A stretch of DNA of 51,620 nucleotides, taken from IMG/VR virus record IMGVR_UViG_3300021373_001502, positions 1-51,620 of that record, one strand, 5' to 3'. A model generated the notes under the pieces. The model saw only the letters and a program-made list of their open reading frames with translations, ran no database searches and was not told where the DNA came from. Each line of letters starts with the position of its first letter. The first letter of the stretch is position 1. A program made the position numbers and the translations under genes. The stretch comes from a virus. Of this stretch, positions 1-51,620 are shown piece after piece.

Positions 1-413
1 CAGTTGCAGTAAACAAAGCGTCCGTTGGCGATCAAACTTCTTCAACTTTTACATATAAAGGTTTTAGCAGTCAAAACCCTAAACAAGGCTTTAAACTGTA
101 TGATATAGACTTAGTAAAACAGGATCTAATTAATCATTTTTATATTAAAAAAGGAGAAAAACTGCAAAATCCTGAATTTGGAACAATTATCTGGGATATG
201 ATTTTTGAACCATTTACTGAAGAAACTAAAAAATTAATAGCAGACGATGTCGAAACTATTGTAAATTACGATCCTAGAGTTGTAGTTGACAGCGTTTCTA
301 TCGATAGCACAGAGATGGGTATGAGAATTGAAGCAAGTGTTACATATCTACCTTTCAACGTAAGTGATAGAATGACATTTGATTTTGACAGAACAACGTC
401 AACAATTAAGTAA
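1..413 (+). CDS. 25: Baseplate wedge protein gp25 (3' part, 5' end outside window)
   Basis: T4 gp25/lysozyme-like baseplate wedge subunit, which together with gp6 and gp7 forms the wedge around the central hub. The reading frame is open from base 3 with no stop, so the gene enters from the left edge; the ATG at 198 is internal. The stretch GEKLQNPEFGTIIWD just before that ATG is the conserved family signature (Gly-Glu, Asn-Pro-x-Phe-Gly). The visible part is about 136 residues, close to the usual full size of gp25, so only a short N-terminus is missing. Gene 6 follows 44 bases later, the usual T4-like order. The assignment is firm; the true start is not visible. Confidence 0.9.
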   Translation, partial: VAVNKASVGDQTSSTFTYKGFSSQNPKQGFKLYDIDLVKQDLINHFYIKKGEKLQNPEFGTIIWDMIFEPFTEETKKLIADDVETIVNYDPRVVVDSVSIDSTEMGMRIEASVTYLPFNVSDRMTFDFDRTTSTIK

Positions 414-457
414 GCAGTTAATGAATAACGCTAAATATTACTAAGGAATAGGACGCA

Positions 458-3400
458 ATGAGCACTACAGCAAGACAAAACAATTTAATACTTAACGAGG
501 ACTGGACTCGTATCTATCAGACGTTTCGTAACGCTGATTTCAAGTCTTATGACTTTGAAAACTTGCGTAGAGTTATTATTACATACTTGCGTGAAAATTA
601 TCCAGAAGATTTTAACGATTACATTGAAAGTTCTGAGTATCTAGCACTGATTGATGCAGTAGCATTCTTAGGACAAAGCCTTTCATTTAGACTTGACCTT
701 GCAAGTAGAGAAAACTTTATTGAATTAGCAGAGCGTAAAGAAAGTGTTTTACGTATTGGTAAGATGCTGTCATACAATGCAAAACGTAACACACCAGCAA
801 AAGGCCTATTGAAGTTTGTAAACGTTGCAACTACAGAAGATATTACAGATAGCAACGGTCGCAACCTAGCACAACAAGTAGTTCGTTGGAATGATCCAAC
901 AAATACAAACTGGGCAGAACAATTTATTTTAGTTTTAAATGCTGCTATGAGTGATAACACAGAATTTGGCAGAAGTCAAGGCACTGCAAACATACAGAAT
1001 ATTCCTACAGAACAATATAGATTTAGATCTTTTTCAGCAGATGTTCCAATTTTTTCTTTTAGCAAATCTGTTGCAGGAAGGAATATGGCATTTGAATTGG
1101 TAAGCACATCATTTAAAGATGCAGAAGAAATTTACGAGGAATCACCAACACCAGGCAACCAACTAGGATTTGTTTATCGTCAAGATGGACAAGGTCCAGG
1201 CAGTGCAAACACAGGATTTTACTTACAGTTTAAACAGGGTTCTTTAGAACTAGCAGATTTTAATATAGATGTACCGACAACAAATGAAAAAGTTGCTGTT
1301 GAAAGTCAGAACATTAATAATGACGATGTTTGGTTGTATTCATTAGATGCAAATGGCGGCCAAGGATCTGAATGGTTAAAAGTTTCCAACCTTGTTGGAA
1401 ACAATATTGCTTACAATAGTATCGTTGGCGGTAACAGAAATATCTATGCTGTTGATACAAAAGAGAATGATACAGTTGATTTAGTATTTGCAGATGGTGT
1501 ATACGGAAATTTACCACAAGGTAATTTTAGAACTTACTATAGAGTGAGTAATGGATTAAGTTACACAATTAGTCCTAATGAACTGCGTGGAATTAATATT
1601 ACAGTTCCATACTTAAACAAAGCAGGACAAAGACATAGTATAACAATTGGTTTAGCACTACAGCAGTCAGTAAGCACTGCTGCTCCTTCGGAGTCTATAG
1701 ACAGCATCAGACAGAATGCTCCTGCACAATATTATACACAGAATAGAATGATTACAGGAGAAGATTATAATCTTGCTCCGTTGTCAACATCACAAAATAT
1801 TTTAAAAGTAAAAAGTGTAAACAGAACATCAAGCGGCATCTCACGTAACATTGACATTATTGATGCAAGTGGAAAGTATGGTTCATTAAATGTATTTGGT
1901 GATGATGGATATATTTACAAACAGGAATCAGAAAAAACTTTAAGTTTCAAATTTACAAGCAGAACTGATATTATTAATTTTATTAAAAATAAAATTGAAA
2001 AAGTGTTTTCAGATACCGATGTGTATAATTTTTATATTACAAGATTTGAAAAAATTCTTTTCTCAGAAACTACTATTGAGTGGAACAGTGTTACAAACGA
2101 TACTAACATTGGCACAGGTTACTTTATTAACAATATTGATTTAAGTTTACTTAAAGTAGGAACATACGCTACAAACAACTTGAAATATGTTTTGCCAGGT
2201 GCAAGTATCAAATTTACAGCACCAGAAGGTTTCCACTTTATGACAAGCCAAAATAATAAACTAATGAAGGGTGATGCAGATCATCCAGGCAGTTCGACTT
2301 ACATATGGGCTAAAGTACAAAATGTAATTGGTGACGGAACAAACGCAGGCAGAGGAGTGCTTTCGACAGGATTAGGACCAATAACATTTAGTGAAAACAT
2401 TCCAACAGGTGCAATTGCAAATAGAATAGTTCCAAAGTTTGTCTCAGATATTAATGACGCTATTGAAACGCAAATGACTAATATTGCATTTGCTAATTTA
2501 AACTTTGGTTTAAGATATGATATTAACACAGCGCAGTGGAAAATTATTCAAGCAGAAAACTTAGATTTAACAAGTGCATTTAGTTTAGGTAAAGCAGGAG
2601 ATATATCAAGTGAAAACTTAGATGCGTCTTGGATTATTGCATTTGTAAAAGATAACGATCAATATGTTGTAAGAGTAAGAAAACTTGATTATGTTTTTGG
2701 TAGCGTTGCACAAAACAGATTTTACTTTGATAAAAATGATAAAGCATACAACAATATTACAGGCAAACTTGAAAAAGATTCTGTAAAAGTTTTAGGCATT
2801 AATAATCAAAGTAGTGGTGTAGGATCGTTGTTGAACGATTATACATTTGAGGTGTCAGATACTATACAGTTTGATGACGGATATGAATCTAGTCAAGAAA
2901 TTAAACTGTCATTTAGTGACAAAGACAGCGACGGAGTTGTTGACGATCCCCAATCATTTGAAAATATTGTTGGTACTGATTTAGATTTAAACTTTCTATT
3001 CTTTAAGGAAGAAGCAGATGCGTATGGAACAAGTATTTTTAATCTTGTAGATAATAGCAATAATACTATTGTTGTAGCACAAAGAGAATCACAAGTTAAT
3101 ATTAACGATTATACAGACGGCCAGTTAATTTATTTTTACGATGACAATGAAGATAGAGTCAAAAGCGTAAACAAATCAACAAACACTCTAAACCTTGAAA
3201 CTACTTACAAAGCAGAAATAGGAAGACGAGATCTTAAGTTTCAATATACTCACGCTGCAAGTACAGACAGAAGAATTGATCCTAGTGTAACAAACATTGT
3301 TGATATCTTTATTTTAACAAGAGCATATGATACATCATTTAGAAATTTCCTTGCAGGAGTTGGACAACAGCCAGATGAACCTACGTCGGAAGATTTAAGA

Positions 3401-4057
3401 ATTGCTTTTGGTAGCGGATTAAATCAGATAAAAGCAATAAGTGATGAAATAATTTATCATCCTGTAAAATATAAAGTATTATTTGGGCAAACTGCTGATC
3501 CAAAAGTACAAGCACAATTTAAAGTTGTTAAGAATCCTAATAGAACAATCAACGATAATAATTTAAAAGTTAGAATTGTAAATGCTATGAATACTTTCTT
3601 TAGTATTAATAACTGGGACTTCGGTGATAGATTTTATCTTAGTGAATTAACAGCATATGTTATCAATGTAGTTTCGCCAGACGTTACAAATTTTGTAATT
3701 CTACCAAGAGACCCAGCACAAGTATTTGGAAGTTTATTTGAAATACAAAGTAAACCAGATGAAATCTTTGTAAGCGGAGCGTCGGTTGATGACGTTAAAA
3801 TAGTAACTAGCATTACTGCTGCAGAAATTAGAGCCAGCGCAGGTACAGTTGTAACTGATTCAGGCTCGAACACAACAACAAGTTCTACTAGCACTACTGT
3901 ACAGGCTGCAAGGACTGCAAGTTCTTCAAGTGCTATAACCACTTCAACAACTCCACCAAGTAGTTCAAGTAGCTCAAGCTCAAGTAGCTCAAGCTCAAGT
4001 AGCTCTAGCGGGTCAAGTGGCTCAAGTGGATCTAGCGGCGGAGGCTCTAGTTATTAA
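458..4057 (+). CDS. 6: Baseplate wedge protein gp6 with Ser/Gly-rich C-terminal tail
   Basis: Baseplate wedge subunit gp6 (gpJ-like superfamily), which makes the inner iris ring of the baseplate. At 1199 aa it is much longer than T4 gp6 (about 660 aa) but follows gp25 directly, as in T4-like phages. The N-terminus (YPEDFNDYIESSEYLALIDA, then GQSLSFRLDLASRENF) is the typical gp6 start. The C-terminus, from about residue 1130, turns into Thr/Ser-rich sequence and ends in a long run of Ser and then Gly-Ser-Ser repeats (bases 3955-4053). The ribosome site AAGGAATAGGA lies just upstream of the ATG. The stop overlaps the next start (TAATG), so the giant gene downstream is probably translationally coupled. 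Confidence 0.85.
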   Translation: MSTTARQNNLILNEDWTRIYQTFRNADFKSYDFENLRRVIITYLRENYPEDFNDYIESSEYLALIDAVAFLGQSLSFRLDLASRENFIELAERKESVLRIGKMLSYNAKRNTPAKGLLKFVNVATTEDITDSNGRNLAQQVVRWNDPTNTNWAEQFILVLNAAMSDNTEFGRSQGTANIQNIPTEQYRFRSFSADVPIFSFSKSVAGRNMAFELVSTSFKDAEEIYEESPTPGNQLGFVYRQDGQGPGSANTGFYLQFKQGSLELADFNIDVPTTNEKVAVESQNINNDDVWLYSLDANGGQGSEWLKVSNLVGNNIAYNSIVGGNRNIYAVDTKENDTVDLVFADGVYGNLPQGNFRTYYRVSNGLSYTISPNELRGINITVPYLNKAGQRHSITIGLALQQSVSTAAPSESIDSIRQNAPAQYYTQNRMITGEDYNLAPLSTSQNILKVKSVNRTSSGISRNIDIIDASGKYGSLNVFGDDGYIYKQESEKTLSFKFTSRTDIINFIKNKIEKVFSDTDVYNFYITRFEKILFSETTIEWNSVTNDTNIGTGYFINNIDLSLLKVGTYATNNLKYVLPGASIKFTAPEGFHFMTSQNNKLMKGDADHPGSSTYIWAKVQNVIGDGTNAGRGVLSTGLGPITFSENIPTGAIANRIVPKFVSDINDAIETQMTNIAFANLNFGLRYDINTAQWKIIQAENLDLTSAFSLGKAGDISSENLDASWIIAFVKDNDQYVVRVRKLDYVFGSVAQNRFYFDKNDKAYNNITGKLEKDSVKVLGINNQSSGVGSLLNDYTFEVSDTIQFDDGYESSQEIKLSFSDKDSDGVVDDPQSFENIVGTDLDLNFLFFKEEADAYGTSIFNLVDNSNNTIVVAQRESQVNINDYTDGQLIYFYDDNEDRVKSVNKSTNTLNLETTYKAEIGRRDLKFQYTHAASTDRRIDPSVTNIVDIFILTRAYDTSFRNFLAGVGQQPDEPTSEDLRIAFGSGLNQIKAISDEIIYHPVKYKVLFGQTADPKVQAQFKVVKNPNRTINDNNLKVRIVNAMNTFFSINNWDFGDRFYLSELTAYVINVVSPDVTNFVILPRDPAQVFGSLFEIQSKPDEIFVSGASVDDVKIVTSITAAEIRASAGTVVTDSGSNTTTSSTSTTVQAARTASSSSAITTSTTPPSSSSSSSSSSSSSSSSSGSSGSSGSSGGGSSY
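3955..4053 (+). repeat. Short tandem repeats encoding the Ser/Gly-Ser tail of gp6
   Basis: The DNA is built from imperfect repeats of AGTAGCTCAAGCTCA followed by GGCTCAAGTGGATCT-like units. It encodes almost only serine, then Gly-Ser-Ser repeats. Use of AGT, AGC, TCA and TCT codons is mixed, so the tract is partly degenerate at the DNA level, but it could still change in length by slippage. Confidence 0.8.
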
Positions 4058-7000
4058 TGGCAGATAAAAAAGTTTACCCAGACAGTAAGATTCCTATTAG
4101 AAAAACATCAGAGTTCCTACCTGATATTTTTAAGACAGAAGCCAATGATAAATTTTTGGCAGGTGTCGTTGATCCTTTAATACAGCCTGGAGCAACAGAT
4201 AAACTAGTTGGATATATTGGTCGTAGATATGGTAAAACATATAATTCTAAAGACATTTATTTAGATGATGACGATACCTTGCGCAGTAGGTATCAGTTAG
4301 AACCAGGTGTAACTATTGAAAAAGATCGTAAAATTGAAAACTTTCACGATTATATAGATTTAAAAAATATTTTAACATTTTTTGGAAACTATAATGGTCG
4401 TGATGATATTATCAACAAGCAAGAACATTACAGTTGGAATCCACCTATTGACTGGGATAAGTTTACAAACTATAGAGAATATTTTTGGGCACCGCAAGGA
4501 CCGCCCTCGGTCTCTGTATTTGGACAAAGCAGTGCAGTTACATCTACATATAAAGTAACAACTAGTATAGGTAGCACTTGGATTTTTACACCAGACGGTG
4601 CAACTAACAATCCAAACATTGTTTTATATAGAGGACAAACATATAGGTTTGAAGTAAACAGTCCTACAGAAGGATTTGTTATTAGAACAAACTATGACAC
4701 AGGTAGTTTAATTTATAATCCGCAAATTACTTACTTTGTAGGTGACTATGCAATATTCGATGATAAACTATGGCGTGCAAAAGTAGATGTGTCACCGGCA
4801 GACGGCAGTAGTATTTCTGTTGATTCACAAGACTGGGAATTGGTAGATGATAATGCTGTTTTAGATTCATTGACTTATGGCGGCGGCATTACAAATAATG
4901 GTGCAAAAAGAGGCGTTGTAACATTTAAGGTGCCTATGGACGCACCTGACATTTTATATTATCAAAGTGATGTTGATCCAAATAGGCTTGGACAATTTAT
5001 TATAGGTAATATTGAAGACGCAACATTTATTGATCCTGAATTAGAAATTATTGGCAAAAAAGATTACACAAGTGCAAACGGTGTAACACTTACTAATGGC
5101 TTAGTAATTGAATTTAGAGGGCAAGTAGCACAAGAGAAATATGCAGAAGGTACTTGGTTAGTAGAAGGAGTAGGCAAAGAGATTTCACTTACTAAATTTA
5201 CTGATTTGATTCCGCCAAGCGTTACATCTACTACACCTGAAATACTTTTTGATAATGAAGGTTTTGATAGCCAACCCTATGATGATGCTACACAGTTTCC
5301 TGGAAGTAAAGATTATATTACTATTAATAGAACAAGTAGAGATTTAAACCCTTGGAGTAGATATAATAGATGGTTCCATAGAAGTGTTTTAGAATATTCA
5401 CATCAGCAACGAGGCGTAGAGTTTGAGGCTACAGAAGATACTAGAGCAAAGCGTCCTATTATTGAATTCCATCCTAATATTCAATTGTTTAATCACGGCG
5501 GTGTAAGTAAACAAACTGTTGACTATATTGATGACTACACTACAGACATTTTTTCTAAGATAGAAGGTAGTACAGGTTACAGTGTTGACGGAGAATTTTT
5601 ATTCGAAGGTGCAAGAGTACTTGTTATTGCTGACACTGATAATTTAGCAAACAATAAAATTTATGAAGTAAGATTTATTACACACAACGGACGTAAGCAA
5701 ATTAATCTACGTGAAGCAGCAGATGCAGATAGTGCTGAAAATGAATGTTTACTTGTAAGACGTGGTAATGTAAATGCAGGACTGATGTTCCATTACAACG
5801 GTTCTAAGTGGGTACCTAGTCAACCTAAAACAAATGTAAACCAATATCCGTTGTTTGATCTTTATGATGCAGATGGAAATAGTTTTGGTGATCAAAATGT
5901 TTATCCGGTTACTACATTTAGAGGAACACCTATTATAAGTTATGCTGTAGGTTCTGGAAGAACAGATACAGAGCTAGGATTTAAATTAAAGTACCTAAAC
6001 ATTAACAATGTTGGTGATATTACATTTGACTGGAACTTGGATAAAGATTCATTTCAATACACACAATTGCAGGATACAATTACAGTACCAGTTAATAAAG
6101 GTTATCTAAAAATTGAAGGTGCATATGATAACGGTTGGACAAAAACTAATGACAAATATTTACAACCTATTATTAACACAGTAAAAATTGTTGAAGATGG
6201 TATAAGCACAATTGACTGGACTAACACAATTGATTGGACCACAGTTACAGATAAATTAGAAATTTGTTTTTACAAAAACGGCTTAAAGTTTGATGAATCA
6301 TTTACAAGAAATGTTTCTTTGTTTACATTTGAAAATGAATTTGCTGTAGGTGATGTTGTTACAATTAAAATTATTGATGATGTTGTGCCTGGTACAGGGT
6401 ACTATGAATTTCCTGTAGGATTAGAAAAGAATCCACTTAATACACAAGTAAAAGAATTTACTCTTGGACAGGCAACCGACCACTTAGTTAGTTCGCTAGA
6501 ATATAACAAAGACTTTACAGGAACAGTTCCGGGCGTTTCAAATCTAAGAGATTTATCAGGTTTTCAAAGTTACACAAAAAGATTTCTAAAGCACAGTGGT
6601 GTTGCAGCAGCGTCAGTTACACTACTTAATGATAGAAATTATAATTTAATTAAATCTATTCAATATGCTAAAAAGGCATACAGTGTTTTTAAAGATAATT
6701 TTATAAAGAAGGCATCTGAGATTGAGTTTGAAGATGTACCAGCAAACTTTGTTGATAATATTATTGAAGAACTTACAAGAACTAAAAGTGTAGCAAGTCC
6801 TTTTGCTGATACAGATGTAATGGGCTCAGGAGCATTTACAAGTATTGATTACGAAGTTGATGATGTAGGTATTACAACATTTGCATTAAGCACTGCGTTT
6901 GATATTAATGCACTTAATAGAAAAGCAGTATATGTTTATATTAATGATAGACAACTACTACTTAACAGTGAATACACAATTGATTCAACATTTGCATTTG

Positions 7001-10000
7001 TAAGAATTAGTAAGCAACTAGTACGTGGAGACAAAATACAAATTAGAGAATATGTTTCTACATCATTTAGTTATGTGCCACCTACACCTACTTCATTAGG
7101 TTTATACAAAAAGTATACACCAAAAAAGTTTATTGACGACACATATTTAGAACCAAGAGAAGTTATACAAGGACACGATGGTAGTATTACACAAGCCTAC
7201 GGTGACTTCCGTGATGACTTAATACTAGAACTTGAATATAGAATTTACAATAATATTAAAAATAATTATGACGAAAATGTTTTTGATATTGATAGTGTAA
7301 TCGGCAGTTACTATCATAGAACAGACTTTACTAAATCAAATGTCGACGACATTGTTAACCAAGAATTTTTAAAGTGGGTAGCAGATACTAATTTAGGTTA
7401 CACACTTAATACATATTTTGATAGTGAAGAACCATTTACATATACATATAACCAAATGGCAAGTCCAGACGGTAAAGAATCTTTACCTGGTTGGTGGAGA
7501 GGAGTATACAAATACTACTATGACACAGACCGTCCTCACTCTCATCCTTGGGAATGTTTAGGTTTTACAGAAAAGCCAAGTTGGTTTGATACAGAATACG
7601 GTGAAGCACCATACACTAATGGTAATTTATTATTATGGGAAGATATCAGAGATGGTAAAATATGTCAAGGCGAGAGAGCAGGCACATATCCACGCTATGC
7701 AAGAACAAGCATTCTAAGCCATATTCCATCAGACGCAGATGGTAACTTAGTAGATCCATTAACAAGCGGACTTGCACAAAACTTTGTATTGTTTAACAAT
7801 CAAGGTAGTTTTAAAATTGGTGATATAGGTCCTGTTGAATATGCTTGGCGTTCAAGTTCAGAGTTTCCTTTTGCAATAACAATTGCAATGTGTTTGTTGA
7901 AACCGTTTGAATTTATTATTAGTAATTTTGATAGAGCTCAAACAAAGCGTAATATTCTAAATCAAATTGTTGACAAGACAACAGAAACATTTATCACTCC
8001 GGCAGAACTAGAGTTACCAGTTGCTGGAGCAAAACAAACTAGCGGCTTGGCAAACTATATTACATCATATGTAAAAAGTAGAGGTTTAGAAGTAGCAGAT
8101 GTACAAGAAGATATAACACATATTAATGTAAGACTGTCATCTAGACTAAGTGGATTTGTTGATCAAGAACAGCAAAAATATTCTGTAGATAGTAAAAATC
8201 CTAAGTCGTCTTCAAGTAATGCACTTATTCCAAATGAAAACTTTAACATTATATTTGATGTAAGTTCTCCTATTGCTACATTAACTTATAGCGGTATGAT
8301 ATTTGAAAAAACTTCTATGGGTTGGACAGTATCTGGTTATGACGATGTTAAACCTTACTTTGAATATTATGAAGCAGTAGCGAATCAAAAGGATCCTGTA
8401 ATTAGTATTGGCGGATTGAGTGAAGCATTTAGTTTATGGGAACCTAACAAATTATTTGCTAATGGATCTATTGTTGAAAATAGAGGTACATATTTTAGAG
8501 CAAAAGAATCTCATACTTCGTCAGAATCATTTGATGAAATGTTTTGGACAAAATTACCTGCACTTCCTGTTGTAGGAGCAACGACAGCACAAAGACGTAG
8601 AAACTTTAACACAACTACAATTCGAAGATTATCATACGGTGAACAGTTTACTACCATACAACAGGTTGCAGATTTTATCATAGGTCATCAAGAATTCCTT
8701 AAAGCAAGTGGTTTTGTATTTGACAACTACGATGGTACAACACAGTCTGTTCAAGACTGGACAACTGCACTTAAAGAATTTATGTTTTGGACACAGCACA
8801 ATTGGGCTGTAGGGTCATTACTTACAGTAAGTCCAGGCGCACAAAAACTTACAATTAATGTACCTGTTGGTGTTGCAGATAATCTACTTGATGGATTTTA
8901 CGAATACAATGTGTTAGGTAGTAACGGTGTTCCGTTAGATACTAGCAACATAAATGTTAACAGACAGTTTCAAGAATTTATAATCACAACTACTGACACA
9001 GAAGATGGATTATACTATCTAAAAGTAAATCTTGTACTTAAAGAACACGTTACAGTTTTTGACGATAGAACTGTATTCAATGACGTAATTTTTGATAAGC
9101 CTAGTGGTTATAGACAAGAAAGAATTAGATCACAAGGTTTTAGGACAGTTGATTGGGATGGCGATTATACAAGTCCAGGCTTTATTTTTGATAATGTTAA
9201 TATTGTTGCGTGGCAGCCATTTAGAAATTATAAACTAGGTGATATTGTTCAGTATAGATCATCTAATTACACCAGTTTGCGTACACATACTAGTGATCAA
9301 GAATTCAATGCTAGTAATTGGACAATATTAGATAGCGAACCTAAAAAACAATTAATTCCAAACTTTGATTATAGAATTAATCAAATAGAAGATTATTTTA
9401 ATGTAGATAGCGAAGGACTTGGCAAAAGCCAAAGAGATCTTGCTAGACATACTGTAGGTTATCAAACTAGAGAATATTTAGAATCTATTGCAGAAGATCC
9501 AATTACACAGTTTCAATTGTATCAAGGCTTTATTAGAGAGAAAGGAAGTAAAAATCCTATTAGTAAAGTTTTTAACAAAGCCACTAATAGTGTAAACGGT
9601 GTACAGTTAGACGAGCAGTGGGCATTTAAAGTTGGAACACTAGGCGGTGATGCGCAATCTTATAATATTGAACTGTCACTAGACACAGATCAATTTAAAG
9701 TTAATCCGCAGCCTGTAGTAATTACACCTGAAAAAGGAGATTTCTTAGATAGGTATTACAGAGTAAATCAAAGCAACTTTGATTATGCTCCTATACCTTA
9801 CACAGATAATATCAATCCTGTAACAGATAATGCAAAGCCTACACAAACAGCAGGCTATGTCAAGTTAGGACAAACAGAATATGTTATTAAACATTTTTCA
9901 GATATTAGTACTGAATTAGATGTTAACACAGTTAGTAACAATGAACACATATGGATAACATTTAGCGGACCTACTTGGACAGTAAAAAGAATTAATGTAG

Positions 10001-13000
10001 CATTTGAATTACCGATACTTTCAGTAGTTCAAGAAAATACAACAGTAACTATTGACTTCGGAAAACGTCATAACTTTGCTGTTGATGATTATATTGGTGT
10101 TAAGAACTTAGAAGACATTTCAGGGTTCTATCAGATTACAGCAATCACTAATAACACAGTTACATACGAACTTACAGAGAAAGCACCTAAAGCAGATTAT
10201 AATACTAGCACAGCAGTATATCCTATATATTTCTCTGACGTAAGATATAATTCTTACAACGATATAAGTGAAGAAGAAATTGCTTTACTTCAAAACAAAT
10301 CTAAATTATGGATTGACCATAATGGCGAATTGAAATGGGAAGTAGTAGAAAAGAATAAAATTTATACAGACAAAAAGATTACAAACTATGGTTTATCAGA
10401 ACCAGTAAGAGTTGGTGAAAAAGTACTTTACAATCCTGCACTGAAACAAGTGTTTGCTAGTGCATCGGCTACGCCGCGTGTAATGGTGTATTTAGAAACA
10501 GCACAAGGTCTTTCTGTCAAACAAATTTTACAACCACCAGATGCATTTATTGATGGCAACATCAATTCATTTGGTTTAGAACTTGCTATTAGTCCTGACA
10601 GCAAATGGTTAGCAGTTGGCTCGCCTAAAGCAACAGGTATTAGTAGCAATTATAGAGGCGAATATAACCCTTACGTAAATTATGGTATAGGTCAAATTGT
10701 ACTATTTTCAGGTAGGTTATGGAAATCAAAAGTTGATATTGCAGCAGACGGCAGCAGTATAAACATATACTCCGAAGATTGGGAACAAGTTAAATCAATA
10801 GAAGCAGTTGAGTTTGGTTCCAATGACGGAGAAACACAAATGGGTAGTGTTACATTATATGAATGGACACTGAATCAATGGAACTATAGAACAACATTGC
10901 TCAGCCCACGCTTAGATGCGTTTGAAGAATTTGGACACGCAATAGCAATTAGTAAAACTGCTACCGGTTATGGTATGGCAGTAAGTGCTCCAGGATCTTT
11001 ACACGCTAAAGGTAGAGTATGGTTATACCATTATACTGAAGCAACAGGTTGGGAAACAATTCAAAACACGAACTATGTCGGTGAATATAATCCGGGCGAA
11101 ATATTTTTTGAAGGTCAAATAGATAATGATATTTTAACTGTGAAAGATACAGGTGATAGTACACCTATCGCAGGCAAGTTAAAAAGTGGTGCCAGTGTTA
11201 CTGGTACGGGAGTATTAGATGGAACATATATTCTGGAGCAGCTCGATTGGCCTGTTTCAGATGATGGAACTGTCCATACCGAAAAGGGTGGAGTCGGAAC
11301 TTATAGAGTTTCAAAAAATCATACTACCCCTACTGAAAGTGTTAGAATGCAATCCAACTATTTTTATCCGTCGGGTTCAGTCGTTACTTACAATGGGAAG
11401 TTTTGGCAAGCGCAGTATGATACCTACGGGGATGGCAGTACAATTAGTATAGACTCTAATGAGTGGGCACAACTTGATGCAGTTGCCACTCAAGCATCGC
11501 TGCCACAATCCGTTGCATTAGAAGATGATGGTTCTAGTTTATTCACAGGGTTGCTTACCGACGGACAGGTTAATGAACTAGTAATGAATGGCACAAGGTT
11601 TGGCTCTTCATTGTCAATGAGCTATGATGGTAATGTATTAGTTGTCGGTGCACCAGATGCAGACAACCAGTTCTTCCCCAACTATAAAGGTGTGTGGAGA
11701 CCAGACTATGAATACATTCAAGGAGATGTTGTAAAATATCAAAACGCATATCATAGATTATCTAACATTGGCCCGTCACAGGTACCGCAAGACAGTACAA
11801 TTAGAAGTTATAACGAAGATCCAAGTAATGGTTATCCTTGGGTAGATGCAGGAGATAGTACACCAAGCATTACAGGCAAGATGTTTGTATACAGAAAAGA
11901 TGCCAGTGGCAACTATAACTTGTTACAAACTGTCGCTGCTGATAACTTAGATAGTTTCAACGATTTAGATCAAGCACACCCAGACATAATGGCAGCAGGT
12001 GATAAGTTTGGTTATGCGGTTGCAGTAGATTACTCTGGAAACAACATTGTTGTAAGTAGTCCTCAAGCAGATATCAACTATCAAAATCAAGGTAGTGCAT
12101 ACATATTTGAATACAAAAATGATTCAAGTGTGTATGAATATCGTATTACACAGAAACTTGAAAGTTTTGAAAAGTTTCCAAATGAATTCTTTGGACAATC
12201 GATTTGCATTAGTCCTAACACAAGCGTAATTGCAATTGGTGCAAACAATAGCCCGTATGTGCAAACAACTATTTTTGATAATTCTCAAACGTCATTTGAT
12301 GAAGGACGTTCAACATTTAAAAACTTTGAAGGATTTACAGGTAGTGTTTATGTATTTGAGAAGAAAGAACATACATATTATCTAACTGAAAAACTAGATG
12401 CTGATTTATCACTAAATGAATCCTTTGGTACTTCAGTAAGTTGTGAGAAAAATGTTGTTGTAGTAGGATCACCTGATTACATTGAACCTATTACAGAAGA
12501 TAATAACATTGTTTTCACTGGTACTAAAGTTGGAATGGTAAGACTATTCAAAAAACCAGATGGTGTAAGTCCATTAACAGTAATTGCAGAACAACCGCAA
12601 CACACTGACTTAGAACAAATTAAGCGTATAGCACTTTATGAAAAACAAGATGATGTTAAAATACAGGATTTAGAATTTTTTGATCCTGCAAAACTAAAAA
12701 TTGTTAACCGTGCTGAAAGAGAAATTACATACAAAGTTCCATTTGATCCAGCAGTGTACACAATAGGCAATGAAAATGTAACTGTTGACCAAGAAATTTC
12801 TTGGAACAATGGTAAGAACATTGGCAAACTATGGTGGAACATTGCAAATGCTAAGTGGATTGATTATGAGCAAGGTGATATTGCATATAGAACAAGTAAT
12901 TGGGGCGCACAAGCAGTAGGAAGTACTATTGACATTTACGAATGGGTAGAATCTAAACTACTTCCAAGCGAATGGGCAGTACTTGCAGACACAGCAGAAG

Positions 13001-16000
13001 GACTAAACTTAGATATAAGTGGTCAACCACTTTATCCAGACGATACAGTAATGGCAGTCAAAACTGTTCTTAATACAAATACAGGCCTTCCAACAGAATC
13101 ACGTTACGGTTATTGGGTAAGAAACAAAACAACTGCGCCTAAAAATGTACTTGGTAGATCAATTAGTGCTTCTACAGTGTCTAGTTTAATAAGCACACCT
13201 GGAGCAGTTGGAAATACACTACTTGCACTTGTTGATAAGAATAAATTTTTGTTTTACAACTATACTAACCTTGTAAATTCAGATCAAACTATTCTTAATA
13301 TTGAATATTATACAGATAAAGATAGTAAAAATGCTGTACACAACGAATATCAACTGTTAACTGAAGGTGTTGAAGACAGTATACCTACAGAAAAACTAGA
13401 AACAAAATGGTTAGACAGTTTAGTAGGTTATGACAAAGTTGGAAATAGAGTTCCTGACACATCATTACCTGACAAGCAGAAGTATGGTATTAGTTTCCGC
13501 CCAAGACAAAGTATGTTTGTTAACAATAGAAAAATTTTACAAATTTTAATTAAAAATATTAACAGCATTCTTAAAGAACAGGCTTTCGCAGATACTATTA
13601 GTTACAATAATCTTAATAGTGTTGATCCTGCACCTAGTGATTTGCTAAAATTATATGATACTAAAGTTGCATTTTACAGCGATCTAGAAACTGTAGGTAC
13701 TATCAGAGTTAAGAAAGCGCAACTATCTGTTAATATTATTGATAGTGAAATTAATAGTATCACAATTACTGATCCAGGCTACGGATATAAGGTTGCACCT
13801 AATGTAGAATTTGAAGGTGATGGTACAGGTGCAATTGCAACTACCACAATTGATACACAAGGTAGAATTAGCAGTGTTACAGTTGTAGCAAGTGGTAAAA
13901 AATACAGTTACGCAATTGCAAAAGTCAGAAACTTCAGTGTGCTTGTTGAAAACGACAGCACAGCAAACAATTACTGGAGTGTATATGCTTGGGACGATGT
14001 AAGACAGATATTCTTTAGAAGTAGATCACAAGCATTTGATACTACAAGATATTGGTCAAAAGTTGATTGGTGGAAAACAGGATACGGCGAAACTTCTAGA
14101 GTAGTAAAAGAAATATTAAGTGTGTATCAAGAACCAACAGTAGACCTTCAGCAAGGCGACTTGTTAAGAATAAGTGAATATGGTGCCGGCGGTTGGGCTG
14201 TGTTTGAAAGACAAGAAGGTGAACCTAATGGTATACTGCTTTCAAACTATGTTTTAGTTGGTAGAGAAAGAGGAACTATTGAACTTTTAGACACACTATG
14301 GAATACAAGAACAAGTGGTATTGGCTTTGATATTGTTGATAGTTTTGATGCAGGATTATATGACAAAGAAGTTGCAATTGAATTAAGAAATATTCTTACA
14401 GCAATTAAAGAAGAAGTATTTGTAGGAGATTATGCAGCAGAATGGAACAAACTATTCTTTACAAGCATAAGATATGTATTCAACGAACAGACTTATGTTG
14501 ACTGGGCATTCAAAACAAGTTTTATAAATGCTGTACACAATGTTGGCGCATTTAAAACAACACCTACATATAAAAATGACAGTCTAACTGCTTACTTAGA
14601 TTATATTAATGAAATTAAACCTTACAGAACAACAGTAAAAGAGTTTGTAAGTAAGTATAATCAATTAGAAACAAGTTACACTTCAACTACAGACTTTGAT
14701 TTGCCTCCGGTATACAGCATTAAAGAAGGTAAAATTATTAATGTTGACGAAAACAATGAACTTATAAACACATATCCTTACACACAGTGGCGTGATAACA
14801 AAGGATTTGGTATTACTGATATACAAGTTAGTAATCCTGGTGCAGGTTACACTGGCATTCCAAGTGTTCTTATTGATGGAAATGGTTCAGGTGCAAAAGC
14901 AACAGCATATGTTTCTAATGGCAAAGTAAGTGGTATTGTTGTTAACGAACAAGGCAGTGGTTATACACTTACACCAACAATTACTATTGTAGGTGGTAAT
15001 GGTAGCAATAACAATGATGCAAAAGCAGTTGCTATTTTAGGTAACGGCAAAGTAAGAACAAACAATGTTACAGTGAAATTTGACAGATTGTCTAAAGATG
15101 GCAAGTTTTCAAACTTTGATTTTGTGCAAACATTTACAGCATCAGGTGCAAGTTCAGTGTTTGAACTATTATATCCTGCAACTGTAAACAAAAACAATAT
15201 TGACATACTAAAAGACGGACAAGTTGTACTAGATAACGAATACGCTGTTACACTTTACAGACAGAAAATTGATTTAGAAAATGTACTACGTTGCAGAATT
15301 ACATTTAAAGAGAATCCTGTACAAGGAAGTATTATAAAAATTACATATGCTAAGAACGATGAGATCTTAGATAGTGTTAACAGAATAGAAAAATATTATA
15401 ATCCAGGTGTAGGTATGGCAGGTAAAGAACTACATCAGTTAATGACTGGTATAGACTTTGGCGGAGTGCTTGTACAAGGTACAACATTTGATGTTACAGG
15501 TGGTTGGGACGCACTTCCTTGGTTTACAGACAGTTGGGACAGTGTTGAAGCAGCAGCAGATCATTATGTTGTGTGTGATGGCAGTACAAACTTTGTAACT
15601 TTACCGTATGCACCAATTGAAGGACAGCAAATAAACATTTATTTGAAACGTGCAGGTATCGAACGCCTACCAACTATTGATAATTTACAATATTCAGGAG
15701 CAGTTGCTGAACCACCAACACATAGAATAGACGATCCTAACTATGATGATAACTGGGATAGCAGTGTTGCAACTAATCCACACGCTCAAATGCCAACATT
15801 TATTGGAGACGGCAGTACTAAAACTATTGAGATAGGGGATTATGTACAAACTAATGACGGTGATATATTAATTTTCCGTCCTTCAAGTTCAGATGGTTCT
15901 GTAACTATTAATGATCCAAATCTGGTTGACACAAACCTATCGGGCGGAACGCTGTCCGCTGTTAGCGGCGCTTACGCTACCGCTGCCGGCACAGCCGCAG

Positions 16001-18078
16001 AAGAAATTAATATTGACGGAAGCGCATTTACTACACCTGACAATGTACCTGCACCAGAAGAGAATATTCCAGGACAAGTACTAGACAGTCTAAGTATTAA
16101 AGTGTTCCAAGAAACAGGAAGTGGAGCAGCAACACTAAGCAGTAAGATTAGTATTAGTGACGGTAGCACACTTGTTTATGACATAGGACAAAATGTTTTA
16201 GAAAGAAACAGTGTAATTGTTTATGTAGATGGTGTAAAACAAAACTTAGGTGACTATGCAATCAACATAAATGAAAATACACTTGAATTTACATCACCTC
16301 CTGCTATTGATTTACCAATTGAAATTTTATCATTCGGTATTGGCGGTGTAGAAATATTAGATTACCAACAGTTTATTGCTGATGGTGAAACAGGATTGTT
16401 CTTGACACAAGCAGACTTTAATAGAACAGCAAACATTTATGTAACAGTAAATGGTGTGCAGTATGATGCAGGATTTATTGAAAGTACAGGTGTTGTAGAT
16501 ACCACAGATAAAACATTGGTACAGTTTGGTACAGTGCCAAACAAAAATGATGTGATCAAGATTATTGCACTAGGTGCATCAACAGATTTAGATAGCACTT
16601 TATCTAGTGTTGTAAGAGTTAACCAACAAGAAATTATACACGATGGCAGCACAAGAAGTTATGACCTTGATAATTTTGTTCAGTTGAATAGAGAAAGTGC
16701 AGCGTCAAGTACTATTGTTGAATTAAACAATAAAAAACTGCGTGGCGTAGACACAGTTTACTTTGTATACGATGGAGTGAATAACAAATTTACAGTTGGT
16801 GATGATCCATTAGAATCTGCAGGTTCTGTACTACCTCAAAACGTTAAAGTTTACATTAATGGCGTACAGTCAACTTACATTGATGATTGGGTATACAGTT
16901 CAACACAAAAAGAACTTACATATGTTTCTGCACTTAATGTAGGGGACACAATTAAAATTGAAAATGATCTAAGAGCAGAATATTTCTTAGATAACAATAA
17001 TATTAGAATAAAAGATAGTGTATCATTGACACCGGGTGATTCAATTATTGTAACTTGGTTTGGTGAATATCCTTCAATGTCTATGGTAAGTGATGATTAT
17101 ACCGGTGGCAAAGTTAAATTTAGATTGCCATTCAAACCTGTTAACATAAGTTATGTTTGGGTATACCTAAACGGAACTAGATTGAAGCGTGATATAGATT
17201 ATACTATTGATATTGACAGACAAAGTTTGTATTTGAAGAATGATACAACAGATGCTGATATTGTATCTATTGTTGCATTTGGTAATAGAACTTACAAGTT
17301 ACCAAGCGCATACGAAATTAATAAAGATATGCTTAATATCACAAGGTACACAAGATATGCTGCCGATGCAGAAGTAATTCTTACAAAAGACTTATTATAT
17401 TATGATAAGACTATAACAGTTACTGATGCTTCAGCATTATCAGATCCTATTGTAAGTAAAAATATTCCAGGTGTTGTTATCATTAACAATGAAAGAATTG
17501 AATATATGGTTAAAGATGGCAATGTGCTGAAACAATTACGTAGAGGTGCTTACGGAACAGGTATTGCAGACGTACACAACAAAGATTCACTTGTAATTGA
17601 TGCTGGTACAAACAATACTATTTCATATGCAGACGAACAAGTAAGATATGACTTTGTCAGTGATGGCAGTTCAAACTTAATTGGTCCTCTAGACTTTACT
17701 CCTGCTAAAGAAATGGATGCTAATTGGTTTGCAGGTACTATTCCAACAGAATTTGGTAGATGTGATAGTTTAGAAGTGTTTGCCGGAGGCACACGTTTAC
17801 GTAAAACTAGCCTAAAAATATACGACGAATCGTTAGGTTCTTACAGTCCACAAGCAGATAAGACTCTTGAAGCGGAGTTTGCTGTTGACGGATCAACTAA
17901 GTACATACGAATAACAAATCCTGTACCAGCAGGAACAAGGATAAGCATTATAAAAAGGATTGGTAATACTTGGTACGATAGAGGTGCTACAACCGCTACT
18001 ACAGGCGTTACATTGCTTGAAAATACTACACCAATTAGTACTTTCATAGCAGAGAAGAGTACGAGATTACCTGAATAA
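4057..18078 (+). CDS. Giant multidomain virion/baseplate protein (gene 7 position, 4673 aa)
   Basis: A single uninterrupted frame of 4673 codons, in the place where T4 has gene 7 (1032 aa). The N-terminus (PIRKTSEFLPDIFKTEANDK) matches the start of large structural proteins of marine T4-like phages. Visible modules: CBM5/12-like short Trp/Tyr modules of the type W-x-Y-x-G-D-x-V-x-Y-x-G-x-x-Y/W near residues 219-264, 1460-1500, 1719-1759, 2199-2246, 2434-2473 and 2543-2579; an FG-GAP-like beta-propeller at about 2170-2830; two blocks of GxGY...P-type glycine-rich repeats at about 3233-3286 and 3587-3670; and from about 3700 a chain of repeats of the type V-Y-x-N/D-G-V-x-x-x-x-D-Y-x-I (near 3714, 4051, 4125, 4263, 4366, 4572, with an early copy near 958). 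The start overlaps the gp6 stop by one base. A structural role is firm from context; equivalence to gp7 is inferred. Confidence 0.8.
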   Translation: MADKKVYPDSKIPIRKTSEFLPDIFKTEANDKFLAGVVDPLIQPGATDKLVGYIGRRYGKTYNSKDIYLDDDDTLRSRYQLEPGVTIEKDRKIENFHDYIDLKNILTFFGNYNGRDDIINKQEHYSWNPPIDWDKFTNYREYFWAPQGPPSVSVFGQSSAVTSTYKVTTSIGSTWIFTPDGATNNPNIVLYRGQTYRFEVNSPTEGFVIRTNYDTGSLIYNPQITYFVGDYAIFDDKLWRAKVDVSPADGSSISVDSQDWELVDDNAVLDSLTYGGGITNNGAKRGVVTFKVPMDAPDILYYQSDVDPNRLGQFIIGNIEDATFIDPELEIIGKKDYTSANGVTLTNGLVIEFRGQVAQEKYAEGTWLVEGVGKEISLTKFTDLIPPSVTSTTPEILFDNEGFDSQPYDDATQFPGSKDYITINRTSRDLNPWSRYNRWFHRSVLEYSHQQRGVEFEATEDTRAKRPIIEFHPNIQLFNHGGVSKQTVDYIDDYTTDIFSKIEGSTGYSVDGEFLFEGARVLVIADTDNLANNKIYEVRFITHNGRKQINLREAADADSAENECLLVRRGNVNAGLMFHYNGSKWVPSQPKTNVNQYPLFDLYDADGNSFGDQNVYPVTTFRGTPIISYAVGSGRTDTELGFKLKYLNINNVGDITFDWNLDKDSFQYTQLQDTITVPVNKGYLKIEGAYDNGWTKTNDKYLQPIINTVKIVEDGISTIDWTNTIDWTTVTDKLEICFYKNGLKFDESFTRNVSLFTFENEFAVGDVVTIKIIDDVVPGTGYYEFPVGLEKNPLNTQVKEFTLGQATDHLVSSLEYNKDFTGTVPGVSNLRDLSGFQSYTKRFLKHSGVAAASVTLLNDRNYNLIKSIQYAKKAYSVFKDNFIKKASEIEFEDVPANFVDNIIEELTRTKSVASPFADTDVMGSGAFTSIDYEVDDVGITTFALSTAFDINALNRKAVYVYINDRQLLLNSEYTIDSTFAFVRISKQLVRGDKIQIREYVSTSFSYVPPTPTSLGLYKKYTPKKFIDDTYLEPREVIQGHDGSITQAYGDFRDDLILELEYRIYNNIKNNYDENVFDIDSVIGSYYHRTDFTKSNVDDIVNQEFLKWVADTNLGYTLNTYFDSEEPFTYTYNQMASPDGKESLPGWWRGVYKYYYDTDRPHSHPWECLGFTEKPSWFDTEYGEAPYTNGNLLLWEDIRDGKICQGERAGTYPRYARTSILSHIPSDADGNLVDPLTSGLAQNFVLFNNQGSFKIGDIGPVEYAWRSSSEFPFAITIAMCLLKPFEFIISNFDRAQTKRNILNQIVDKTTETFITPAELELPVAGAKQTSGLANYITSYVKSRGLEVADVQEDITHINVRLSSRLSGFVDQEQQKYSVDSKNPKSSSSNALIPNENFNIIFDVSSPIATLTYSGMIFEKTSMGWTVSGYDDVKPYFEYYEAVANQKDPVISIGGLSEAFSLWEPNKLFANGSIVENRGTYFRAKESHTSSESFDEMFWTKLPALPVVGATTAQRRRNFNTTTIRRLSYGEQFTTIQQVADFIIGHQEFLKASGFVFDNYDGTTQSVQDWTTALKEFMFWTQHNWAVGSLLTVSPGAQKLTINVPVGVADNLLDGFYEYNVLGSNGVPLDTSNINVNRQFQEFIITTTDTEDGLYYLKVNLVLKEHVTVFDDRTVFNDVIFDKPSGYRQERIRSQGFRTVDWDGDYTSPGFIFDNVNIVAWQPFRNYKLGDIVQYRSSNYTSLRTHTSDQEFNASNWTILDSEPKKQLIPNFDYRINQIEDYFNVDSEGLGKSQRDLARHTVGYQTREYLESIAEDPITQFQLYQGFIREKGSKNPISKVFNKATNSVNGVQLDEQWAFKVGTLGGDAQSYNIELSLDTDQFKVNPQPVVITPEKGDFLDRYYRVNQSNFDYAPIPYTDNINPVTDNAKPTQTAGYVKLGQTEYVIKHFSDISTELDVNTVSNNEHIWITFSGPTWTVKRINVAFELPILSVVQENTTVTIDFGKRHNFAVDDYIGVKNLEDISGFYQITAITNNTVTYELTEKAPKADYNTSTAVYPIYFSDVRYNSYNDISEEEIALLQNKSKLWIDHNGELKWEVVEKNKIYTDKKITNYGLSEPVRVGEKVLYNPALKQVFASASATPRVMVYLETAQGLSVKQILQPPDAFIDGNINSFGLELAISPDSKWLAVGSPKATGISSNYRGEYNPYVNYGIGQIVLFSGRLWKSKVDIAADGSSINIYSEDWEQVKSIEAVEFGSNDGETQMGSVTLYEWTLNQWNYRTTLLSPRLDAFEEFGHAIAISKTATGYGMAVSAPGSLHAKGRVWLYHYTEATGWETIQNTNYVGEYNPGEIFFEGQIDNDILTVKDTGDSTPIAGKLKSGASVTGTGVLDGTYILEQLDWPVSDDGTVHTEKGGVGTYRVSKNHTTPTESVRMQSNYFYPSGSVVTYNGKFWQAQYDTYGDGSTISIDSNEWAQLDAVATQASLPQSVALEDDGSSLFTGLLTDGQVNELVMNGTRFGSSLSMSYDGNVLVVGAPDADNQFFPNYKGVWRPDYEYIQGDVVKYQNAYHRLSNIGPSQVPQDSTIRSYNEDPSNGYPWVDAGDSTPSITGKMFVYRKDASGNYNLLQTVAADNLDSFNDLDQAHPDIMAAGDKFGYAVAVDYSGNNIVVSSPQADINYQNQGSAYIFEYKNDSSVYEYRITQKLESFEKFPNEFFGQSICISPNTSVIAIGANNSPYVQTTIFDNSQTSFDEGRSTFKNFEGFTGSVYVFEKKEHTYYLTEKLDADLSLNESFGTSVSCEKNVVVVGSPDYIEPITEDNNIVFTGTKVGMVRLFKKPDGVSPLTVIAEQPQHTDLEQIKRIALYEKQDDVKIQDLEFFDPAKLKIVNRAEREITYKVPFDPAVYTIGNENVTVDQEISWNNGKNIGKLWWNIANAKWIDYEQGDIAYRTSNWGAQAVGSTIDIYEWVESKLLPSEWAVLADTAEGLNLDISGQPLYPDDTVMAVKTVLNTNTGLPTESRYGYWVRNKTTAPKNVLGRSISASTVSSLISTPGAVGNTLLALVDKNKFLFYNYTNLVNSDQTILNIEYYTDKDSKNAVHNEYQLLTEGVEDSIPTEKLETKWLDSLVGYDKVGNRVPDTSLPDKQKYGISFRPRQSMFVNNRKILQILIKNINSILKEQAFADTISYNNLNSVDPAPSDLLKLYDTKVAFYSDLETVGTIRVKKAQLSVNIIDSEINSITITDPGYGYKVAPNVEFEGDGTGAIATTTIDTQGRISSVTVVASGKKYSYAIAKVRNFSVLVENDSTANNYWSVYAWDDVRQIFFRSRSQAFDTTRYWSKVDWWKTGYGETSRVVKEILSVYQEPTVDLQQGDLLRISEYGAGGWAVFERQEGEPNGILLSNYVLVGRERGTIELLDTLWNTRTSGIGFDIVDSFDAGLYDKEVAIELRNILTAIKEEVFVGDYAAEWNKLFFTSIRYVFNEQTYVDWAFKTSFINAVHNVGAFKTTPTYKNDSLTAYLDYINEIKPYRTTVKEFVSKYNQLETSYTSTTDFDLPPVYSIKEGKIINVDENNELINTYPYTQWRDNKGFGITDIQVSNPGAGYTGIPSVLIDGNGSGAKATAYVSNGKVSGIVVNEQGSGYTLTPTITIVGGNGSNNNDAKAVAILGNGKVRTNNVTVKFDRLSKDGKFSNFDFVQTFTASGASSVFELLYPATVNKNNIDILKDGQVVLDNEYAVTLYRQKIDLENVLRCRITFKENPVQGSIIKITYAKNDEILDSVNRIEKYYNPGVGMAGKELHQLMTGIDFGGVLVQGTTFDVTGGWDALPWFTDSWDSVEAAADHYVVCDGSTNFVTLPYAPIEGQQINIYLKRAGIERLPTIDNLQYSGAVAEPPTHRIDDPNYDDNWDSSVATNPHAQMPTFIGDGSTKTIEIGDYVQTNDGDILIFRPSSSDGSVTINDPNLVDTNLSGGTLSAVSGAYATAAGTAAEEINIDGSAFTTPDNVPAPEENIPGQVLDSLSIKVFQETGSGAATLSSKISISDGSTLVYDIGQNVLERNSVIVYVDGVKQNLGDYAININENTLEFTSPPAIDLPIEILSFGIGGVEILDYQQFIADGETGLFLTQADFNRTANIYVTVNGVQYDAGFIESTGVVDTTDKTLVQFGTVPNKNDVIKIIALGASTDLDSTLSSVVRVNQQEIIHDGSTRSYDLDNFVQLNRESAASSTIVELNNKKLRGVDTVYFVYDGVNNKFTVGDDPLESAGSVLPQNVKVYINGVQSTYIDDWVYSSTQKELTYVSALNVGDTIKIENDLRAEYFLDNNNIRIKDSVSLTPGDSIIVTWFGEYPSMSMVSDDYTGGKVKFRLPFKPVNISYVWVYLNGTRLKRDIDYTIDIDRQSLYLKNDTTDADIVSIVAFGNRTYKLPSAYEINKDMLNITRYTRYAADAEVILTKDLLYYDKTITVTDASALSDPIVSKNIPGVVIINNERIEYMVKDGNVLKQLRRGAYGTGIADVHNKDSLVIDAGTNNTISYADEQVRYDFVSDGSSNLIGPLDFTPAKEMDANWFAGTIPTEFGRCDSLEVFAGGTRLRKTSLKIYDESLGSYSPQADKTLEAEFAVDGSTKYIRITNPVPAGTRISIIKRIGNTWYDRGATTATTGVTLLENTTPISTFIAEKSTRLPE
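10563..12570 (+). other. FG-GAP-like beta-propeller segment within the giant protein
   Basis: Six repeats each start with Phe-Gly and a hydrophobic strand, continue to a V-x-G/S-x-P turn, and end with a G-x-V-x-L/V-Y/F strand: FGLELAISPDSKWLAVGSP, FGHAIAISKTATGYGMAVSA, FGSSLSMSYDGNVLVVGAP, FGYAVAVDYSGNNIVVSSP, FGQSICISPNTSVIAIGA and FGTSVSCEKNVVVVGSP. The closing strands are GSVTLYEWT, GRVWLYHYT, GKMFVYRKD, GSAYIFEYK, GSVYVFEKK and GMVRLFKKP, and a preceding strand RVMVYLETAQ may supply a further blade. This is the pattern of integrin-type FG-GAP/beta-propeller repeats. Blades 1-3 carry inserted CBM-like modules. The fold call is by eye. Confidence 0.65.
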
Positions 18079-18081
18079 ATA
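18074..18081 (+). promoter_or_regulatory. Candidate T4-type late promoter AATAAATA
   Basis: AATAAATA within TGAATAAATACACT, covering the stop codon of the giant gene and just before the next gene. It resembles the T4 late element TATAAATA (7 of 8). The same 14-base context with one mismatch occurs before the fibre gene at 25445. Confidence 0.45.
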
Positions 18082-18106
18082 CACTATGAAACACGAAGAG
18101 ACTGAT

Positions 18107-18748
18107 ATGCCAAAACAAACGGAAAATACAAAAGATCCTAAAAACCCTAATGAAGTAGGTGGGTTTAACTTCGAAGGTCACATTAAGATTTTTGATCCAG
18201 AAACTGGCGAAGTTTTTGAAGATAAAAGGAATGCGATCCATTACGAAAATATGAGTATTGCAATGGTTAATGCTTTATCTAACCAAGGGCAAGGTACTAT
18301 TTATGAAATGGCTTTCGGTAGTGGTGGTACAACAGTTGATCCAACAGGATTGATTACATACCTTACACCAAATACAGTTGGCACAAACTCAAGTCTTTAT
18401 AATCAAACATTTGTGAAAATTGTTGATCAAAATGCGATTGCAAACAGCGATCCAGTTAGAAACAAGATGGAAGTTAGACACATTAGTGGTGCTACTTACA
18501 GTGATATTATTGTAAGTTGTTTACTTGACTATGGTGAACCAGATGAGCAAGAAGCATTTGATAACAGCGTAGATATGGACGGCGACTTTGTATTTGACGA
18601 GTTAGGTTTAAAATGGTATAATCCAAATGGAACAGGCAAGTTACTTACACACGTTGTTTTCCACCCTATTCAAAAGTCATTAAACAGACTCTTACAAATT
18701 GATTACACAATTAGAGTACAGAGTTTAACAGGCTTTACGGAGGTGTAA
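18107..18748 (+). CDS. Virion structural protein in the gp8 position
   Basis: A 213-aa protein that is probably a baseplate or tail component; I recognise it only as a type common in marine T4-like phages. The N-terminus holds GGFNFEGHIKIFDPETGEVF and then NAIHYENMSIAMV. No enzyme motif is visible. An upstream in-frame ATG exists at 18086, but the one at 18107 has a GAAGAGA ribosome site at a good distance, so I chose it. It lies between the giant gene and the first fibre gene, with only three bases between its stop and the next start, and its own end carries the strong GGAGGTG ribosome site of that next gene. Equivalence to T4 gp8 is suggested only by position. Confidence 0.65.
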   Translation: MPKQTENTKDPKNPNEVGGFNFEGHIKIFDPETGEVFEDKRNAIHYENMSIAMVNALSNQGQGTIYEMAFGSGGTTVDPTGLITYLTPNTVGTNSSLYNQTFVKIVDQNAIANSDPVRNKMEVRHISGATYSDIIVSCLLDYGEPDEQEAFDNSVDMDGDFVFDELGLKWYNPNGTGKLLTHVVFHPIQKSLNRLLQIDYTIRVQSLTGFTEV

Positions 18749-18751
18749 CGG

Positions 18752-20890
18752 ATGCCATATATTGTAAATTTTACAGATAGCGAAAACAAAACACCTATCA
18801 CGGTATTCGATAACACTTCAAGCCAAGATACAAGTTTAACTTTCCCAGGACGTAATGTAACAGGTTACGGACAAATTATTGCAGAAAACTTTCTTAACTT
18901 ATTAGAAAATTTTGCAAGTGCTAATCAACCTGTTAATCCAACTGAAGGACAACTTTGGTATGATACTACAAATGGTGTGTTACAGTTATGGGATAATACA
19001 AACTGGAAAGCAGCGTCAAACATTCAAAAGTCACCAGTTGCACCTAGTGTAGAGACAAGTAAAGTTGGTGAACTTTGGGTTGACACAACTAATCAGCAGT
19101 TAAGAATTTATACAGGCACAAGATGGTTGCTTGTAGGACCACAAGAAAGTTCCATTGACGGTTTAAGATATGGACCAGCAGTTGAAACTATTGCTGACAG
19201 TACAAACGCAGATAGAAGTATATTGATATTATACTTAGGCGACATACCGGTCGTTATTGTATCTAAAGATTCATTTACACCTAAAATTGCTATTGCAGGT
19301 TTTGATAATATTAAAGCAGGTATTAATATTAGTACTCCTGCTAATGATCAAGAAGCAAGTGAATTTGCAAGTATCTTTTTAGGCGGCAACCTTCCTCGAT
19401 TAGTTGGTACAGCAGCAAACGCTGATGCACTTAACATTGGTGGAGTAGAAATTGCAGCAGGTAAATTTTTAAGATCAGATCAAGTTAACACAACAGACTT
19501 TGGTATCAATGTTAGAAACAATAGTGGTTTAACAATTGGTATTGACGGCAACTTTAATATTAATACTTCAGCAACTGCTGCTAAAATTTATAATAGTGCG
19601 TCAGGTAGTTCGGTAGATATTCAAACAAACAGAAATGGTGTACCAACAACAATTTTACGTGTAGCAGATAACAAAGTTGGTATTAACGTTGCTTCACCAG
19701 ATCAAGAATTAGATGTTGATGGTAATGCACAAATTACAGGTACAATTAGTGTTACAAACGATCAAGAAACAATTAACTTAGAAACAGGTTCAATTGTAAC
19801 AGCAGGTGGTATTGCAGTAGGTAAAAACTTATTAGTTGGAAATGCATTACAAGTTTCAGGCAATACATTTACAAACAATATTGAACCAGCAGTTACAGAT
19901 ACGCATTTGTTAGGTAGTTTAACAAAACGTTGGAGTAATGTTTACGCTAAAAAAATTATTGCAGACGAAATTGAAGGAACTATTAACGGTAATATTACAG
20001 GTAATGCTAACACAGCAACTAACCTTAAAAACGTAACAAGTTTTCAACTTGCAGGAGACGTAATTTCAGATACATTACAGTTTGATGGACAAGTTGGTGC
20101 AACAAATAAAATTTTTACAACTGAACTTACATCAAATATTATTCAAGGTAAAGATGAACCTACACCTAACGTTTCAGAAATACGTGATGAGATATTAGTT
20201 TATAGAGCAGTATCAGAAACAGGTTCAAGTACAGGTCTTTTAAGACAAAGCAGAAACACATTTATAGGTGACTTAGGTGTTCCAGTTGGAGCAATTATGC
20301 CTTTTGCAGGAAACAATGTACCATACGGTTATTTGTTATGTGATGGCGGTGAAGTTGAAAGAGCTAAGTTTCCTGACTTGTTTGATATTATTGGAACAAG
20401 ATATAACGGAACAGCAGGACTAAATGGTGCAGGAACATATAGAGTGCCTGATTTAAGAGGACGTTTTGCACTAGGTAAACACAATATGGACAACAATATT
20501 GATGTTCCTAATGGTACTGGCGGATTTGTTGATAATGGCGGCGGTGAACCTACTCCAGCAAGAGTTGAAGGTACAGCAGCACAAACATTAGGTAGCACTA
20601 GTGGACAAAGTACAGTTACACTAGATAAAAACAATTTACCAGAACACGAACATACATTTGTTGTAAACAGTATTCAGTATGCTTCAGTTGCAGTTGGCGG
20701 AGCAGCAGTTGGAGATGCAGATTTTGGATTAGGACCAACTACATCTAACGGTGCAGTTTATCAACCAAACACAGGCGGCATTGATGTTGACGGTACGGTT
20801 GCATTTAGTCAACCAATTGGTGTAATGAATCCGTTCTTAACAGTAAATTATATTATTAGATCGGGACCACCGAAATTTACAACAACTTAA
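18752..20890 (+). CDS. Tail-fibre-like protein with tail-collar domain
   Basis: A 712-aa putative adhesin or short-tail-fibre-like protein. The N-terminal module (residues 1 to about 130; GYGQIIAENFLNLLENFA, then GQLWYDTT and GELWVDTT) is shared with the three fibre-like genes that follow and probably attaches to the baseplate. The middle is repetitive, beta-rich sequence. Residues about 509-578 are a phage tail-collar domain: VPVGAIMPFAGNNVPYGYLL, then CDGGEV, then YRVPDLRGRFALG. After that comes a His-containing tip (NNLPEHEHTF). Tail collar is the domain of T4 gp12 and related receptor-binding fibres. The ribosome site is GGAGGTG. It is the only one of the four paralogues in this window with this collar. 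Confidence 0.8.
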   Translation: MPYIVNFTDSENKTPITVFDNTSSQDTSLTFPGRNVTGYGQIIAENFLNLLENFASANQPVNPTEGQLWYDTTNGVLQLWDNTNWKAASNIQKSPVAPSVETSKVGELWVDTTNQQLRIYTGTRWLLVGPQESSIDGLRYGPAVETIADSTNADRSILILYLGDIPVVIVSKDSFTPKIAIAGFDNIKAGINISTPANDQEASEFASIFLGGNLPRLVGTAANADALNIGGVEIAAGKFLRSDQVNTTDFGINVRNNSGLTIGIDGNFNINTSATAAKIYNSASGSSVDIQTNRNGVPTTILRVADNKVGINVASPDQELDVDGNAQITGTISVTNDQETINLETGSIVTAGGIAVGKNLLVGNALQVSGNTFTNNIEPAVTDTHLLGSLTKRWSNVYAKKIIADEIEGTINGNITGNANTATNLKNVTSFQLAGDVISDTLQFDGQVGATNKIFTTELTSNIIQGKDEPTPNVSEIRDEILVYRAVSETGSSTGLLRQSRNTFIGDLGVPVGAIMPFAGNNVPYGYLLCDGGEVERAKFPDLFDIIGTRYNGTAGLNGAGTYRVPDLRGRFALGKHNMDNNIDVPNGTGGFVDNGGGEPTPARVEGTAAQTLGSTSGQSTVTLDKNNLPEHEHTFVVNSIQYASVAVGGAAVGDADFGLGPTTSNGAVYQPNTGGIDVDGTVAFSQPIGVMNPFLTVNYIIRSGPPKFTTT

Positions 20891-20904
20891 GGTAGAGAGA
20901 CTAG

Positions 20905-22776
20905 ATGGCATATCAAATTAATAAAACAGACGGATCGATTGTAGCAACTGTTGCCGATGGTCAGATTGACACTATATCAACTGATATAACTCTTATTGGT
21001 AAAAACTATAGTGGGTTTGGTGAATCACTTAACGAAAACTTTATTAAATTACTTGAGAACTTCTCAAGTATTACACAACCAACACAGCCTGTAAGAGGAC
21101 AGATTTGGTATGATGCATCAGAAGCAAAATTAAAAGTTTATTCAGGAACAGCATTTGTTCCTGTAAGTTCAGCAACTATTGCAGGTATACAACCTGAAAC
21201 ACTCGGTGTTGGCGACTTGTGGTTTAATGACAGTGACAAGCAGTTATATTTTTATGACGGCACTGACACTATTTTATTAGGACCAGATTATTCAGATAGT
21301 CAAGGTGTATCCGGCATACGTGTTACAAGCATACTTGATACATTAAACCAAACTCGTGTTATTACAAGTTTGTATAATAACGGTGTGCTATTAGGAATAT
21401 TTTCAAAAGATACATTTACACCTAAAAATAATATTGAAGGTTATGAAGGAAGTATCATTCCAGGCTTTAATGCAGGAACACTTGCAGGTATTAAATTTGA
21501 CGTTACAACAACAAACTCAGAAAAACTAAACAACGTTGATGCTAGTTTGTATGTTAGAACAGATACAGCAAACAGTTTACAGAATGCTTTACAAATTGAA
21601 AGTGATTTAGGTTTACAGTTTGGTGCTGGTGGACAAGGTGTTATCCAGGTTAGTAATGGTAATGTTCGTATGTCAAACCAGGCTACTGGTAAACAAATTA
21701 TATTTGACGTTAGATCAGATGCTACTACACAGGAAGAAGCAATATCAATTAATCCAGCAACTAGAACAATCAAGTTGTACGAAAATCAACCTACAAGTAC
21801 AGTAGAAATTGATGGTAGCGCAGCAATTGGTGGCGACCTAACTATTAAAGGTAGACTTACAATTAATGATGGTGACATTGCTGTAATTAGAGAAACAGAA
21901 TTAGAAATTGAAGACAAATATATTGTACTAGCACAAACAGGTGATAGTTCAAGTAACACAGATGCTATTGCAGACGGTGGCGGTATTGTTCTTAAAGGAA
22001 CAACAGATCACGTGTTGATGTGGTCAGACTTAGGACTAGGTGGTACAGCAGAGTATCCTGCACTTGCTGCTCAGTCGTGGACAAGTTCAGAAAACTTTAA
22101 CCTTGCAACAGGCAAGGTGTTTATGATTGACGGTATTCCTGTATTATCAGGAAATAGTTTAGGTGCTGGTATTACAAGTATTCCAGGTGTTACAGCCTTT
22201 GGTACACAAAATGTTATCAATGTTGGACCTGGTGTGCCTCCAACAGCACAATTGAAAATTGAAAACACAAGAATTAGTACACTATCAGGTGCACTAGATC
22301 TTGAATTGGAACCACATACTGGAGGAAATGTTGCACTAGTTGGCGCTCCTAAAATTACTGGATTAAGTGATCCTACAATTGCACAGGATGCCTCTACAAA
22401 AGAATATGTAGATAATACTGTTGAAACAAGAACAATTCATTTTAGTATGGACTTGTCAGATGGTAAACCAAATAGTTATATTGCAACAAATGTTCTTGCA
22501 AACTTAGCACCGCCAAGTGAATATAGAGATGGTACTAATGCAAGAATTCTTTGTACGTTGTTGAGTAACTCAACAACAAGTTTAGATATTAATCCGTTGG
22601 TAAACCAATCAACAGCAACATTTAATACTCCGTCAGGTACAGCAGATGCAGTTACTAACGTTTCTGTATCCGCAGCAACAGTTGATGCTCCAAGTGTAAC
22701 AACTACAAGAATTATTAAAGTTTTCCAATTACTTGCGGGTGTTTGGACACACGTATCAGATACGGTATTACCATAA
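20905..22776 (+). CDS. Tail-fibre-like structural protein, paralogue 2
   Basis: A 623-aa protein. Its N-terminal module (GKNYSGFGESLNENFIKLLE, then GQIWYD and GDLWFND) is homologous to those of the genes at 18752, 22795 and 25445. The central part has fibre-like low-complexity beta sequence, including DGSAAIGGDLTIKGRLTIN and an ASTKEYVDN motif often seen in phage fibres shortly before a C-terminal domain. The C-terminal region, after about residue 510, is different from the paralogues and carries no known domain by eye. It starts 15 bases after the previous stop, with a weak purine-rich ribosome site (GAGAGA). Confidence 0.75.
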   Translation: MAYQINKTDGSIVATVADGQIDTISTDITLIGKNYSGFGESLNENFIKLLENFSSITQPTQPVRGQIWYDASEAKLKVYSGTAFVPVSSATIAGIQPETLGVGDLWFNDSDKQLYFYDGTDTILLGPDYSDSQGVSGIRVTSILDTLNQTRVITSLYNNGVLLGIFSKDTFTPKNNIEGYEGSIIPGFNAGTLAGIKFDVTTTNSEKLNNVDASLYVRTDTANSLQNALQIESDLGLQFGAGGQGVIQVSNGNVRMSNQATGKQIIFDVRSDATTQEEAISINPATRTIKLYENQPTSTVEIDGSAAIGGDLTIKGRLTINDGDIAVIRETELEIEDKYIVLAQTGDSSSNTDAIADGGGIVLKGTTDHVLMWSDLGLGGTAEYPALAAQSWTSSENFNLATGKVFMIDGIPVLSGNSLGAGITSIPGVTAFGTQNVINVGPGVPPTAQLKIENTRISTLSGALDLELEPHTGGNVALVGAPKITGLSDPTIAQDASTKEYVDNTVETRTIHFSMDLSDGKPNSYIATNVLANLAPPSEYRDGTNARILCTLLSNSTTSLDINPLVNQSTATFNTPSGTADAVTNVSVSAATVDAPSVTTTRIIKVFQLLAGVWTHVSDTVLP

Positions 22777-22794
22777 GGAGATTAGGAGCGATAG

Positions 22795-25053
22795 ATGGCA
22801 TATACAATTAATAAAAGTGATGGAACAGAGTTAGCAGTATTACAAGACGCAACTGTAGATACTTCAACAAGTATTACTCTTGTTGGTAAAAATTATATCG
22901 GTTACGGTGAAATACAAAATGAAAACTTTTTATTCCTATTAGAAAACTTTGCAAACAATGCCGCACCTAGAACTCCTATCAAAGGACAAATTTGGTTTGA
23001 TACAACAACTAATCAAGCAAAAATTTATGACGGTACTAGATGGGTAGAAGCAGGCACTGCTGCTGTATCAGATGATGCTCCACTTAATTCACCACTAGGT
23101 GCATTATGGTTTAAGACTCCATATAAAACATTACACGTATGGACAGGAACTGAATGGCAGTTAATTGGTCCGCAAGTTGCAGAAGGCTTTGGAAGAACTG
23201 AAGCAGTTTCAGATTCAGTATTTGCAACTAATGACGTTGAATATCCTATTATAAAAGTTTTTGTAAATGATTTAATTATTGGAATTATTGCAAGTAACAC
23301 ATTTACTATTAGATCCGATAATCCTATTGTTGGATTTACTAATATTAGAGCAGGATATAATATAAACAGCAATAATAATTTTGCAGGCGATTTAATTGGT
23401 AATGCAACAACAGCAGATAGATTATCAAATATTAGATTAATTAATGGTACAGGGTTTGATGGTAGTTCAGATATTACTATTACGTCAACAACTACTAATG
23501 CTCTAGTATCAGGACCTTATATTGTAGGAAGTAACTTTGACGGTAGCAATCCTACAACCTGGACAGTTGACGCAACATCATCTAATACTATAGGTAAAAT
23601 TGTTGTTAGAGATAGTGGCGGAGATTTTGCTGCTGGAACAATTACAGCAAACTTAGTTGGTGATGTAACAGGAAATGTAACAGCAGTATCAGGTACTAGT
23701 GCATTTGACACAGTAACAGCAAATCAATTTATTGGTGCGCAACTTACTGGTAATTCATCTACAACAACAAGATTAGTAACACCACGTGATATAAATGGTG
23801 TTGCATTTGATGGTACAGCAGACATTACAGTGCCAGCAGATGCATTTACACTTACAGGCACTGCAATTGCAAATAGTGTTGTAAGTAGTAATTTAGAAAC
23901 AGTAGGAACACTAGTTGATTTAGATGTTGCAAGTAAAATTGAAATTAATAATAAAATTGCAATTAATGCAACTACAGATCCTATTATTACAGCAACAGCA
24001 GAACTTACTTTACAAGTTCAAGATCCAGGCGATAATTTTAGTTTAAAACTTATTAGTAACGATACAGCAGTTACAGACGGTATGGGTCCTTTAGGTGGAC
24101 TTGTTCCTATTACTGACTTAGACGGTGACTTAGGTAAGTCTACTAGACGTTTCAAAAATGCTTATGCAGAAACATTTACAGGAAATTTAACAGGTACAGC
24201 AACTAATGCTACTGCATCTGTAACAGCAGACAACATTGCAGGTGGCACAGCAGGCGGTATTGTTTATCAAAGTGGTGCAGGCACAACTGTGGTTACAGCA
24301 GCAGGTGTACCTGGCCAAACAATTATTTCAAACGGAACAGGTGCTCCTTATTGGGGTTCACCAAGTTTCCAACCATTAACATTTGGTAACTACTTAGACG
24401 GCAATGGCAGAACAGAATATCCAGGTGCATATGCTGTTACACTTGATGTTGATGCAGACACTGCAAACACAGCAAACAAAGTTGTTGCAAGAGACGCTAG
24501 TGGTAATTTTAGTGCAGGAACAATTACTGCTTCATTAAATGGTAATGCAAGTACAGCATCAACTGCTGCGGCATTATCAGGCAGCAGAACAATTAATGGC
24601 ACAGTGTTTGACAACACAGGTAATATTACTATTACAGCAGAAGATCCTAATTCAGTTGATAGAGCAGGTGACACAATGTCAGGCTTTTTATCACTACACG
24701 CTGACCCTACAGCAAACTTACACGCTGCAACAAAACGTTATGTTGATAATGTAGCACAAAGTTATACATTTGTTTACAAAGACCAACAGACAGTAGGAAG
24801 TTATACAAATCAAGTAGGCAGTTTTAACAACAGTCACAACTTCTTTGATGTTTATCCGCCTAGCGGAAAGACAATGAGTAACCTTACAGCATTTATTGCA
24901 AGTATTGGTAAGATTCATTATGCAGGAGGAGTTGACGGAAATGACAGCATACGCTGTGAATGGGATATTAGATCAGATAGAATCCGTGTTTGGGTACAAG
25001 GTACTGAGCAACGTGCTAAACCTAAAGGCAACTATTTGGCAGTTTGGAGTTAA
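22795..25053 (+). CDS. Tail-fibre-like structural protein, paralogue 3
   Basis: A 752-aa fibre-like protein. The N-terminal attachment-type module (GKNYIGYGEIQNENFLFLLE, then GQIWFDTT and GALWFKT) is shared with its neighbours. The middle contains several T/G-N-A-T/S repeats such as GNLTGTATNATA and FDGTADITVPAD, typical of repetitive fibre shafts. HAATKRYVDN precedes a distinct C-terminal domain of about 100 residues (YTFVYKDQQTVGSYTNQVGS onward, to the end) that contains a CEWDIRSDRIRVW strand pattern. A clear AAGGAG/AGGAG ribosome site lies upstream. The following small gene starts three bases after its stop, suggesting that a fibre and its assembly factor are paired. Confidence 0.75.
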   Translation: MAYTINKSDGTELAVLQDATVDTSTSITLVGKNYIGYGEIQNENFLFLLENFANNAAPRTPIKGQIWFDTTTNQAKIYDGTRWVEAGTAAVSDDAPLNSPLGALWFKTPYKTLHVWTGTEWQLIGPQVAEGFGRTEAVSDSVFATNDVEYPIIKVFVNDLIIGIIASNTFTIRSDNPIVGFTNIRAGYNINSNNNFAGDLIGNATTADRLSNIRLINGTGFDGSSDITITSTTTNALVSGPYIVGSNFDGSNPTTWTVDATSSNTIGKIVVRDSGGDFAAGTITANLVGDVTGNVTAVSGTSAFDTVTANQFIGAQLTGNSSTTTRLVTPRDINGVAFDGTADITVPADAFTLTGTAIANSVVSSNLETVGTLVDLDVASKIEINNKIAINATTDPIITATAELTLQVQDPGDNFSLKLISNDTAVTDGMGPLGGLVPITDLDGDLGKSTRRFKNAYAETFTGNLTGTATNATASVTADNIAGGTAGGIVYQSGAGTTVVTAAGVPGQTIISNGTGAPYWGSPSFQPLTFGNYLDGNGRTEYPGAYAVTLDVDADTANTANKVVARDASGNFSAGTITASLNGNASTASTAAALSGSRTINGTVFDNTGNITITAEDPNSVDRAGDTMSGFLSLHADPTANLHAATKRYVDNVAQSYTFVYKDQQTVGSYTNQVGSFNNSHNFFDVYPPSGKTMSNLTAFIASIGKIHYAGGVDGNDSIRCEWDIRSDRIRVWVQGTEQRAKPKGNYLAVWS

Positions 25054-25055
25054 TT

Positions 25056-25418
25056 ATGGCAGGATATGTATGTATAGAAAATAATAACGTAACAGCGTTA
25101 CTAGATTACGAGCCAAATGCTCCTACAACAGTACGTGTTGTTACAATTACAGACGCACAATACGACCAACTACGTGCAGGAACACACGTTTTTAATACTA
25201 GTAATGACAGTATTACTCCTGTATCTGCAGAAGCACAAGCAGAAGAAGCACAAGCAGAAGCAAATGGTTTAGAGCGTGAATTTTTAAATAACACTGATTG
25301 GAAGGTATTAAGACACATTAGAGAGCAGCATTTAGGACTGACAACTACGCTTACTGCTGAAGAATATACTGCTCTAGAGCAACAGCGCCAAGATGCGTCA
25401 GATAGAATAATTGAATAA
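25056..25418 (+). CDS. Small tail-fibre-assembly-like protein
   Basis: A 120-aa protein that starts three bases after the fibre gene. The ATG at 25056 is preceded by GGAG, while the longer frame would need a TTG inside the fibre gene. The C-terminus holds the pattern NNTDWKVLRHIREQHLG, then LTAEEYTALEQQRQDAS. This looks like phage tail-assembly chaperones (Tfa/APC-like), which carry a D-W-x-x-x-R signature followed by a Tyr/Arg-rich helix. The middle is an Ala/Glu/Gln-rich helix (AEAQAEEAQAEANG). The probable job is folding or trimerisation of an adjacent fibre. The family call is by motif and position only. Confidence 0.5.
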   Translation: MAGYVCIENNNVTALLDYEPNAPTTVRVVTITDAQYDQLRAGTHVFNTSNDSITPVSAEAQAEEAQAEANGLEREFLNNTDWKVLRHIREQHLGLTTTLTAEEYTALEQQRQDASDRIIE

Positions 25419-25421
25419 ATA
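25414..25421 (+). promoter_or_regulatory. Candidate T4-type late promoter AATAAATA
   Basis: AATAAATA in the context TGAATAAATACAGT, which includes the stop codon of the preceding gene and lies 23 bases before the ATG at 25445. The context is identical, but for one base, to that at 18072-18085. Confidence 0.45.
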
Positions 25422-25444
25422 CAGTAGTAAACTAGGAAAACAAT

Positions 25445-27226
25445 ATGGCTTATCAAGTAGACAAATTTAATGGACAGTTTTTAACTTCCGTAGAAGACGG
25501 TACAATTGACACAACTACAGATTTACGATTTGTAGGTAAAAACTATGCTGGCTATGGTGAAGTTCAGAACGAAAACTTCCTACATTTACTTGAAAACTTT
25601 GCAAATACTACACAACCACCTAAAGCAATTAAAGGTCAATTATGGTTTGATAGTGCTAACGCAAAATTAAAGTTTTACGATGGCGGTAAATGGAAAGCAG
25701 CAGGCGGCGCTGAAGTAAGTGCAACTGCACCTTCTGGACTTGCAACAGGTGATTTTTGGTGGGATTCATCTGCTAAACAGTTATACGCTTGGTCAGGATC
25801 GGAATTTATTCTAGTAGGACCTGAAGCATCACCAGACTTAGGAACAAGTGGTGTTGTAGCACAGGTAGTTAAAGACACAGGTAATACTAACCACAGCATT
25901 TTAAGAATTACTGCTGGCGGTAAAGTAATGGCGATTGTATCGCAAACAGAATTTACACTTAATACTTCTGTAAATCCAATTGATGGATTTACTTTAGTAA
26001 AGAAAGGCTTGACACTTGTAAACACTAATTCAACAGGAATTACATCAAGCGATCATTATTATTGGGGAACAAGTAGTTCTGCTTTAGGTTTAGTTATTGA
26101 TGGTTCGTTTATACAAGCATCAGAATTTTTAAGAGGCGACAATGTTACTTTTGAAAATTTAATTAGTTTCTTAGATGACGGTATTAAGATTGGTGATCAA
26201 AGTGATCTTAAGGTATTCATTGAAAACGAAAACCAGATTAGAGTTGTATCACAGTTAGGTAACCCAATTAACTTTAGAATTGTTGAAGATGGTTTAACAA
26301 ATAGAGAAGTAGCAAATATTAATGTTGATGGAATATACCCAGGTGATGATAATGTATATGACTTAGGTAGAGCATCTAACAAATGGAAAGAAGCATATAT
26401 TGTTGATACATTCGGTAACTTAACTGGTAATGTAACTGGTAACGTTACAGGTAACGTTAATGGTAGCGTAATTAGTACAGACGGAAGTAACGCTATTTTA
26501 ATTAATGGTGCTACAAAACAAATTGGTTATGCAGGCGCTAACATTTTAGGTACACTAGTAGGTAACGTACAAGGTTCACTTACAGGTACTGCTACAAATG
26601 CAAGTGCATTAAACAGTATTCAACCTTCTACAAGTATTCCAGGTGCAGGAACAAGTATTCCTGTAAGAGATGCAAGTGGTGATATTTACGCAAACACTTT
26701 CCGTGGTACTGCTGAAAAAGCAGACAGAATTAAAATTGATGATAGTGCAACTGATAGTGATCCTAACTACAAAACAGCAAAAACTACTGCAACAGCAAAT
26801 ACAATTACTGCTAGAGATGGTTCAGGAAACATACTTGCAAACTTATTCCAAGGAACTGCAACAGCAGCACGTTATGCTGACTTAGCAGAAAAATATTTAA
26901 CAGATGCAGAATACGAAGTTGGCACTGTAGTAGCAGTAGGCGGCACAGCCGAAGTTACAAAATGCCAAGAAGGTAATAGAGCATTAGGTGTTATATCTGA
27001 AAGCCCCGCTTTTATGATGAATACCATCTTAGAAGGCGGACAATTTATTGCACTGAAAGGTAGAGTACCAGTTAAAATTTCAGGCAGCGTTAGCAAAGGC
27101 GACAGACTAGTTGCTGCGGCAGACGGCACTGCTAAAGTATCAGCAGAAGCAAATGCTGACGTATTTGCAATAGCACTTGAAGCATCTACAGATGGTGTTG
27201 ATTATATTGAAGCGGTGGTTCTTTAA
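25445..27226 (+). CDS. Tail-fibre-like structural protein, paralogue 4
   Basis: A 593-aa fibre-like protein with the shared N-terminal module (GKNYAGYGEVQNENFLHLLE, then GQLWFD and GDFWWDS). Around residues 325-345 it has tandem GNxTGN repeats (GNLTGNVTGNVTGNVNGS), followed by further repeated segments ending in ARDGSGNILANLFQGTATAA. The last 115 residues, from about 477 (ARYADLAEKYLTDAEYEVG), form a compact domain seen at the C-terminus of several marine phage fibres, with VGTVVAVGG, GGQFIALKGRVPVKI and GDRLVAAADG. The next gene overlaps its stop by one base. Confidence 0.75.
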   Translation: MAYQVDKFNGQFLTSVEDGTIDTTTDLRFVGKNYAGYGEVQNENFLHLLENFANTTQPPKAIKGQLWFDSANAKLKFYDGGKWKAAGGAEVSATAPSGLATGDFWWDSSAKQLYAWSGSEFILVGPEASPDLGTSGVVAQVVKDTGNTNHSILRITAGGKVMAIVSQTEFTLNTSVNPIDGFTLVKKGLTLVNTNSTGITSSDHYYWGTSSSALGLVIDGSFIQASEFLRGDNVTFENLISFLDDGIKIGDQSDLKVFIENENQIRVVSQLGNPINFRIVEDGLTNREVANINVDGIYPGDDNVYDLGRASNKWKEAYIVDTFGNLTGNVTGNVTGNVNGSVISTDGSNAILINGATKQIGYAGANILGTLVGNVQGSLTGTATNASALNSIQPSTSIPGAGTSIPVRDASGDIYANTFRGTAEKADRIKIDDSATDSDPNYKTAKTTATANTITARDGSGNILANLFQGTATAARYADLAEKYLTDAEYEVGTVVAVGGTAEVTKCQEGNRALGVISESPAFMMNTILEGGQFIALKGRVPVKISGSVSKGDRLVAAADGTAKVSAEANADVFAIALEASTDGVDYIEAVVL

Positions 27227-28152
27227 TGCCAGTATCATCCGGAAACCAAATACTTGCAACTGATTTTAACGATCTAAGTTCTCTAATCACTACTACATTA
27301 GGAACTGGTGCAGGCCAATATGGATACGGACAAGCAATTGTAAGCGGAACTGTTACCGCAGGTCAAAGAATTGAAAAGCAAGAGTTTGATAAGTTAAGAT
27401 TCGACTTAATGAGTGTGCTTATACATCAGACAGGTGTTTTACCTAGTCCAGTATTTGCACAAGTTACTAATCCTATCCTTGCTACAGCATCTGAACCTTT
27501 TCAAAGTTATACGAATTTAATACAAGCAGCAAGATCAGATCGATTTGTTGTTTCGCAAAAGAACCAATCAGTAGTAAGCATTGATACAAAAACTTGTAAC
27601 ACGTGGAGTGGTTTAGCATTTACAGAATTAGAAATGACGTTTACAACTGCTGATGATGCTAGATTCTTTTGGAACTCAGGTAGCAGAATAAGAATAGATA
27701 CAAACTTGAGAGCAGGTTATCCTTCAACACAACAAAACAATGACTGGAACACAATACTTGATGCTTCAGAAAATATTGAATTTGGTGCAAATGCACAGAC
27801 TACAGGTCCAGGTGGCGGCGTACCAATTAATGTATATGATTTAACAAACGCATATCAAACTTTTTATGAGTACACTTCATCAGCACCATATGCTGCAAAC
27901 AGATACAAATTATCAGCAAAATGTAATCAACCATCAAACTTAACAGGTGTAGCAAATGTGTTTACACTTAAAATAGAATTAATTGATGATTATACTGATG
28001 ATCCACAACCAGGACCACTACCAGATGACGAAGTATTTGGAGTTGAAGTAGAATGTCAACACGTTAAAGTAAGTGGTGTATTACAACCTGATGGTGATCC
28101 TTGGATTTTACCTACGCCAACTTTTAATATGTCGAACATTACAGCGACTTAA
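27226..28152 (+). CDS. Virion structural protein, first of a paralogous pair
   Basis: A 308-aa protein with no enzyme motif. The N-terminal part has YGYGQAIVSGTVTAGQRIEK and an LRFDLMSVLIHQTG segment that align with YLGYGQPVLSSQVSTSN and LRYDIWNAWNHLN of the next gene. The centre of both has an ARFFWNSGSRIRI / RHFFNSGSSIDI strand followed by a Trp-containing QNNDWNTILDA / QNTSWTSILNS segment. They are therefore tandem duplicates. Position after the fibres and before the glycosyltransferase cassette suggests a tail or fibre-associated component. The start overlaps the preceding stop (TAATG). Confidence 0.65.
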   Translation: MPVSSGNQILATDFNDLSSLITTTLGTGAGQYGYGQAIVSGTVTAGQRIEKQEFDKLRFDLMSVLIHQTGVLPSPVFAQVTNPILATASEPFQSYTNLIQAARSDRFVVSQKNQSVVSIDTKTCNTWSGLAFTELEMTFTTADDARFFWNSGSRIRIDTNLRAGYPSTQQNNDWNTILDASENIEFGANAQTTGPGGGVPINVYDLTNAYQTFYEYTSSAPYAANRYKLSAKCNQPSNLTGVANVFTLKIELIDDYTDDPQPGPLPDDEVFGVEVECQHVKVSGVLQPDGDPWILPTPTFNMSNITAT

Positions 28153-28172
28153 ATAGTGTAAGAGGTAAATGA

Positions 28173-29216
28173 ATGCCAGCAACACACGACTTAATAGATC
28201 CGGATTATTATAATGATATGCAACTTAAGATACAGCGTGTCTTGGGTGATGGTATCACTGATGGTTTTGGATATCTTGGTTATGGACAACCTGTCTTAAG
28301 TTCGCAAGTAAGCACAAGTAATAAAGTTACTGTAGAACAATACAGCAATCTAAGATATGATATTTGGAATGCCTGGAATCATTTAAACAATGCTCTTCCA
28401 AGTGGTTCGAATGAAGTCAATATGCTTGAAGTTACAGAGCGTAAAAAAATTAGATATCAAGCACCTGCATCAGGCGGCCCTTCAATGCCAGTTGATAAAT
28501 GGGGTGCATTTGTAAACAGCATTTACTCAAATGCAAGAAATTTAGCAGTAGCAGGACAGAGAAGAACTGTTAACCACGGCTCATCATCACTTACTTGGCC
28601 AAATGCAACATATGGAGATAACTGGAGCGATTCAGTAATTTGTAGTGTATTTGTTTTGTTTAGTAGTTTAGATGATTCAAGACATTTCTTTAACAGCGGT
28701 AGTAGCATTGATATTACTTCAACACGTACAGGCGGATCAGTAACAAATCAAAACACAAGTTGGACAAGTATACTGAATAGTGCAGGTACACAAAAATTTA
28801 GTGGCAATCATCCTGCCACAGGATCAGGACCTACATTTACAGGCGGAAACTTTTACAAGTGTACAAGTACTTTTCAACAACCATATGTTGACGTAGTAGG
28901 TAGCAGTCCATATAGTCTAAATAGATATAGAATATTTGCAAGAACACCTAACCAAGCAAACCCACATCTTACAGGCGCAGACACGATTGAGTTCCGTGTT
29001 GAATTCATAGATGATCACGAGGAACAAGGTGGTCCACCAGCAGTAGGTCCATCAAACCCAGGTGATGGCGGTTTTGGTCCTGACGTTGTAGACGGACAAA
29101 TCACGGTTACTGTACAAACAACTGAAGCAACTGGTACTTTACAGCCAGGCGGAGCAGGGTCATTTGATATTGCTACACCTATTGTAAACATTGGTCAAGT
29201 TGTAGAAGTTAGTTAA
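28173..29216 (+). CDS. Virion structural protein, second of a paralogous pair
   Basis: A 347-aa paralogue of the preceding protein, sharing the GYGQP N-terminal motif, the FFNSGSSIDI strand and the SPYSLNRYRI / APYAANRYKL segment. The C-terminus is richer in Gly and Pro (GGPPAVGPSNPGDGGFGPD) and ends in a short beta-like segment. An AAGAGGT ribosome site sits just before the ATG. It is the last gene of the structural block, and is followed by a 76-base gap with a candidate late promoter. Confidence 0.65.
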   Translation: MPATHDLIDPDYYNDMQLKIQRVLGDGITDGFGYLGYGQPVLSSQVSTSNKVTVEQYSNLRYDIWNAWNHLNNALPSGSNEVNMLEVTERKKIRYQAPASGGPSMPVDKWGAFVNSIYSNARNLAVAGQRRTVNHGSSSLTWPNATYGDNWSDSVICSVFVLFSSLDDSRHFFNSGSSIDITSTRTGGSVTNQNTSWTSILNSAGTQKFSGNHPATGSGPTFTGGNFYKCTSTFQQPYVDVVGSSPYSLNRYRIFARTPNQANPHLTGADTIEFRVEFIDDHEEQGGPPAVGPSNPGDGGFGPDVVDGQITVTVQTTEATGTLQPGGAGSFDIATPIVNIGQVVEVS

Positions 29217-29249
29217 AAAATCCACTACCACAAATAGCACTTAGGCTCT

Positions 29250-29279
29250 TAATGTACCAATAAATATATGCGTACATTA
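29250..29279 (+). promoter_or_regulatory. Inverted repeat enclosing a candidate late promoter
   Basis: A perfect 8-base inverted repeat (TAATGTAC at 29250-29257 and GTACATTA at 29272-29279) encloses CAATAAATATATGC. The loop holds AATAAATA (29259-29266), the same core as the candidate late promoters at 18074 and 25414. It lies in the only gap of more than 50 bases between 18 and 40 kb and immediately precedes the AAAGGAG ribosome site of the first gene of the cassette. It may be a promoter with an operator-like palindrome, or a 5' hairpin. Confidence 0.5.
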
Positions 29280-29292
29280 TAAAGGAGTTATT

Positions 29293-29640
29293 ATGCAAAA
29301 TGAATATAAAGATGCTTTAGAATTCTCAAAGTATCGTCAAACACTTTCTGTTCAACGCAAAACACTTAAAGAAAAAATTGAAGCCAGACTTACATATGGT
29401 AAAAATGGTGGAATCTTTAAGATTGATAGAGATTTGTTAAACTTTGTCGAAATGTTAATTTACAAAGACAGATCAGAAAATGCTGTAATTTTAGATGTAA
29501 ATGAAAATCCAATTTTAGTTGAAAACTTAGTTGAATTTAGAGATGAAATTTTCGATAGGTATTTTAGTGCAACTTTTGAATATCACGAAGAATATCAAAA
29601 AATTAAGAAAAGTAGATCAGTAGAGACATTAGTATCGTGA
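29293..29640 (+). CDS. Conserved small phage protein of unknown function
   Basis: A 115-aa charged protein with no recognised enzyme motif. It is rich in Lys, Glu and Arg and probably helical at both ends. The middle holds GGIFKIDRDLLNFVEMLI and then ILDVNENPILVENLVEFRDE, a pattern I associate with hypothetical proteins of marine T4-like phages. A good AAAGGAG ribosome site precedes the ATG. Its stop overlaps the GTG of the next gene (GTGA), so it heads the cassette operon. Function unknown. Confidence 0.6.
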   Translation: MQNEYKDALEFSKYRQTLSVQRKTLKEKIEARLTYGKNGGIFKIDRDLLNFVEMLIYKDRSENAVILDVNENPILVENLVEFRDEIFDRYFSATFEYHEEYQKIKKSRSVETLVS

Positions 29641-30488
29641 AAAAAGGTGTAGTAATATTTGCACACAATAACAGGCAGATAGATTACGCAAAAATGGCAC
29701 TTGCGTCAGGCGGTCTTGCTAAAAAACATCTAGGTGTTCCTGTTAGTTTAATTACAGATCAGTCAACAGTTGACTGGCTAAAAGAATCTAATCTTTGGGA
29801 TAAAGCACTACAAACTTTTGAACAGATTATTGATGTAGAACGTCCTGCAGATTTACAACAGCGTAAGTTTAAAGACGGCAAAGAAAGTGTTACTGCTCCA
29901 TTTAAAAATAGTAATAGGTCCAGTGTTTGGGATCTTACTCCTTATGATAGAACGTTAATGATAGATTGTGATTACTTTATTTTTTCAGATGCACTAAATG
30001 AATACTGGGAATGTGAAAGTGATATACTTATTAGTACAAAGTACAACGATGTGCAAGGAAATAGAATAGGATACCTTGACAAATACATAAGTGATACAGG
30101 TGTAAGACTGTTATGGGCGACAACAGTTATGTTTACAAAAAATGAAAATACAAAAGTATTTTTTGAACTAGTAAAACATATTAAAGACAATTATAAAAAG
30201 TTTGCAGACATTTTTAGATTTGATAACAGAATGTATAGAAATGATATTTCGTTTGGTATTGCAAGGCATATACTTTATGGTTTTGAAACTGATAATGATT
30301 ATGCAATGCCACCTGTGCTTTCAGTGCCGGATATGGATTTAGTTTATGATGTCAATGAAAACGGAATCCAATTGCTGACATCTAATGCAAATGATTATAC
30401 ACTATGTAATATTAAAGACAGAGATATTCATATAATGAATAAACAAGCAATAACAAGACACATTGATAAGTTTATGGAGTTAGTATGA
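29637..30488 (+). CDS. GT-A-type glycosyltransferase (cassette gene 1)
   Basis: A 283-aa putative nucleotide-sugar-dependent glycosyltransferase. The N-terminus (GVVIFAHNNRQIDYAKMALA) suits a Rossmann-like GT-A fold. Residues 104-116 read DRTLMIDCDYFIF, with Asp110-Cys-Asp112 as the DxD metal/nucleotide site, preceded by the usual strand of GT8-like enzymes. The start is GTG, sharing four bases with the upstream stop (GTGA). Its own stop overlaps the next ATG (ATGA). The acceptor and donor cannot be told from the sequence. Confidence 0.6.
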   Translation: MKKGVVIFAHNNRQIDYAKMALASGGLAKKHLGVPVSLITDQSTVDWLKESNLWDKALQTFEQIIDVERPADLQQRKFKDGKESVTAPFKNSNRSSVWDLTPYDRTLMIDCDYFIFSDALNEYWECESDILISTKYNDVQGNRIGYLDKYISDTGVRLLWATTVMFTKNENTKVFFELVKHIKDNYKKFADIFRFDNRMYRNDISFGIARHILYGFETDNDYAMPPVLSVPDMDLVYDVNENGIQLLTSNANDYTLCNIKDRDIHIMNKQAITRHIDKFMELV

Positions 30489-31330
30489 TAGACTTTGGAT
30501 ATCTAATTATTGTAAATGAAGGTGCAGACACAAACTACACACGTCTTGCATATGCACTTGCACTAAGCATAAAAAATACACAAAAAGAAGGTTATGATAA
30601 AGTTGCTTTAGTCATTGACGATAAACAACATATAGAAAACTTTACATCAACTTGGGTATTCGATCACGTAATTGAATATCAAGGTCCAGAAGGTTGGGAT
30701 AGTAGATCCTATATGGATCAGGTTACACCATTTGAACATACTGTATGCTTGGACGCAGATATGTTATTCTTTAGGGACTACAGCCATTGGGCAGAATATT
30801 TTATTGCAAACAGTGAATTATATGTAGCAAACAAAGCATATACTTACAGAGGCGAACTTGTTGTAAGCGATCATTATAGAAAATGTTTTACAATGAATAA
30901 TTTACCTAACCTATATAGTTTTTACACATTCTTTAAAAAGGATAGTGTATTAGCAAAAGAGTTTTTTGATTTACAACGTGCTATTATTAAAAATCCTGAA
31001 AGATATAGTAATGAATTTTTAATTTCGCACAAACCTAAAGTTGTAGGAACAGATGAAGCATTTGCTCTTGCAGCAAACATTTTAGATATTGCGGACGACA
31101 TTGCATATCCTTTAGAGTTTCCCCGTGTTGTTCATATGAAAGGTATGATACAGAATTGGCCTTATCCTGCAGATACAGTTAGTGATCACGTAGGTTTTTA
31201 CTTTGATAGAAATGCTAAAGTAAAGATAGGTAACTTTCAACAAACAGATATTTTACACTATGTTGAAAAAGATAAAATAACACTAGAAACAATTAACATA
31301 TTGGAGGAAATAGCGTGGAAGAAAAGATAA
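30485..31330 (+). CDS. GT-A-type glycosyltransferase (cassette gene 2)
   Basis: A 281-aa protein distantly similar in layout to the preceding one. It starts FGYLIIVNEGADTNYTRLAY and has HTVCLDADMLFFRDY at 85-99, with Asp90-Ala-Asp92 as the DxD site. The later part (TDEAFALAANIL and VVHMKGMIQNWP) fits the acceptor half of GT8-like enzymes, where a conserved His near the C-terminus helps metal binding. GGAG sits upstream of the ATG. Its end overlaps the next GTG start by 16 bases. Confidence 0.6.
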   Translation: MIDFGYLIIVNEGADTNYTRLAYALALSIKNTQKEGYDKVALVIDDKQHIENFTSTWVFDHVIEYQGPEGWDSRSYMDQVTPFEHTVCLDADMLFFRDYSHWAEYFIANSELYVANKAYTYRGELVVSDHYRKCFTMNNLPNLYSFYTFFKKDSVLAKEFFDLQRAIIKNPERYSNEFLISHKPKVVGTDEAFALAANILDIADDIAYPLEFPRVVHMKGMIQNWPYPADTVSDHVGFYFDRNAKVKIGNFQQTDILHYVEKDKITLETINILEEIAWKKR

Positions 31331-31959
31331 GAGATATTCCAGACCTTCCAGACTTTGACGAATGGATTGCAAATTATAAACCGCCTGTAGTAAACTATCT
31401 AGCAGCATTTGATCAGGAAACAGGAAAAGTATTATGTGTAGGTCCTGATTATTCAATTGACAAAGAGCGTTTCAAGAAAACTATTAGCATTGATTCAGAT
31501 ACTGCATTGGCTATCATTGAAGGCGAAATCAAAATGAATAAATGTTTCGTAGATGTTCAGTCAGGTAGTTTAGAAATTACAGAAGTACAAAATTTATTTA
31601 AAATAGATGATGTACTACATAGAATTGTTAATATTAAATGGGCTGAAATAGATGAACCTGATGTGATTGTATCACGAAAGGGAGATACATTTACAGTTCA
31701 ACTATCTGAAAAATATGGCGGAACATATAAACTAAACAGCGACACGCCAATAGCAACAAGAAAAATATTCTGGGACGGAGAAACAATTTTAAATTTTGAT
31801 ATATGCGATTACAATGATCCTCATACAAGTTATTATACAGCAAGTGTAAGACTAGAAGATCTAGTAGGAAAAAGTTTTAATTTTACTTGTGATAGTCCAG
31901 ATGACGCCAGTGTGTTTACACGCAGGTTATTTAAAAATTATGTATTTGAGGAACTATGA
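31315..31959 (+). CDS. Unrecognised protein in the glycan cassette
   Basis: A 214-aa protein that I do not recognise. It starts with GTG, supported by the strong TTGGAGGAAA site upstream. The N-terminus is acidic (RDIPDLPDFDEWIANYKPP). The next part (NYLAAFDQETGKVLCVGPDY) reads like a short beta-hairpin, and the second half is beta-rich. It is 16 bases overlapped with the preceding glycosyltransferase and four with the next, so it is likely a partner of the cassette rather than a stray gene. No catalytic motif is evident. Confidence 0.55.
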   Translation: MEEKIRDIPDLPDFDEWIANYKPPVVNYLAAFDQETGKVLCVGPDYSIDKERFKKTISIDSDTALAIIEGEIKMNKCFVDVQSGSLEITEVQNLFKIDDVLHRIVNIKWAEIDEPDVIVSRKGDTFTVQLSEKYGGTYKLNSDTPIATRKIFWDGETILNFDICDYNDPHTSYYTASVRLEDLVGKSFNFTCDSPDDASVFTRRLFKNYVFEEL

Positions 31960-32861
31960 CAAAAGTAGTAGAGTTTGATGTATTCTTTTTAAGTTATGAT
32001 GAGCCGAATGCTGATCTACACTATGCTGACCTGTGTAACAAAGTTCCGTGGGCACAGCGCATACACGGAGTTAAAGGATCAGACCACGCACACAAAGCAG
32101 CAGCAGAAGCCTCTGAAACAGATTGGGTGCTAACTGTAGATGCAGATAATATTGTTGATCCTAAGTTTTTCGATTTAGACTTAGATATGACAGATGAAAA
32201 AATACGTGCATACAGTTGGTGCGGCAGAAACAATGTTAACGGATTGCGTTATGGCAACGGCGGCTTAAAGTTATGGCACCGTCAGCATATTCTTGATATG
32301 AAAACACACGAAAACGCAGACAGTGAAAGAGCGCAAGTTGACTTTTGTTGGGAAGAAGGTTATAGGAACTTTCCAGTTACTTTTAGTGATACAATTATAA
32401 ATGAGACACCTTTTATGGCTTGGCGTGCCGGCTTCCGTGAAGGTGTGAAGATGACATTAGATGGCGGCTTACAAGTTCCGCCTATGGAGATCGAAGAGCG
32501 TATATGGTGGCATAACTTACATAGGTTAAGAATATGGAGTACAGTTGGTACACACATTGAAAATGGTTTGTGGGCAATCTACGGTGCAAGACTAGGAACG
32601 TATCTAACAAATTGTACTGATTGGGATCATATACAAGTAAGAGATTTTGAATTGCTACGTGAATTGTACAACGAGCAATGTAAGCAATATGAGGACGGAT
32701 TTGGATTAGAACAAGAAACAAAAAGACTAGGCACAGAGATAAGACATAACTTAGGACTAGAATGGCCTGATCTTGATCCACAACAAAGTAGATATGTAAT
32801 GGCACTTTATGAGGAAACTATTAGGTTAGGTACAACTTATTATAGTAAAAAGTATGTATGA
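31956..32861 (+). CDS. GT-A-type glycosyltransferase-like protein (cassette gene 4)
   Basis: A 301-aa protein starting VEFDVFFLSYDEPNADLHYA. Residues 56-65 (DWVLTVDADN) hold a DxD site (Asp62-Ala-Asp64). Downstream come SWCGRNNVNGLRYGNGGLKL and then WRAGFREGVKM, and IYGARLGTY. The next gene contains the same series of motifs (YDVAFISYHEPNAEV, IVDADAEI, VWRGRNPITDLEYGYGGVKL, WKSAFRECCKL, IQGARAGRKYG), so the two are paralogues. It is linked to its neighbours by ATGA and eight-base overlaps. The nucleotide-sugar type is unknown. Confidence 0.6.
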   Translation: MTKVVEFDVFFLSYDEPNADLHYADLCNKVPWAQRIHGVKGSDHAHKAAAEASETDWVLTVDADNIVDPKFFDLDLDMTDEKIRAYSWCGRNNVNGLRYGNGGLKLWHRQHILDMKTHENADSERAQVDFCWEEGYRNFPVTFSDTIINETPFMAWRAGFREGVKMTLDGGLQVPPMEIEERIWWHNLHRLRIWSTVGTHIENGLWAIYGARLGTYLTNCTDWDHIQVRDFELLRELYNEQCKQYEDGFGLEQETKRLGTEIRHNLGLEWPDLDPQQSRYVMALYEETIRLGTTYYSKKYV

Positions 32862-33909
32862 TATTTTTTTTATTAGCAATGGAGAGTGTAATAGCAATGC
32901 TTGGACACAGTTCAAGCAAAAGTTTCCTAACGCACAAAAAATAGATAATTGTAAAACTTTCGAACAAGTATCTCAACGAAGTTTAACAAAACACTTCTGG
33001 GTAGTATGGGATAATTTACTACTACAACAAGATTTTAATTTAGATTACCGTGTTCCTGAATGGGATGCAGATTATGTACACGTATTCCGCAATGGAAAAT
33101 ACTATGACGGTGTATGTATTTTTCCTAAGAAAGCACGTATTCTACAACGTGAATGGGATTATAGATTCTTTACTAACAAAAAAGAAATAGATATACAAGC
33201 AAGTAAGCCTATACAGTATGATGTTGCATTTATTTCATATCACGAACCTAATGCAGAAGTAAATTACAACAAGTTATTAAAGAAAGCACCTAATGCTGTA
33301 TGGATAAAAGACGTAACAGGCATACATCAAGCACATATAGAAGCAGCAAAACAATGTAATACTGAACTATTTTACATTGTTGACGCTGATGCAGAGATTT
33401 TAGACGAATTTAATTTTAATATGCAAATACCTTACTATGATTTCAATGCTAGGAAAAGCGTATATGTATGGAGAGGTAGAAATCCCATTACAGATTTAGA
33501 ATACGGGTATGGCGGTGTTAAGTTATTTCCGCGACAAACTACAATTGATATGGATGTAAACAGTCCGGATATGACTACTAGCCTTTCTGACAGTTTTAAA
33601 GCAATGCAAGAAGTAAGTAACATTACAGCATTCAATACAGACGGATTTAGTACTTGGAAAAGTGCGTTTAGAGAGTGTTGTAAATTAGCAAGTAGAACTA
33701 TTAAAGGTCAAAAAGATGATGAAACAGATGAAAGACTTAGTAAATGGTGTAGTGATTATGGCAGAGACAGACCGTTTGGGGACTATGCTATTCAAGGCGC
33801 CAGAGCCGGTAGGAAATATGGTGTTAGCAATAGTGCTGAGCCTGATGCATTACGCAAGATAAACGATTTTAAATGGCTACGGGAGCAGTTTGATGCACGA
33901 CAAGGATAG
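32854..33909 (+). CDS. Two-part glycosyltransferase-like protein, paralogue of the previous gene
   Basis: A 351-aa protein. Residues from about 122 to the end repeat the motif series of the preceding gene, including the DxD site Asp177-Ala-Asp179. The first 110 residues (YDIFFISNGECNSNAWTQFK, then FWVVWDNLLLQQDFNLDYRV) look like a second, degenerate copy of the N-terminal half of the same fold: similar hydrophobic strands and an LTKHFWVVWDN in place of a DxD. It is thus probably an internal duplication with one active domain. The gene starts inside the previous one (eight-base overlap) and overlaps the next by 17 bases. Confidence 0.6.
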   Translation: MYDIFFISNGECNSNAWTQFKQKFPNAQKIDNCKTFEQVSQRSLTKHFWVVWDNLLLQQDFNLDYRVPEWDADYVHVFRNGKYYDGVCIFPKKARILQREWDYRFFTNKKEIDIQASKPIQYDVAFISYHEPNAEVNYNKLLKKAPNAVWIKDVTGIHQAHIEAAKQCNTELFYIVDADAEILDEFNFNMQIPYYDFNARKSVYVWRGRNPITDLEYGYGGVKLFPRQTTIDMDVNSPDMTTSLSDSFKAMQEVSNITAFNTDGFSTWKSAFRECCKLASRTIKGQKDDETDERLSKWCSDYGRDRPFGDYAIQGARAGRKYGVSNSAEPDALRKINDFKWLREQFDARQG

Positions 33910-35260
33910 AATAGAGAAATTTATTCCTATTATGGACGAAATCTCTCCTACATTCTGTATGGCTAAGTGGCATCATACTACTATCTATTTGCAAACAGGA
34001 GAGACTCATAGTTGTTACCATCCTGCACCGCATAAGATTCCGTTAGAAGGACTTAAAGAGAATCCAAGCCAACTACATAATACTCCGCAAAAGAAACAAG
34101 AACGCCAGCAAATGATAAATGGTGAAAAGCCTAGCGGATGTCAGTATTGTTGGAACATTGAATGTATGGGTAAGGATTACATTTCAGATAGAAAAGAACG
34201 TAATGCAAGTATACACACAGAAGAAAGATTTGCTGCTATTAAAAAAGATCCTATGGCAGATGTAAATCCACAGTATGTAGAAATAAGTTTTGGTAATGAA
34301 TGCAATTTTAAGTGTGGTTATTGTCATCCTAAACACAGTAGCACATATCATAAAGAAATAAGAGATCACGGACCTTACACTATGGTTAAGAACCATCGCA
34401 ATGATATTGATTGGTTTAAAATTCATAAAGAAGAAGATAATCCTTATGTAAAAGCATTTTGGGAATGGTGGCCTGAACTGCGTAAGACACTTACTATTTT
34501 ACGTATCACAGGCGGCGAACCATTATTACAGCAAAGCACTTGGCGTATGTTTGAAGAACTAGAAAAGAATCCTATGCCTAATTTAGAATTAAACATTAAT
34601 AGTAACTTTGGTGTTAAAAGTATATTGATAGAACGTTTTGCAGACAAAGTAAACAGCCTTATAGCAAAAGGTTGCATAAAAGATTTCAAAGTTTTCACAA
34701 GTATGGATACTTGGGGAGAACAAGCAGAATATATTCGTACAGGATTAGATTTAGAGTTATGGGAAAAGAATTTTGATATCTATATGACTAAAACAAATCA
34801 CCCATTAACATTTATGGTTACATTTAATATTTTAACTGTTACAAATTTTGATAAGTTCTTAAGAAAAGTATTAGAATGGCGTAAGAAATATAACACAGAC
34901 GATCAAACAAAATGGCAACGTATTAGATTTGATACGCCTTATTTAAAAGAACCTTTACAGTATGATATGAATATACTTCCTAAAGAAGAATTTATGCCCT
35001 ATATGAAACGACACTTACAGTTTATTGCAGACCAAGTGGACGATGCAGATAGATATAAATTTAGTATTATGGAATATGAAAAGTTTAGACGTGTAGTTGA
35101 CTATATGTCTAGCACAGAATATACTGCACAAAAAATTACAGAAGGTCGCAGAGATTTTGCTGCTTGGTTTAGAGAATATGATAGAAGACGAAATGTAGAC
35201 TTCAGAAAAACTTTTCCAGACCTTATAGATTTTTATGAGGACTGTTGTGGCTTGGTATGA
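33893..35260 (+). CDS. Radical SAM protein with N-terminal cysteine (twitch-like) cluster (cassette)
   Basis: A 455-aa protein. The radical SAM [4Fe-4S] motif CxxxCxxC is at Cys137, Cys141 and Cys144 (NECNFKCGYC), followed by a RITGGEPLL motif. Before it lie Cys22, Cys41, Cys83, Cys86 and Cys91 (GCQYCWNIEC), which look like an auxiliary cluster site of the SPASM/twitch type placed at the N-terminus. The start ATG at 33893 has GGGAG upstream; an adjacent TTG would only add one residue. The gene is sandwiched between a glycosyltransferase and an SGNH-like gene, with overlaps on both sides. Radical SAM enzymes with auxiliary clusters commonly modify peptides or carry out radical sugar chemistry; the reaction here is unknown. 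Confidence 0.75.
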   Translation: MHDKDRIEKFIPIMDEISPTFCMAKWHHTTIYLQTGETHSCYHPAPHKIPLEGLKENPSQLHNTPQKKQERQQMINGEKPSGCQYCWNIECMGKDYISDRKERNASIHTEERFAAIKKDPMADVNPQYVEISFGNECNFKCGYCHPKHSSTYHKEIRDHGPYTMVKNHRNDIDWFKIHKEEDNPYVKAFWEWWPELRKTLTILRITGGEPLLQQSTWRMFEELEKNPMPNLELNINSNFGVKSILIERFADKVNSLIAKGCIKDFKVFTSMDTWGEQAEYIRTGLDLELWEKNFDIYMTKTNHPLTFMVTFNILTVTNFDKFLRKVLEWRKKYNTDDQTKWQRIRFDTPYLKEPLQYDMNILPKEEFMPYMKRHLQFIADQVDDADRYKFSIMEYEKFRRVVDYMSSTEYTAQKITEGRRDFAAWFREYDRRRNVDFRKTFPDLIDFYEDCCGLV

Positions 35261-36179
35261 TTCGGAACTAAAGGCAGATGAAGCACACGGGTTGATGCAC
35301 AGCATTAACAAAGTGTTAATCCGTGACGACTGTTATAGGCCTAAGCACATTAAAGTTCCGGCACAATATGCTGAGTTATGGGCTAAAAGAAATAAAAAGA
35401 ATTTACTTTTAAATATAGGCGAAAGTTGGACTTACGGAGAAGGACTACAAGATATTGCAACAGCAATAGGCCAGTTTGATTTAGGAAGTATGTTAAGACA
35501 TAGTTTTGGTGCAAGACTTGCAAATATGTTGGACACAGACTTTTATCAATATGCTGTTCCGGGTAACAGTAATTTAGCAATGTCGCATACACTAAAACGT
35601 ATCCTTAAAGAACTTGATACAAGTAAGTATGAAAAAATTTATCTGTGCTTTCAAGTTACAGAACCTAGCAGAGAAATGCAACAATTAAATGAACTTGTAC
35701 AATGGAATCACCCACTAAAAAATTTATATGATAAAAAATATCTTGCTGAAAAAAAGTTAGATTTACAACAATGGTTAGAAAAATATGACTCTTATTTGTA
35801 CAGTTACATTGATGACATCGTAAGCAATTACACTAACGTAAACACTGTAGTATGGAAAAACTTCTGTTGTACTAACACAACAAGCCAATATAATTTTAAA
35901 ATAATCGATGAGAGTTGGATACAGTTTAGTGCTAAAACAAATGGATACAAAATTAATATGCCAAGTTTTTATAATGCAGGTTGGCTTGATGATTTAATGA
36001 GGGATTACAAAGAAATTAGTTTTAAACACAAGTACATTGGAAAGCAATTAAAAGTTATAGAACAGTCTAACAAATACTTAGGAAGTTGTCCAGATCATAG
36101 ACCTCATCCTAGAGAAGTACAGCACAGTCTATGGGCAACAAACATATATCACAAATCAGGATGGGCTAATGAACAATAA
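35247..36179 (+). CDS. SGNH/GDSL hydrolase-like protein 1
   Basis: A protein of about 310 aa with SGNH-fold hallmarks: NIGESWTYGEGL in the place of block I (catalytic Ser in GES), AVPGNSNLAMSH as block II, and near the C-terminus PDHRPHPREVQHS, which could supply the Asp/His of block V. SGNH enzymes are esterases or acyl-transfer enzymes, often acting on acetylated glycans. The frame opens with ATG at 35235, but GAGGA followed at the usual distance by GTG at 35247 is the better start; the choice is uncertain. It overlaps the radical SAM genes on both sides. Confidence 0.6.
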   Translation: MAWYDSELKADEAHGLMHSINKVLIRDDCYRPKHIKVPAQYAELWAKRNKKNLLLNIGESWTYGEGLQDIATAIGQFDLGSMLRHSFGARLANMLDTDFYQYAVPGNSNLAMSHTLKRILKELDTSKYEKIYLCFQVTEPSREMQQLNELVQWNHPLKNLYDKKYLAEKKLDLQQWLEKYDSYLYSYIDDIVSNYTNVNTVVWKNFCCTNTTSQYNFKIIDESWIQFSAKTNGYKINMPSFYNAGWLDDLMRDYKEISFKHKYIGKQLKVIEQSNKYLGSCPDHRPHPREVQHSLWATNIYHKSGWANEQ

Positions 36180-37356
36180 AACATTTTGCATTTATCCTTG
36201 GATCCATATGTATGTCAATCCAGACGGAAGTGTTTTACCTTGTTGCGTAGGTGAGTACGATAAGCATCTTGGTAATGTAAGAGAAAATACAATTCAAGAA
36301 ATATGGAATAATGACAAGTACAAAACCCTAAGACGTAATATGCTAGAGGGTAAAAAATGTGTAGAATGTAAGGCTTGTTATCAACAAGAAGATAGTGGCA
36401 ACGAAAGTACACGTATAAGCAAAAACAAAGAGTTTGCACATTTAATGCCATTAGTGCAAAATACATTACAAGACGGAACATATCCTGAAATGACATTGCG
36501 TCATTTTGATGTAAGATGGAGTAATATTTGTAATTTTAAATGTAGAAGTTGTTCTAGCACATATTCTAGCACGTGGGCTCAAGAAGACAGTCGTAATGGT
36601 AAACATAAAGAAATATTCATTATGGCGGATGGAGATGATAACAGTCGATTATACGAACAGTTTCAACCTTACTTTAAAGACATAGAAAGTTTTTATTTTG
36701 CAGGCGGCGAGCCTTTAATGACAGATAAACATTATGCTATACTAGAGCATTTGATCGAAACTAAAAATACAGATGTAAAAATAAGTTACAATACAAATAT
36801 TAGTAACCTACATTACAAAAATAAAAGTGTTATTGAATTATGGAAAAACTTTCCTAACATACAAGTATTTGCTAGTTTAGATCATTACGGAGATAGAGCA
36901 GAATACATTAGAGAAGGAACTAATTGGAGCAAAATAGAAAAGAATATTAGATTAATTAAGCAAGAAACACCGCACGTAAGACTTAATTTTAGTGCAGTGA
37001 TAAGTGCATTTAATGTTTTTACAGTTACAGACTTTTTAGATTATGTATTAGCAGAAGGATTATTTGAAACAAATGTATATCCAACATTTTATAACATTGT
37101 TCACCCAGAGTACTACAGTGCAAGTATTTTAAATGATATGCTAAAATGGAGTGTAATTAATAAAATTAAAGCAAAGGCACACAAATACAATGCACACGTA
37201 CAAGGACTTTTGAGAGATGTAGTAAGACATTTAGAAAACAGTGAATATGATGAAAACTTAAAGGAACAATTTATAGTACATACAGATTACTATGATAAAA
37301 TAAGAAATAGAAACTTTTTAAAAACGTTTCCTGAACTAAAGGAAATAATGGAATGA
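36169..37356 (+). CDS. Radical SAM protein with N-terminal twitch/SPASM-like domain 2
   Basis: A 395-aa protein. The N-terminus (CIYPWIHMYVNPDGSVLPCC, residues 7-26; then GNV...EIWN, RRNML and Cys64, Cys67, Cys70) is a textbook SPASM/twitch-like iron-sulfur module, but it sits before the radical SAM core. The core motif is Cys121, Cys125 and Cys128 (NICNFKCRSC), followed by FAGGEPLM. In most SPASM enzymes the extra cluster domain is C-terminal, so this is a permuted layout, which also occurs in the first radical SAM gene of this cassette. Translationally linked by overlap to the SGNH-like gene before it and by ATGA to the following one. Confidence 0.8.
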   Translation: MNNKTFCIYPWIHMYVNPDGSVLPCCVGEYDKHLGNVRENTIQEIWNNDKYKTLRRNMLEGKKCVECKACYQQEDSGNESTRISKNKEFAHLMPLVQNTLQDGTYPEMTLRHFDVRWSNICNFKCRSCSSTYSSTWAQEDSRNGKHKEIFIMADGDDNSRLYEQFQPYFKDIESFYFAGGEPLMTDKHYAILEHLIETKNTDVKISYNTNISNLHYKNKSVIELWKNFPNIQVFASLDHYGDRAEYIREGTNWSKIEKNIRLIKQETPHVRLNFSAVISAFNVFTVTDFLDYVLAEGLFETNVYPTFYNIVHPEYYSASILNDMLKWSVINKIKAKAHKYNAHVQGLLRDVVRHLENSEYDENLKEQFIVHTDYYDKIRNRNFLKTFPELKEIME

Positions 37357-38591
37357 AAATATACTTCGATAATCTAGAACTAGATAAATCTAACCTAAGC
37401 CAGTTTGAAACAAAAGATAATAACACCTGGTGGTTAACAAGTCCAGGTAGTATTTTGAAAAGAGAACTGAAGAATATGAATGTTGAATATCATAAACTTT
37501 CAGACTGGAACGAATGTGGTCTATACTTTATAGATGTAAATGGCGATCCTAATTGGTGGTCAGGACAAAATAACGGAACAGGACCTAAGCACATATTACA
37601 AATGGTTCCTAGAGATATTTTAGAGTTAGTAAAAGCAAAGAAACTTAGACTTGTTATACTTGCAGACAAAGAAGGCGGCCCTATGAAAACTAATCATTTT
37701 GACGCTTTCAGAGCAACTACTGACATTATGCGTGAACGCAAGTATCCTAAAAACAGTGTGTTAATTTTACAAGGCAATACTAAAATCCAAGATCAATATG
37801 CACAGTGGAGAGATCAGTTTTTAGAAGATAAATGGTTTGATGTACAATATAGCAATCACTTCGGTAAGATATTCTTTGATGACAAGATGCCTACAGTTCC
37901 TTGCTTATACAGTGCTATGCAAAATGCGGATAGCAAAGACTTTAACAGTTTGAATAGAGTATACAGACCACACAGAGGTGCGCATTTACATTATCTTGCA
38001 AAAAATAATTTATTAGAAAAAGGTATGGTAAGTTGTAATCAAGTTAAACAAAGTGATATACTAGGTTCAAGACTTGCCGGTGTAAACATTAACGAGTTTG
38101 ATCAAGTTATGCAAGAGCATTATCCTTTGTACTTAGATGGTAATTGGGAAAGCACTAATGCTGCTTGGAACTACAATAAAGATTTATATCAAAACACATT
38201 ACTAACAGTAATTACAGAAACTATTTTTATTGATAACACAAGTTTTGTTACAGAAAAAATATTTAAACCTATTGCTTTAGGCCATCCTTTTATACTAATT
38301 GCAGGTAGCGGCACAATAAAAGGTTTAGAAGAATTAGGATTTAAATGTGACTTCTTAGGATTCGGCACAGAATACGATAGTATTGAAGATCCTAAAACAC
38401 GTTTAGAAGAAGTACACAATATACTAGAAAATTGGATAGCACTTGATCGAGATGAAAAATTAAAAAGAATAGGTGCAAGTTTTCCTAACATAATGCACAA
38501 CTGGGAACATATTCGTAAATCAAGTTTTTATCACGATGCATTACATAGTGCAATAGCAAAAGGCAAGGAGTATTTTAATGAAGCAATTTAG
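37353..38591 (+). CDS. GT10/fucosyltransferase-like C-terminal motif protein 1
   Basis: A 412-aa protein. The C-terminal third has TVITETIFIDNTSFVTEKIF, followed by LGHPFIL (residues 287 onward; FVTEK at 298-302). That resembles the nucleotide-binding signature of GT10 fucosyltransferases (Y/F-V-T-E-K-I ... P). The N-terminal two thirds are not recognisable. The gene at 39360 has the same signature, so the two form a family. Starts with ATG sharing four bases with the preceding stop. Confidence 0.55.
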   Translation: MKIYFDNLELDKSNLSQFETKDNNTWWLTSPGSILKRELKNMNVEYHKLSDWNECGLYFIDVNGDPNWWSGQNNGTGPKHILQMVPRDILELVKAKKLRLVILADKEGGPMKTNHFDAFRATTDIMRERKYPKNSVLILQGNTKIQDQYAQWRDQFLEDKWFDVQYSNHFGKIFFDDKMPTVPCLYSAMQNADSKDFNSLNRVYRPHRGAHLHYLAKNNLLEKGMVSCNQVKQSDILGSRLAGVNINEFDQVMQEHYPLYLDGNWESTNAAWNYNKDLYQNTLLTVITETIFIDNTSFVTEKIFKPIALGHPFILIAGSGTIKGLEELGFKCDFLGFGTEYDSIEDPKTRLEEVHNILENWIALDRDEKLKRIGASFPNIMHNWEHIRKSSFYHDALHSAIAKGKEYFNEAI

Positions 38592-39360
38592 TAAAGAGTA
38601 TAAAAGATTTTTTGCCTTTGGGTGTAGTATGACAAATTACTTTTGGCCTACGTGGGCTGATATTATAGGTATTGAGATTCCAGATTATTACAACTATGGC
38701 AAAAGTGGTGCAGGCAATATGTTTATTAGTAATAGTATTGTTGAAGCAAATAAGAAGCACAAGTTCACACAAAACGATCTTGTAGTTGTTATGTGGAGCA
38801 GTATTTCTAGAGAAGATAGATATAAAAATAGAAATTGGATCACACCAGGAAACATTTATACACAAAATGAAATTGATACTAAGTTTGTATACGAATGGTC
38901 AGATAGCAGATTTTATTTAATACGTGATCTTGCAACCATTGAACTTACATCTAGTTACTTAGATTCATTACCTTGTGACAGCAAAATGTTAGCAATGAGT
39001 CCTTTAATAGAATTACAAATAAGCGGTACGTATACAAAACCTGCAGAAGAATGGCATACAGGAGTACTAGACTTTTATAGTGATACTGTAAACAAAATTG
39101 CTGAACCAATTGTTACAAATGTTTACAATGGCACTTGGCCACAAACACCTATCCGTGGACACAATGGTAAAGGACAAACAGCAGATTATCATCCTACACC
39201 ATTAGGACACGCAGAGTATGTTAGTAATATGTTTACAGATTTTGAGTTCACAGAACAAATGAGAAACTTTGCAGCAAGTATGGATGAAAAAGTACATATG
39301 TGCAAAACACTAGATGACACTAATAAGTTTTGGCAACAAAGGCATCAGACTAGATTATAA
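38578..39360 (+). CDS. SGNH/GDSL hydrolase-like protein 2
   Basis: A 260-aa protein with FFAFGCSMTNYFWPTWADII near the N-terminus. Gly15-Cys-Ser17 matches block I with Cys in place of Asp (GDS to GCS) and Ser17 as candidate nucleophile. The NYGKSGAGN segment matches block II, and ADYHPTPLGH near residue 203 matches block V (D-x-H-P). Fold membership is likely; activity on acylated sugars is a guess from its glycosyltransferase neighbours. An AAGGAG site lies inside the previous gene, which it overlaps by 14 bases. Its stop overlaps the next start by one base. Confidence 0.65.
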   Translation: MKQFSKEYKRFFAFGCSMTNYFWPTWADIIGIEIPDYYNYGKSGAGNMFISNSIVEANKKHKFTQNDLVVVMWSSISREDRYKNRNWITPGNIYTQNEIDTKFVYEWSDSRFYLIRDLATIELTSSYLDSLPCDSKMLAMSPLIELQISGTYTKPAEEWHTGVLDFYSDTVNKIAEPIVTNVYNGTWPQTPIRGHNGKGQTADYHPTPLGHAEYVSNMFTDFEFTEQMRNFAASMDEKVHMCKTLDDTNKFWQQRHQTRL

Positions 39361-40517
39361 TGGCGTGTTTAAATTCAACCAACTTAATTTATTTGCAAAC
39401 TTACAATCCACGTGAGCCGCAAAAAATTAAAATTAATAGCAGTGTAGGTTCTCAACTAAAAACAAACGAGAACATAGATTTTTTCTATATACAATTTTCT
39501 GATAAAGAAAGTTTTAAAATTTACAGTATTGATGCTATTGTACCTGCAAATGATTTAGATAAAATTAAACAAGGAAATGCTTTTTTAGTTTTAGATAACG
39601 CTTTAGAGTATTTTACAGATACTGTGGATAGCATTTATAGAAACATAGTGCTTAAACATAAAGTACCAGCAGAACAAATTATATTTTTAAGTGCTGTGCC
39701 AAATATGATTGATACAGTGAAGTCTGTAGCAGAAAAATATAATGCACCACAGATTAAGTTAGATTACTTTAATGTATTTGAAGCAACAGGTATAGATACA
39801 ATACACAAGAATCAAAATATAATCGGTATCACAAAAACAAAGAAATGGCCAAAGAAGTTTTTATGTCTTAATAGAAGATGGCGATCTCACCGTCCTCTAA
39901 TGATGTTAATGTTATATGAAAAAAATTTACTTGACAAAGGACATATAAGTTTTGGCAAAAGTGATAGAGGTGATAATTGGCGTAGTTCGTTTAGAGAACT
40001 AAGGCACATTTATAAGGATAATAAATTTATAAATGACTTAATAGAACGTAATAAAGAAATTGTAAACTTACCTGATCTTTATTTAGATACAAACGATCTT
40101 GTAACTAACAGGGCAGAATATGAATCAAGCATTTTAAAATTTTACAAAGAAACTTATTTTAGTGTAGTAAATGAAACAACTTATCACGAAGGTATTCCTT
40201 TTTTCAGTGAAAAAATTTTTAAAGTAATAGCAATTGGACATCCGTTTGTTTTATCTACAGTACCTAATAGTTTACCTATTTTACGTAAATTAGGATACAA
40301 GACATTTAGTCCTTATATTGACGAAACATACGACAGCATACAAGATGACGGAGAACGTATGATTGCAATAGTTAATGAAATTGAACGTCTAAGCAATTTG
40401 GACAAAGCAGAAACTTTACAGTTTATTGCTAATGTAAGGCCTATTTTGGCACACAATTATAGTGTGCTTGTAGCAAAGAAAAACAAGTGGAATATTAGTA
40501 CTAGAGTTAATTATTAA
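39360..40517 (+). CDS. GT10/fucosyltransferase-like C-terminal motif protein 2
   Basis: A 385-aa paralogue, by motif, of the gene at 37353. The C-terminal part has VVNETTYHEGIPFFSEKIFK (FSEK at 282-285), followed by IGHPFVL and a conserved GYKTF/YDSI segment matching the GF..YDSI segment of the other copy. The middle (KKFLCLNRRWRSHRPLMMLM) matches the equivalent HR-containing part of the other copy (LNRVYRPHRGAHLHYL). It is the last gene of the uninterrupted overlap chain. After its stop comes the structured 144-base gap. Confidence 0.5.
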   Translation: MACLNSTNLIYLQTYNPREPQKIKINSSVGSQLKTNENIDFFYIQFSDKESFKIYSIDAIVPANDLDKIKQGNAFLVLDNALEYFTDTVDSIYRNIVLKHKVPAEQIIFLSAVPNMIDTVKSVAEKYNAPQIKLDYFNVFEATGIDTIHKNQNIIGITKTKKWPKKFLCLNRRWRSHRPLMMLMLYEKNLLDKGHISFGKSDRGDNWRSSFRELRHIYKDNKFINDLIERNKEIVNLPDLYLDTNDLVTNRAEYESSILKFYKETYFSVVNETTYHEGIPFFSEKIFKVIAIGHPFVLSTVPNSLPILRKLGYKTFSPYIDETYDSIQDDGERMIAIVNEIERLSNLDKAETLQFIANVRPILAHNYSVLVAKKNKWNISTRVNY

Positions 40518-40661
40518 GGCGCCTTAAACGCATTTTAAGCGTCATACAGCGGTGTTTATATACAAAGAGCAATAGTTACGCTATCGTGCTTTAAACCACG
40601 TTTAAATGCGCTGTAAGAAGGAGATTGTAAATATGAGTGTACCAAAATTGGGAGAAGTAGA
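40518..40661 (+). promoter_or_regulatory. Structured 144-base gap before the sugar dehydrogenase gene
   Basis: This is the longest gap between genes in the window. It begins in a perfect 14-base palindrome, TTAAGGCGCCTTAA (40514-40527), spanning the preceding stop. A short ACGC/GCGT hairpin sits at 40528-40542, and a distant 7-base inverted repeat joins TACAGCG (40545-40551) to CGCTGTA (40609-40615). Near the end, an AAGGAG-preceded 10-codon frame leads into the next gene. No sigma-70 promoter was recognised with confidence. It could be a regulatory leader, a promoter region, or a terminator of the upstream operon; there is no U-tract. Confidence 0.4.
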
Positions 40662-40665
40662 GTGA
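40633..40665 (+). CDS. Candidate 10-aa leader peptide (MSVPKLGEVE)
   Basis: ATG at 40633, preceded by AAGGAGATTGTAAAT, reads ten codons to a TGA that overlaps the GTG start of the sugar dehydrogenase (GTGA). The arrangement is that of a translational coupling or leader peptide, since the GTG start would be re-initiated by the terminating ribosome. It is too short to judge by conservation here. Confidence 0.4.
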   Translation: MSVPKLGEVE

Positions 40666-41849
40666 AGATAGGATTTATAGGTTTAGGTAAATTGGGTTTG
40701 CCTTGTGCAGAAGTAATTGCCAAAAAAGGACATAGTGTTTTAGGATACGATATTGATAAGCGTATAGACAGCGATTATGTTATTGTAGAAGATACTATTG
40801 AAGAAGCAGTAAAGGACAGAGAAATTGTTTTTATTGCAGTGCCTACACCACACGATCCAGACTATGATGGAAGAGCACCTACAGCACACTTAGAGCCAAA
40901 AGATTTTTCATATGATATTGTAAAAGAAGTTATGGCTGAAGCAAACAAGCATATGAATAAAGATCAATTGCTTGTGCTAATCAGCACAGTATTGCCTGGT
41001 ACAGTGCGCAGAGAGTTTGTACAATTAGTAACTAATCCTAGATTCGTTTACAATCCATACCTAATTGCAATGGGTACAGTTGCTTGGGATATGGTCAATC
41101 CAGAAATGGTAATGATTGGAACAGAAGATGGAACTGAAACAGGCGATGCAGCAGAACTAAAAACTTTCTATGAAATGATTATGGATAACTTTCCACGTTA
41201 TGTAATTGGTACGTGGGACGAATGTGAATGCATAAAAGTTTTCTATAATACATTTATAAGCACAAAAATAGGACTTGTTAATATGATACAAGACGTTGCA
41301 CAGCGTCAAGGTAATATTAATACAGATGTAGTTACTACTGCTTTAGCAGAAAGCACACAACGTATTATGGGACCTAGTTATATGAAAGCAGGTATGGGCG
41401 ATGGCGGAGCGTGTCATCCAAGAGATAATATTGCGTTACGATATATGGCTAAAAAATTAGAACTTGGTTATGATATTTTTGATAGCATTATGAATGCACG
41501 TGAAGTACAAGCAAAAAATCTTGCTGAAAAACTTTGTGAAATAGCAAAGAAAAATGAATTGCCTATCTTGATAAATGGCATTGCATATAAACCTGGAGTA
41601 CCATATATAGATGGTAGTTATGCATTGTTAGTAGCACACTATTGTAATAAATTTGGATTCAATCCTATGAAAGTAGACCCATTAGTATATGGAGAAGATC
41701 CAGGACCTTTTAGAGCAGTTGTTCTTCTTGCTCATCCAACAATGTATGTAAGAGTAACTGATGATTCAGTTGTGGTTGATCCTTGGAGAGAATATACTTC
41801 CAAGTTACATCAAGTTATACATTACGGTAATACTAGAGAATTGATCTAG
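40662..41849 (+). CDS. UDP-glucose/GDP-mannose-type nucleotide-sugar dehydrogenase
   Basis: A 395-aa enzyme of the UDP-glucose/GDP-mannose 6-dehydrogenase family. These enzymes oxidise the C6 alcohol of a nucleotide sugar to a carboxylate in two NAD-dependent steps, or oxidise related sugars. Residues 2-14 (KIGFIGLGKLGLP) are the NAD-binding Rossmann start. FYNTFISTKIGLVN fits the conserved Lys/Asn helix. GMGDGGACHPRDN carries Cys251 in place of the catalytic Cys in the GFGGxCxxKD motif. The GTG start is coupled to the leader peptide and has GGGAGAA nearby. Which sugar it acts on is unknown. It may supply donors to the cassette transferases. Confidence 0.8.
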   Translation: MKIGFIGLGKLGLPCAEVIAKKGHSVLGYDIDKRIDSDYVIVEDTIEEAVKDREIVFIAVPTPHDPDYDGRAPTAHLEPKDFSYDIVKEVMAEANKHMNKDQLLVLISTVLPGTVRREFVQLVTNPRFVYNPYLIAMGTVAWDMVNPEMVMIGTEDGTETGDAAELKTFYEMIMDNFPRYVIGTWDECECIKVFYNTFISTKIGLVNMIQDVAQRQGNINTDVVTTALAESTQRIMGPSYMKAGMGDGGACHPRDNIALRYMAKKLELGYDIFDSIMNAREVQAKNLAEKLCEIAKKNELPILINGIAYKPGVPYIDGSYALLVAHYCNKFGFNPMKVDPLVYGEDPGPFRAVVLLAHPTMYVRVTDDSVVVDPWREYTSKLHQVIHYGNTRELI

Positions 41850-41850
41850 T
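41832..41850. terminator. Weak hairpin at the convergent gene overlap
   Basis: ACTAGA (41832-41837) and TCTAGT (41845-41850) form a 6-base stem with a 7-base loop, followed on the plus strand by TCTTTTCTT. It covers both converging stop codons. The stem is short and AT-rich, so a terminator role is only a possibility. Confidence 0.3.
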
Positions 41851-42138
41851 TCTTTTCTTAATATCTTGTTTTAACAACTCAATATTAATTTTAAAATCTA
41901 GTTTTTTGATTGTGTCTTTATACTCAGACAGAGTATCTAATAGTTTTTTGGCAACTTCATCCGGATCAGTGTTGGCAGTTTGGGCTTTAACATCTATTTC
42001 CCATATTCTGCCATCACTGAATTCCAGAATCATTGTGTCCACATAAGCAATGGGCATCGTATTGATATACAAGTCCTCAAATACTTCAGGCCATTCCTTT
42101 ACGATATGTGATGGAGGTCTAAAATATTTCTTATGCAC
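41833..42138 (-). CDS. Conserved hypothetical phage protein
   Basis: A 101-aa protein, function unknown. It starts at a GTG codon inside the end of the upstream gene (eight-base overlap). N-terminus KKYFRPPSHIVKEWPEVFED; the middle has the beta-strands DTMILEFSDGRIWEIDV; the C-terminal half is helical (VAKKLLDTLSEYKDTIKKLD). Its 3' end overlaps the convergent dehydrogenase gene by 17 bases. Confidence 0.6.
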   Translation of the reverse strand: MHKKYFRPPSHIVKEWPEVFEDLYINTMPIAYVDTMILEFSDGRIWEIDVKAQTANTDPDEVAKKLLDTLSEYKDTIKKLDFKINIELLKQDIKKRTRSIL

Positions 42139-42748
42139 TTTCAGCGACTGTAGCCTTCTTCTTCTTTGCAGGAGGATCTAGTTCGTCTGCTTCTCTACGT
42201 AATCTTGCGGCTTCTTTATACATTCCGTCTGCTTGACTACGATATGATTTTGCTAAGTCTTTATCGCTTAATGCGCCTTGATCTGCTGCTGCCGGAGCAG
42301 GTTGTGCTGCTTCTGCAGGAGTATCTGTTACTGCTTGACCTGCTTGAGGTGCGCCACTAACAAATGTGTACAACTGATCTACTGCAACATTTCTTTGTTC
42401 TGCAATAAGACTGTTAAGTTCTGATAATGCAACACTGTCTGTAGGTGTTGGTGTCATCAAAACATCACTAGTTGCAACTTTGTGCAATCTACCTGATTGC
42501 TGCATTGCTTCTAGCATATTTTTACCATCTGGAAATCTACTTCTGAACATATACTCGCCAAGTTCAAAACTTTCTTGTGCTTGGTCTGATTCAATTGCTG
42601 TCATAAGCGAATCGTGGTACATATCAGGTAAAGTTGCAGAGTCAATGACTAAACATTGATCTGATTCACCTGGTACGGTTCTAAACACAACAGCAACTCT
42701 GTTGCCTGTGTTTTTCATCTTTCCAGTGTGTTTAATTTCTTTTGCCAT
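42131..42748 (-). CDS. Conserved hypothetical phage protein with Ala/Pro-rich linker and Lys-rich tail
   Basis: A 205-aa protein. I start it at the ATG at 42748, which has TAGGAGACC at the right distance; a longer frame upstream is just the overlap into the previous gene. The N-terminal 110 residues are a compact domain (NTGNRVAVVFRTVPGESDQC, then PDMYHDSLMTAIES). A central Ala/Pro/Gln-rich linker leads to a charged helix (SYRSQADGMYKEAARLRREA) and a basic tail PPAKKKKATVAESA. The arrangement suggests a protein-protein or nucleic-acid partner, but no family is recognised. Confidence 0.6.
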   Translation of the reverse strand: MAKEIKHTGKMKNTGNRVAVVFRTVPGESDQCLVIDSATLPDMYHDSLMTAIESDQAQESFELGEYMFRSRFPDGKNMLEAMQQSGRLHKVATSDVLMTPTPTDSVALSELNSLIAEQRNVAVDQLYTFVSGAPQAGQAVTDTPAEAAQPAPAAADQGALSDKDLAKSYRSQADGMYKEAARLRREADELDPPAKKKKATVAESA

Positions 42749-42758
42749 AATTGGTCTC

Positions 42759-43058
42759 CTATTTACCTGCCGGCGCTTCTGGTGCCGGAGTGTTTGCAGC
42801 CGCTTGTGCTTCTGCGTTAGCAGACTGTGTTTTAGCAACGTGATCTAAAAACGTATTCAACTTGTTGTAAAGTTTGCCTACTGCTTCTAGTTCGTTTGCT
42901 TTGAATGCGCCACGCTGTGTAGCGATATCAATGATACTTTTTACGCCAGTAAGATCAGATACATTAAGATCTGGTGCTGCTGGTGCTTGTTCTACACCTG
43001 GTGTAGGTACAGGTCCGCTTTGTGCGGGTGCTGCTTCTTTTTTAACTTCTTCAGTCAT
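42759..43058 (-). CDS. Conserved phage protein with Pro/Ala-rich ends
   Basis: A 99-aa protein with flexible Ala/Pro-rich ends and a central helical core (DLTGVKSIIDIATQRGAFKA, then LEAVGKLYNKLNTFLDHVA). The core pattern D-L-x-x-...-I-D-x-x-x-x-R-G-A-F is familiar from marine T4-like phages, where it has no known function. AAGGAGAAAC precedes the ATG. Confidence 0.6.
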   Translation of the reverse strand: MTEEVKKEAAPAQSGPVPTPGVEQAPAAPDLNVSDLTGVKSIIDIATQRGAFKANELEAVGKLYNKLNTFLDHVAKTQSANAEAQAAANTPAPEAPAGK

Positions 43059-43062
43059 ATTT

Positions 43063-43335
43063 TTAGTTTCTCCTTAAGTGTGGACAGGCTAACATAAAGT
43101 ATGTTAGTTCTTTTTGATCTTCAAACCCAATGTAAGTGGCACTTGCTAACTTATCTGAACTGTCCAAATTCGGATAATTTGCAATGCAATATCTTCCATT
43201 AAGTTTGTCTCTAACCCATTCTGAAATAGTTTGGATTTCTCTTCTGCTGTTAAAAAGTTTGTGTTTTGCAAAGTGCGGTGGCAAAACGTCAATCTTTCTC
43301 TCTTGCAGTACTTCTAATGGATTCAAGTCTATCAT
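43063..43335 (-). CDS. Conserved hypothetical phage protein
   Basis: A 90-aa protein. Residues 1-20 (MIDLNPLEVLQERKIDVLPP) and the CIANYPNLD / FEDQKELTYFMLACPH segments are the visible conserved parts. No catalytic motif. The ATG is preceded closely by TTAATAAATAATATT. This includes AATAAATA (43341-43348, minus strand), a possible late promoter that would give almost no leader. No clear ribosome site is seen. Confidence 0.55.
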   Translation of the reverse strand: MIDLNPLEVLQERKIDVLPPHFAKHKLFNSRREIQTISEWVRDKLNGRYCIANYPNLDSSDKLASATYIGFEDQKELTYFMLACPHLRRN

Positions 43336-43368
43336 AATATTATTTATTAACTGCTACTATTATAAATT

Positions 43369-43764
43369 TTAATTCTGATTCATTCTTTTGGATAGTGCTT
43401 TATTGTAACCAAACTTTTTAACGTCTCCACTGAACAAATACAACTCAAAAGCACTACGTTCTTTAAGAACTGTAATTGCTTTCTTAGTTATATAATACGG
43501 TGATTCTATGAAATTGTCAAGCCATAAAAGCACTTGTGGTGTTACACTAAAGTCTTTTGGAAAATCTATTTTGTATGTTTTAATTTTGGCGTCAACTTGT
43601 ATAAAGTTCAGGCCTTCTTCTGTCAGTCTTAAGCCGCCGCTATCTTTCGTTCTTACATTCCACCACCATTGTAGTTTTTTCTGTTTGATAAGATCGGGTG
43701 TAATGTCGTCGGAAAGTTCGGCGGCTTTTAGGAATATTGATGTGTAGTTGTGCTTTTCGTCCAC
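43369..43764 (-). CDS. Conserved hypothetical phage protein (GTG start preferred)
   Basis: A 131-aa protein. WWWNVRTKDSGGLRLTEEGL in the middle is a motif I associate with marine T4-like phages; the rest is helical and charged. An in-frame ATG at 43809 would overlap the upstream gene by 44 bases and lacks a ribosome site. The GTG at 43764 follows the upstream stop (TAG) by one base and has GGAG within reach in the end of that gene, so I prefer it. Function unknown. Confidence 0.6.
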   Translation of the reverse strand: MDEKHNYTSIFLKAAELSDDITPDLIKQKKLQWWWNVRTKDSGGLRLTEEGLNFIQVDAKIKTYKIDFPKDFSVTPQVLLWLDNFIESPYYITKKAITVLKERSAFELYLFSGDVKKFGYNKALSKRMNQN

Positions 43765-43765
43765 A

Positions 43766-44047
43766 CTACTCTTTTTCTCCGTCTGTAAGTTTGTATACTG
43801 TAAAGTCATTAGTATCGAAAAGTTTGTTAAGTTTCTTTGCTAAGTTTCTAGCGTGACCTGGATTACTAAATGATACTTTCTTATACTTAGGTCCTGGGTA
43901 ACTAGATATCATACTTCCGCTTTTTAAATTAAAAGGCTTACCTTTATAGAACACGGCCCAAATGGCTTCGCTCTCAAGTATCTGCTCTAATTTAAACGAT
44001 TCTTTATTAGTATGTTCAAGAATCACATTTGGTTTAGGTCTGCTCAT
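43766..44047 (-). CDS. Hypothetical phage protein
   Basis: A 93-aa basic protein, starting MSRPKPNVILEHTNKESFKL. The visible segments are AIWAVFYKGKPFNLKSGSM, GPKYKKVSFSNPGHARNLAK and TNDFTVYKLTDGEKE. No known motif. The leader contains a candidate late promoter, GATAAATA, and a hairpin (see separate entry); AAGGAAAT is the ribosome site. The next gene follows by one base. Confidence 0.6.
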   Translation of the reverse strand: MSRPKPNVILEHTNKESFKLEQILESEAIWAVFYKGKPFNLKSGSMISSYPGPKYKKVSFSNPGHARNLAKKLNKLFDTNDFTVYKLTDGEKE

Positions 44048-44085
44048 ATACGTAATTTCCTTAATTAACTACGTATATATTTATC
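44046..44085 (-). promoter_or_regulatory. Candidate late promoter GATAAATA with a hairpin covering the start codon
   Basis: On the minus strand, GATAAATATATACG (core 44078-44085) resembles a T4 late promoter. Overlapping it is a perfect 9-base inverted repeat, ATATACGTA on the plus strand at 44046-44054 and TACGTATAT at 44070-44078, with a 15-base loop. The loop holds the AAGGAAAT ribosome site, and the second arm includes the AT of the start codon of the gene ending at 43766. Confidence 0.5.
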
Positions 44086-44090
44086 AAAAA

Positions 44091-44339
44091 TTAGAAGTCG
44101 CCGCCATCAAATTTAACTTCAAGTTCCTCGCTATCTTGTTTAATTTTACGTAACATAGTATGAACTTCTTGCACTGTAGTACCTAATCTGCTTGTAAGTA
44201 ATGCTAAATCAGTTGTTAATTCACGTGCTTCTTGTATAGTAATTCTTATTTCTTTTTGATTGCTTTTTTCTGCACTTGATATGCGTTGTAGCAATCTTTG
44301 TATACTAGGCATAGTTGTTGGAAGTTCATTTGTTGACAC
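44091..44339 (-). CDS. Small helical phage protein
   Basis: An 82-aa protein that is almost all helix (MPSIQRLLQRISSAEKSNQK, then TIQEARELTTDLALLTSRLG, then VQEVHTMLRKIKQDSEELEV), with heptad-like spacing suggesting a coiled coil. The start is GTG, with AGGT about ten bases upstream; it overlaps the upstream gene by 14 bases. Function unknown. Confidence 0.6.
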   Translation of the reverse strand: MSTNELPTTMPSIQRLLQRISSAEKSNQKEIRITIQEARELTTDLALLTSRLGTTVQEVHTMLRKIKQDSEELEVKFDGGDF

Positions 44340-44802
44340 GACTTAATACCTGCTTCATTTCTATATCTGTTTTAAATGGACCTTTATACTCATAACGCTG
44401 TAGTGTAATTAACTTAGGACAAAAAGACTTTACCCAGCCTTTGTCAAATCTAATTACATAGTAACCTGCACAGTATAAACTTTTACTATCTTTGCTTTTA
44501 GTAAACAAAGGCAGTTTGTTTTTAATATCGTACATAGCATTATGTGGCTTACTACTTGTGCTAAAACCGTGTACTTCTGAAGGTAAACTATCTTTGCTAT
44601 CTCTAACTACTTTAGCAATAAAAAAGTCGCTGCCGAACTGATCTTGTAATGCTTTTTTATCTTTAAAACGTGTAACAGTGCTTTCATTACTAAGGACAAA
44701 AAAGTTTTCTTCGTTCTTACGTAATGTAGCAATACGTTCACCGTTTTGTTCTACAATCCAAAATTTGTTAGCAATGATAGGCTTTGCTTGAATTACTGTC
44801 AT
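44326..44802 (-). CDS. Conserved hypothetical phage protein
   Basis: A 158-aa protein with NKFWIVEQNGERIATLRKNE near the N-terminus and HGFSTSSKPHNAMYDIKNKL in the middle. The series K-F-W-I-V-E-x-x-G-x-R-I-x-T is shared by a family of small proteins in marine T4-like phages, as far as I recall. It ends in KLITLQRYEYKGPFKTDIEM. No catalytic residues can be named. GAGGT precedes the ATG and the gene overlaps the exonuclease-like gene by four bases. Confidence 0.6.
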   Translation of the reverse strand: MTVIQAKPIIANKFWIVEQNGERIATLRKNEENFFVLSNESTVTRFKDKKALQDQFGSDFFIAKVVRDSKDSLPSEVHGFSTSSKPHNAMYDIKNKLPLFTKSKDSKSLYCAGYYVIRFDKGWVKSFCPKLITLQRYEYKGPFKTDIEMKQVLSRVNK

Positions 44803-45791
44803 ATTTTATACCTCGCATTTAACGGTTCTGCATATGCTTGTGCTTGATCTGATATTTTCTTCAAATCATACAAATGACAGAACTTCATAAGTCTTACACC
44901 AACTTGACTTATATTTTTATCTGCTTCAATTGCTGTACTGATTGTGCTTTCTATCTTTTCTTTTACTTCACTAGGTTGTGCAGTAAGATCAATAATAGTT
45001 TTGTTACGTTCATAATCTTCTAGTACACGATGTTCTTCACCGTTATGATCAACCCAACGTTGTAGCATCAAGTTATTCCAATTAAAGCCTTTAGTTTGTC
45101 TATCAGCAAACGCCTCTAGCAAACCAACTTTGTTCTTAGTGCCTTTCTTACGTACACCTGGATATGCACTAAACACATTATCACTTGTGTCACCACGCAT
45201 ACATTTTTCAAACAACATCCATTCTGGATCTACTACCTTAGGTAGTTTTGTTTTCTTATCAATTACTAGTTCACCTTTCTTATCAAAGAAACCTTCTGTA
45301 GTTGTAGTTACTTCTTGTACACCATTATACAGTCGACAGTTCGGAGCAATTAACTGCTGGAAATCTGTATCAGTGCTAATAATAACGTGATCACTATCTG
45401 GATGTGCTTGTACCCAACCTGCAATAAGATCATCTGCTTCTAGTTCATTGTGTTGCAGAACAGTACAGTTAGTTTTGTCAGAAACAAAATCTTTAAATGT
45501 ATCAAATGCTTCCCAGAATACTTTATCTTCTTCTTGCTGTTGTTCTGTTAATGCATCACGTGCAACCTGTCTATTACGCTTGTATGGCTCATAATGATCT
45601 TTACGCCAACTACGTCCTTCAAGACAAAAGATAACGTGTGTACCATTGAAGTCTTGCCAAGCCTTCTTAATACTATTCAATGTAATATGGAAAGCCATAC
45701 CCAACTTAATATCTGCATCGCCATTTATAACGTGTCTTGCACGAAAGAACGTGTTTGCTGTATCAACTATGATGTGCGTCATTTTACTCAT
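44799..45791 (-). CDS. 5'-3' exonuclease/RNase H of the FEN/PIN family (T4 rnh-like)
   Basis: A 330-aa nuclease of the flap endonuclease superfamily. T4 RNase H in this family removes RNA primers from lagging-strand fragments. Acidic metal-site motifs are visible in the expected order: THIIVDTANTFFRA (Asp10), WRKDHYEPYKRNR, NELEADDLIAGW (118-121 EADD), IISTDTDFQQL (139-144) and CMRGDTSDNV (199-205), followed by YPGVRKKGTKN (helical clamp/H2TH-like). Start choice is between ATG 45791 and ATG 45782, nine bases later. Its start overlaps the preceding gene by eight bases. Confidence 0.8.
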   Translation of the reverse strand: MSKMTHIIVDTANTFFRARHVINGDADIKLGMAFHITLNSIKKAWQDFNGTHVIFCLEGRSWRKDHYEPYKRNRQVARDALTEQQQEEDKVFWEAFDTFKDFVSDKTNCTVLQHNELEADDLIAGWVQAHPDSDHVIISTDTDFQQLIAPNCRLYNGVQEVTTTTEGFFDKKGELVIDKKTKLPKVVDPEWMLFEKCMRGDTSDNVFSAYPGVRKKGTKNKVGLLEAFADRQTKGFNWNNLMLQRWVDHNGEEHRVLEDYERNKTIIDLTAQPSEVKEKIESTISTAIEADKNISQVGVRLMKFCHLYDLKKISDQAQAYAEPLNARYKI

Positions 45792-46128
45792 TTTCTCTTT
45801 TCACGGAACTGATATCTAAAGACCCAGTTTCCAACGGTCCTCCGTAGTCGCCATCGACTACTACATTTGCACAAAGTTCTCTAAACCAACGATCAACTAC
45901 TTCTTCGTCTGGATCATTTTCAACTCCATACCCTTGTTGTTTTAATTGTACTATAAAATACTGGTTCCAGTCAAGTTCAAAGAAGCCATTTCGAACATTT
46001 TCTTTGTTAACGTGTGTATTCAACACGCCCACCCAAGGTTCTTTTTTCTTTGTAGCAACTTCTTTATCACTTAGTCCAGGCTTCTTTTCTGCTTTACCTT
46101 TACCAAATAAGTTTTTTATAAAGTCCAT
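45784..46128 (-). CDS. Conserved phage protein of unknown function
   Basis: A 114-aa protein, with a Lys-rich N-terminus (MDFIKNLFGKGKAEKKPGLS) and a compact second half, EPWVGVLNTHVNKENVRNGF then FELDWNQYFIVQLKQQGYG and VVDRWFRELCANVV. The series G-x-F-E-L-D-W-N-x-x-F is one I recall from hypothetical proteins of marine T4-like phages. A good AGGAAAAG site lies upstream of the ATG. Function unknown. Confidence 0.6.
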   Translation of the reverse strand: MDFIKNLFGKGKAEKKPGLSDKEVATKKKEPWVGVLNTHVNKENVRNGFFELDWNQYFIVQLKQQGYGVENDPDEEVVDRWFRELCANVVVDGDYGGPLETGSLDISSVKRENE

Positions 46129-46136
46129 AACTTTTC

Positions 46137-47051
46137 CTATGTTCCGATAGCATTACCAAACAAGTATACGTGTACCCTTGCGGCTACATTATATCCACGT
46201 TCGAATGCCATCTTAGCAACTGCTCCGGCTGTTGCTGTTTGTTCTTCTTCTCTAGCACCAACTGGCATTACCCAAACAGGATAATCAACCCCTTGTGCTT
46301 TAAATTGTGCGATAGCATCTTCCATCTCATCCCACTGTTGTTGTTCGGAACCTACAACAAACTTTAATTGTCCTTTATCAGACAATGTTCTGTATTGTGC
46401 TACTGCTTCAGGCTTAATTGCTTTCTTAGCAGTTTCGCCTGCTACACTCCATAACTTAGGAGATACACTAAAGAACAGTTCGATATCATCATCTGCTTCT
46501 TTAGTCCAGTAGTCAATAAATTCTTGTTTTAGCGTTTGTGTACCATTAGTTTCAAATGTTACACTAGCAGGCATATTGCCCATACGTTTAAATTCTCTCA
46601 TAATACCAATGAAGGCATCTTGTGCGTGTTTCATAAGTGGTTCGCCACCTGTAACGCAAAAGTGTTGTCTTTGTCCTGTAACAGGATGTAAAAACTTACC
46701 TTCTGGATTACTATCTGTTTTGATAGTATCAATAATTTGTTGTGCTAGTTCGACAGCAGTCTTTTGCCCCATTAGATGTTTAAACTTCTTACTCCAAGTG
46801 TAACTGCTATCACAACCTTTATCCCATACAGGCAAGTCTTCTACACGTTCTACTGTGCTTGTATCAAACTTTTCAAACGGCAAATCATATGTATCAGGAT
46901 TTGTAGGATCTATCTGTCCAAAGCCATTACACTGTAAATTGCATAAGAAGAAACGTATCCAAGCAGTAGGCACACCAGTATAGTGTCCTTCACCTTGAAT
47001 ACTGTGAAAGATTTCGCTGTAGTAATACTTTTTATCAGTTGCTATCGTCAT
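46137..47051 (-). CDS. queE: 7-carboxy-7-deazaguanine synthase QueE (radical SAM)
   Basis: A 304-aa radical SAM enzyme. QueE makes 7-carboxy-7-deazaguanine from 6-carboxytetrahydropterin in the preQ0 pathway. The N-terminal signature YSEIFHSIQGEGHYTGVPTA is typical, with the first two cysteines in RFFLCNLQCNG (Cys37, Cys41). The third (Cys80, in GCDSSYTW) comes after a 38-residue insertion, instead of two residues later. CVTGGEPLMKH and TFETNGTQ follow as expected, and FSVSPKLW is the SAM/substrate region. I start at 47051 (MTIATDKK); the frame is open for 32 more codons upstream inside the next gene, but that part has no QueE similarity. With folE nearby it points to a deazaguanine pathway. 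Confidence 0.85.
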   Translation of the reverse strand: MTIATDKKYYYSEIFHSIQGEGHYTGVPTAWIRFFLCNLQCNGFGQIDPTNPDTYDLPFEKFDTSTVERVEDLPVWDKGCDSSYTWSKKFKHLMGQKTAVELAQQIIDTIKTDSNPEGKFLHPVTGQRQHFCVTGGEPLMKHAQDAFIGIMREFKRMGNMPASVTFETNGTQTLKQEFIDYWTKEADDDIELFFSVSPKLWSVAGETAKKAIKPEAVAQYRTLSDKGQLKFVVGSEQQQWDEMEDAIAQFKAQGVDYPVWVMPVGAREEEQTATAGAVAKMAFERGYNVAARVHVYLFGNAIGT

Positions 47052-47250
47052 TGTGTTTATTATACGCTTTCTTAATGGATTTGTCAACCTCTTTAGTAAG
47101 TGAAAACGTACCATCAAAGTTGTCTGTCCAAACCAAATCGTCTCCAATATCCCAGCCCATTTGGTTTAGTAATTCAGTGGGGATAGGAAGAACCAGATCT
47201 TTATTTTCCGGATCTTCCTCTAATTTTATTTGATATGTCTTATTCACCAA
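47035..47250 (-). CDS. AbrB/MazE-like swapped-hairpin protein
   Basis: A 71-aa protein. LVLPIPTELLNQMGWDIGDD followed by FDGTFSLTK is the AbrB/MazE-type pattern (basic/hydrophobic strand, P-x-x-L-L, G-W-x-x-G-D, D-G-x-F-x-L). Such domains bind DNA or act as the antitoxin half in toxin-antitoxin pairs; no toxin gene is visible beside it. Its 3' end overlaps queE by 17 bases and its start overlaps the next gene by 11. A regulatory role is only suggested by the fold. Confidence 0.55.
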   Translation of the reverse strand: MVNKTYQIKLEEDPENKDLVLPIPTELLNQMGWDIGDDLVWTDNFDGTFSLTKEVDKSIKKAYNKHNDDSN

Positions 47251-47449
47251 AATGCTTGTCCAGCATTTCTAGTCTATCGTTCGCTTGTGCCATCTTATCT
47301 AACTCTTTTTGGATAGTTTCAATGATGTCACTGTGTTCGCCAATACCAACTACTTGTTGCATATAAACTTCGATGTTGGCCTTATGCAATTCGATTTCTG
47401 CTTCTGCGTGTTTCCTTGCAGCATTGATTAATGTTTGTTTCAATGTCAT
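47240..47449 (-). CDS. Small conserved phage protein
   Basis: A 69-aa, nearly all-helical protein: LINAARKHAEAEIELHKANI, EVYMQQVVGIGEHSDIIETI and QKELDKMAQANDRLEMLDKH. The VGIGEHSDI motif is strikingly fixed and recalls small proteins of marine T4-like phages. AAGGAAGGA precedes the ATG. Function unknown. Confidence 0.6.
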   Translation of the reverse strand: MTLKQTLINAARKHAEAEIELHKANIEVYMQQVVGIGEHSDIIETIQKELDKMAQANDRLEMLDKHFGE

Positions 47450-47829
47450 AGTCCTTCCTTGTAGTTTTGTTTTGATGGAATGACGCCTCTAACGCCTCCT
47501 CGCGGATCTTCCATATCGCCATCTCGACGGAAAATTAAATGAACGTGTGGATAGTAACAAGTTTGTCCTGCACTTTGTCCCATATTTATTCCCACGTTAT
47601 AACCTGTTATGTTGTTTTTTTCTGACTTAATATTATCGTTACCCATTGTAAGTGCAAAGTTAAAACATTTTAAAATGTTTTCTTCTGTATTTTGTTTTGG
47701 TACAACTAGAGTATGTCCTTCTGTGACAGGGTAAATGTCATTGTATACTACAAATTCTCTAGTATCAATTTCTACATCTGTCCAAGGTGCTCTACCATCT
47801 TGTTGCGCCTTTTCAAGTGTATCTATCAT
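47446..47829 (-). CDS. HIT-family-like protein (first His of the triad replaced)
   Basis: A 127-aa protein. YNDIYPVTEGHTLVVPKQNT is the usual HIT N-terminal part (hydrophobic strand, G-H-x-L-V-x-P-K). The signature at 91-100, CYYPHVHLIF, keeps the second and third histidines (His95, His97) of HxHxH, the former being the usual nucleophile. The first is Tyr93. HIT proteins are nucleotide hydrolases or transferases. GGAGAGCATAA precedes the ATG. Confidence 0.65.
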   Translation of the reverse strand: MIDTLEKAQQDGRAPWTDVEIDTREFVVYNDIYPVTEGHTLVVPKQNTEENILKCFNFALTMGNDNIKSEKNNITGYNVGINMGQSAGQTCYYPHVHLIFRRDGDMEDPRGGVRGVIPSKQNYKEGL

Positions 47830-48063
47830 TTATGCTCTCCACTCTTTTACATTTGCCATATCAGGTCCTTTACTTTGAAACTCCATACCGTAAATAGAAC
47901 CAATATACATACCTGCTGACTTTTTATATTTAAGGACTAGTCTATTGCCAACAATAAAAACTTCCATCATATTTTCTTCTTTAAACATACCAATACTAGC
48001 ATTTTCTTTTTTGCCAGTCTGTACGTTTTCAATTTCAACACATGTATCTGTAGTTACTCGCAT
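47830..48063 (-). CDS. Hypothetical small protein
   Basis: A 77-aa protein with beta-type sequence (TTDTCVEIENVQTGKKENAS, MEVFIVGNRLVLKYKKSAG) and no known motif. It starts inside the end of the phosphoribosyltransferase gene (10-base overlap) behind a GGAGA site, and its stop directly abuts the HIT-like gene. Function unknown. Confidence 0.55.
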   Translation of the reverse strand: MRVTTDTCVEIENVQTGKKENASIGMFKEENMMEVFIVGNRLVLKYKKSAGMYIGSIYGMEFQSKGPDMANVKEWRA

Positions 48064-48620
48064 TTATATTCTCCAACATTTTCCCAGGGGTAAACTAACC
48101 AAACATCTTCTTCGGCTTTGTTAACTATATCACAACAGTAATTAACTAGTCCGAACTCACTTGCCATATTCTCTGTTAGCGTTGCAAAGCGAACATTGTT
48201 TGCCCACACCTGCTCCCATAGAGGTGAATTAGGTAAACAATTTTTCTGCCAATCATCTCTGATCCAATTAAATGTTGCACCTGTATCATTAATATCATCT
48301 ACGATTAGAATGTTTTTACCAAGTGGTTTATTTTTAAACTCTCCCATTTCAGGAGCATAAGAACCTTCATCATCGTAACCGTATGCATCTTCTGACATCC
48401 AAGCATTGCTTTCACTATCACAATCATCATCACGTAAACTTACTTTAAGTGCTTCACAACGTATCCCTGTCATATTACTTAGTATAGTAGCAGGGACGTT
48501 CCCACCTCTAGTAATGCCTACAATATAATCAGGTGTCCAATTATCTGCATACATCTTATTTACAATGCTAACGCACATATTTTCAACGTCAGCCCAACTA
48601 TAATATTTCTTTTTAACCAT
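48054..48620 (-). CDS. Phosphoribosyltransferase
   Basis: A 188-aa type I phosphoribosyltransferase, transferring a phosphoribosyl group from PRPP to a base or related acceptor. ILIVDDINDTGATF (104-117) is the PRPP-binding loop, and YIVGITRGGNVPA (32-44) is the earlier phosphate/ribose loop. An acidic insert (DDDCDSESNAWMSEDAY) lies between them. The start is the ATG at 48620, with GGAAGGA upstream; a longer frame lies in the preceding gene and has no similarity. The substrate is unknown. Next to preQ0-pathway genes, a role in purine-like metabolism is plausible. Confidence 0.75.
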   Translation of the reverse strand: MVKKKYYSWADVENMCVSIVNKMYADNWTPDYIVGITRGGNVPATILSNMTGIRCEALKVSLRDDDCDSESNAWMSEDAYGYDDEGSYAPEMGEFKNKPLGKNILIVDDINDTGATFNWIRDDWQKNCLPNSPLWEQVWANNVRFATLTENMASEFGLVNYCCDIVNKAEEDVWLVYPWENVGEYKCE

Positions 48621-49110
48621 TACGTCCTTCCAAGTATTGTTCATTGTGTACCCAACGGTACCCACGTTCTTCAAGTTCACCTTTTCCATTAAAAGGTAAA
48701 AAGCCCCACTCCTTTTCTTTTTTGCCCATATAGAACAAACTCCAACAAGGAATTTCGTTTCCGTCTTTGTCTTTTGCAAGTTCTAACCAGTGTAGGTCAT
48801 CTGCTTTTCTAAATCTAAAATGTCCAGGACCACGCCATACTCTAGTTGCACCAACTACTCCGCCTGTAGTATCATTGTATACAGGAATGTGTTCATAGTA
48901 CCCACCTTTCAAAATAAGTGTAGCATATGACCACGGATGGTCGTGTAATACATCTTCATCGCTTACCATTACCTTATGCAGTGTAATGTTAAACGGAAAG
49001 TTCTTTCTGTCTTTTAAAAATATATAATAGCGATCAAGATATGGAATAGTACCATCTCTATCATATATTGTACGCTTACGTCCTAGTTTATCTAGTAACT
49101 TAAGAAACAT
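48613..49110 (-). CDS. Cupin-like protein
   Basis: A 165-aa protein with a single cupin-type beta-barrel signature: NITLHKVMVSDEDVLHDHPW (metal-type His pair in HDHPW), TLILKGGYYEH, RVWRGPGHFRFRKADDLHWL and SLFYMGKKEKEWGF. Cupins of this type are dioxygenases, isomerases or sugar-binding proteins. It overlaps the phosphoribosyltransferase gene by eight bases and the glycosylase-like gene by eleven. An AAGAGGTT site precedes the ATG. Confidence 0.65.
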   Translation of the reverse strand: MFLKLLDKLGRKRTIYDRDGTIPYLDRYYIFLKDRKNFPFNITLHKVMVSDEDVLHDHPWSYATLILKGGYYEHIPVYNDTTGGVVGATRVWRGPGHFRFRKADDLHWLELAKDKDGNEIPCWSLFYMGKKEKEWGFLPFNGKGELEERGYRWVHNEQYLEGRNG

Positions 49111-49525
49111 TAAAAACCTCTTCGTTCAAATATCTATTCAGCTCACCATCAGTTGGTTGTACGCTGTAATTATCCTTGAAAAATATCTCATAACTATCAG
49201 AACCATATTTTCCAATTCCATATAACATAGTAGCATCATTTCCGTCCCAAGTCAAGTAATCTTTTGACATTCTACGAATACGATGTTCACGTATATTAAC
49301 CATTCCTAAAGGTTTGATTATTTCTTTTATAGTTTCTGGTAAACTATTTAGGTAATGCATAGGTGTAGGACATAAGTTAAACAGCACAGGAAGTACACGT
49401 TTAACCTGTTTTCTATTTGTTTGGTTTAAACAAATTACACCGACCATATGTTGCCAAGAGCCATCTATCTGCTCTTGCACCATTAGGTCATCACGCAATG
49501 GTTGTCCAGGGTCGTAAGTTTGCAT
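49100..49525 (-). CDS. MBD4-like HhH-GPD DNA glycosylase
   Basis: A 141-aa, minimal glycosylase domain of the HhH-GPD type. The helix-hairpin-helix is LYGIGKYGSDSYEIF (101-115), and the catalytic Asp is probably Asp126 (SVQPTDGELNRYL). The series I-x-L-N-x-T, P-V-L, K-P-L-G, S-x-x-Y-L-T, G-I-G-K-Y-G-x-D-S-Y, P-x-D-x-x-L-N-x-Y lines up well with the C-terminal T:G mismatch glycosylase domain of vertebrate MBD4. This would remove thymine or uracil, or a modified base, from DNA. No ribosome site is clear before the ATG. Confidence 0.75.
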   Translation of the reverse strand: MQTYDPGQPLRDDLMVQEQIDGSWQHMVGVICLNQTNRKQVKRVLPVLFNLCPTPMHYLNSLPETIKEIIKPLGMVNIREHRIRRMSKDYLTWDGNDATMLYGIGKYGSDSYEIFFKDNYSVQPTDGELNRYLNEEVFNVS

Positions 49526-49688
49526 AGATATTTTTTACTTTCTCGTTATATTCATCTTCGTTAACACTGAGATTATTAAGATGTCTCATCCAAATAATTC
49601 TCATATCTTCAGGAAGTTTCTTATTTTTAAGAACCTTCTCGATAGCCGCTTTACGCTGGTTCTGTTTCTTTTCCGAATATTGTTCCAT
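49491..49688 (-). CDS. Small hypothetical protein
   Basis: A 65-aa basic, helical protein (EQYSEKKQNQRKAAIEKVLK, then LPEDMRIIWMRHLNNLSVNE). I start at the ATG at 49688, which has AAGGAACC upstream; a few upstream residues in frame would need a start without a site. It overlaps the genes on both sides by about 35-38 bases. Function unknown. Confidence 0.5.
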   Translation of the reverse strand: MEQYSEKKQNQRKAAIEKVLKNKKLPEDMRIIWMRHLNNLSVNEDEYNEKVKNIYANLRPWTTIA

Positions 49689-49881
49689 AGAATGGTTCCT
49701 TTGGCATATTAGCACGTGATAATCTAACTTTGTGTGGTGTAAGATTATGTCGTTCTGTCATATCTAAAAGTTTAATGCCTCTTAGATTGTACATAAGTGC
49801 TTCGTTAGGGGTTAATATTTTAATATCGTTTTGTGTCTTTTGTGGTTGCACAGCATATACTCTTTCTTTATTGAGGTCCAT
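49651..49881 (-). CDS. Small hypothetical protein
   Basis: A 76-aa basic protein with no known motif (ERVYAVQPQKTQNDIKILTP, RHNLTPHKVRLSRANMPKEP). A strong GAGGAGATTG site precedes the ATG; the stop of the upstream membrane-protein gene overlaps the ATG by one base. Function unknown. Confidence 0.5.
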   Translation of the reverse strand: MDLNKERVYAVQPQKTQNDIKILTPNEALMYNLRGIKLLDMTERHNLTPHKVRLSRANMPKEPFYGTIFGKETEPA

Positions 49882-50102
49882 TATACAATCTCCTCAACTA
49901 TTCCAAGAATCTCTGCAAGAACAAATGCAACACCTGCAATTAAAATCCAGAAGCCCCAGTCATTTGCACCTAGATAATAACCTCCTAGTGCAAGTGAAAT
50001 ACCTGCTCCTATTCTTACAACACTTTTAATTAAACTAATATAAAAATGTCCTAAGCCTGGATCTTTGGCTGCTGGAACGTAAACTCTTTCTGGTATTGGC
50101 AT
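49881..50102 (-). CDS. Small membrane protein with two transmembrane helices
   Basis: A 73-aa protein. Hydrophobic segments at about 22-44 (SVVRIGAGISLALGGYYLG) and 49-70 (GFWILIAGVAFVLAEILGIV), separated by a short ANDW turn, predict a helical hairpin in the cytoplasmic membrane. There is no signal peptide. TAAGGAGTAATT precedes the ATG. The role is unknown; membrane hairpins of this size occur in many phages, including as holin-like proteins, but there is no lysis gene beside it. Confidence 0.6.
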   Translation of the reverse strand: MPIPERVYVPAAKDPGLGHFYISLIKSVVRIGAGISLALGGYYLGANDWGFWILIAGVAFVLAEILGIVEEIV

Positions 50103-50111
50103 AATTACTCC

Positions 50112-50801
50112 TTATCTATCACAAGCATATGATTGCTGTAATTTAATGTTATCCATAAACTCTTTCTTAGTAGCCGCATCGTCTTTGAATGCGCCTTTGA
50201 GTACGGTAGTTTGTGTAAGTGAACTATGTGCTTTAACACCTCTGTTTTCAACGCAACCGTGTGTTGCTTGTACATACACACCTAAGTGTTCTGCACCTGT
50301 TGCTTTTTGTATTTCACGAGTAATATCATTTGCAAGTTCTTCTTGCAATGTACCACGTTCAGCACACCATTGTGCAATACGTGTATACTTAGACAATCCA
50401 ATTAGTTTGTCTGCGGCAATAATGCCAATGTATGCAACGCCTCTTACAATTTGATGATGATGTGAACACATACTTGTAAGTTCTGAACGTACTACTAGCA
50501 TACCTTCATAACGTGAAGCACTGTCATTTGGAAATGCTGTCGCACCAGGCATAGGATCATAACGTCCTGCCATTAGTTCATTGATATACATCTTTGCAAG
50601 ACGTTTACCAGTTCCTATACTGTTTGGATCGTTATGTCTGTCAATTACAAGTGCATCTAGTACACCTTCAAACTTTTCAGTGGCTTCTTTGATAAGTTGT
50701 TCTTTTTCGCCTTCAAAAATAAAATCACTGATATTATCGCCTGCCCAATATCTAGTTTTTGTGTCTTGTAAGCGTTTTGCTATTTCTTCGTATTTTTTCA
50801 A
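50112..50801 (-). CDS. folE: GTP cyclohydrolase I, FolE (TTG start)
   Basis: A 229-aa enzyme of the T-fold superfamily that converts GTP to dihydroneopterin triphosphate, the first step of folate and of preQ0 (7-deazaguanine) synthesis. The zinc ligands are clear: Cys112 and His115 in TSMCSHHHQIV, and Cys183 in ATHGCVENRGV. GLSKYTRIAQWCAERGTLQE is the family core. The start is TTG, preceded by CGGAG seven bases away; no ATG or GTG exists before residue 70. In T4-like marine phages such genes accompany queC, queD and queE; here queE lies about 3 kb downstream on the same strand. Confidence 0.85.
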   Translation of the reverse strand: MKKYEEIAKRLQDTKTRYWAGDNISDFIFEGEKEQLIKEATEKFEGVLDALVIDRHNDPNSIGTGKRLAKMYINELMAGRYDPMPGATAFPNDSASRYEGMLVVRSELTSMCSHHHQIVRGVAYIGIIAADKLIGLSKYTRIAQWCAERGTLQEELANDITREIQKATGAEHLGVYVQATHGCVENRGVKAHSSLTQTTVLKGAFKDDAATKKEFMDNIKLQQSYACDR

Positions 50802-50840
50802 TTTAATCTCCGATGTTAACGCAGTGGATTGCGCATATTA

Positions 50841-51620
50841 TTAATGTAGCACGTCTAGTAAACCTTTGCAACTAAAATATTCTCCATTTAGTTTGGCTAC
50901 TTGTTTATTTAGGCTTGGAAGATAGTTTTTGTAATTTTCCATATAATCAATAACTTTGGCTACTACTTTATCCTTGTGTAATTTGTAAGATTCGAAAGAA
51001 TCAGTCCATTCACTTGGATATTTAAAGTCATCAATTGCCATTTCACTATAACTTAATCTATCTGGAACCATAGGTAATGAACCTACTACTGCACCCTCAT
51101 ACCAACTTATACCTAGTGTTTCTTGTAAGTTAGCACTGAATACTAGTTTAGACTCTCCTAATAGATTATGATACTCATTCTTATTTAGGTTATGTTCTTG
51201 ACAAACTACCCAATTGTACTGTGTAAGTGTGTCTGCTAAGTCACGAAATATGTTCAATTGTTTTTCCGGAGCAAGTCTGTGCGGAAACAAAACAGTATCC
51301 TTTTTGTCCATATGCTTATAAGGAGTAAGTGTGTTATCCATATATTCAAATGGCCAACCTGTCTTTACAACCTTGCTTTTATCTAAGTCTGGAAAGGACT
51401 TAAAGAACATATCGATGTGGAAGTCACTTGCATAAAAATTATGATCATAACAATCATACATACTACGTTCTGCATTTCTAACCCACGGAGCATCGCCTAT
51501 AAGTCTACCTAAAAAATCTTCAGGATCATAACTACCGGCGTGCCACATACCACCTATTTTTATTTTAACACCTAGTAACTCTGCCATATACTTTAATTGT
51601 ATTACAGTAGGATTCCAAGC
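50841..51620 (-). CDS. GT4-like glycosyltransferase (5' part outside window)
   Basis: The frame remains open to the right edge of the window, so the gene is cut; the ATG at 51587 is probably internal. The 259 visible residues include VLFPHRLAPEKQLNIFRDLA (donor-binding start of a GT-B C-terminal domain) and ETLGISWYEGAVVGSLPMVP (the E-x(7)-E-like nucleotide-sugar site of GT4 enzymes), then DRLSYSEM. The N-terminal end (KIKIGGMWHAGSYDPEDFLG) looks like the acceptor part. It is the only glycosyltransferase on the minus strand in the window. Confidence 0.65.
   Translation of the reverse strand, partial: AWNPTVIQLKYMAELLGVKIKIGGMWHAGSYDPEDFLGRLIGDAPWVRNAERSMYDCYDHNFYASDFHIDMFFKSFPDLDKSKVVKTGWPFEYMDNTLTPYKHMDKKDTVLFPHRLAPEKQLNIFRDLADTLTQYNWVVCQEHNLNKNEYHNLLGESKLVFSANLQETLGISWYEGAVVGSLPMVPDRLSYSEMAIDDFKYPSEWTDSFESYKLHKDKVVAKVIDYMENYKNYLPSLNKQVAKLNGEYFSCKGLLDVLH

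What the first reader, a model, noticed from the sequence alone, without database searches (positions are those of the whole stretch)
29293..41849. Coupled cassette of glycosyltransferases, radical SAM enzymes and SGNH hydrolases
Seen: eleven genes from 29293 to 40517 overlapping end to start, followed by a sugar dehydrogenase. Contents: four DxD transferases, two permuted twitch/SPASM radical SAM proteins, two SGNH-like proteins, two GT10-like proteins and one unknown. The interleaved order (transferase, radical SAM, SGNH, radical SAM, GT10-like, SGNH, GT10-like) suggests one pathway. Hypotheses: it decorates the virion (fibres, the gp6 Ser tail), remodels host surface sugars after infection, or installs a radical-made modification on a peptide or glycan. 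No precursor peptide gene was found.
Basis: partly seen in the sequence, partly recalled or inferred. Interest (0 to 1): 0.85.

Follow-up and report, generated by a model that had tools for sequence, protein, structure and literature searches.

The report
Fibre-linked sugar-decorating operon in uncultured phages
Next to its tail-fibre genes this uncultured large phage carries a tightly packed twelve-gene operon that looks built to assemble and chemically remodel a sugar chain, with a seven-gene core kept and an end swapped among its relatives, so these phages probably repaint either their own fibres or the surface of their host.

Summary
Four families are duplicated: g2/g3 (glycogenin-related, GT8-type), g5/g6 (GT2-like), g7/g9 (N_Twi_rSAM radical SAM, above cut-off) and g10/g12 (GT-B fold; 'GT10' unproven). 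SGNH rests on motifs.

Among 75 non-redundant contigs with at least four core genes, the core g1-g7 keeps its order (57/57, 67/68, 67/72, 70/70, 69/73, 60/64 per junction), and a fibre-type gene lies directly upstream in 53 of 53 testable. What follows g7 varies: radical SAM arrays, SGNH, GT-B, nucleotide-sugar enzymes, oxygenase. g5 and g3 match 0 of 50,697 phage records.

TAAATA lies before g1 in 49 of 53 gaps (4.8 expected); the other four have sigma-70-type promoters.

Best reading: a cytosolic glycan-assembly island, more likely for fibres or virion than for the host envelope, but undecided. A peptide substrate is disfavoured; the gp6 serine tail is rejected as general acceptor (7 of 74).

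The parts
27226..29216 (+). two tail-fibre-type genes (fibB 27226-28152, fibC 28173-29216), cluster c1
   Evidence: cluster c1 (single linkage) lies directly upstream of g1 in 53 of 53 testable contigs; no meaningful Pfam match and no PHROG match; 'fibre' is inferred from position after collar and fibre genes
29261..29266 (+). TAAATA box, late-promoter-like, 32 nt before the ATG of g1
   Evidence: same box in 49 of 53 homologous gaps, 41 of them 32-35 nt before the start, 4.8 expected by shuffling; promoter role inferred
29293..29640 (+). g1, 115 aa, unknown, core
   Evidence: alignment A12; no Pfam or PHROG match
29637..30488 (+). g2, GT8-type glycosyltransferase, core
   Evidence: profile of 16 g2/g3 relatives matches glycogenin, E 8e-6, positions 16-123; D110 and D112 invariant
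30485..31330 (+). g3, GT8-type glycosyltransferase, paralogue of g2, core
31315..31959 (+). g4, 214 aa, unknown, beta-rich, core
   Evidence: alignment A10; model pLDDT 83, pTM 0.57; best PDB Z 4.8 over the C-terminal part
31956..32861 (+). g5, GT2-like glycosyltransferase (VDAD), core
   Evidence: (below cut-off)
32854..33909 (+). g6, GT2-like glycosyltransferase with one extra N-terminal module; 0-8 extra modules in relatives; core
33890..35260 (+). g7, N_Twi_rSAM radical SAM protein, core
   Evidence: NF033640 321 bits; CX3CX2C and N-terminal Cys invariant in 13 of 13 rows; dN/dS 0.02 against L005
35235..36179 (+). g8, SGNH-like protein, variable module
   Evidence: G62-E63-S64, N111, H288, H291 invariant in 8 of 8 rows; seen in 7 of 75 core contigs, many of which end before this site
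36169..37356 (+). g9, N_Twi_rSAM radical SAM protein
   Evidence: NF033640 392 bits; Pfam SPASM 1.2e-16 at residues 7-70
37353..38591 (+). g10, GT-B-fold glycosyltransferase
   Evidence: model pLDDT 71.7, pTM 0.75; best Z 13.7 to 7mi0, 295 residues, 4.4 A
38578..39360 (+). g11, second SGNH-like protein
   Evidence: G15-C16-S17, G44, H205-P206 invariant, D203 nearly, in 16 rows
39360..40517 (+). g12, paralogue of g10
40662..41849 (+). g13, UDP-glucose/GDP-mannose dehydrogenase

Best explanation
A phage-encoded glycan-assembly island. A conserved core (two GT8-type and two GT2-like transferases, one N_Twi radical SAM enzyme, two small partner proteins g1 and g4) starts and builds a short sugar chain in the cytosol. 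An exchangeable end tailors and extends it: radical SAM enzymes oxidise, deoxygenate or epimerise sugar carbons, SGNH-like proteins add or remove acyl groups, GT-B transferases extend, and sugar dehydrogenases supply activated sugars such as UDP-glucuronate. The acceptor is most likely a virion protein, best the fibre-type proteins encoded immediately upstream, made at the same late time in the main clade. SHOWN: gene order, families as listed, linkage to the upstream genes, purifying selection, variable end, promoter-like words. INFERRED: enzyme chemistry, the acceptor, the late timing, the purpose (receptor specificity or shielding).
For: Core order in 75 non-redundant contigs, overlaps mostly conserved (contigs chosen for having at least four core genes). 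A c1 fibre-type gene directly upstream in 53 of 53, and c2 and c1 relatives upstream in 7 of 7 distant MAG-binned loci, two of which look like copies. g1 lies 25.7-30.3 kb from gp6 in 14 of 22 gp6-bearing records; the other 8 end 12.2-26.6 kb from gp6 (my arithmetic); 0 of 4 isolate relatives have it. Sugar-nucleotide and tailoring enzymes in the swapped end. The radical SAM profile matches BtrN in PDB over the twitch region, E 5e-10, though 8vpo ranks first at 5e-12 (BtrN's sugar-like cyclitol substrate is recalled). TAAATA before g1 in 49 of 53 gaps; in the + strand part of the window (1-41849) 6 of 9 TAAATA copies lie within 45 nt before a gene start, those of gp6 and two fibre-type genes among them. 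No membrane-type segment (19-mer mean hydropathy >= 1.6) in g1-g13, and in 11 of 671 ORFs from the cassette start onwards in the core contigs, so no flippase or membrane-bound initiating transferase is evident; this suits a cytosolic protein acceptor.
Against: No acceptor was identified and no glycan seen. In 4 of 53 gaps, and at 6 of 7 MAG-binned loci, the box is replaced by a sigma-70-type promoter, while in each of the four a fibre-type gene keeps TAAATA: there the cassette is not timed with the fibres. fibB can diverge (66% identity in L011) while g1-g7 stay at 80-93%. Most contigs belong to one lineage, so the linkage is not many independent events. Soluble transferases also serve LPS pathways. 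GT-B relatives occur without the core in 38 of 45 distant loci, and g5/g6 relatives occur without g1-g3 in a few genome contigs (L214, L216, L220).
Confidence: 0.45

Rival explanations
1. Host-envelope remodelling: the cassette changes host LPS or capsule sugars during infection so that rival phages, or the released progeny, no longer bind; it sits by the fibres because fibres and receptor sugars co-evolve.
For: Sigma-70-type promoters in the divergent contigs suit early or constitutive action. The authors of PMC7029224 favour O-chain modification for the analogous fibre-side clusters of pelagimyophages (passages read). Relatives of g13 lie among sugar genes in Synechococcus phage Bellamy and Pelagibacter phage HTVC008M.
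Against: No membrane-type segment in g1-g13, so initiation and flipping would need host proteins. Late-type box in the main clade.
Confidence: 0.33
2. Nucleotide or DNA hypermodification: the transferases act on modified bases, like T4 alpha- and beta-glucosyltransferase.
For: T4 AGT and BGT are among the structural matches of g10 (Z 11.6-12.2). QueE-like and GTP cyclohydrolase genes lie in the same window.
Against: Those matches are within 1 Z of many other GT-B enzymes. The Que-type genes are on the other strand, outside the cassette. Fibre linkage and nucleotide-sugar enzymes are unexplained.
Confidence: 0.06
3. A radical SAM peptide-modification (RiPP-like) system with glycosylation.
For: SPASM/twitch proteins often modify peptides (general knowledge).
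Against: No precursor-like ORF among g1-g13; g1 and g4 are conserved proteins of other character; the swapped end is sugar metabolism. A weak test: very small precursors could be missed.
Confidence: 0.05
4. An insertion hotspot beside the fibres that collects unrelated auxiliary genes; no joint pathway.
For: The part after g7 is highly variable, with oxygenase and B12-radical SAM genes, and one contig has a halogenase gene inside the core.
Against: The core is nearly invariant in order and under purifying selection.
Confidence: 0.08

Closest known systems
Host recognition cluster of pelagimyophages (PMC7029224; passages read)
   Same: fibre-side variable island with glycosyltransferases, GT8 the most represented family, and radical SAM gene cassettes
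   Different: no match for g5/g6 or the GT-B family in Pelagibacter phage HTVC008M (no positive control inside these calls, though A2 rang); the passages read describe no invariant seven-gene core; here the carrier's gp6 is nearest to large isolates such as Phosso and SCTP-2
Moraphages (PMC12619734; abstract, introduction, part of methods, pan-genomics section and passages read)
   Same: uncultured aquatic large phages with four glycosyltransferase orthogroups in the core genome; virion glycosylation is among the roles discussed
   Different: no word 'radical' in the main text; whether their four orthogroups are g2, g3, g5, g6 could not be tested, as those contigs are not held here
Virion glycosylation of mycobacteriophages (Freeman et al. 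2023; not held, known from its citation in PMC12619734)
   Same: phage virion proteins that carry glycans
   Different: capsid and tail-tube C-termini; nothing about radical SAM or SGNH tailoring in what I saw
Radical SAM genes of Vibrio phages K566 and KVP40
   Same: relatives of g9, three radical SAM genes close together in K566
   Different: no g5/g6, GT-B or g11-type match in either (no positive control inside these calls)

Membership tests
NCBIfam NF033640 N_Twi_rSAM (g7, g9) | whole-protein score above the curated cut-off 170 | tested here: met
   321 and 392 bits
NCBIfam NF033640 N_Twi_rSAM (g7, g9) | CX3CX2C plus N-terminal cysteines of a permuted twitch domain | tested here: met
   C23, C42, C84, C87, C138, C142, C145 invariant in 13 of 13 rows
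GT8 (g2, g3) | sequence relation to GT8 enzymes and DxD | tested here: met
   glycogenin E 8e-6, positions 16-123 only; D110/D112 invariant; that glycogenin is GT8 is recalled
GT8 (g2, g3) | Pfam match of the single proteins | tested here: not met
   0 families for either
GT2 (g5, g6) | Pfam GT2 above cut-off | tested here: not met
   best 16.2 bits, cut-off 27.5
GT2 (g5, g6) | D-A-D motif | tested here: met
   V61 D62 A63 D64 invariant in 8 rows
GT10 (g10, g12) | Pfam GT10 sequence match | tested here: not met
   0 of 28 members match a glycosyltransferase family at E <= 0.1
GT10 (g10, g12) | structural match to a GT10 enzyme | tested here: inconclusive
   GT-B fold; only 50 entries are listed, Z 11.3-13.7
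GT-B fold glycosyltransferase (g10) | fold | tested here: met
   Z 13.7 over 295 residues at 4.4 A; the 50 rows listed are glycosyltransferases or related sugar synthases; moderate model, pLDDT 71.7
SGNH hydrolases (g8, g11) | blocks I, III and V (Ser, Gly/Asn, Asp-x-x-His) | tested here: inconclusive
   Ser and His blocks invariant; Asp spacing atypical (D203-x-H205 in g11; Asp not conserved in g8); Asn not invariant in g11
SGNH hydrolases (g8, g11) | match to an SGNH/GDSL Pfam family or PDB chain | tested here: inconclusive
   none found; fold not predicted
UDP-glucose dehydrogenase (g13) | Pfam N-terminal and central domains above cut-off | tested here: met
   71.6 and 60.6 bits; C-terminal domain 21.7, below its cut-off of 30; substrate not testable
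Phage virion-glycosylation system | glycan on a virion protein | not testable with these tools
   needs mass spectrometry of virions

The most novel reading that the evidence does not exclude
A phage glyco-serotype machine: a fixed core that primes a glycan on tail-fibre proteins and an exchangeable cassette of radical SAM, acyl and sugar enzymes that gives each phage population its own radical-modified fibre glycan, with timing switched between late and sigma-70 promoters among clades, and with g6 as a transferase carrying a variable ladder of 0-8 extra modules.
Probability: 0.3. Interest if true: 0.82.

Novelty: new variant of a known kind. Interest (0 to 1): 0.62.

Why it matters
It would also offer a substrate class for N_Twi_rSAM-type proteins, whose relatives (by profile A6) stand in arrays in many Bdellovibrionota contigs.

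Tried and rejected
gp6 serine tail as acceptor: of 74 gp6 homologues with a complete C-terminus (70 IMG/VR, some near-identical, and 4 isolates), 7 have an S/T-rich tail (>= 20 of 30), so it cannot be the general acceptor.

T4 late promoter TATAAATA: 0 copies in the window where 8.8 are expected. The shorter TAAATA was found by looking at the gaps and counted afterwards, so it was chosen on the data it was counted in. Controls: mononucleotide shuffles (4.8), and the 60 nt before the other core genes (g2 0/59, g3 0/69, g4 1/67, g5 1/74, g6 0/73, g7 5/80); before g13 it is present in 14 of 21. Some window copies overlap a TAA stop codon. In L056 a TAAATA lies within 80 nt of g1 but outside the gap. 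An inverted repeat before g1 in the window is not general: 28 of 53 gaps have some 7-nt repeat (5.7 expected), but the sequences differ.

Correlation of g6 module number with radical SAM gene number: Spearman 0.49, p 0.02, n 22; relatedness not removed, so not used.

g4: no informative PDB match (best Z 4.8); in BFVD three uncharacterised or unnamed viral proteins at E < 1e-6. g8 against g11 by profile: no relation shown. g2/g3 against g5/g6: none shown. No GT10 chain was recognised among the 50 rows for g10, which excludes nothing. Ten neighbours of radical SAM genes in three Bdellovibrionota and one Paenibacillus contig: mixed, no clear pathway.

A slip found on checking: one search compares fibB with L009 at 34%, but L009 starts inside fibC, so that row is fibB against its paralogue and is not used.

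Host: not determined. MAG bins of core-bearing contigs disagree (Rhodobacteraceae, Betaproteobacteria, Rickettsiales, Pelagibacter, Verrucomicrobia), so I read them as mis-binned phage contigs. No tRNA and no Rfam match at gathering score in the window.
Full report
WHAT IS THERE. The window is a 51,620-base IMG/VR virus record. It reads as a fragment of a large myophage: a gp6-type baseplate wedge (458-4057; PHROG 10646), a 4673-aa protein, collar and fibre genes, then the cassette, then a minus-strand block with exonuclease, QueE-like and GTP cyclohydrolase genes. Among 61 phage records with a gp6 match, the 20 listed are at 32-36% identity, led by Sinorhizobium phage Phosso and Salicola phage SCTP-2. 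The cassette has 12 genes, 29293-40517, every junction overlapping, then UDP-glucose-dehydrogenase-like g13.

FAMILIES. HMMs built from the window and up to three relatives show four duplicated families: g2/g3, g5/g6, g7/g9, g10/g12. g7 and g9 are N_Twi_rSAM above cut-off, with CX3CX2C and N-terminal cysteines invariant in 13 of 13 rows. A profile of 16 g2/g3 relatives matches glycogenin, E 8e-6. g5/g6 match GT2 below cut-off. g10 was modelled from an alignment of 28 rows (pLDDT 71.7, pTM 0.75): GT-B fold, best Z 13.7 to 7mi0 (295 residues, 4.4 A), then adhesin transferase GtfC 13.4, TarM 12.8 and T4 AGT 12.2. 'GT10' is not supported by Pfam (0 of 28). g8 and g11 carry SGNH-like blocks but no SGNH database match. 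g1 and g4 are unknown; g4 is beta-rich (pLDDT 83).

DOES IT TRAVEL TOGETHER. Loci were fetched with g9 (16 loci), g10 (3), the g10/g12 profile (78 loci from the best 80 of 423 confirmed) and the g5/g6 profile (80 of 564 confirmed). With a stretch of the window and four annotated phage stretches these made 177 loci; 115 remained after removing those sharing 400 identical bases; 75 of the 115 carry at least four core genes, among them a contig of the window's own population (L020). The adjacency counts are conditional on that choice. Adjacent over testable: g1-g2 57/57, g2-g3 67/68, g3-g4 67/72, g4-g5 70/70, g5-g6 69/73, g6-g7 60/64; overlapping stop/start in 50, 67, 67, 65, 69 and 60 of these. 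The 14 non-adjacent cases lie in six contigs: a halogenase gene inserted (L137), an apparently split g3 (L155), and a divergent group in which g4 is diverged or replaced and g6 moved (L056, L057, L073, L077). Upstream of g1 is always cluster c1 (53 of 53; 4 more at contig ends). After g7 the content varies: cluster g8 has 7 members, g11 25, up to five radical SAM genes in a row, epimerase/dehydratase (c15), 2OG-Fe oxygenase (c20), DegT-type aminotransferase, B12-radical SAM. Against this: of the 45 more distant loci of the GT-B search (L054-L098, not de-duplicated, many cut) only 7 have the core, so the end modules also live elsewhere.

LINEAGE. All 22 gp6-bearing IMG/VR records of at least 26.8 kb among the 80 were searched: 14 have g1, 25.7-30.3 kb from the gp6 start (28.8 kb in the window). 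The other 8 end 12.2-26.6 kb from gp6, seven of them before the nearest observed site and one (G013, 26.6 kb) inside the range, hence uninformative. Four isolate relatives, searched whole, match neither g1 nor g5/g6 (distances are my arithmetic). g5, g3 and g10 have no match in 50,697 phage records at E <= 1e-5; g7 only weak ones in two Vibrio phages. Seven MAG-binned loci with core genes (L221 and L222 look like copies) have c2 and c1 relatives upstream.

SELECTION. dN/dS for g1-g13 is 0.02-0.20 against L005 and L009; g5, g7 and g9 are the lowest (0.02-0.06), g8 the highest in both (0.19-0.20). fibB and fibC are at 0.10 and 0.14 against L005. dS is already above 1 for several genes against L009, and higher or saturated for more distant loci, which I do not use.

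PROMOTERS. The gap before g1 is 54-78 nt in all but two of 53 contigs. TAAATA occurs in 49 of 53 gaps, 41 of them 32-35 nt before the start; shuffles give 4.8. The same word precedes gp6 and fibre-type genes in the window (some copies overlap a stop codon TAA). The four exceptions have TTGACA-17-TATAAT (12 of 12, two loci) or TTGACA-17-TATACT (11 of 12, two loci); of the other 49, 2 reach 10 of 12. Of seven MAG-binned loci, six have a 10-11 of 12 match within 100 nt and one has TAAATA. So the cassette seems late-timed in the main clade and host-polymerase-timed in others. This is inference from consensus words.

MECHANISM. Most likely: the core primes and builds a sugar chain in the cytosol; radical SAM, SGNH-like and GT-B proteins tailor it; g13 and the swapped nucleotide-sugar genes supply donors. 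Sugar use is supported by the gene set. Radical chemistry on sugars is inferred from the neighbours and from the match of the twitch region to BtrN (BtrN's cyclitol substrate is recalled; viperin, MoaA and a peptide maturase also match the core). NeoN, which converts neomycin C to B, is a precedent (PMC10991966, search listing with start of abstract). Virion acceptor: favoured by the immediate, deep fibre linkage, the late-type box and the lack of membrane-type segments. Host envelope: favoured by sigma-70-type promoters in the divergent contigs and by the view of PMC7029224.

A NEW DETAIL. g6 is modular: its N-terminal ~105-residue module recurs; among 76 non-redundant relatives (some truncated) the profile finds 1 to 9 modules. 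The terminal module carries DxD in 72 of 73; inner modules do by the same crude test in 48 of 126, while 38 read as W-D. That inner modules are degenerate is inferred.

NOVELTY. The kind is known: pelagimyophages carry fibre-side islands with GT8 transferases and radical SAM cassettes (PMC7029224, passages), and moraphages have four core transferase orthogroups (PMC12619734, sections read). Searches for radical SAM + glycosyltransferase + phage + fibre, jumbo phage + radical SAM + glycosyltransferases (none), virion glycosylation, SGNH + radical SAM and 'twitch domain-containing radical SAM' listed no title that describes this core; only the two papers named were opened. Hence: new variant of a known kind.

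Noticed in passing
window 32854-33909; L056:14964-18134, L127, L138: g6 homologues carry 1 to 9 tandem ~105-residue modules, the inner ones apparently degenerate copies of a transferase half; one extra module in the window.
   Followed up: partly
L056, L057, L073, L077 before g1; also L180-L182, L184, L221, L222: sigma-70-type promoters stand where the main clade has a TAAATA box.
   Followed up: partly
window 458-4057, C-terminus: gp6 ends in a run of 17 consecutive serines inside a longer Ser/Thr/Gly tail; such tails are sporadic, 7 of 74.
   Followed up: yes
window 40634-40666: a 10-codon ORF (ATG to TGA) after a ribosome-binding-like AAGGAG overlaps the GTG start of g13, perhaps a leader ORF.
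   Followed up: no
L137:7070-8542: tryptophan-halogenase family gene (PF04820, 290 bits) inserted between g2 and g3.
   Followed up: no
L183, L189, L194, L203 and other L178-L247: arrays of up to eight ORFs matching the radical SAM profile A6 in genome contigs, very often Bdellovibrionota.
   Followed up: partly
window 46137-50801, minus strand: QueE-like radical SAM, HIT, phosphoribosyltransferase, HhH-GPD and GTP cyclohydrolase I genes, a possible nucleotide-modification set.
   Followed up: no
whole window: TATAAATA is absent (0; 8.8 expected from dinucleotide shuffles); stop-codon and codon-usage constraints may explain it.
   Followed up: no
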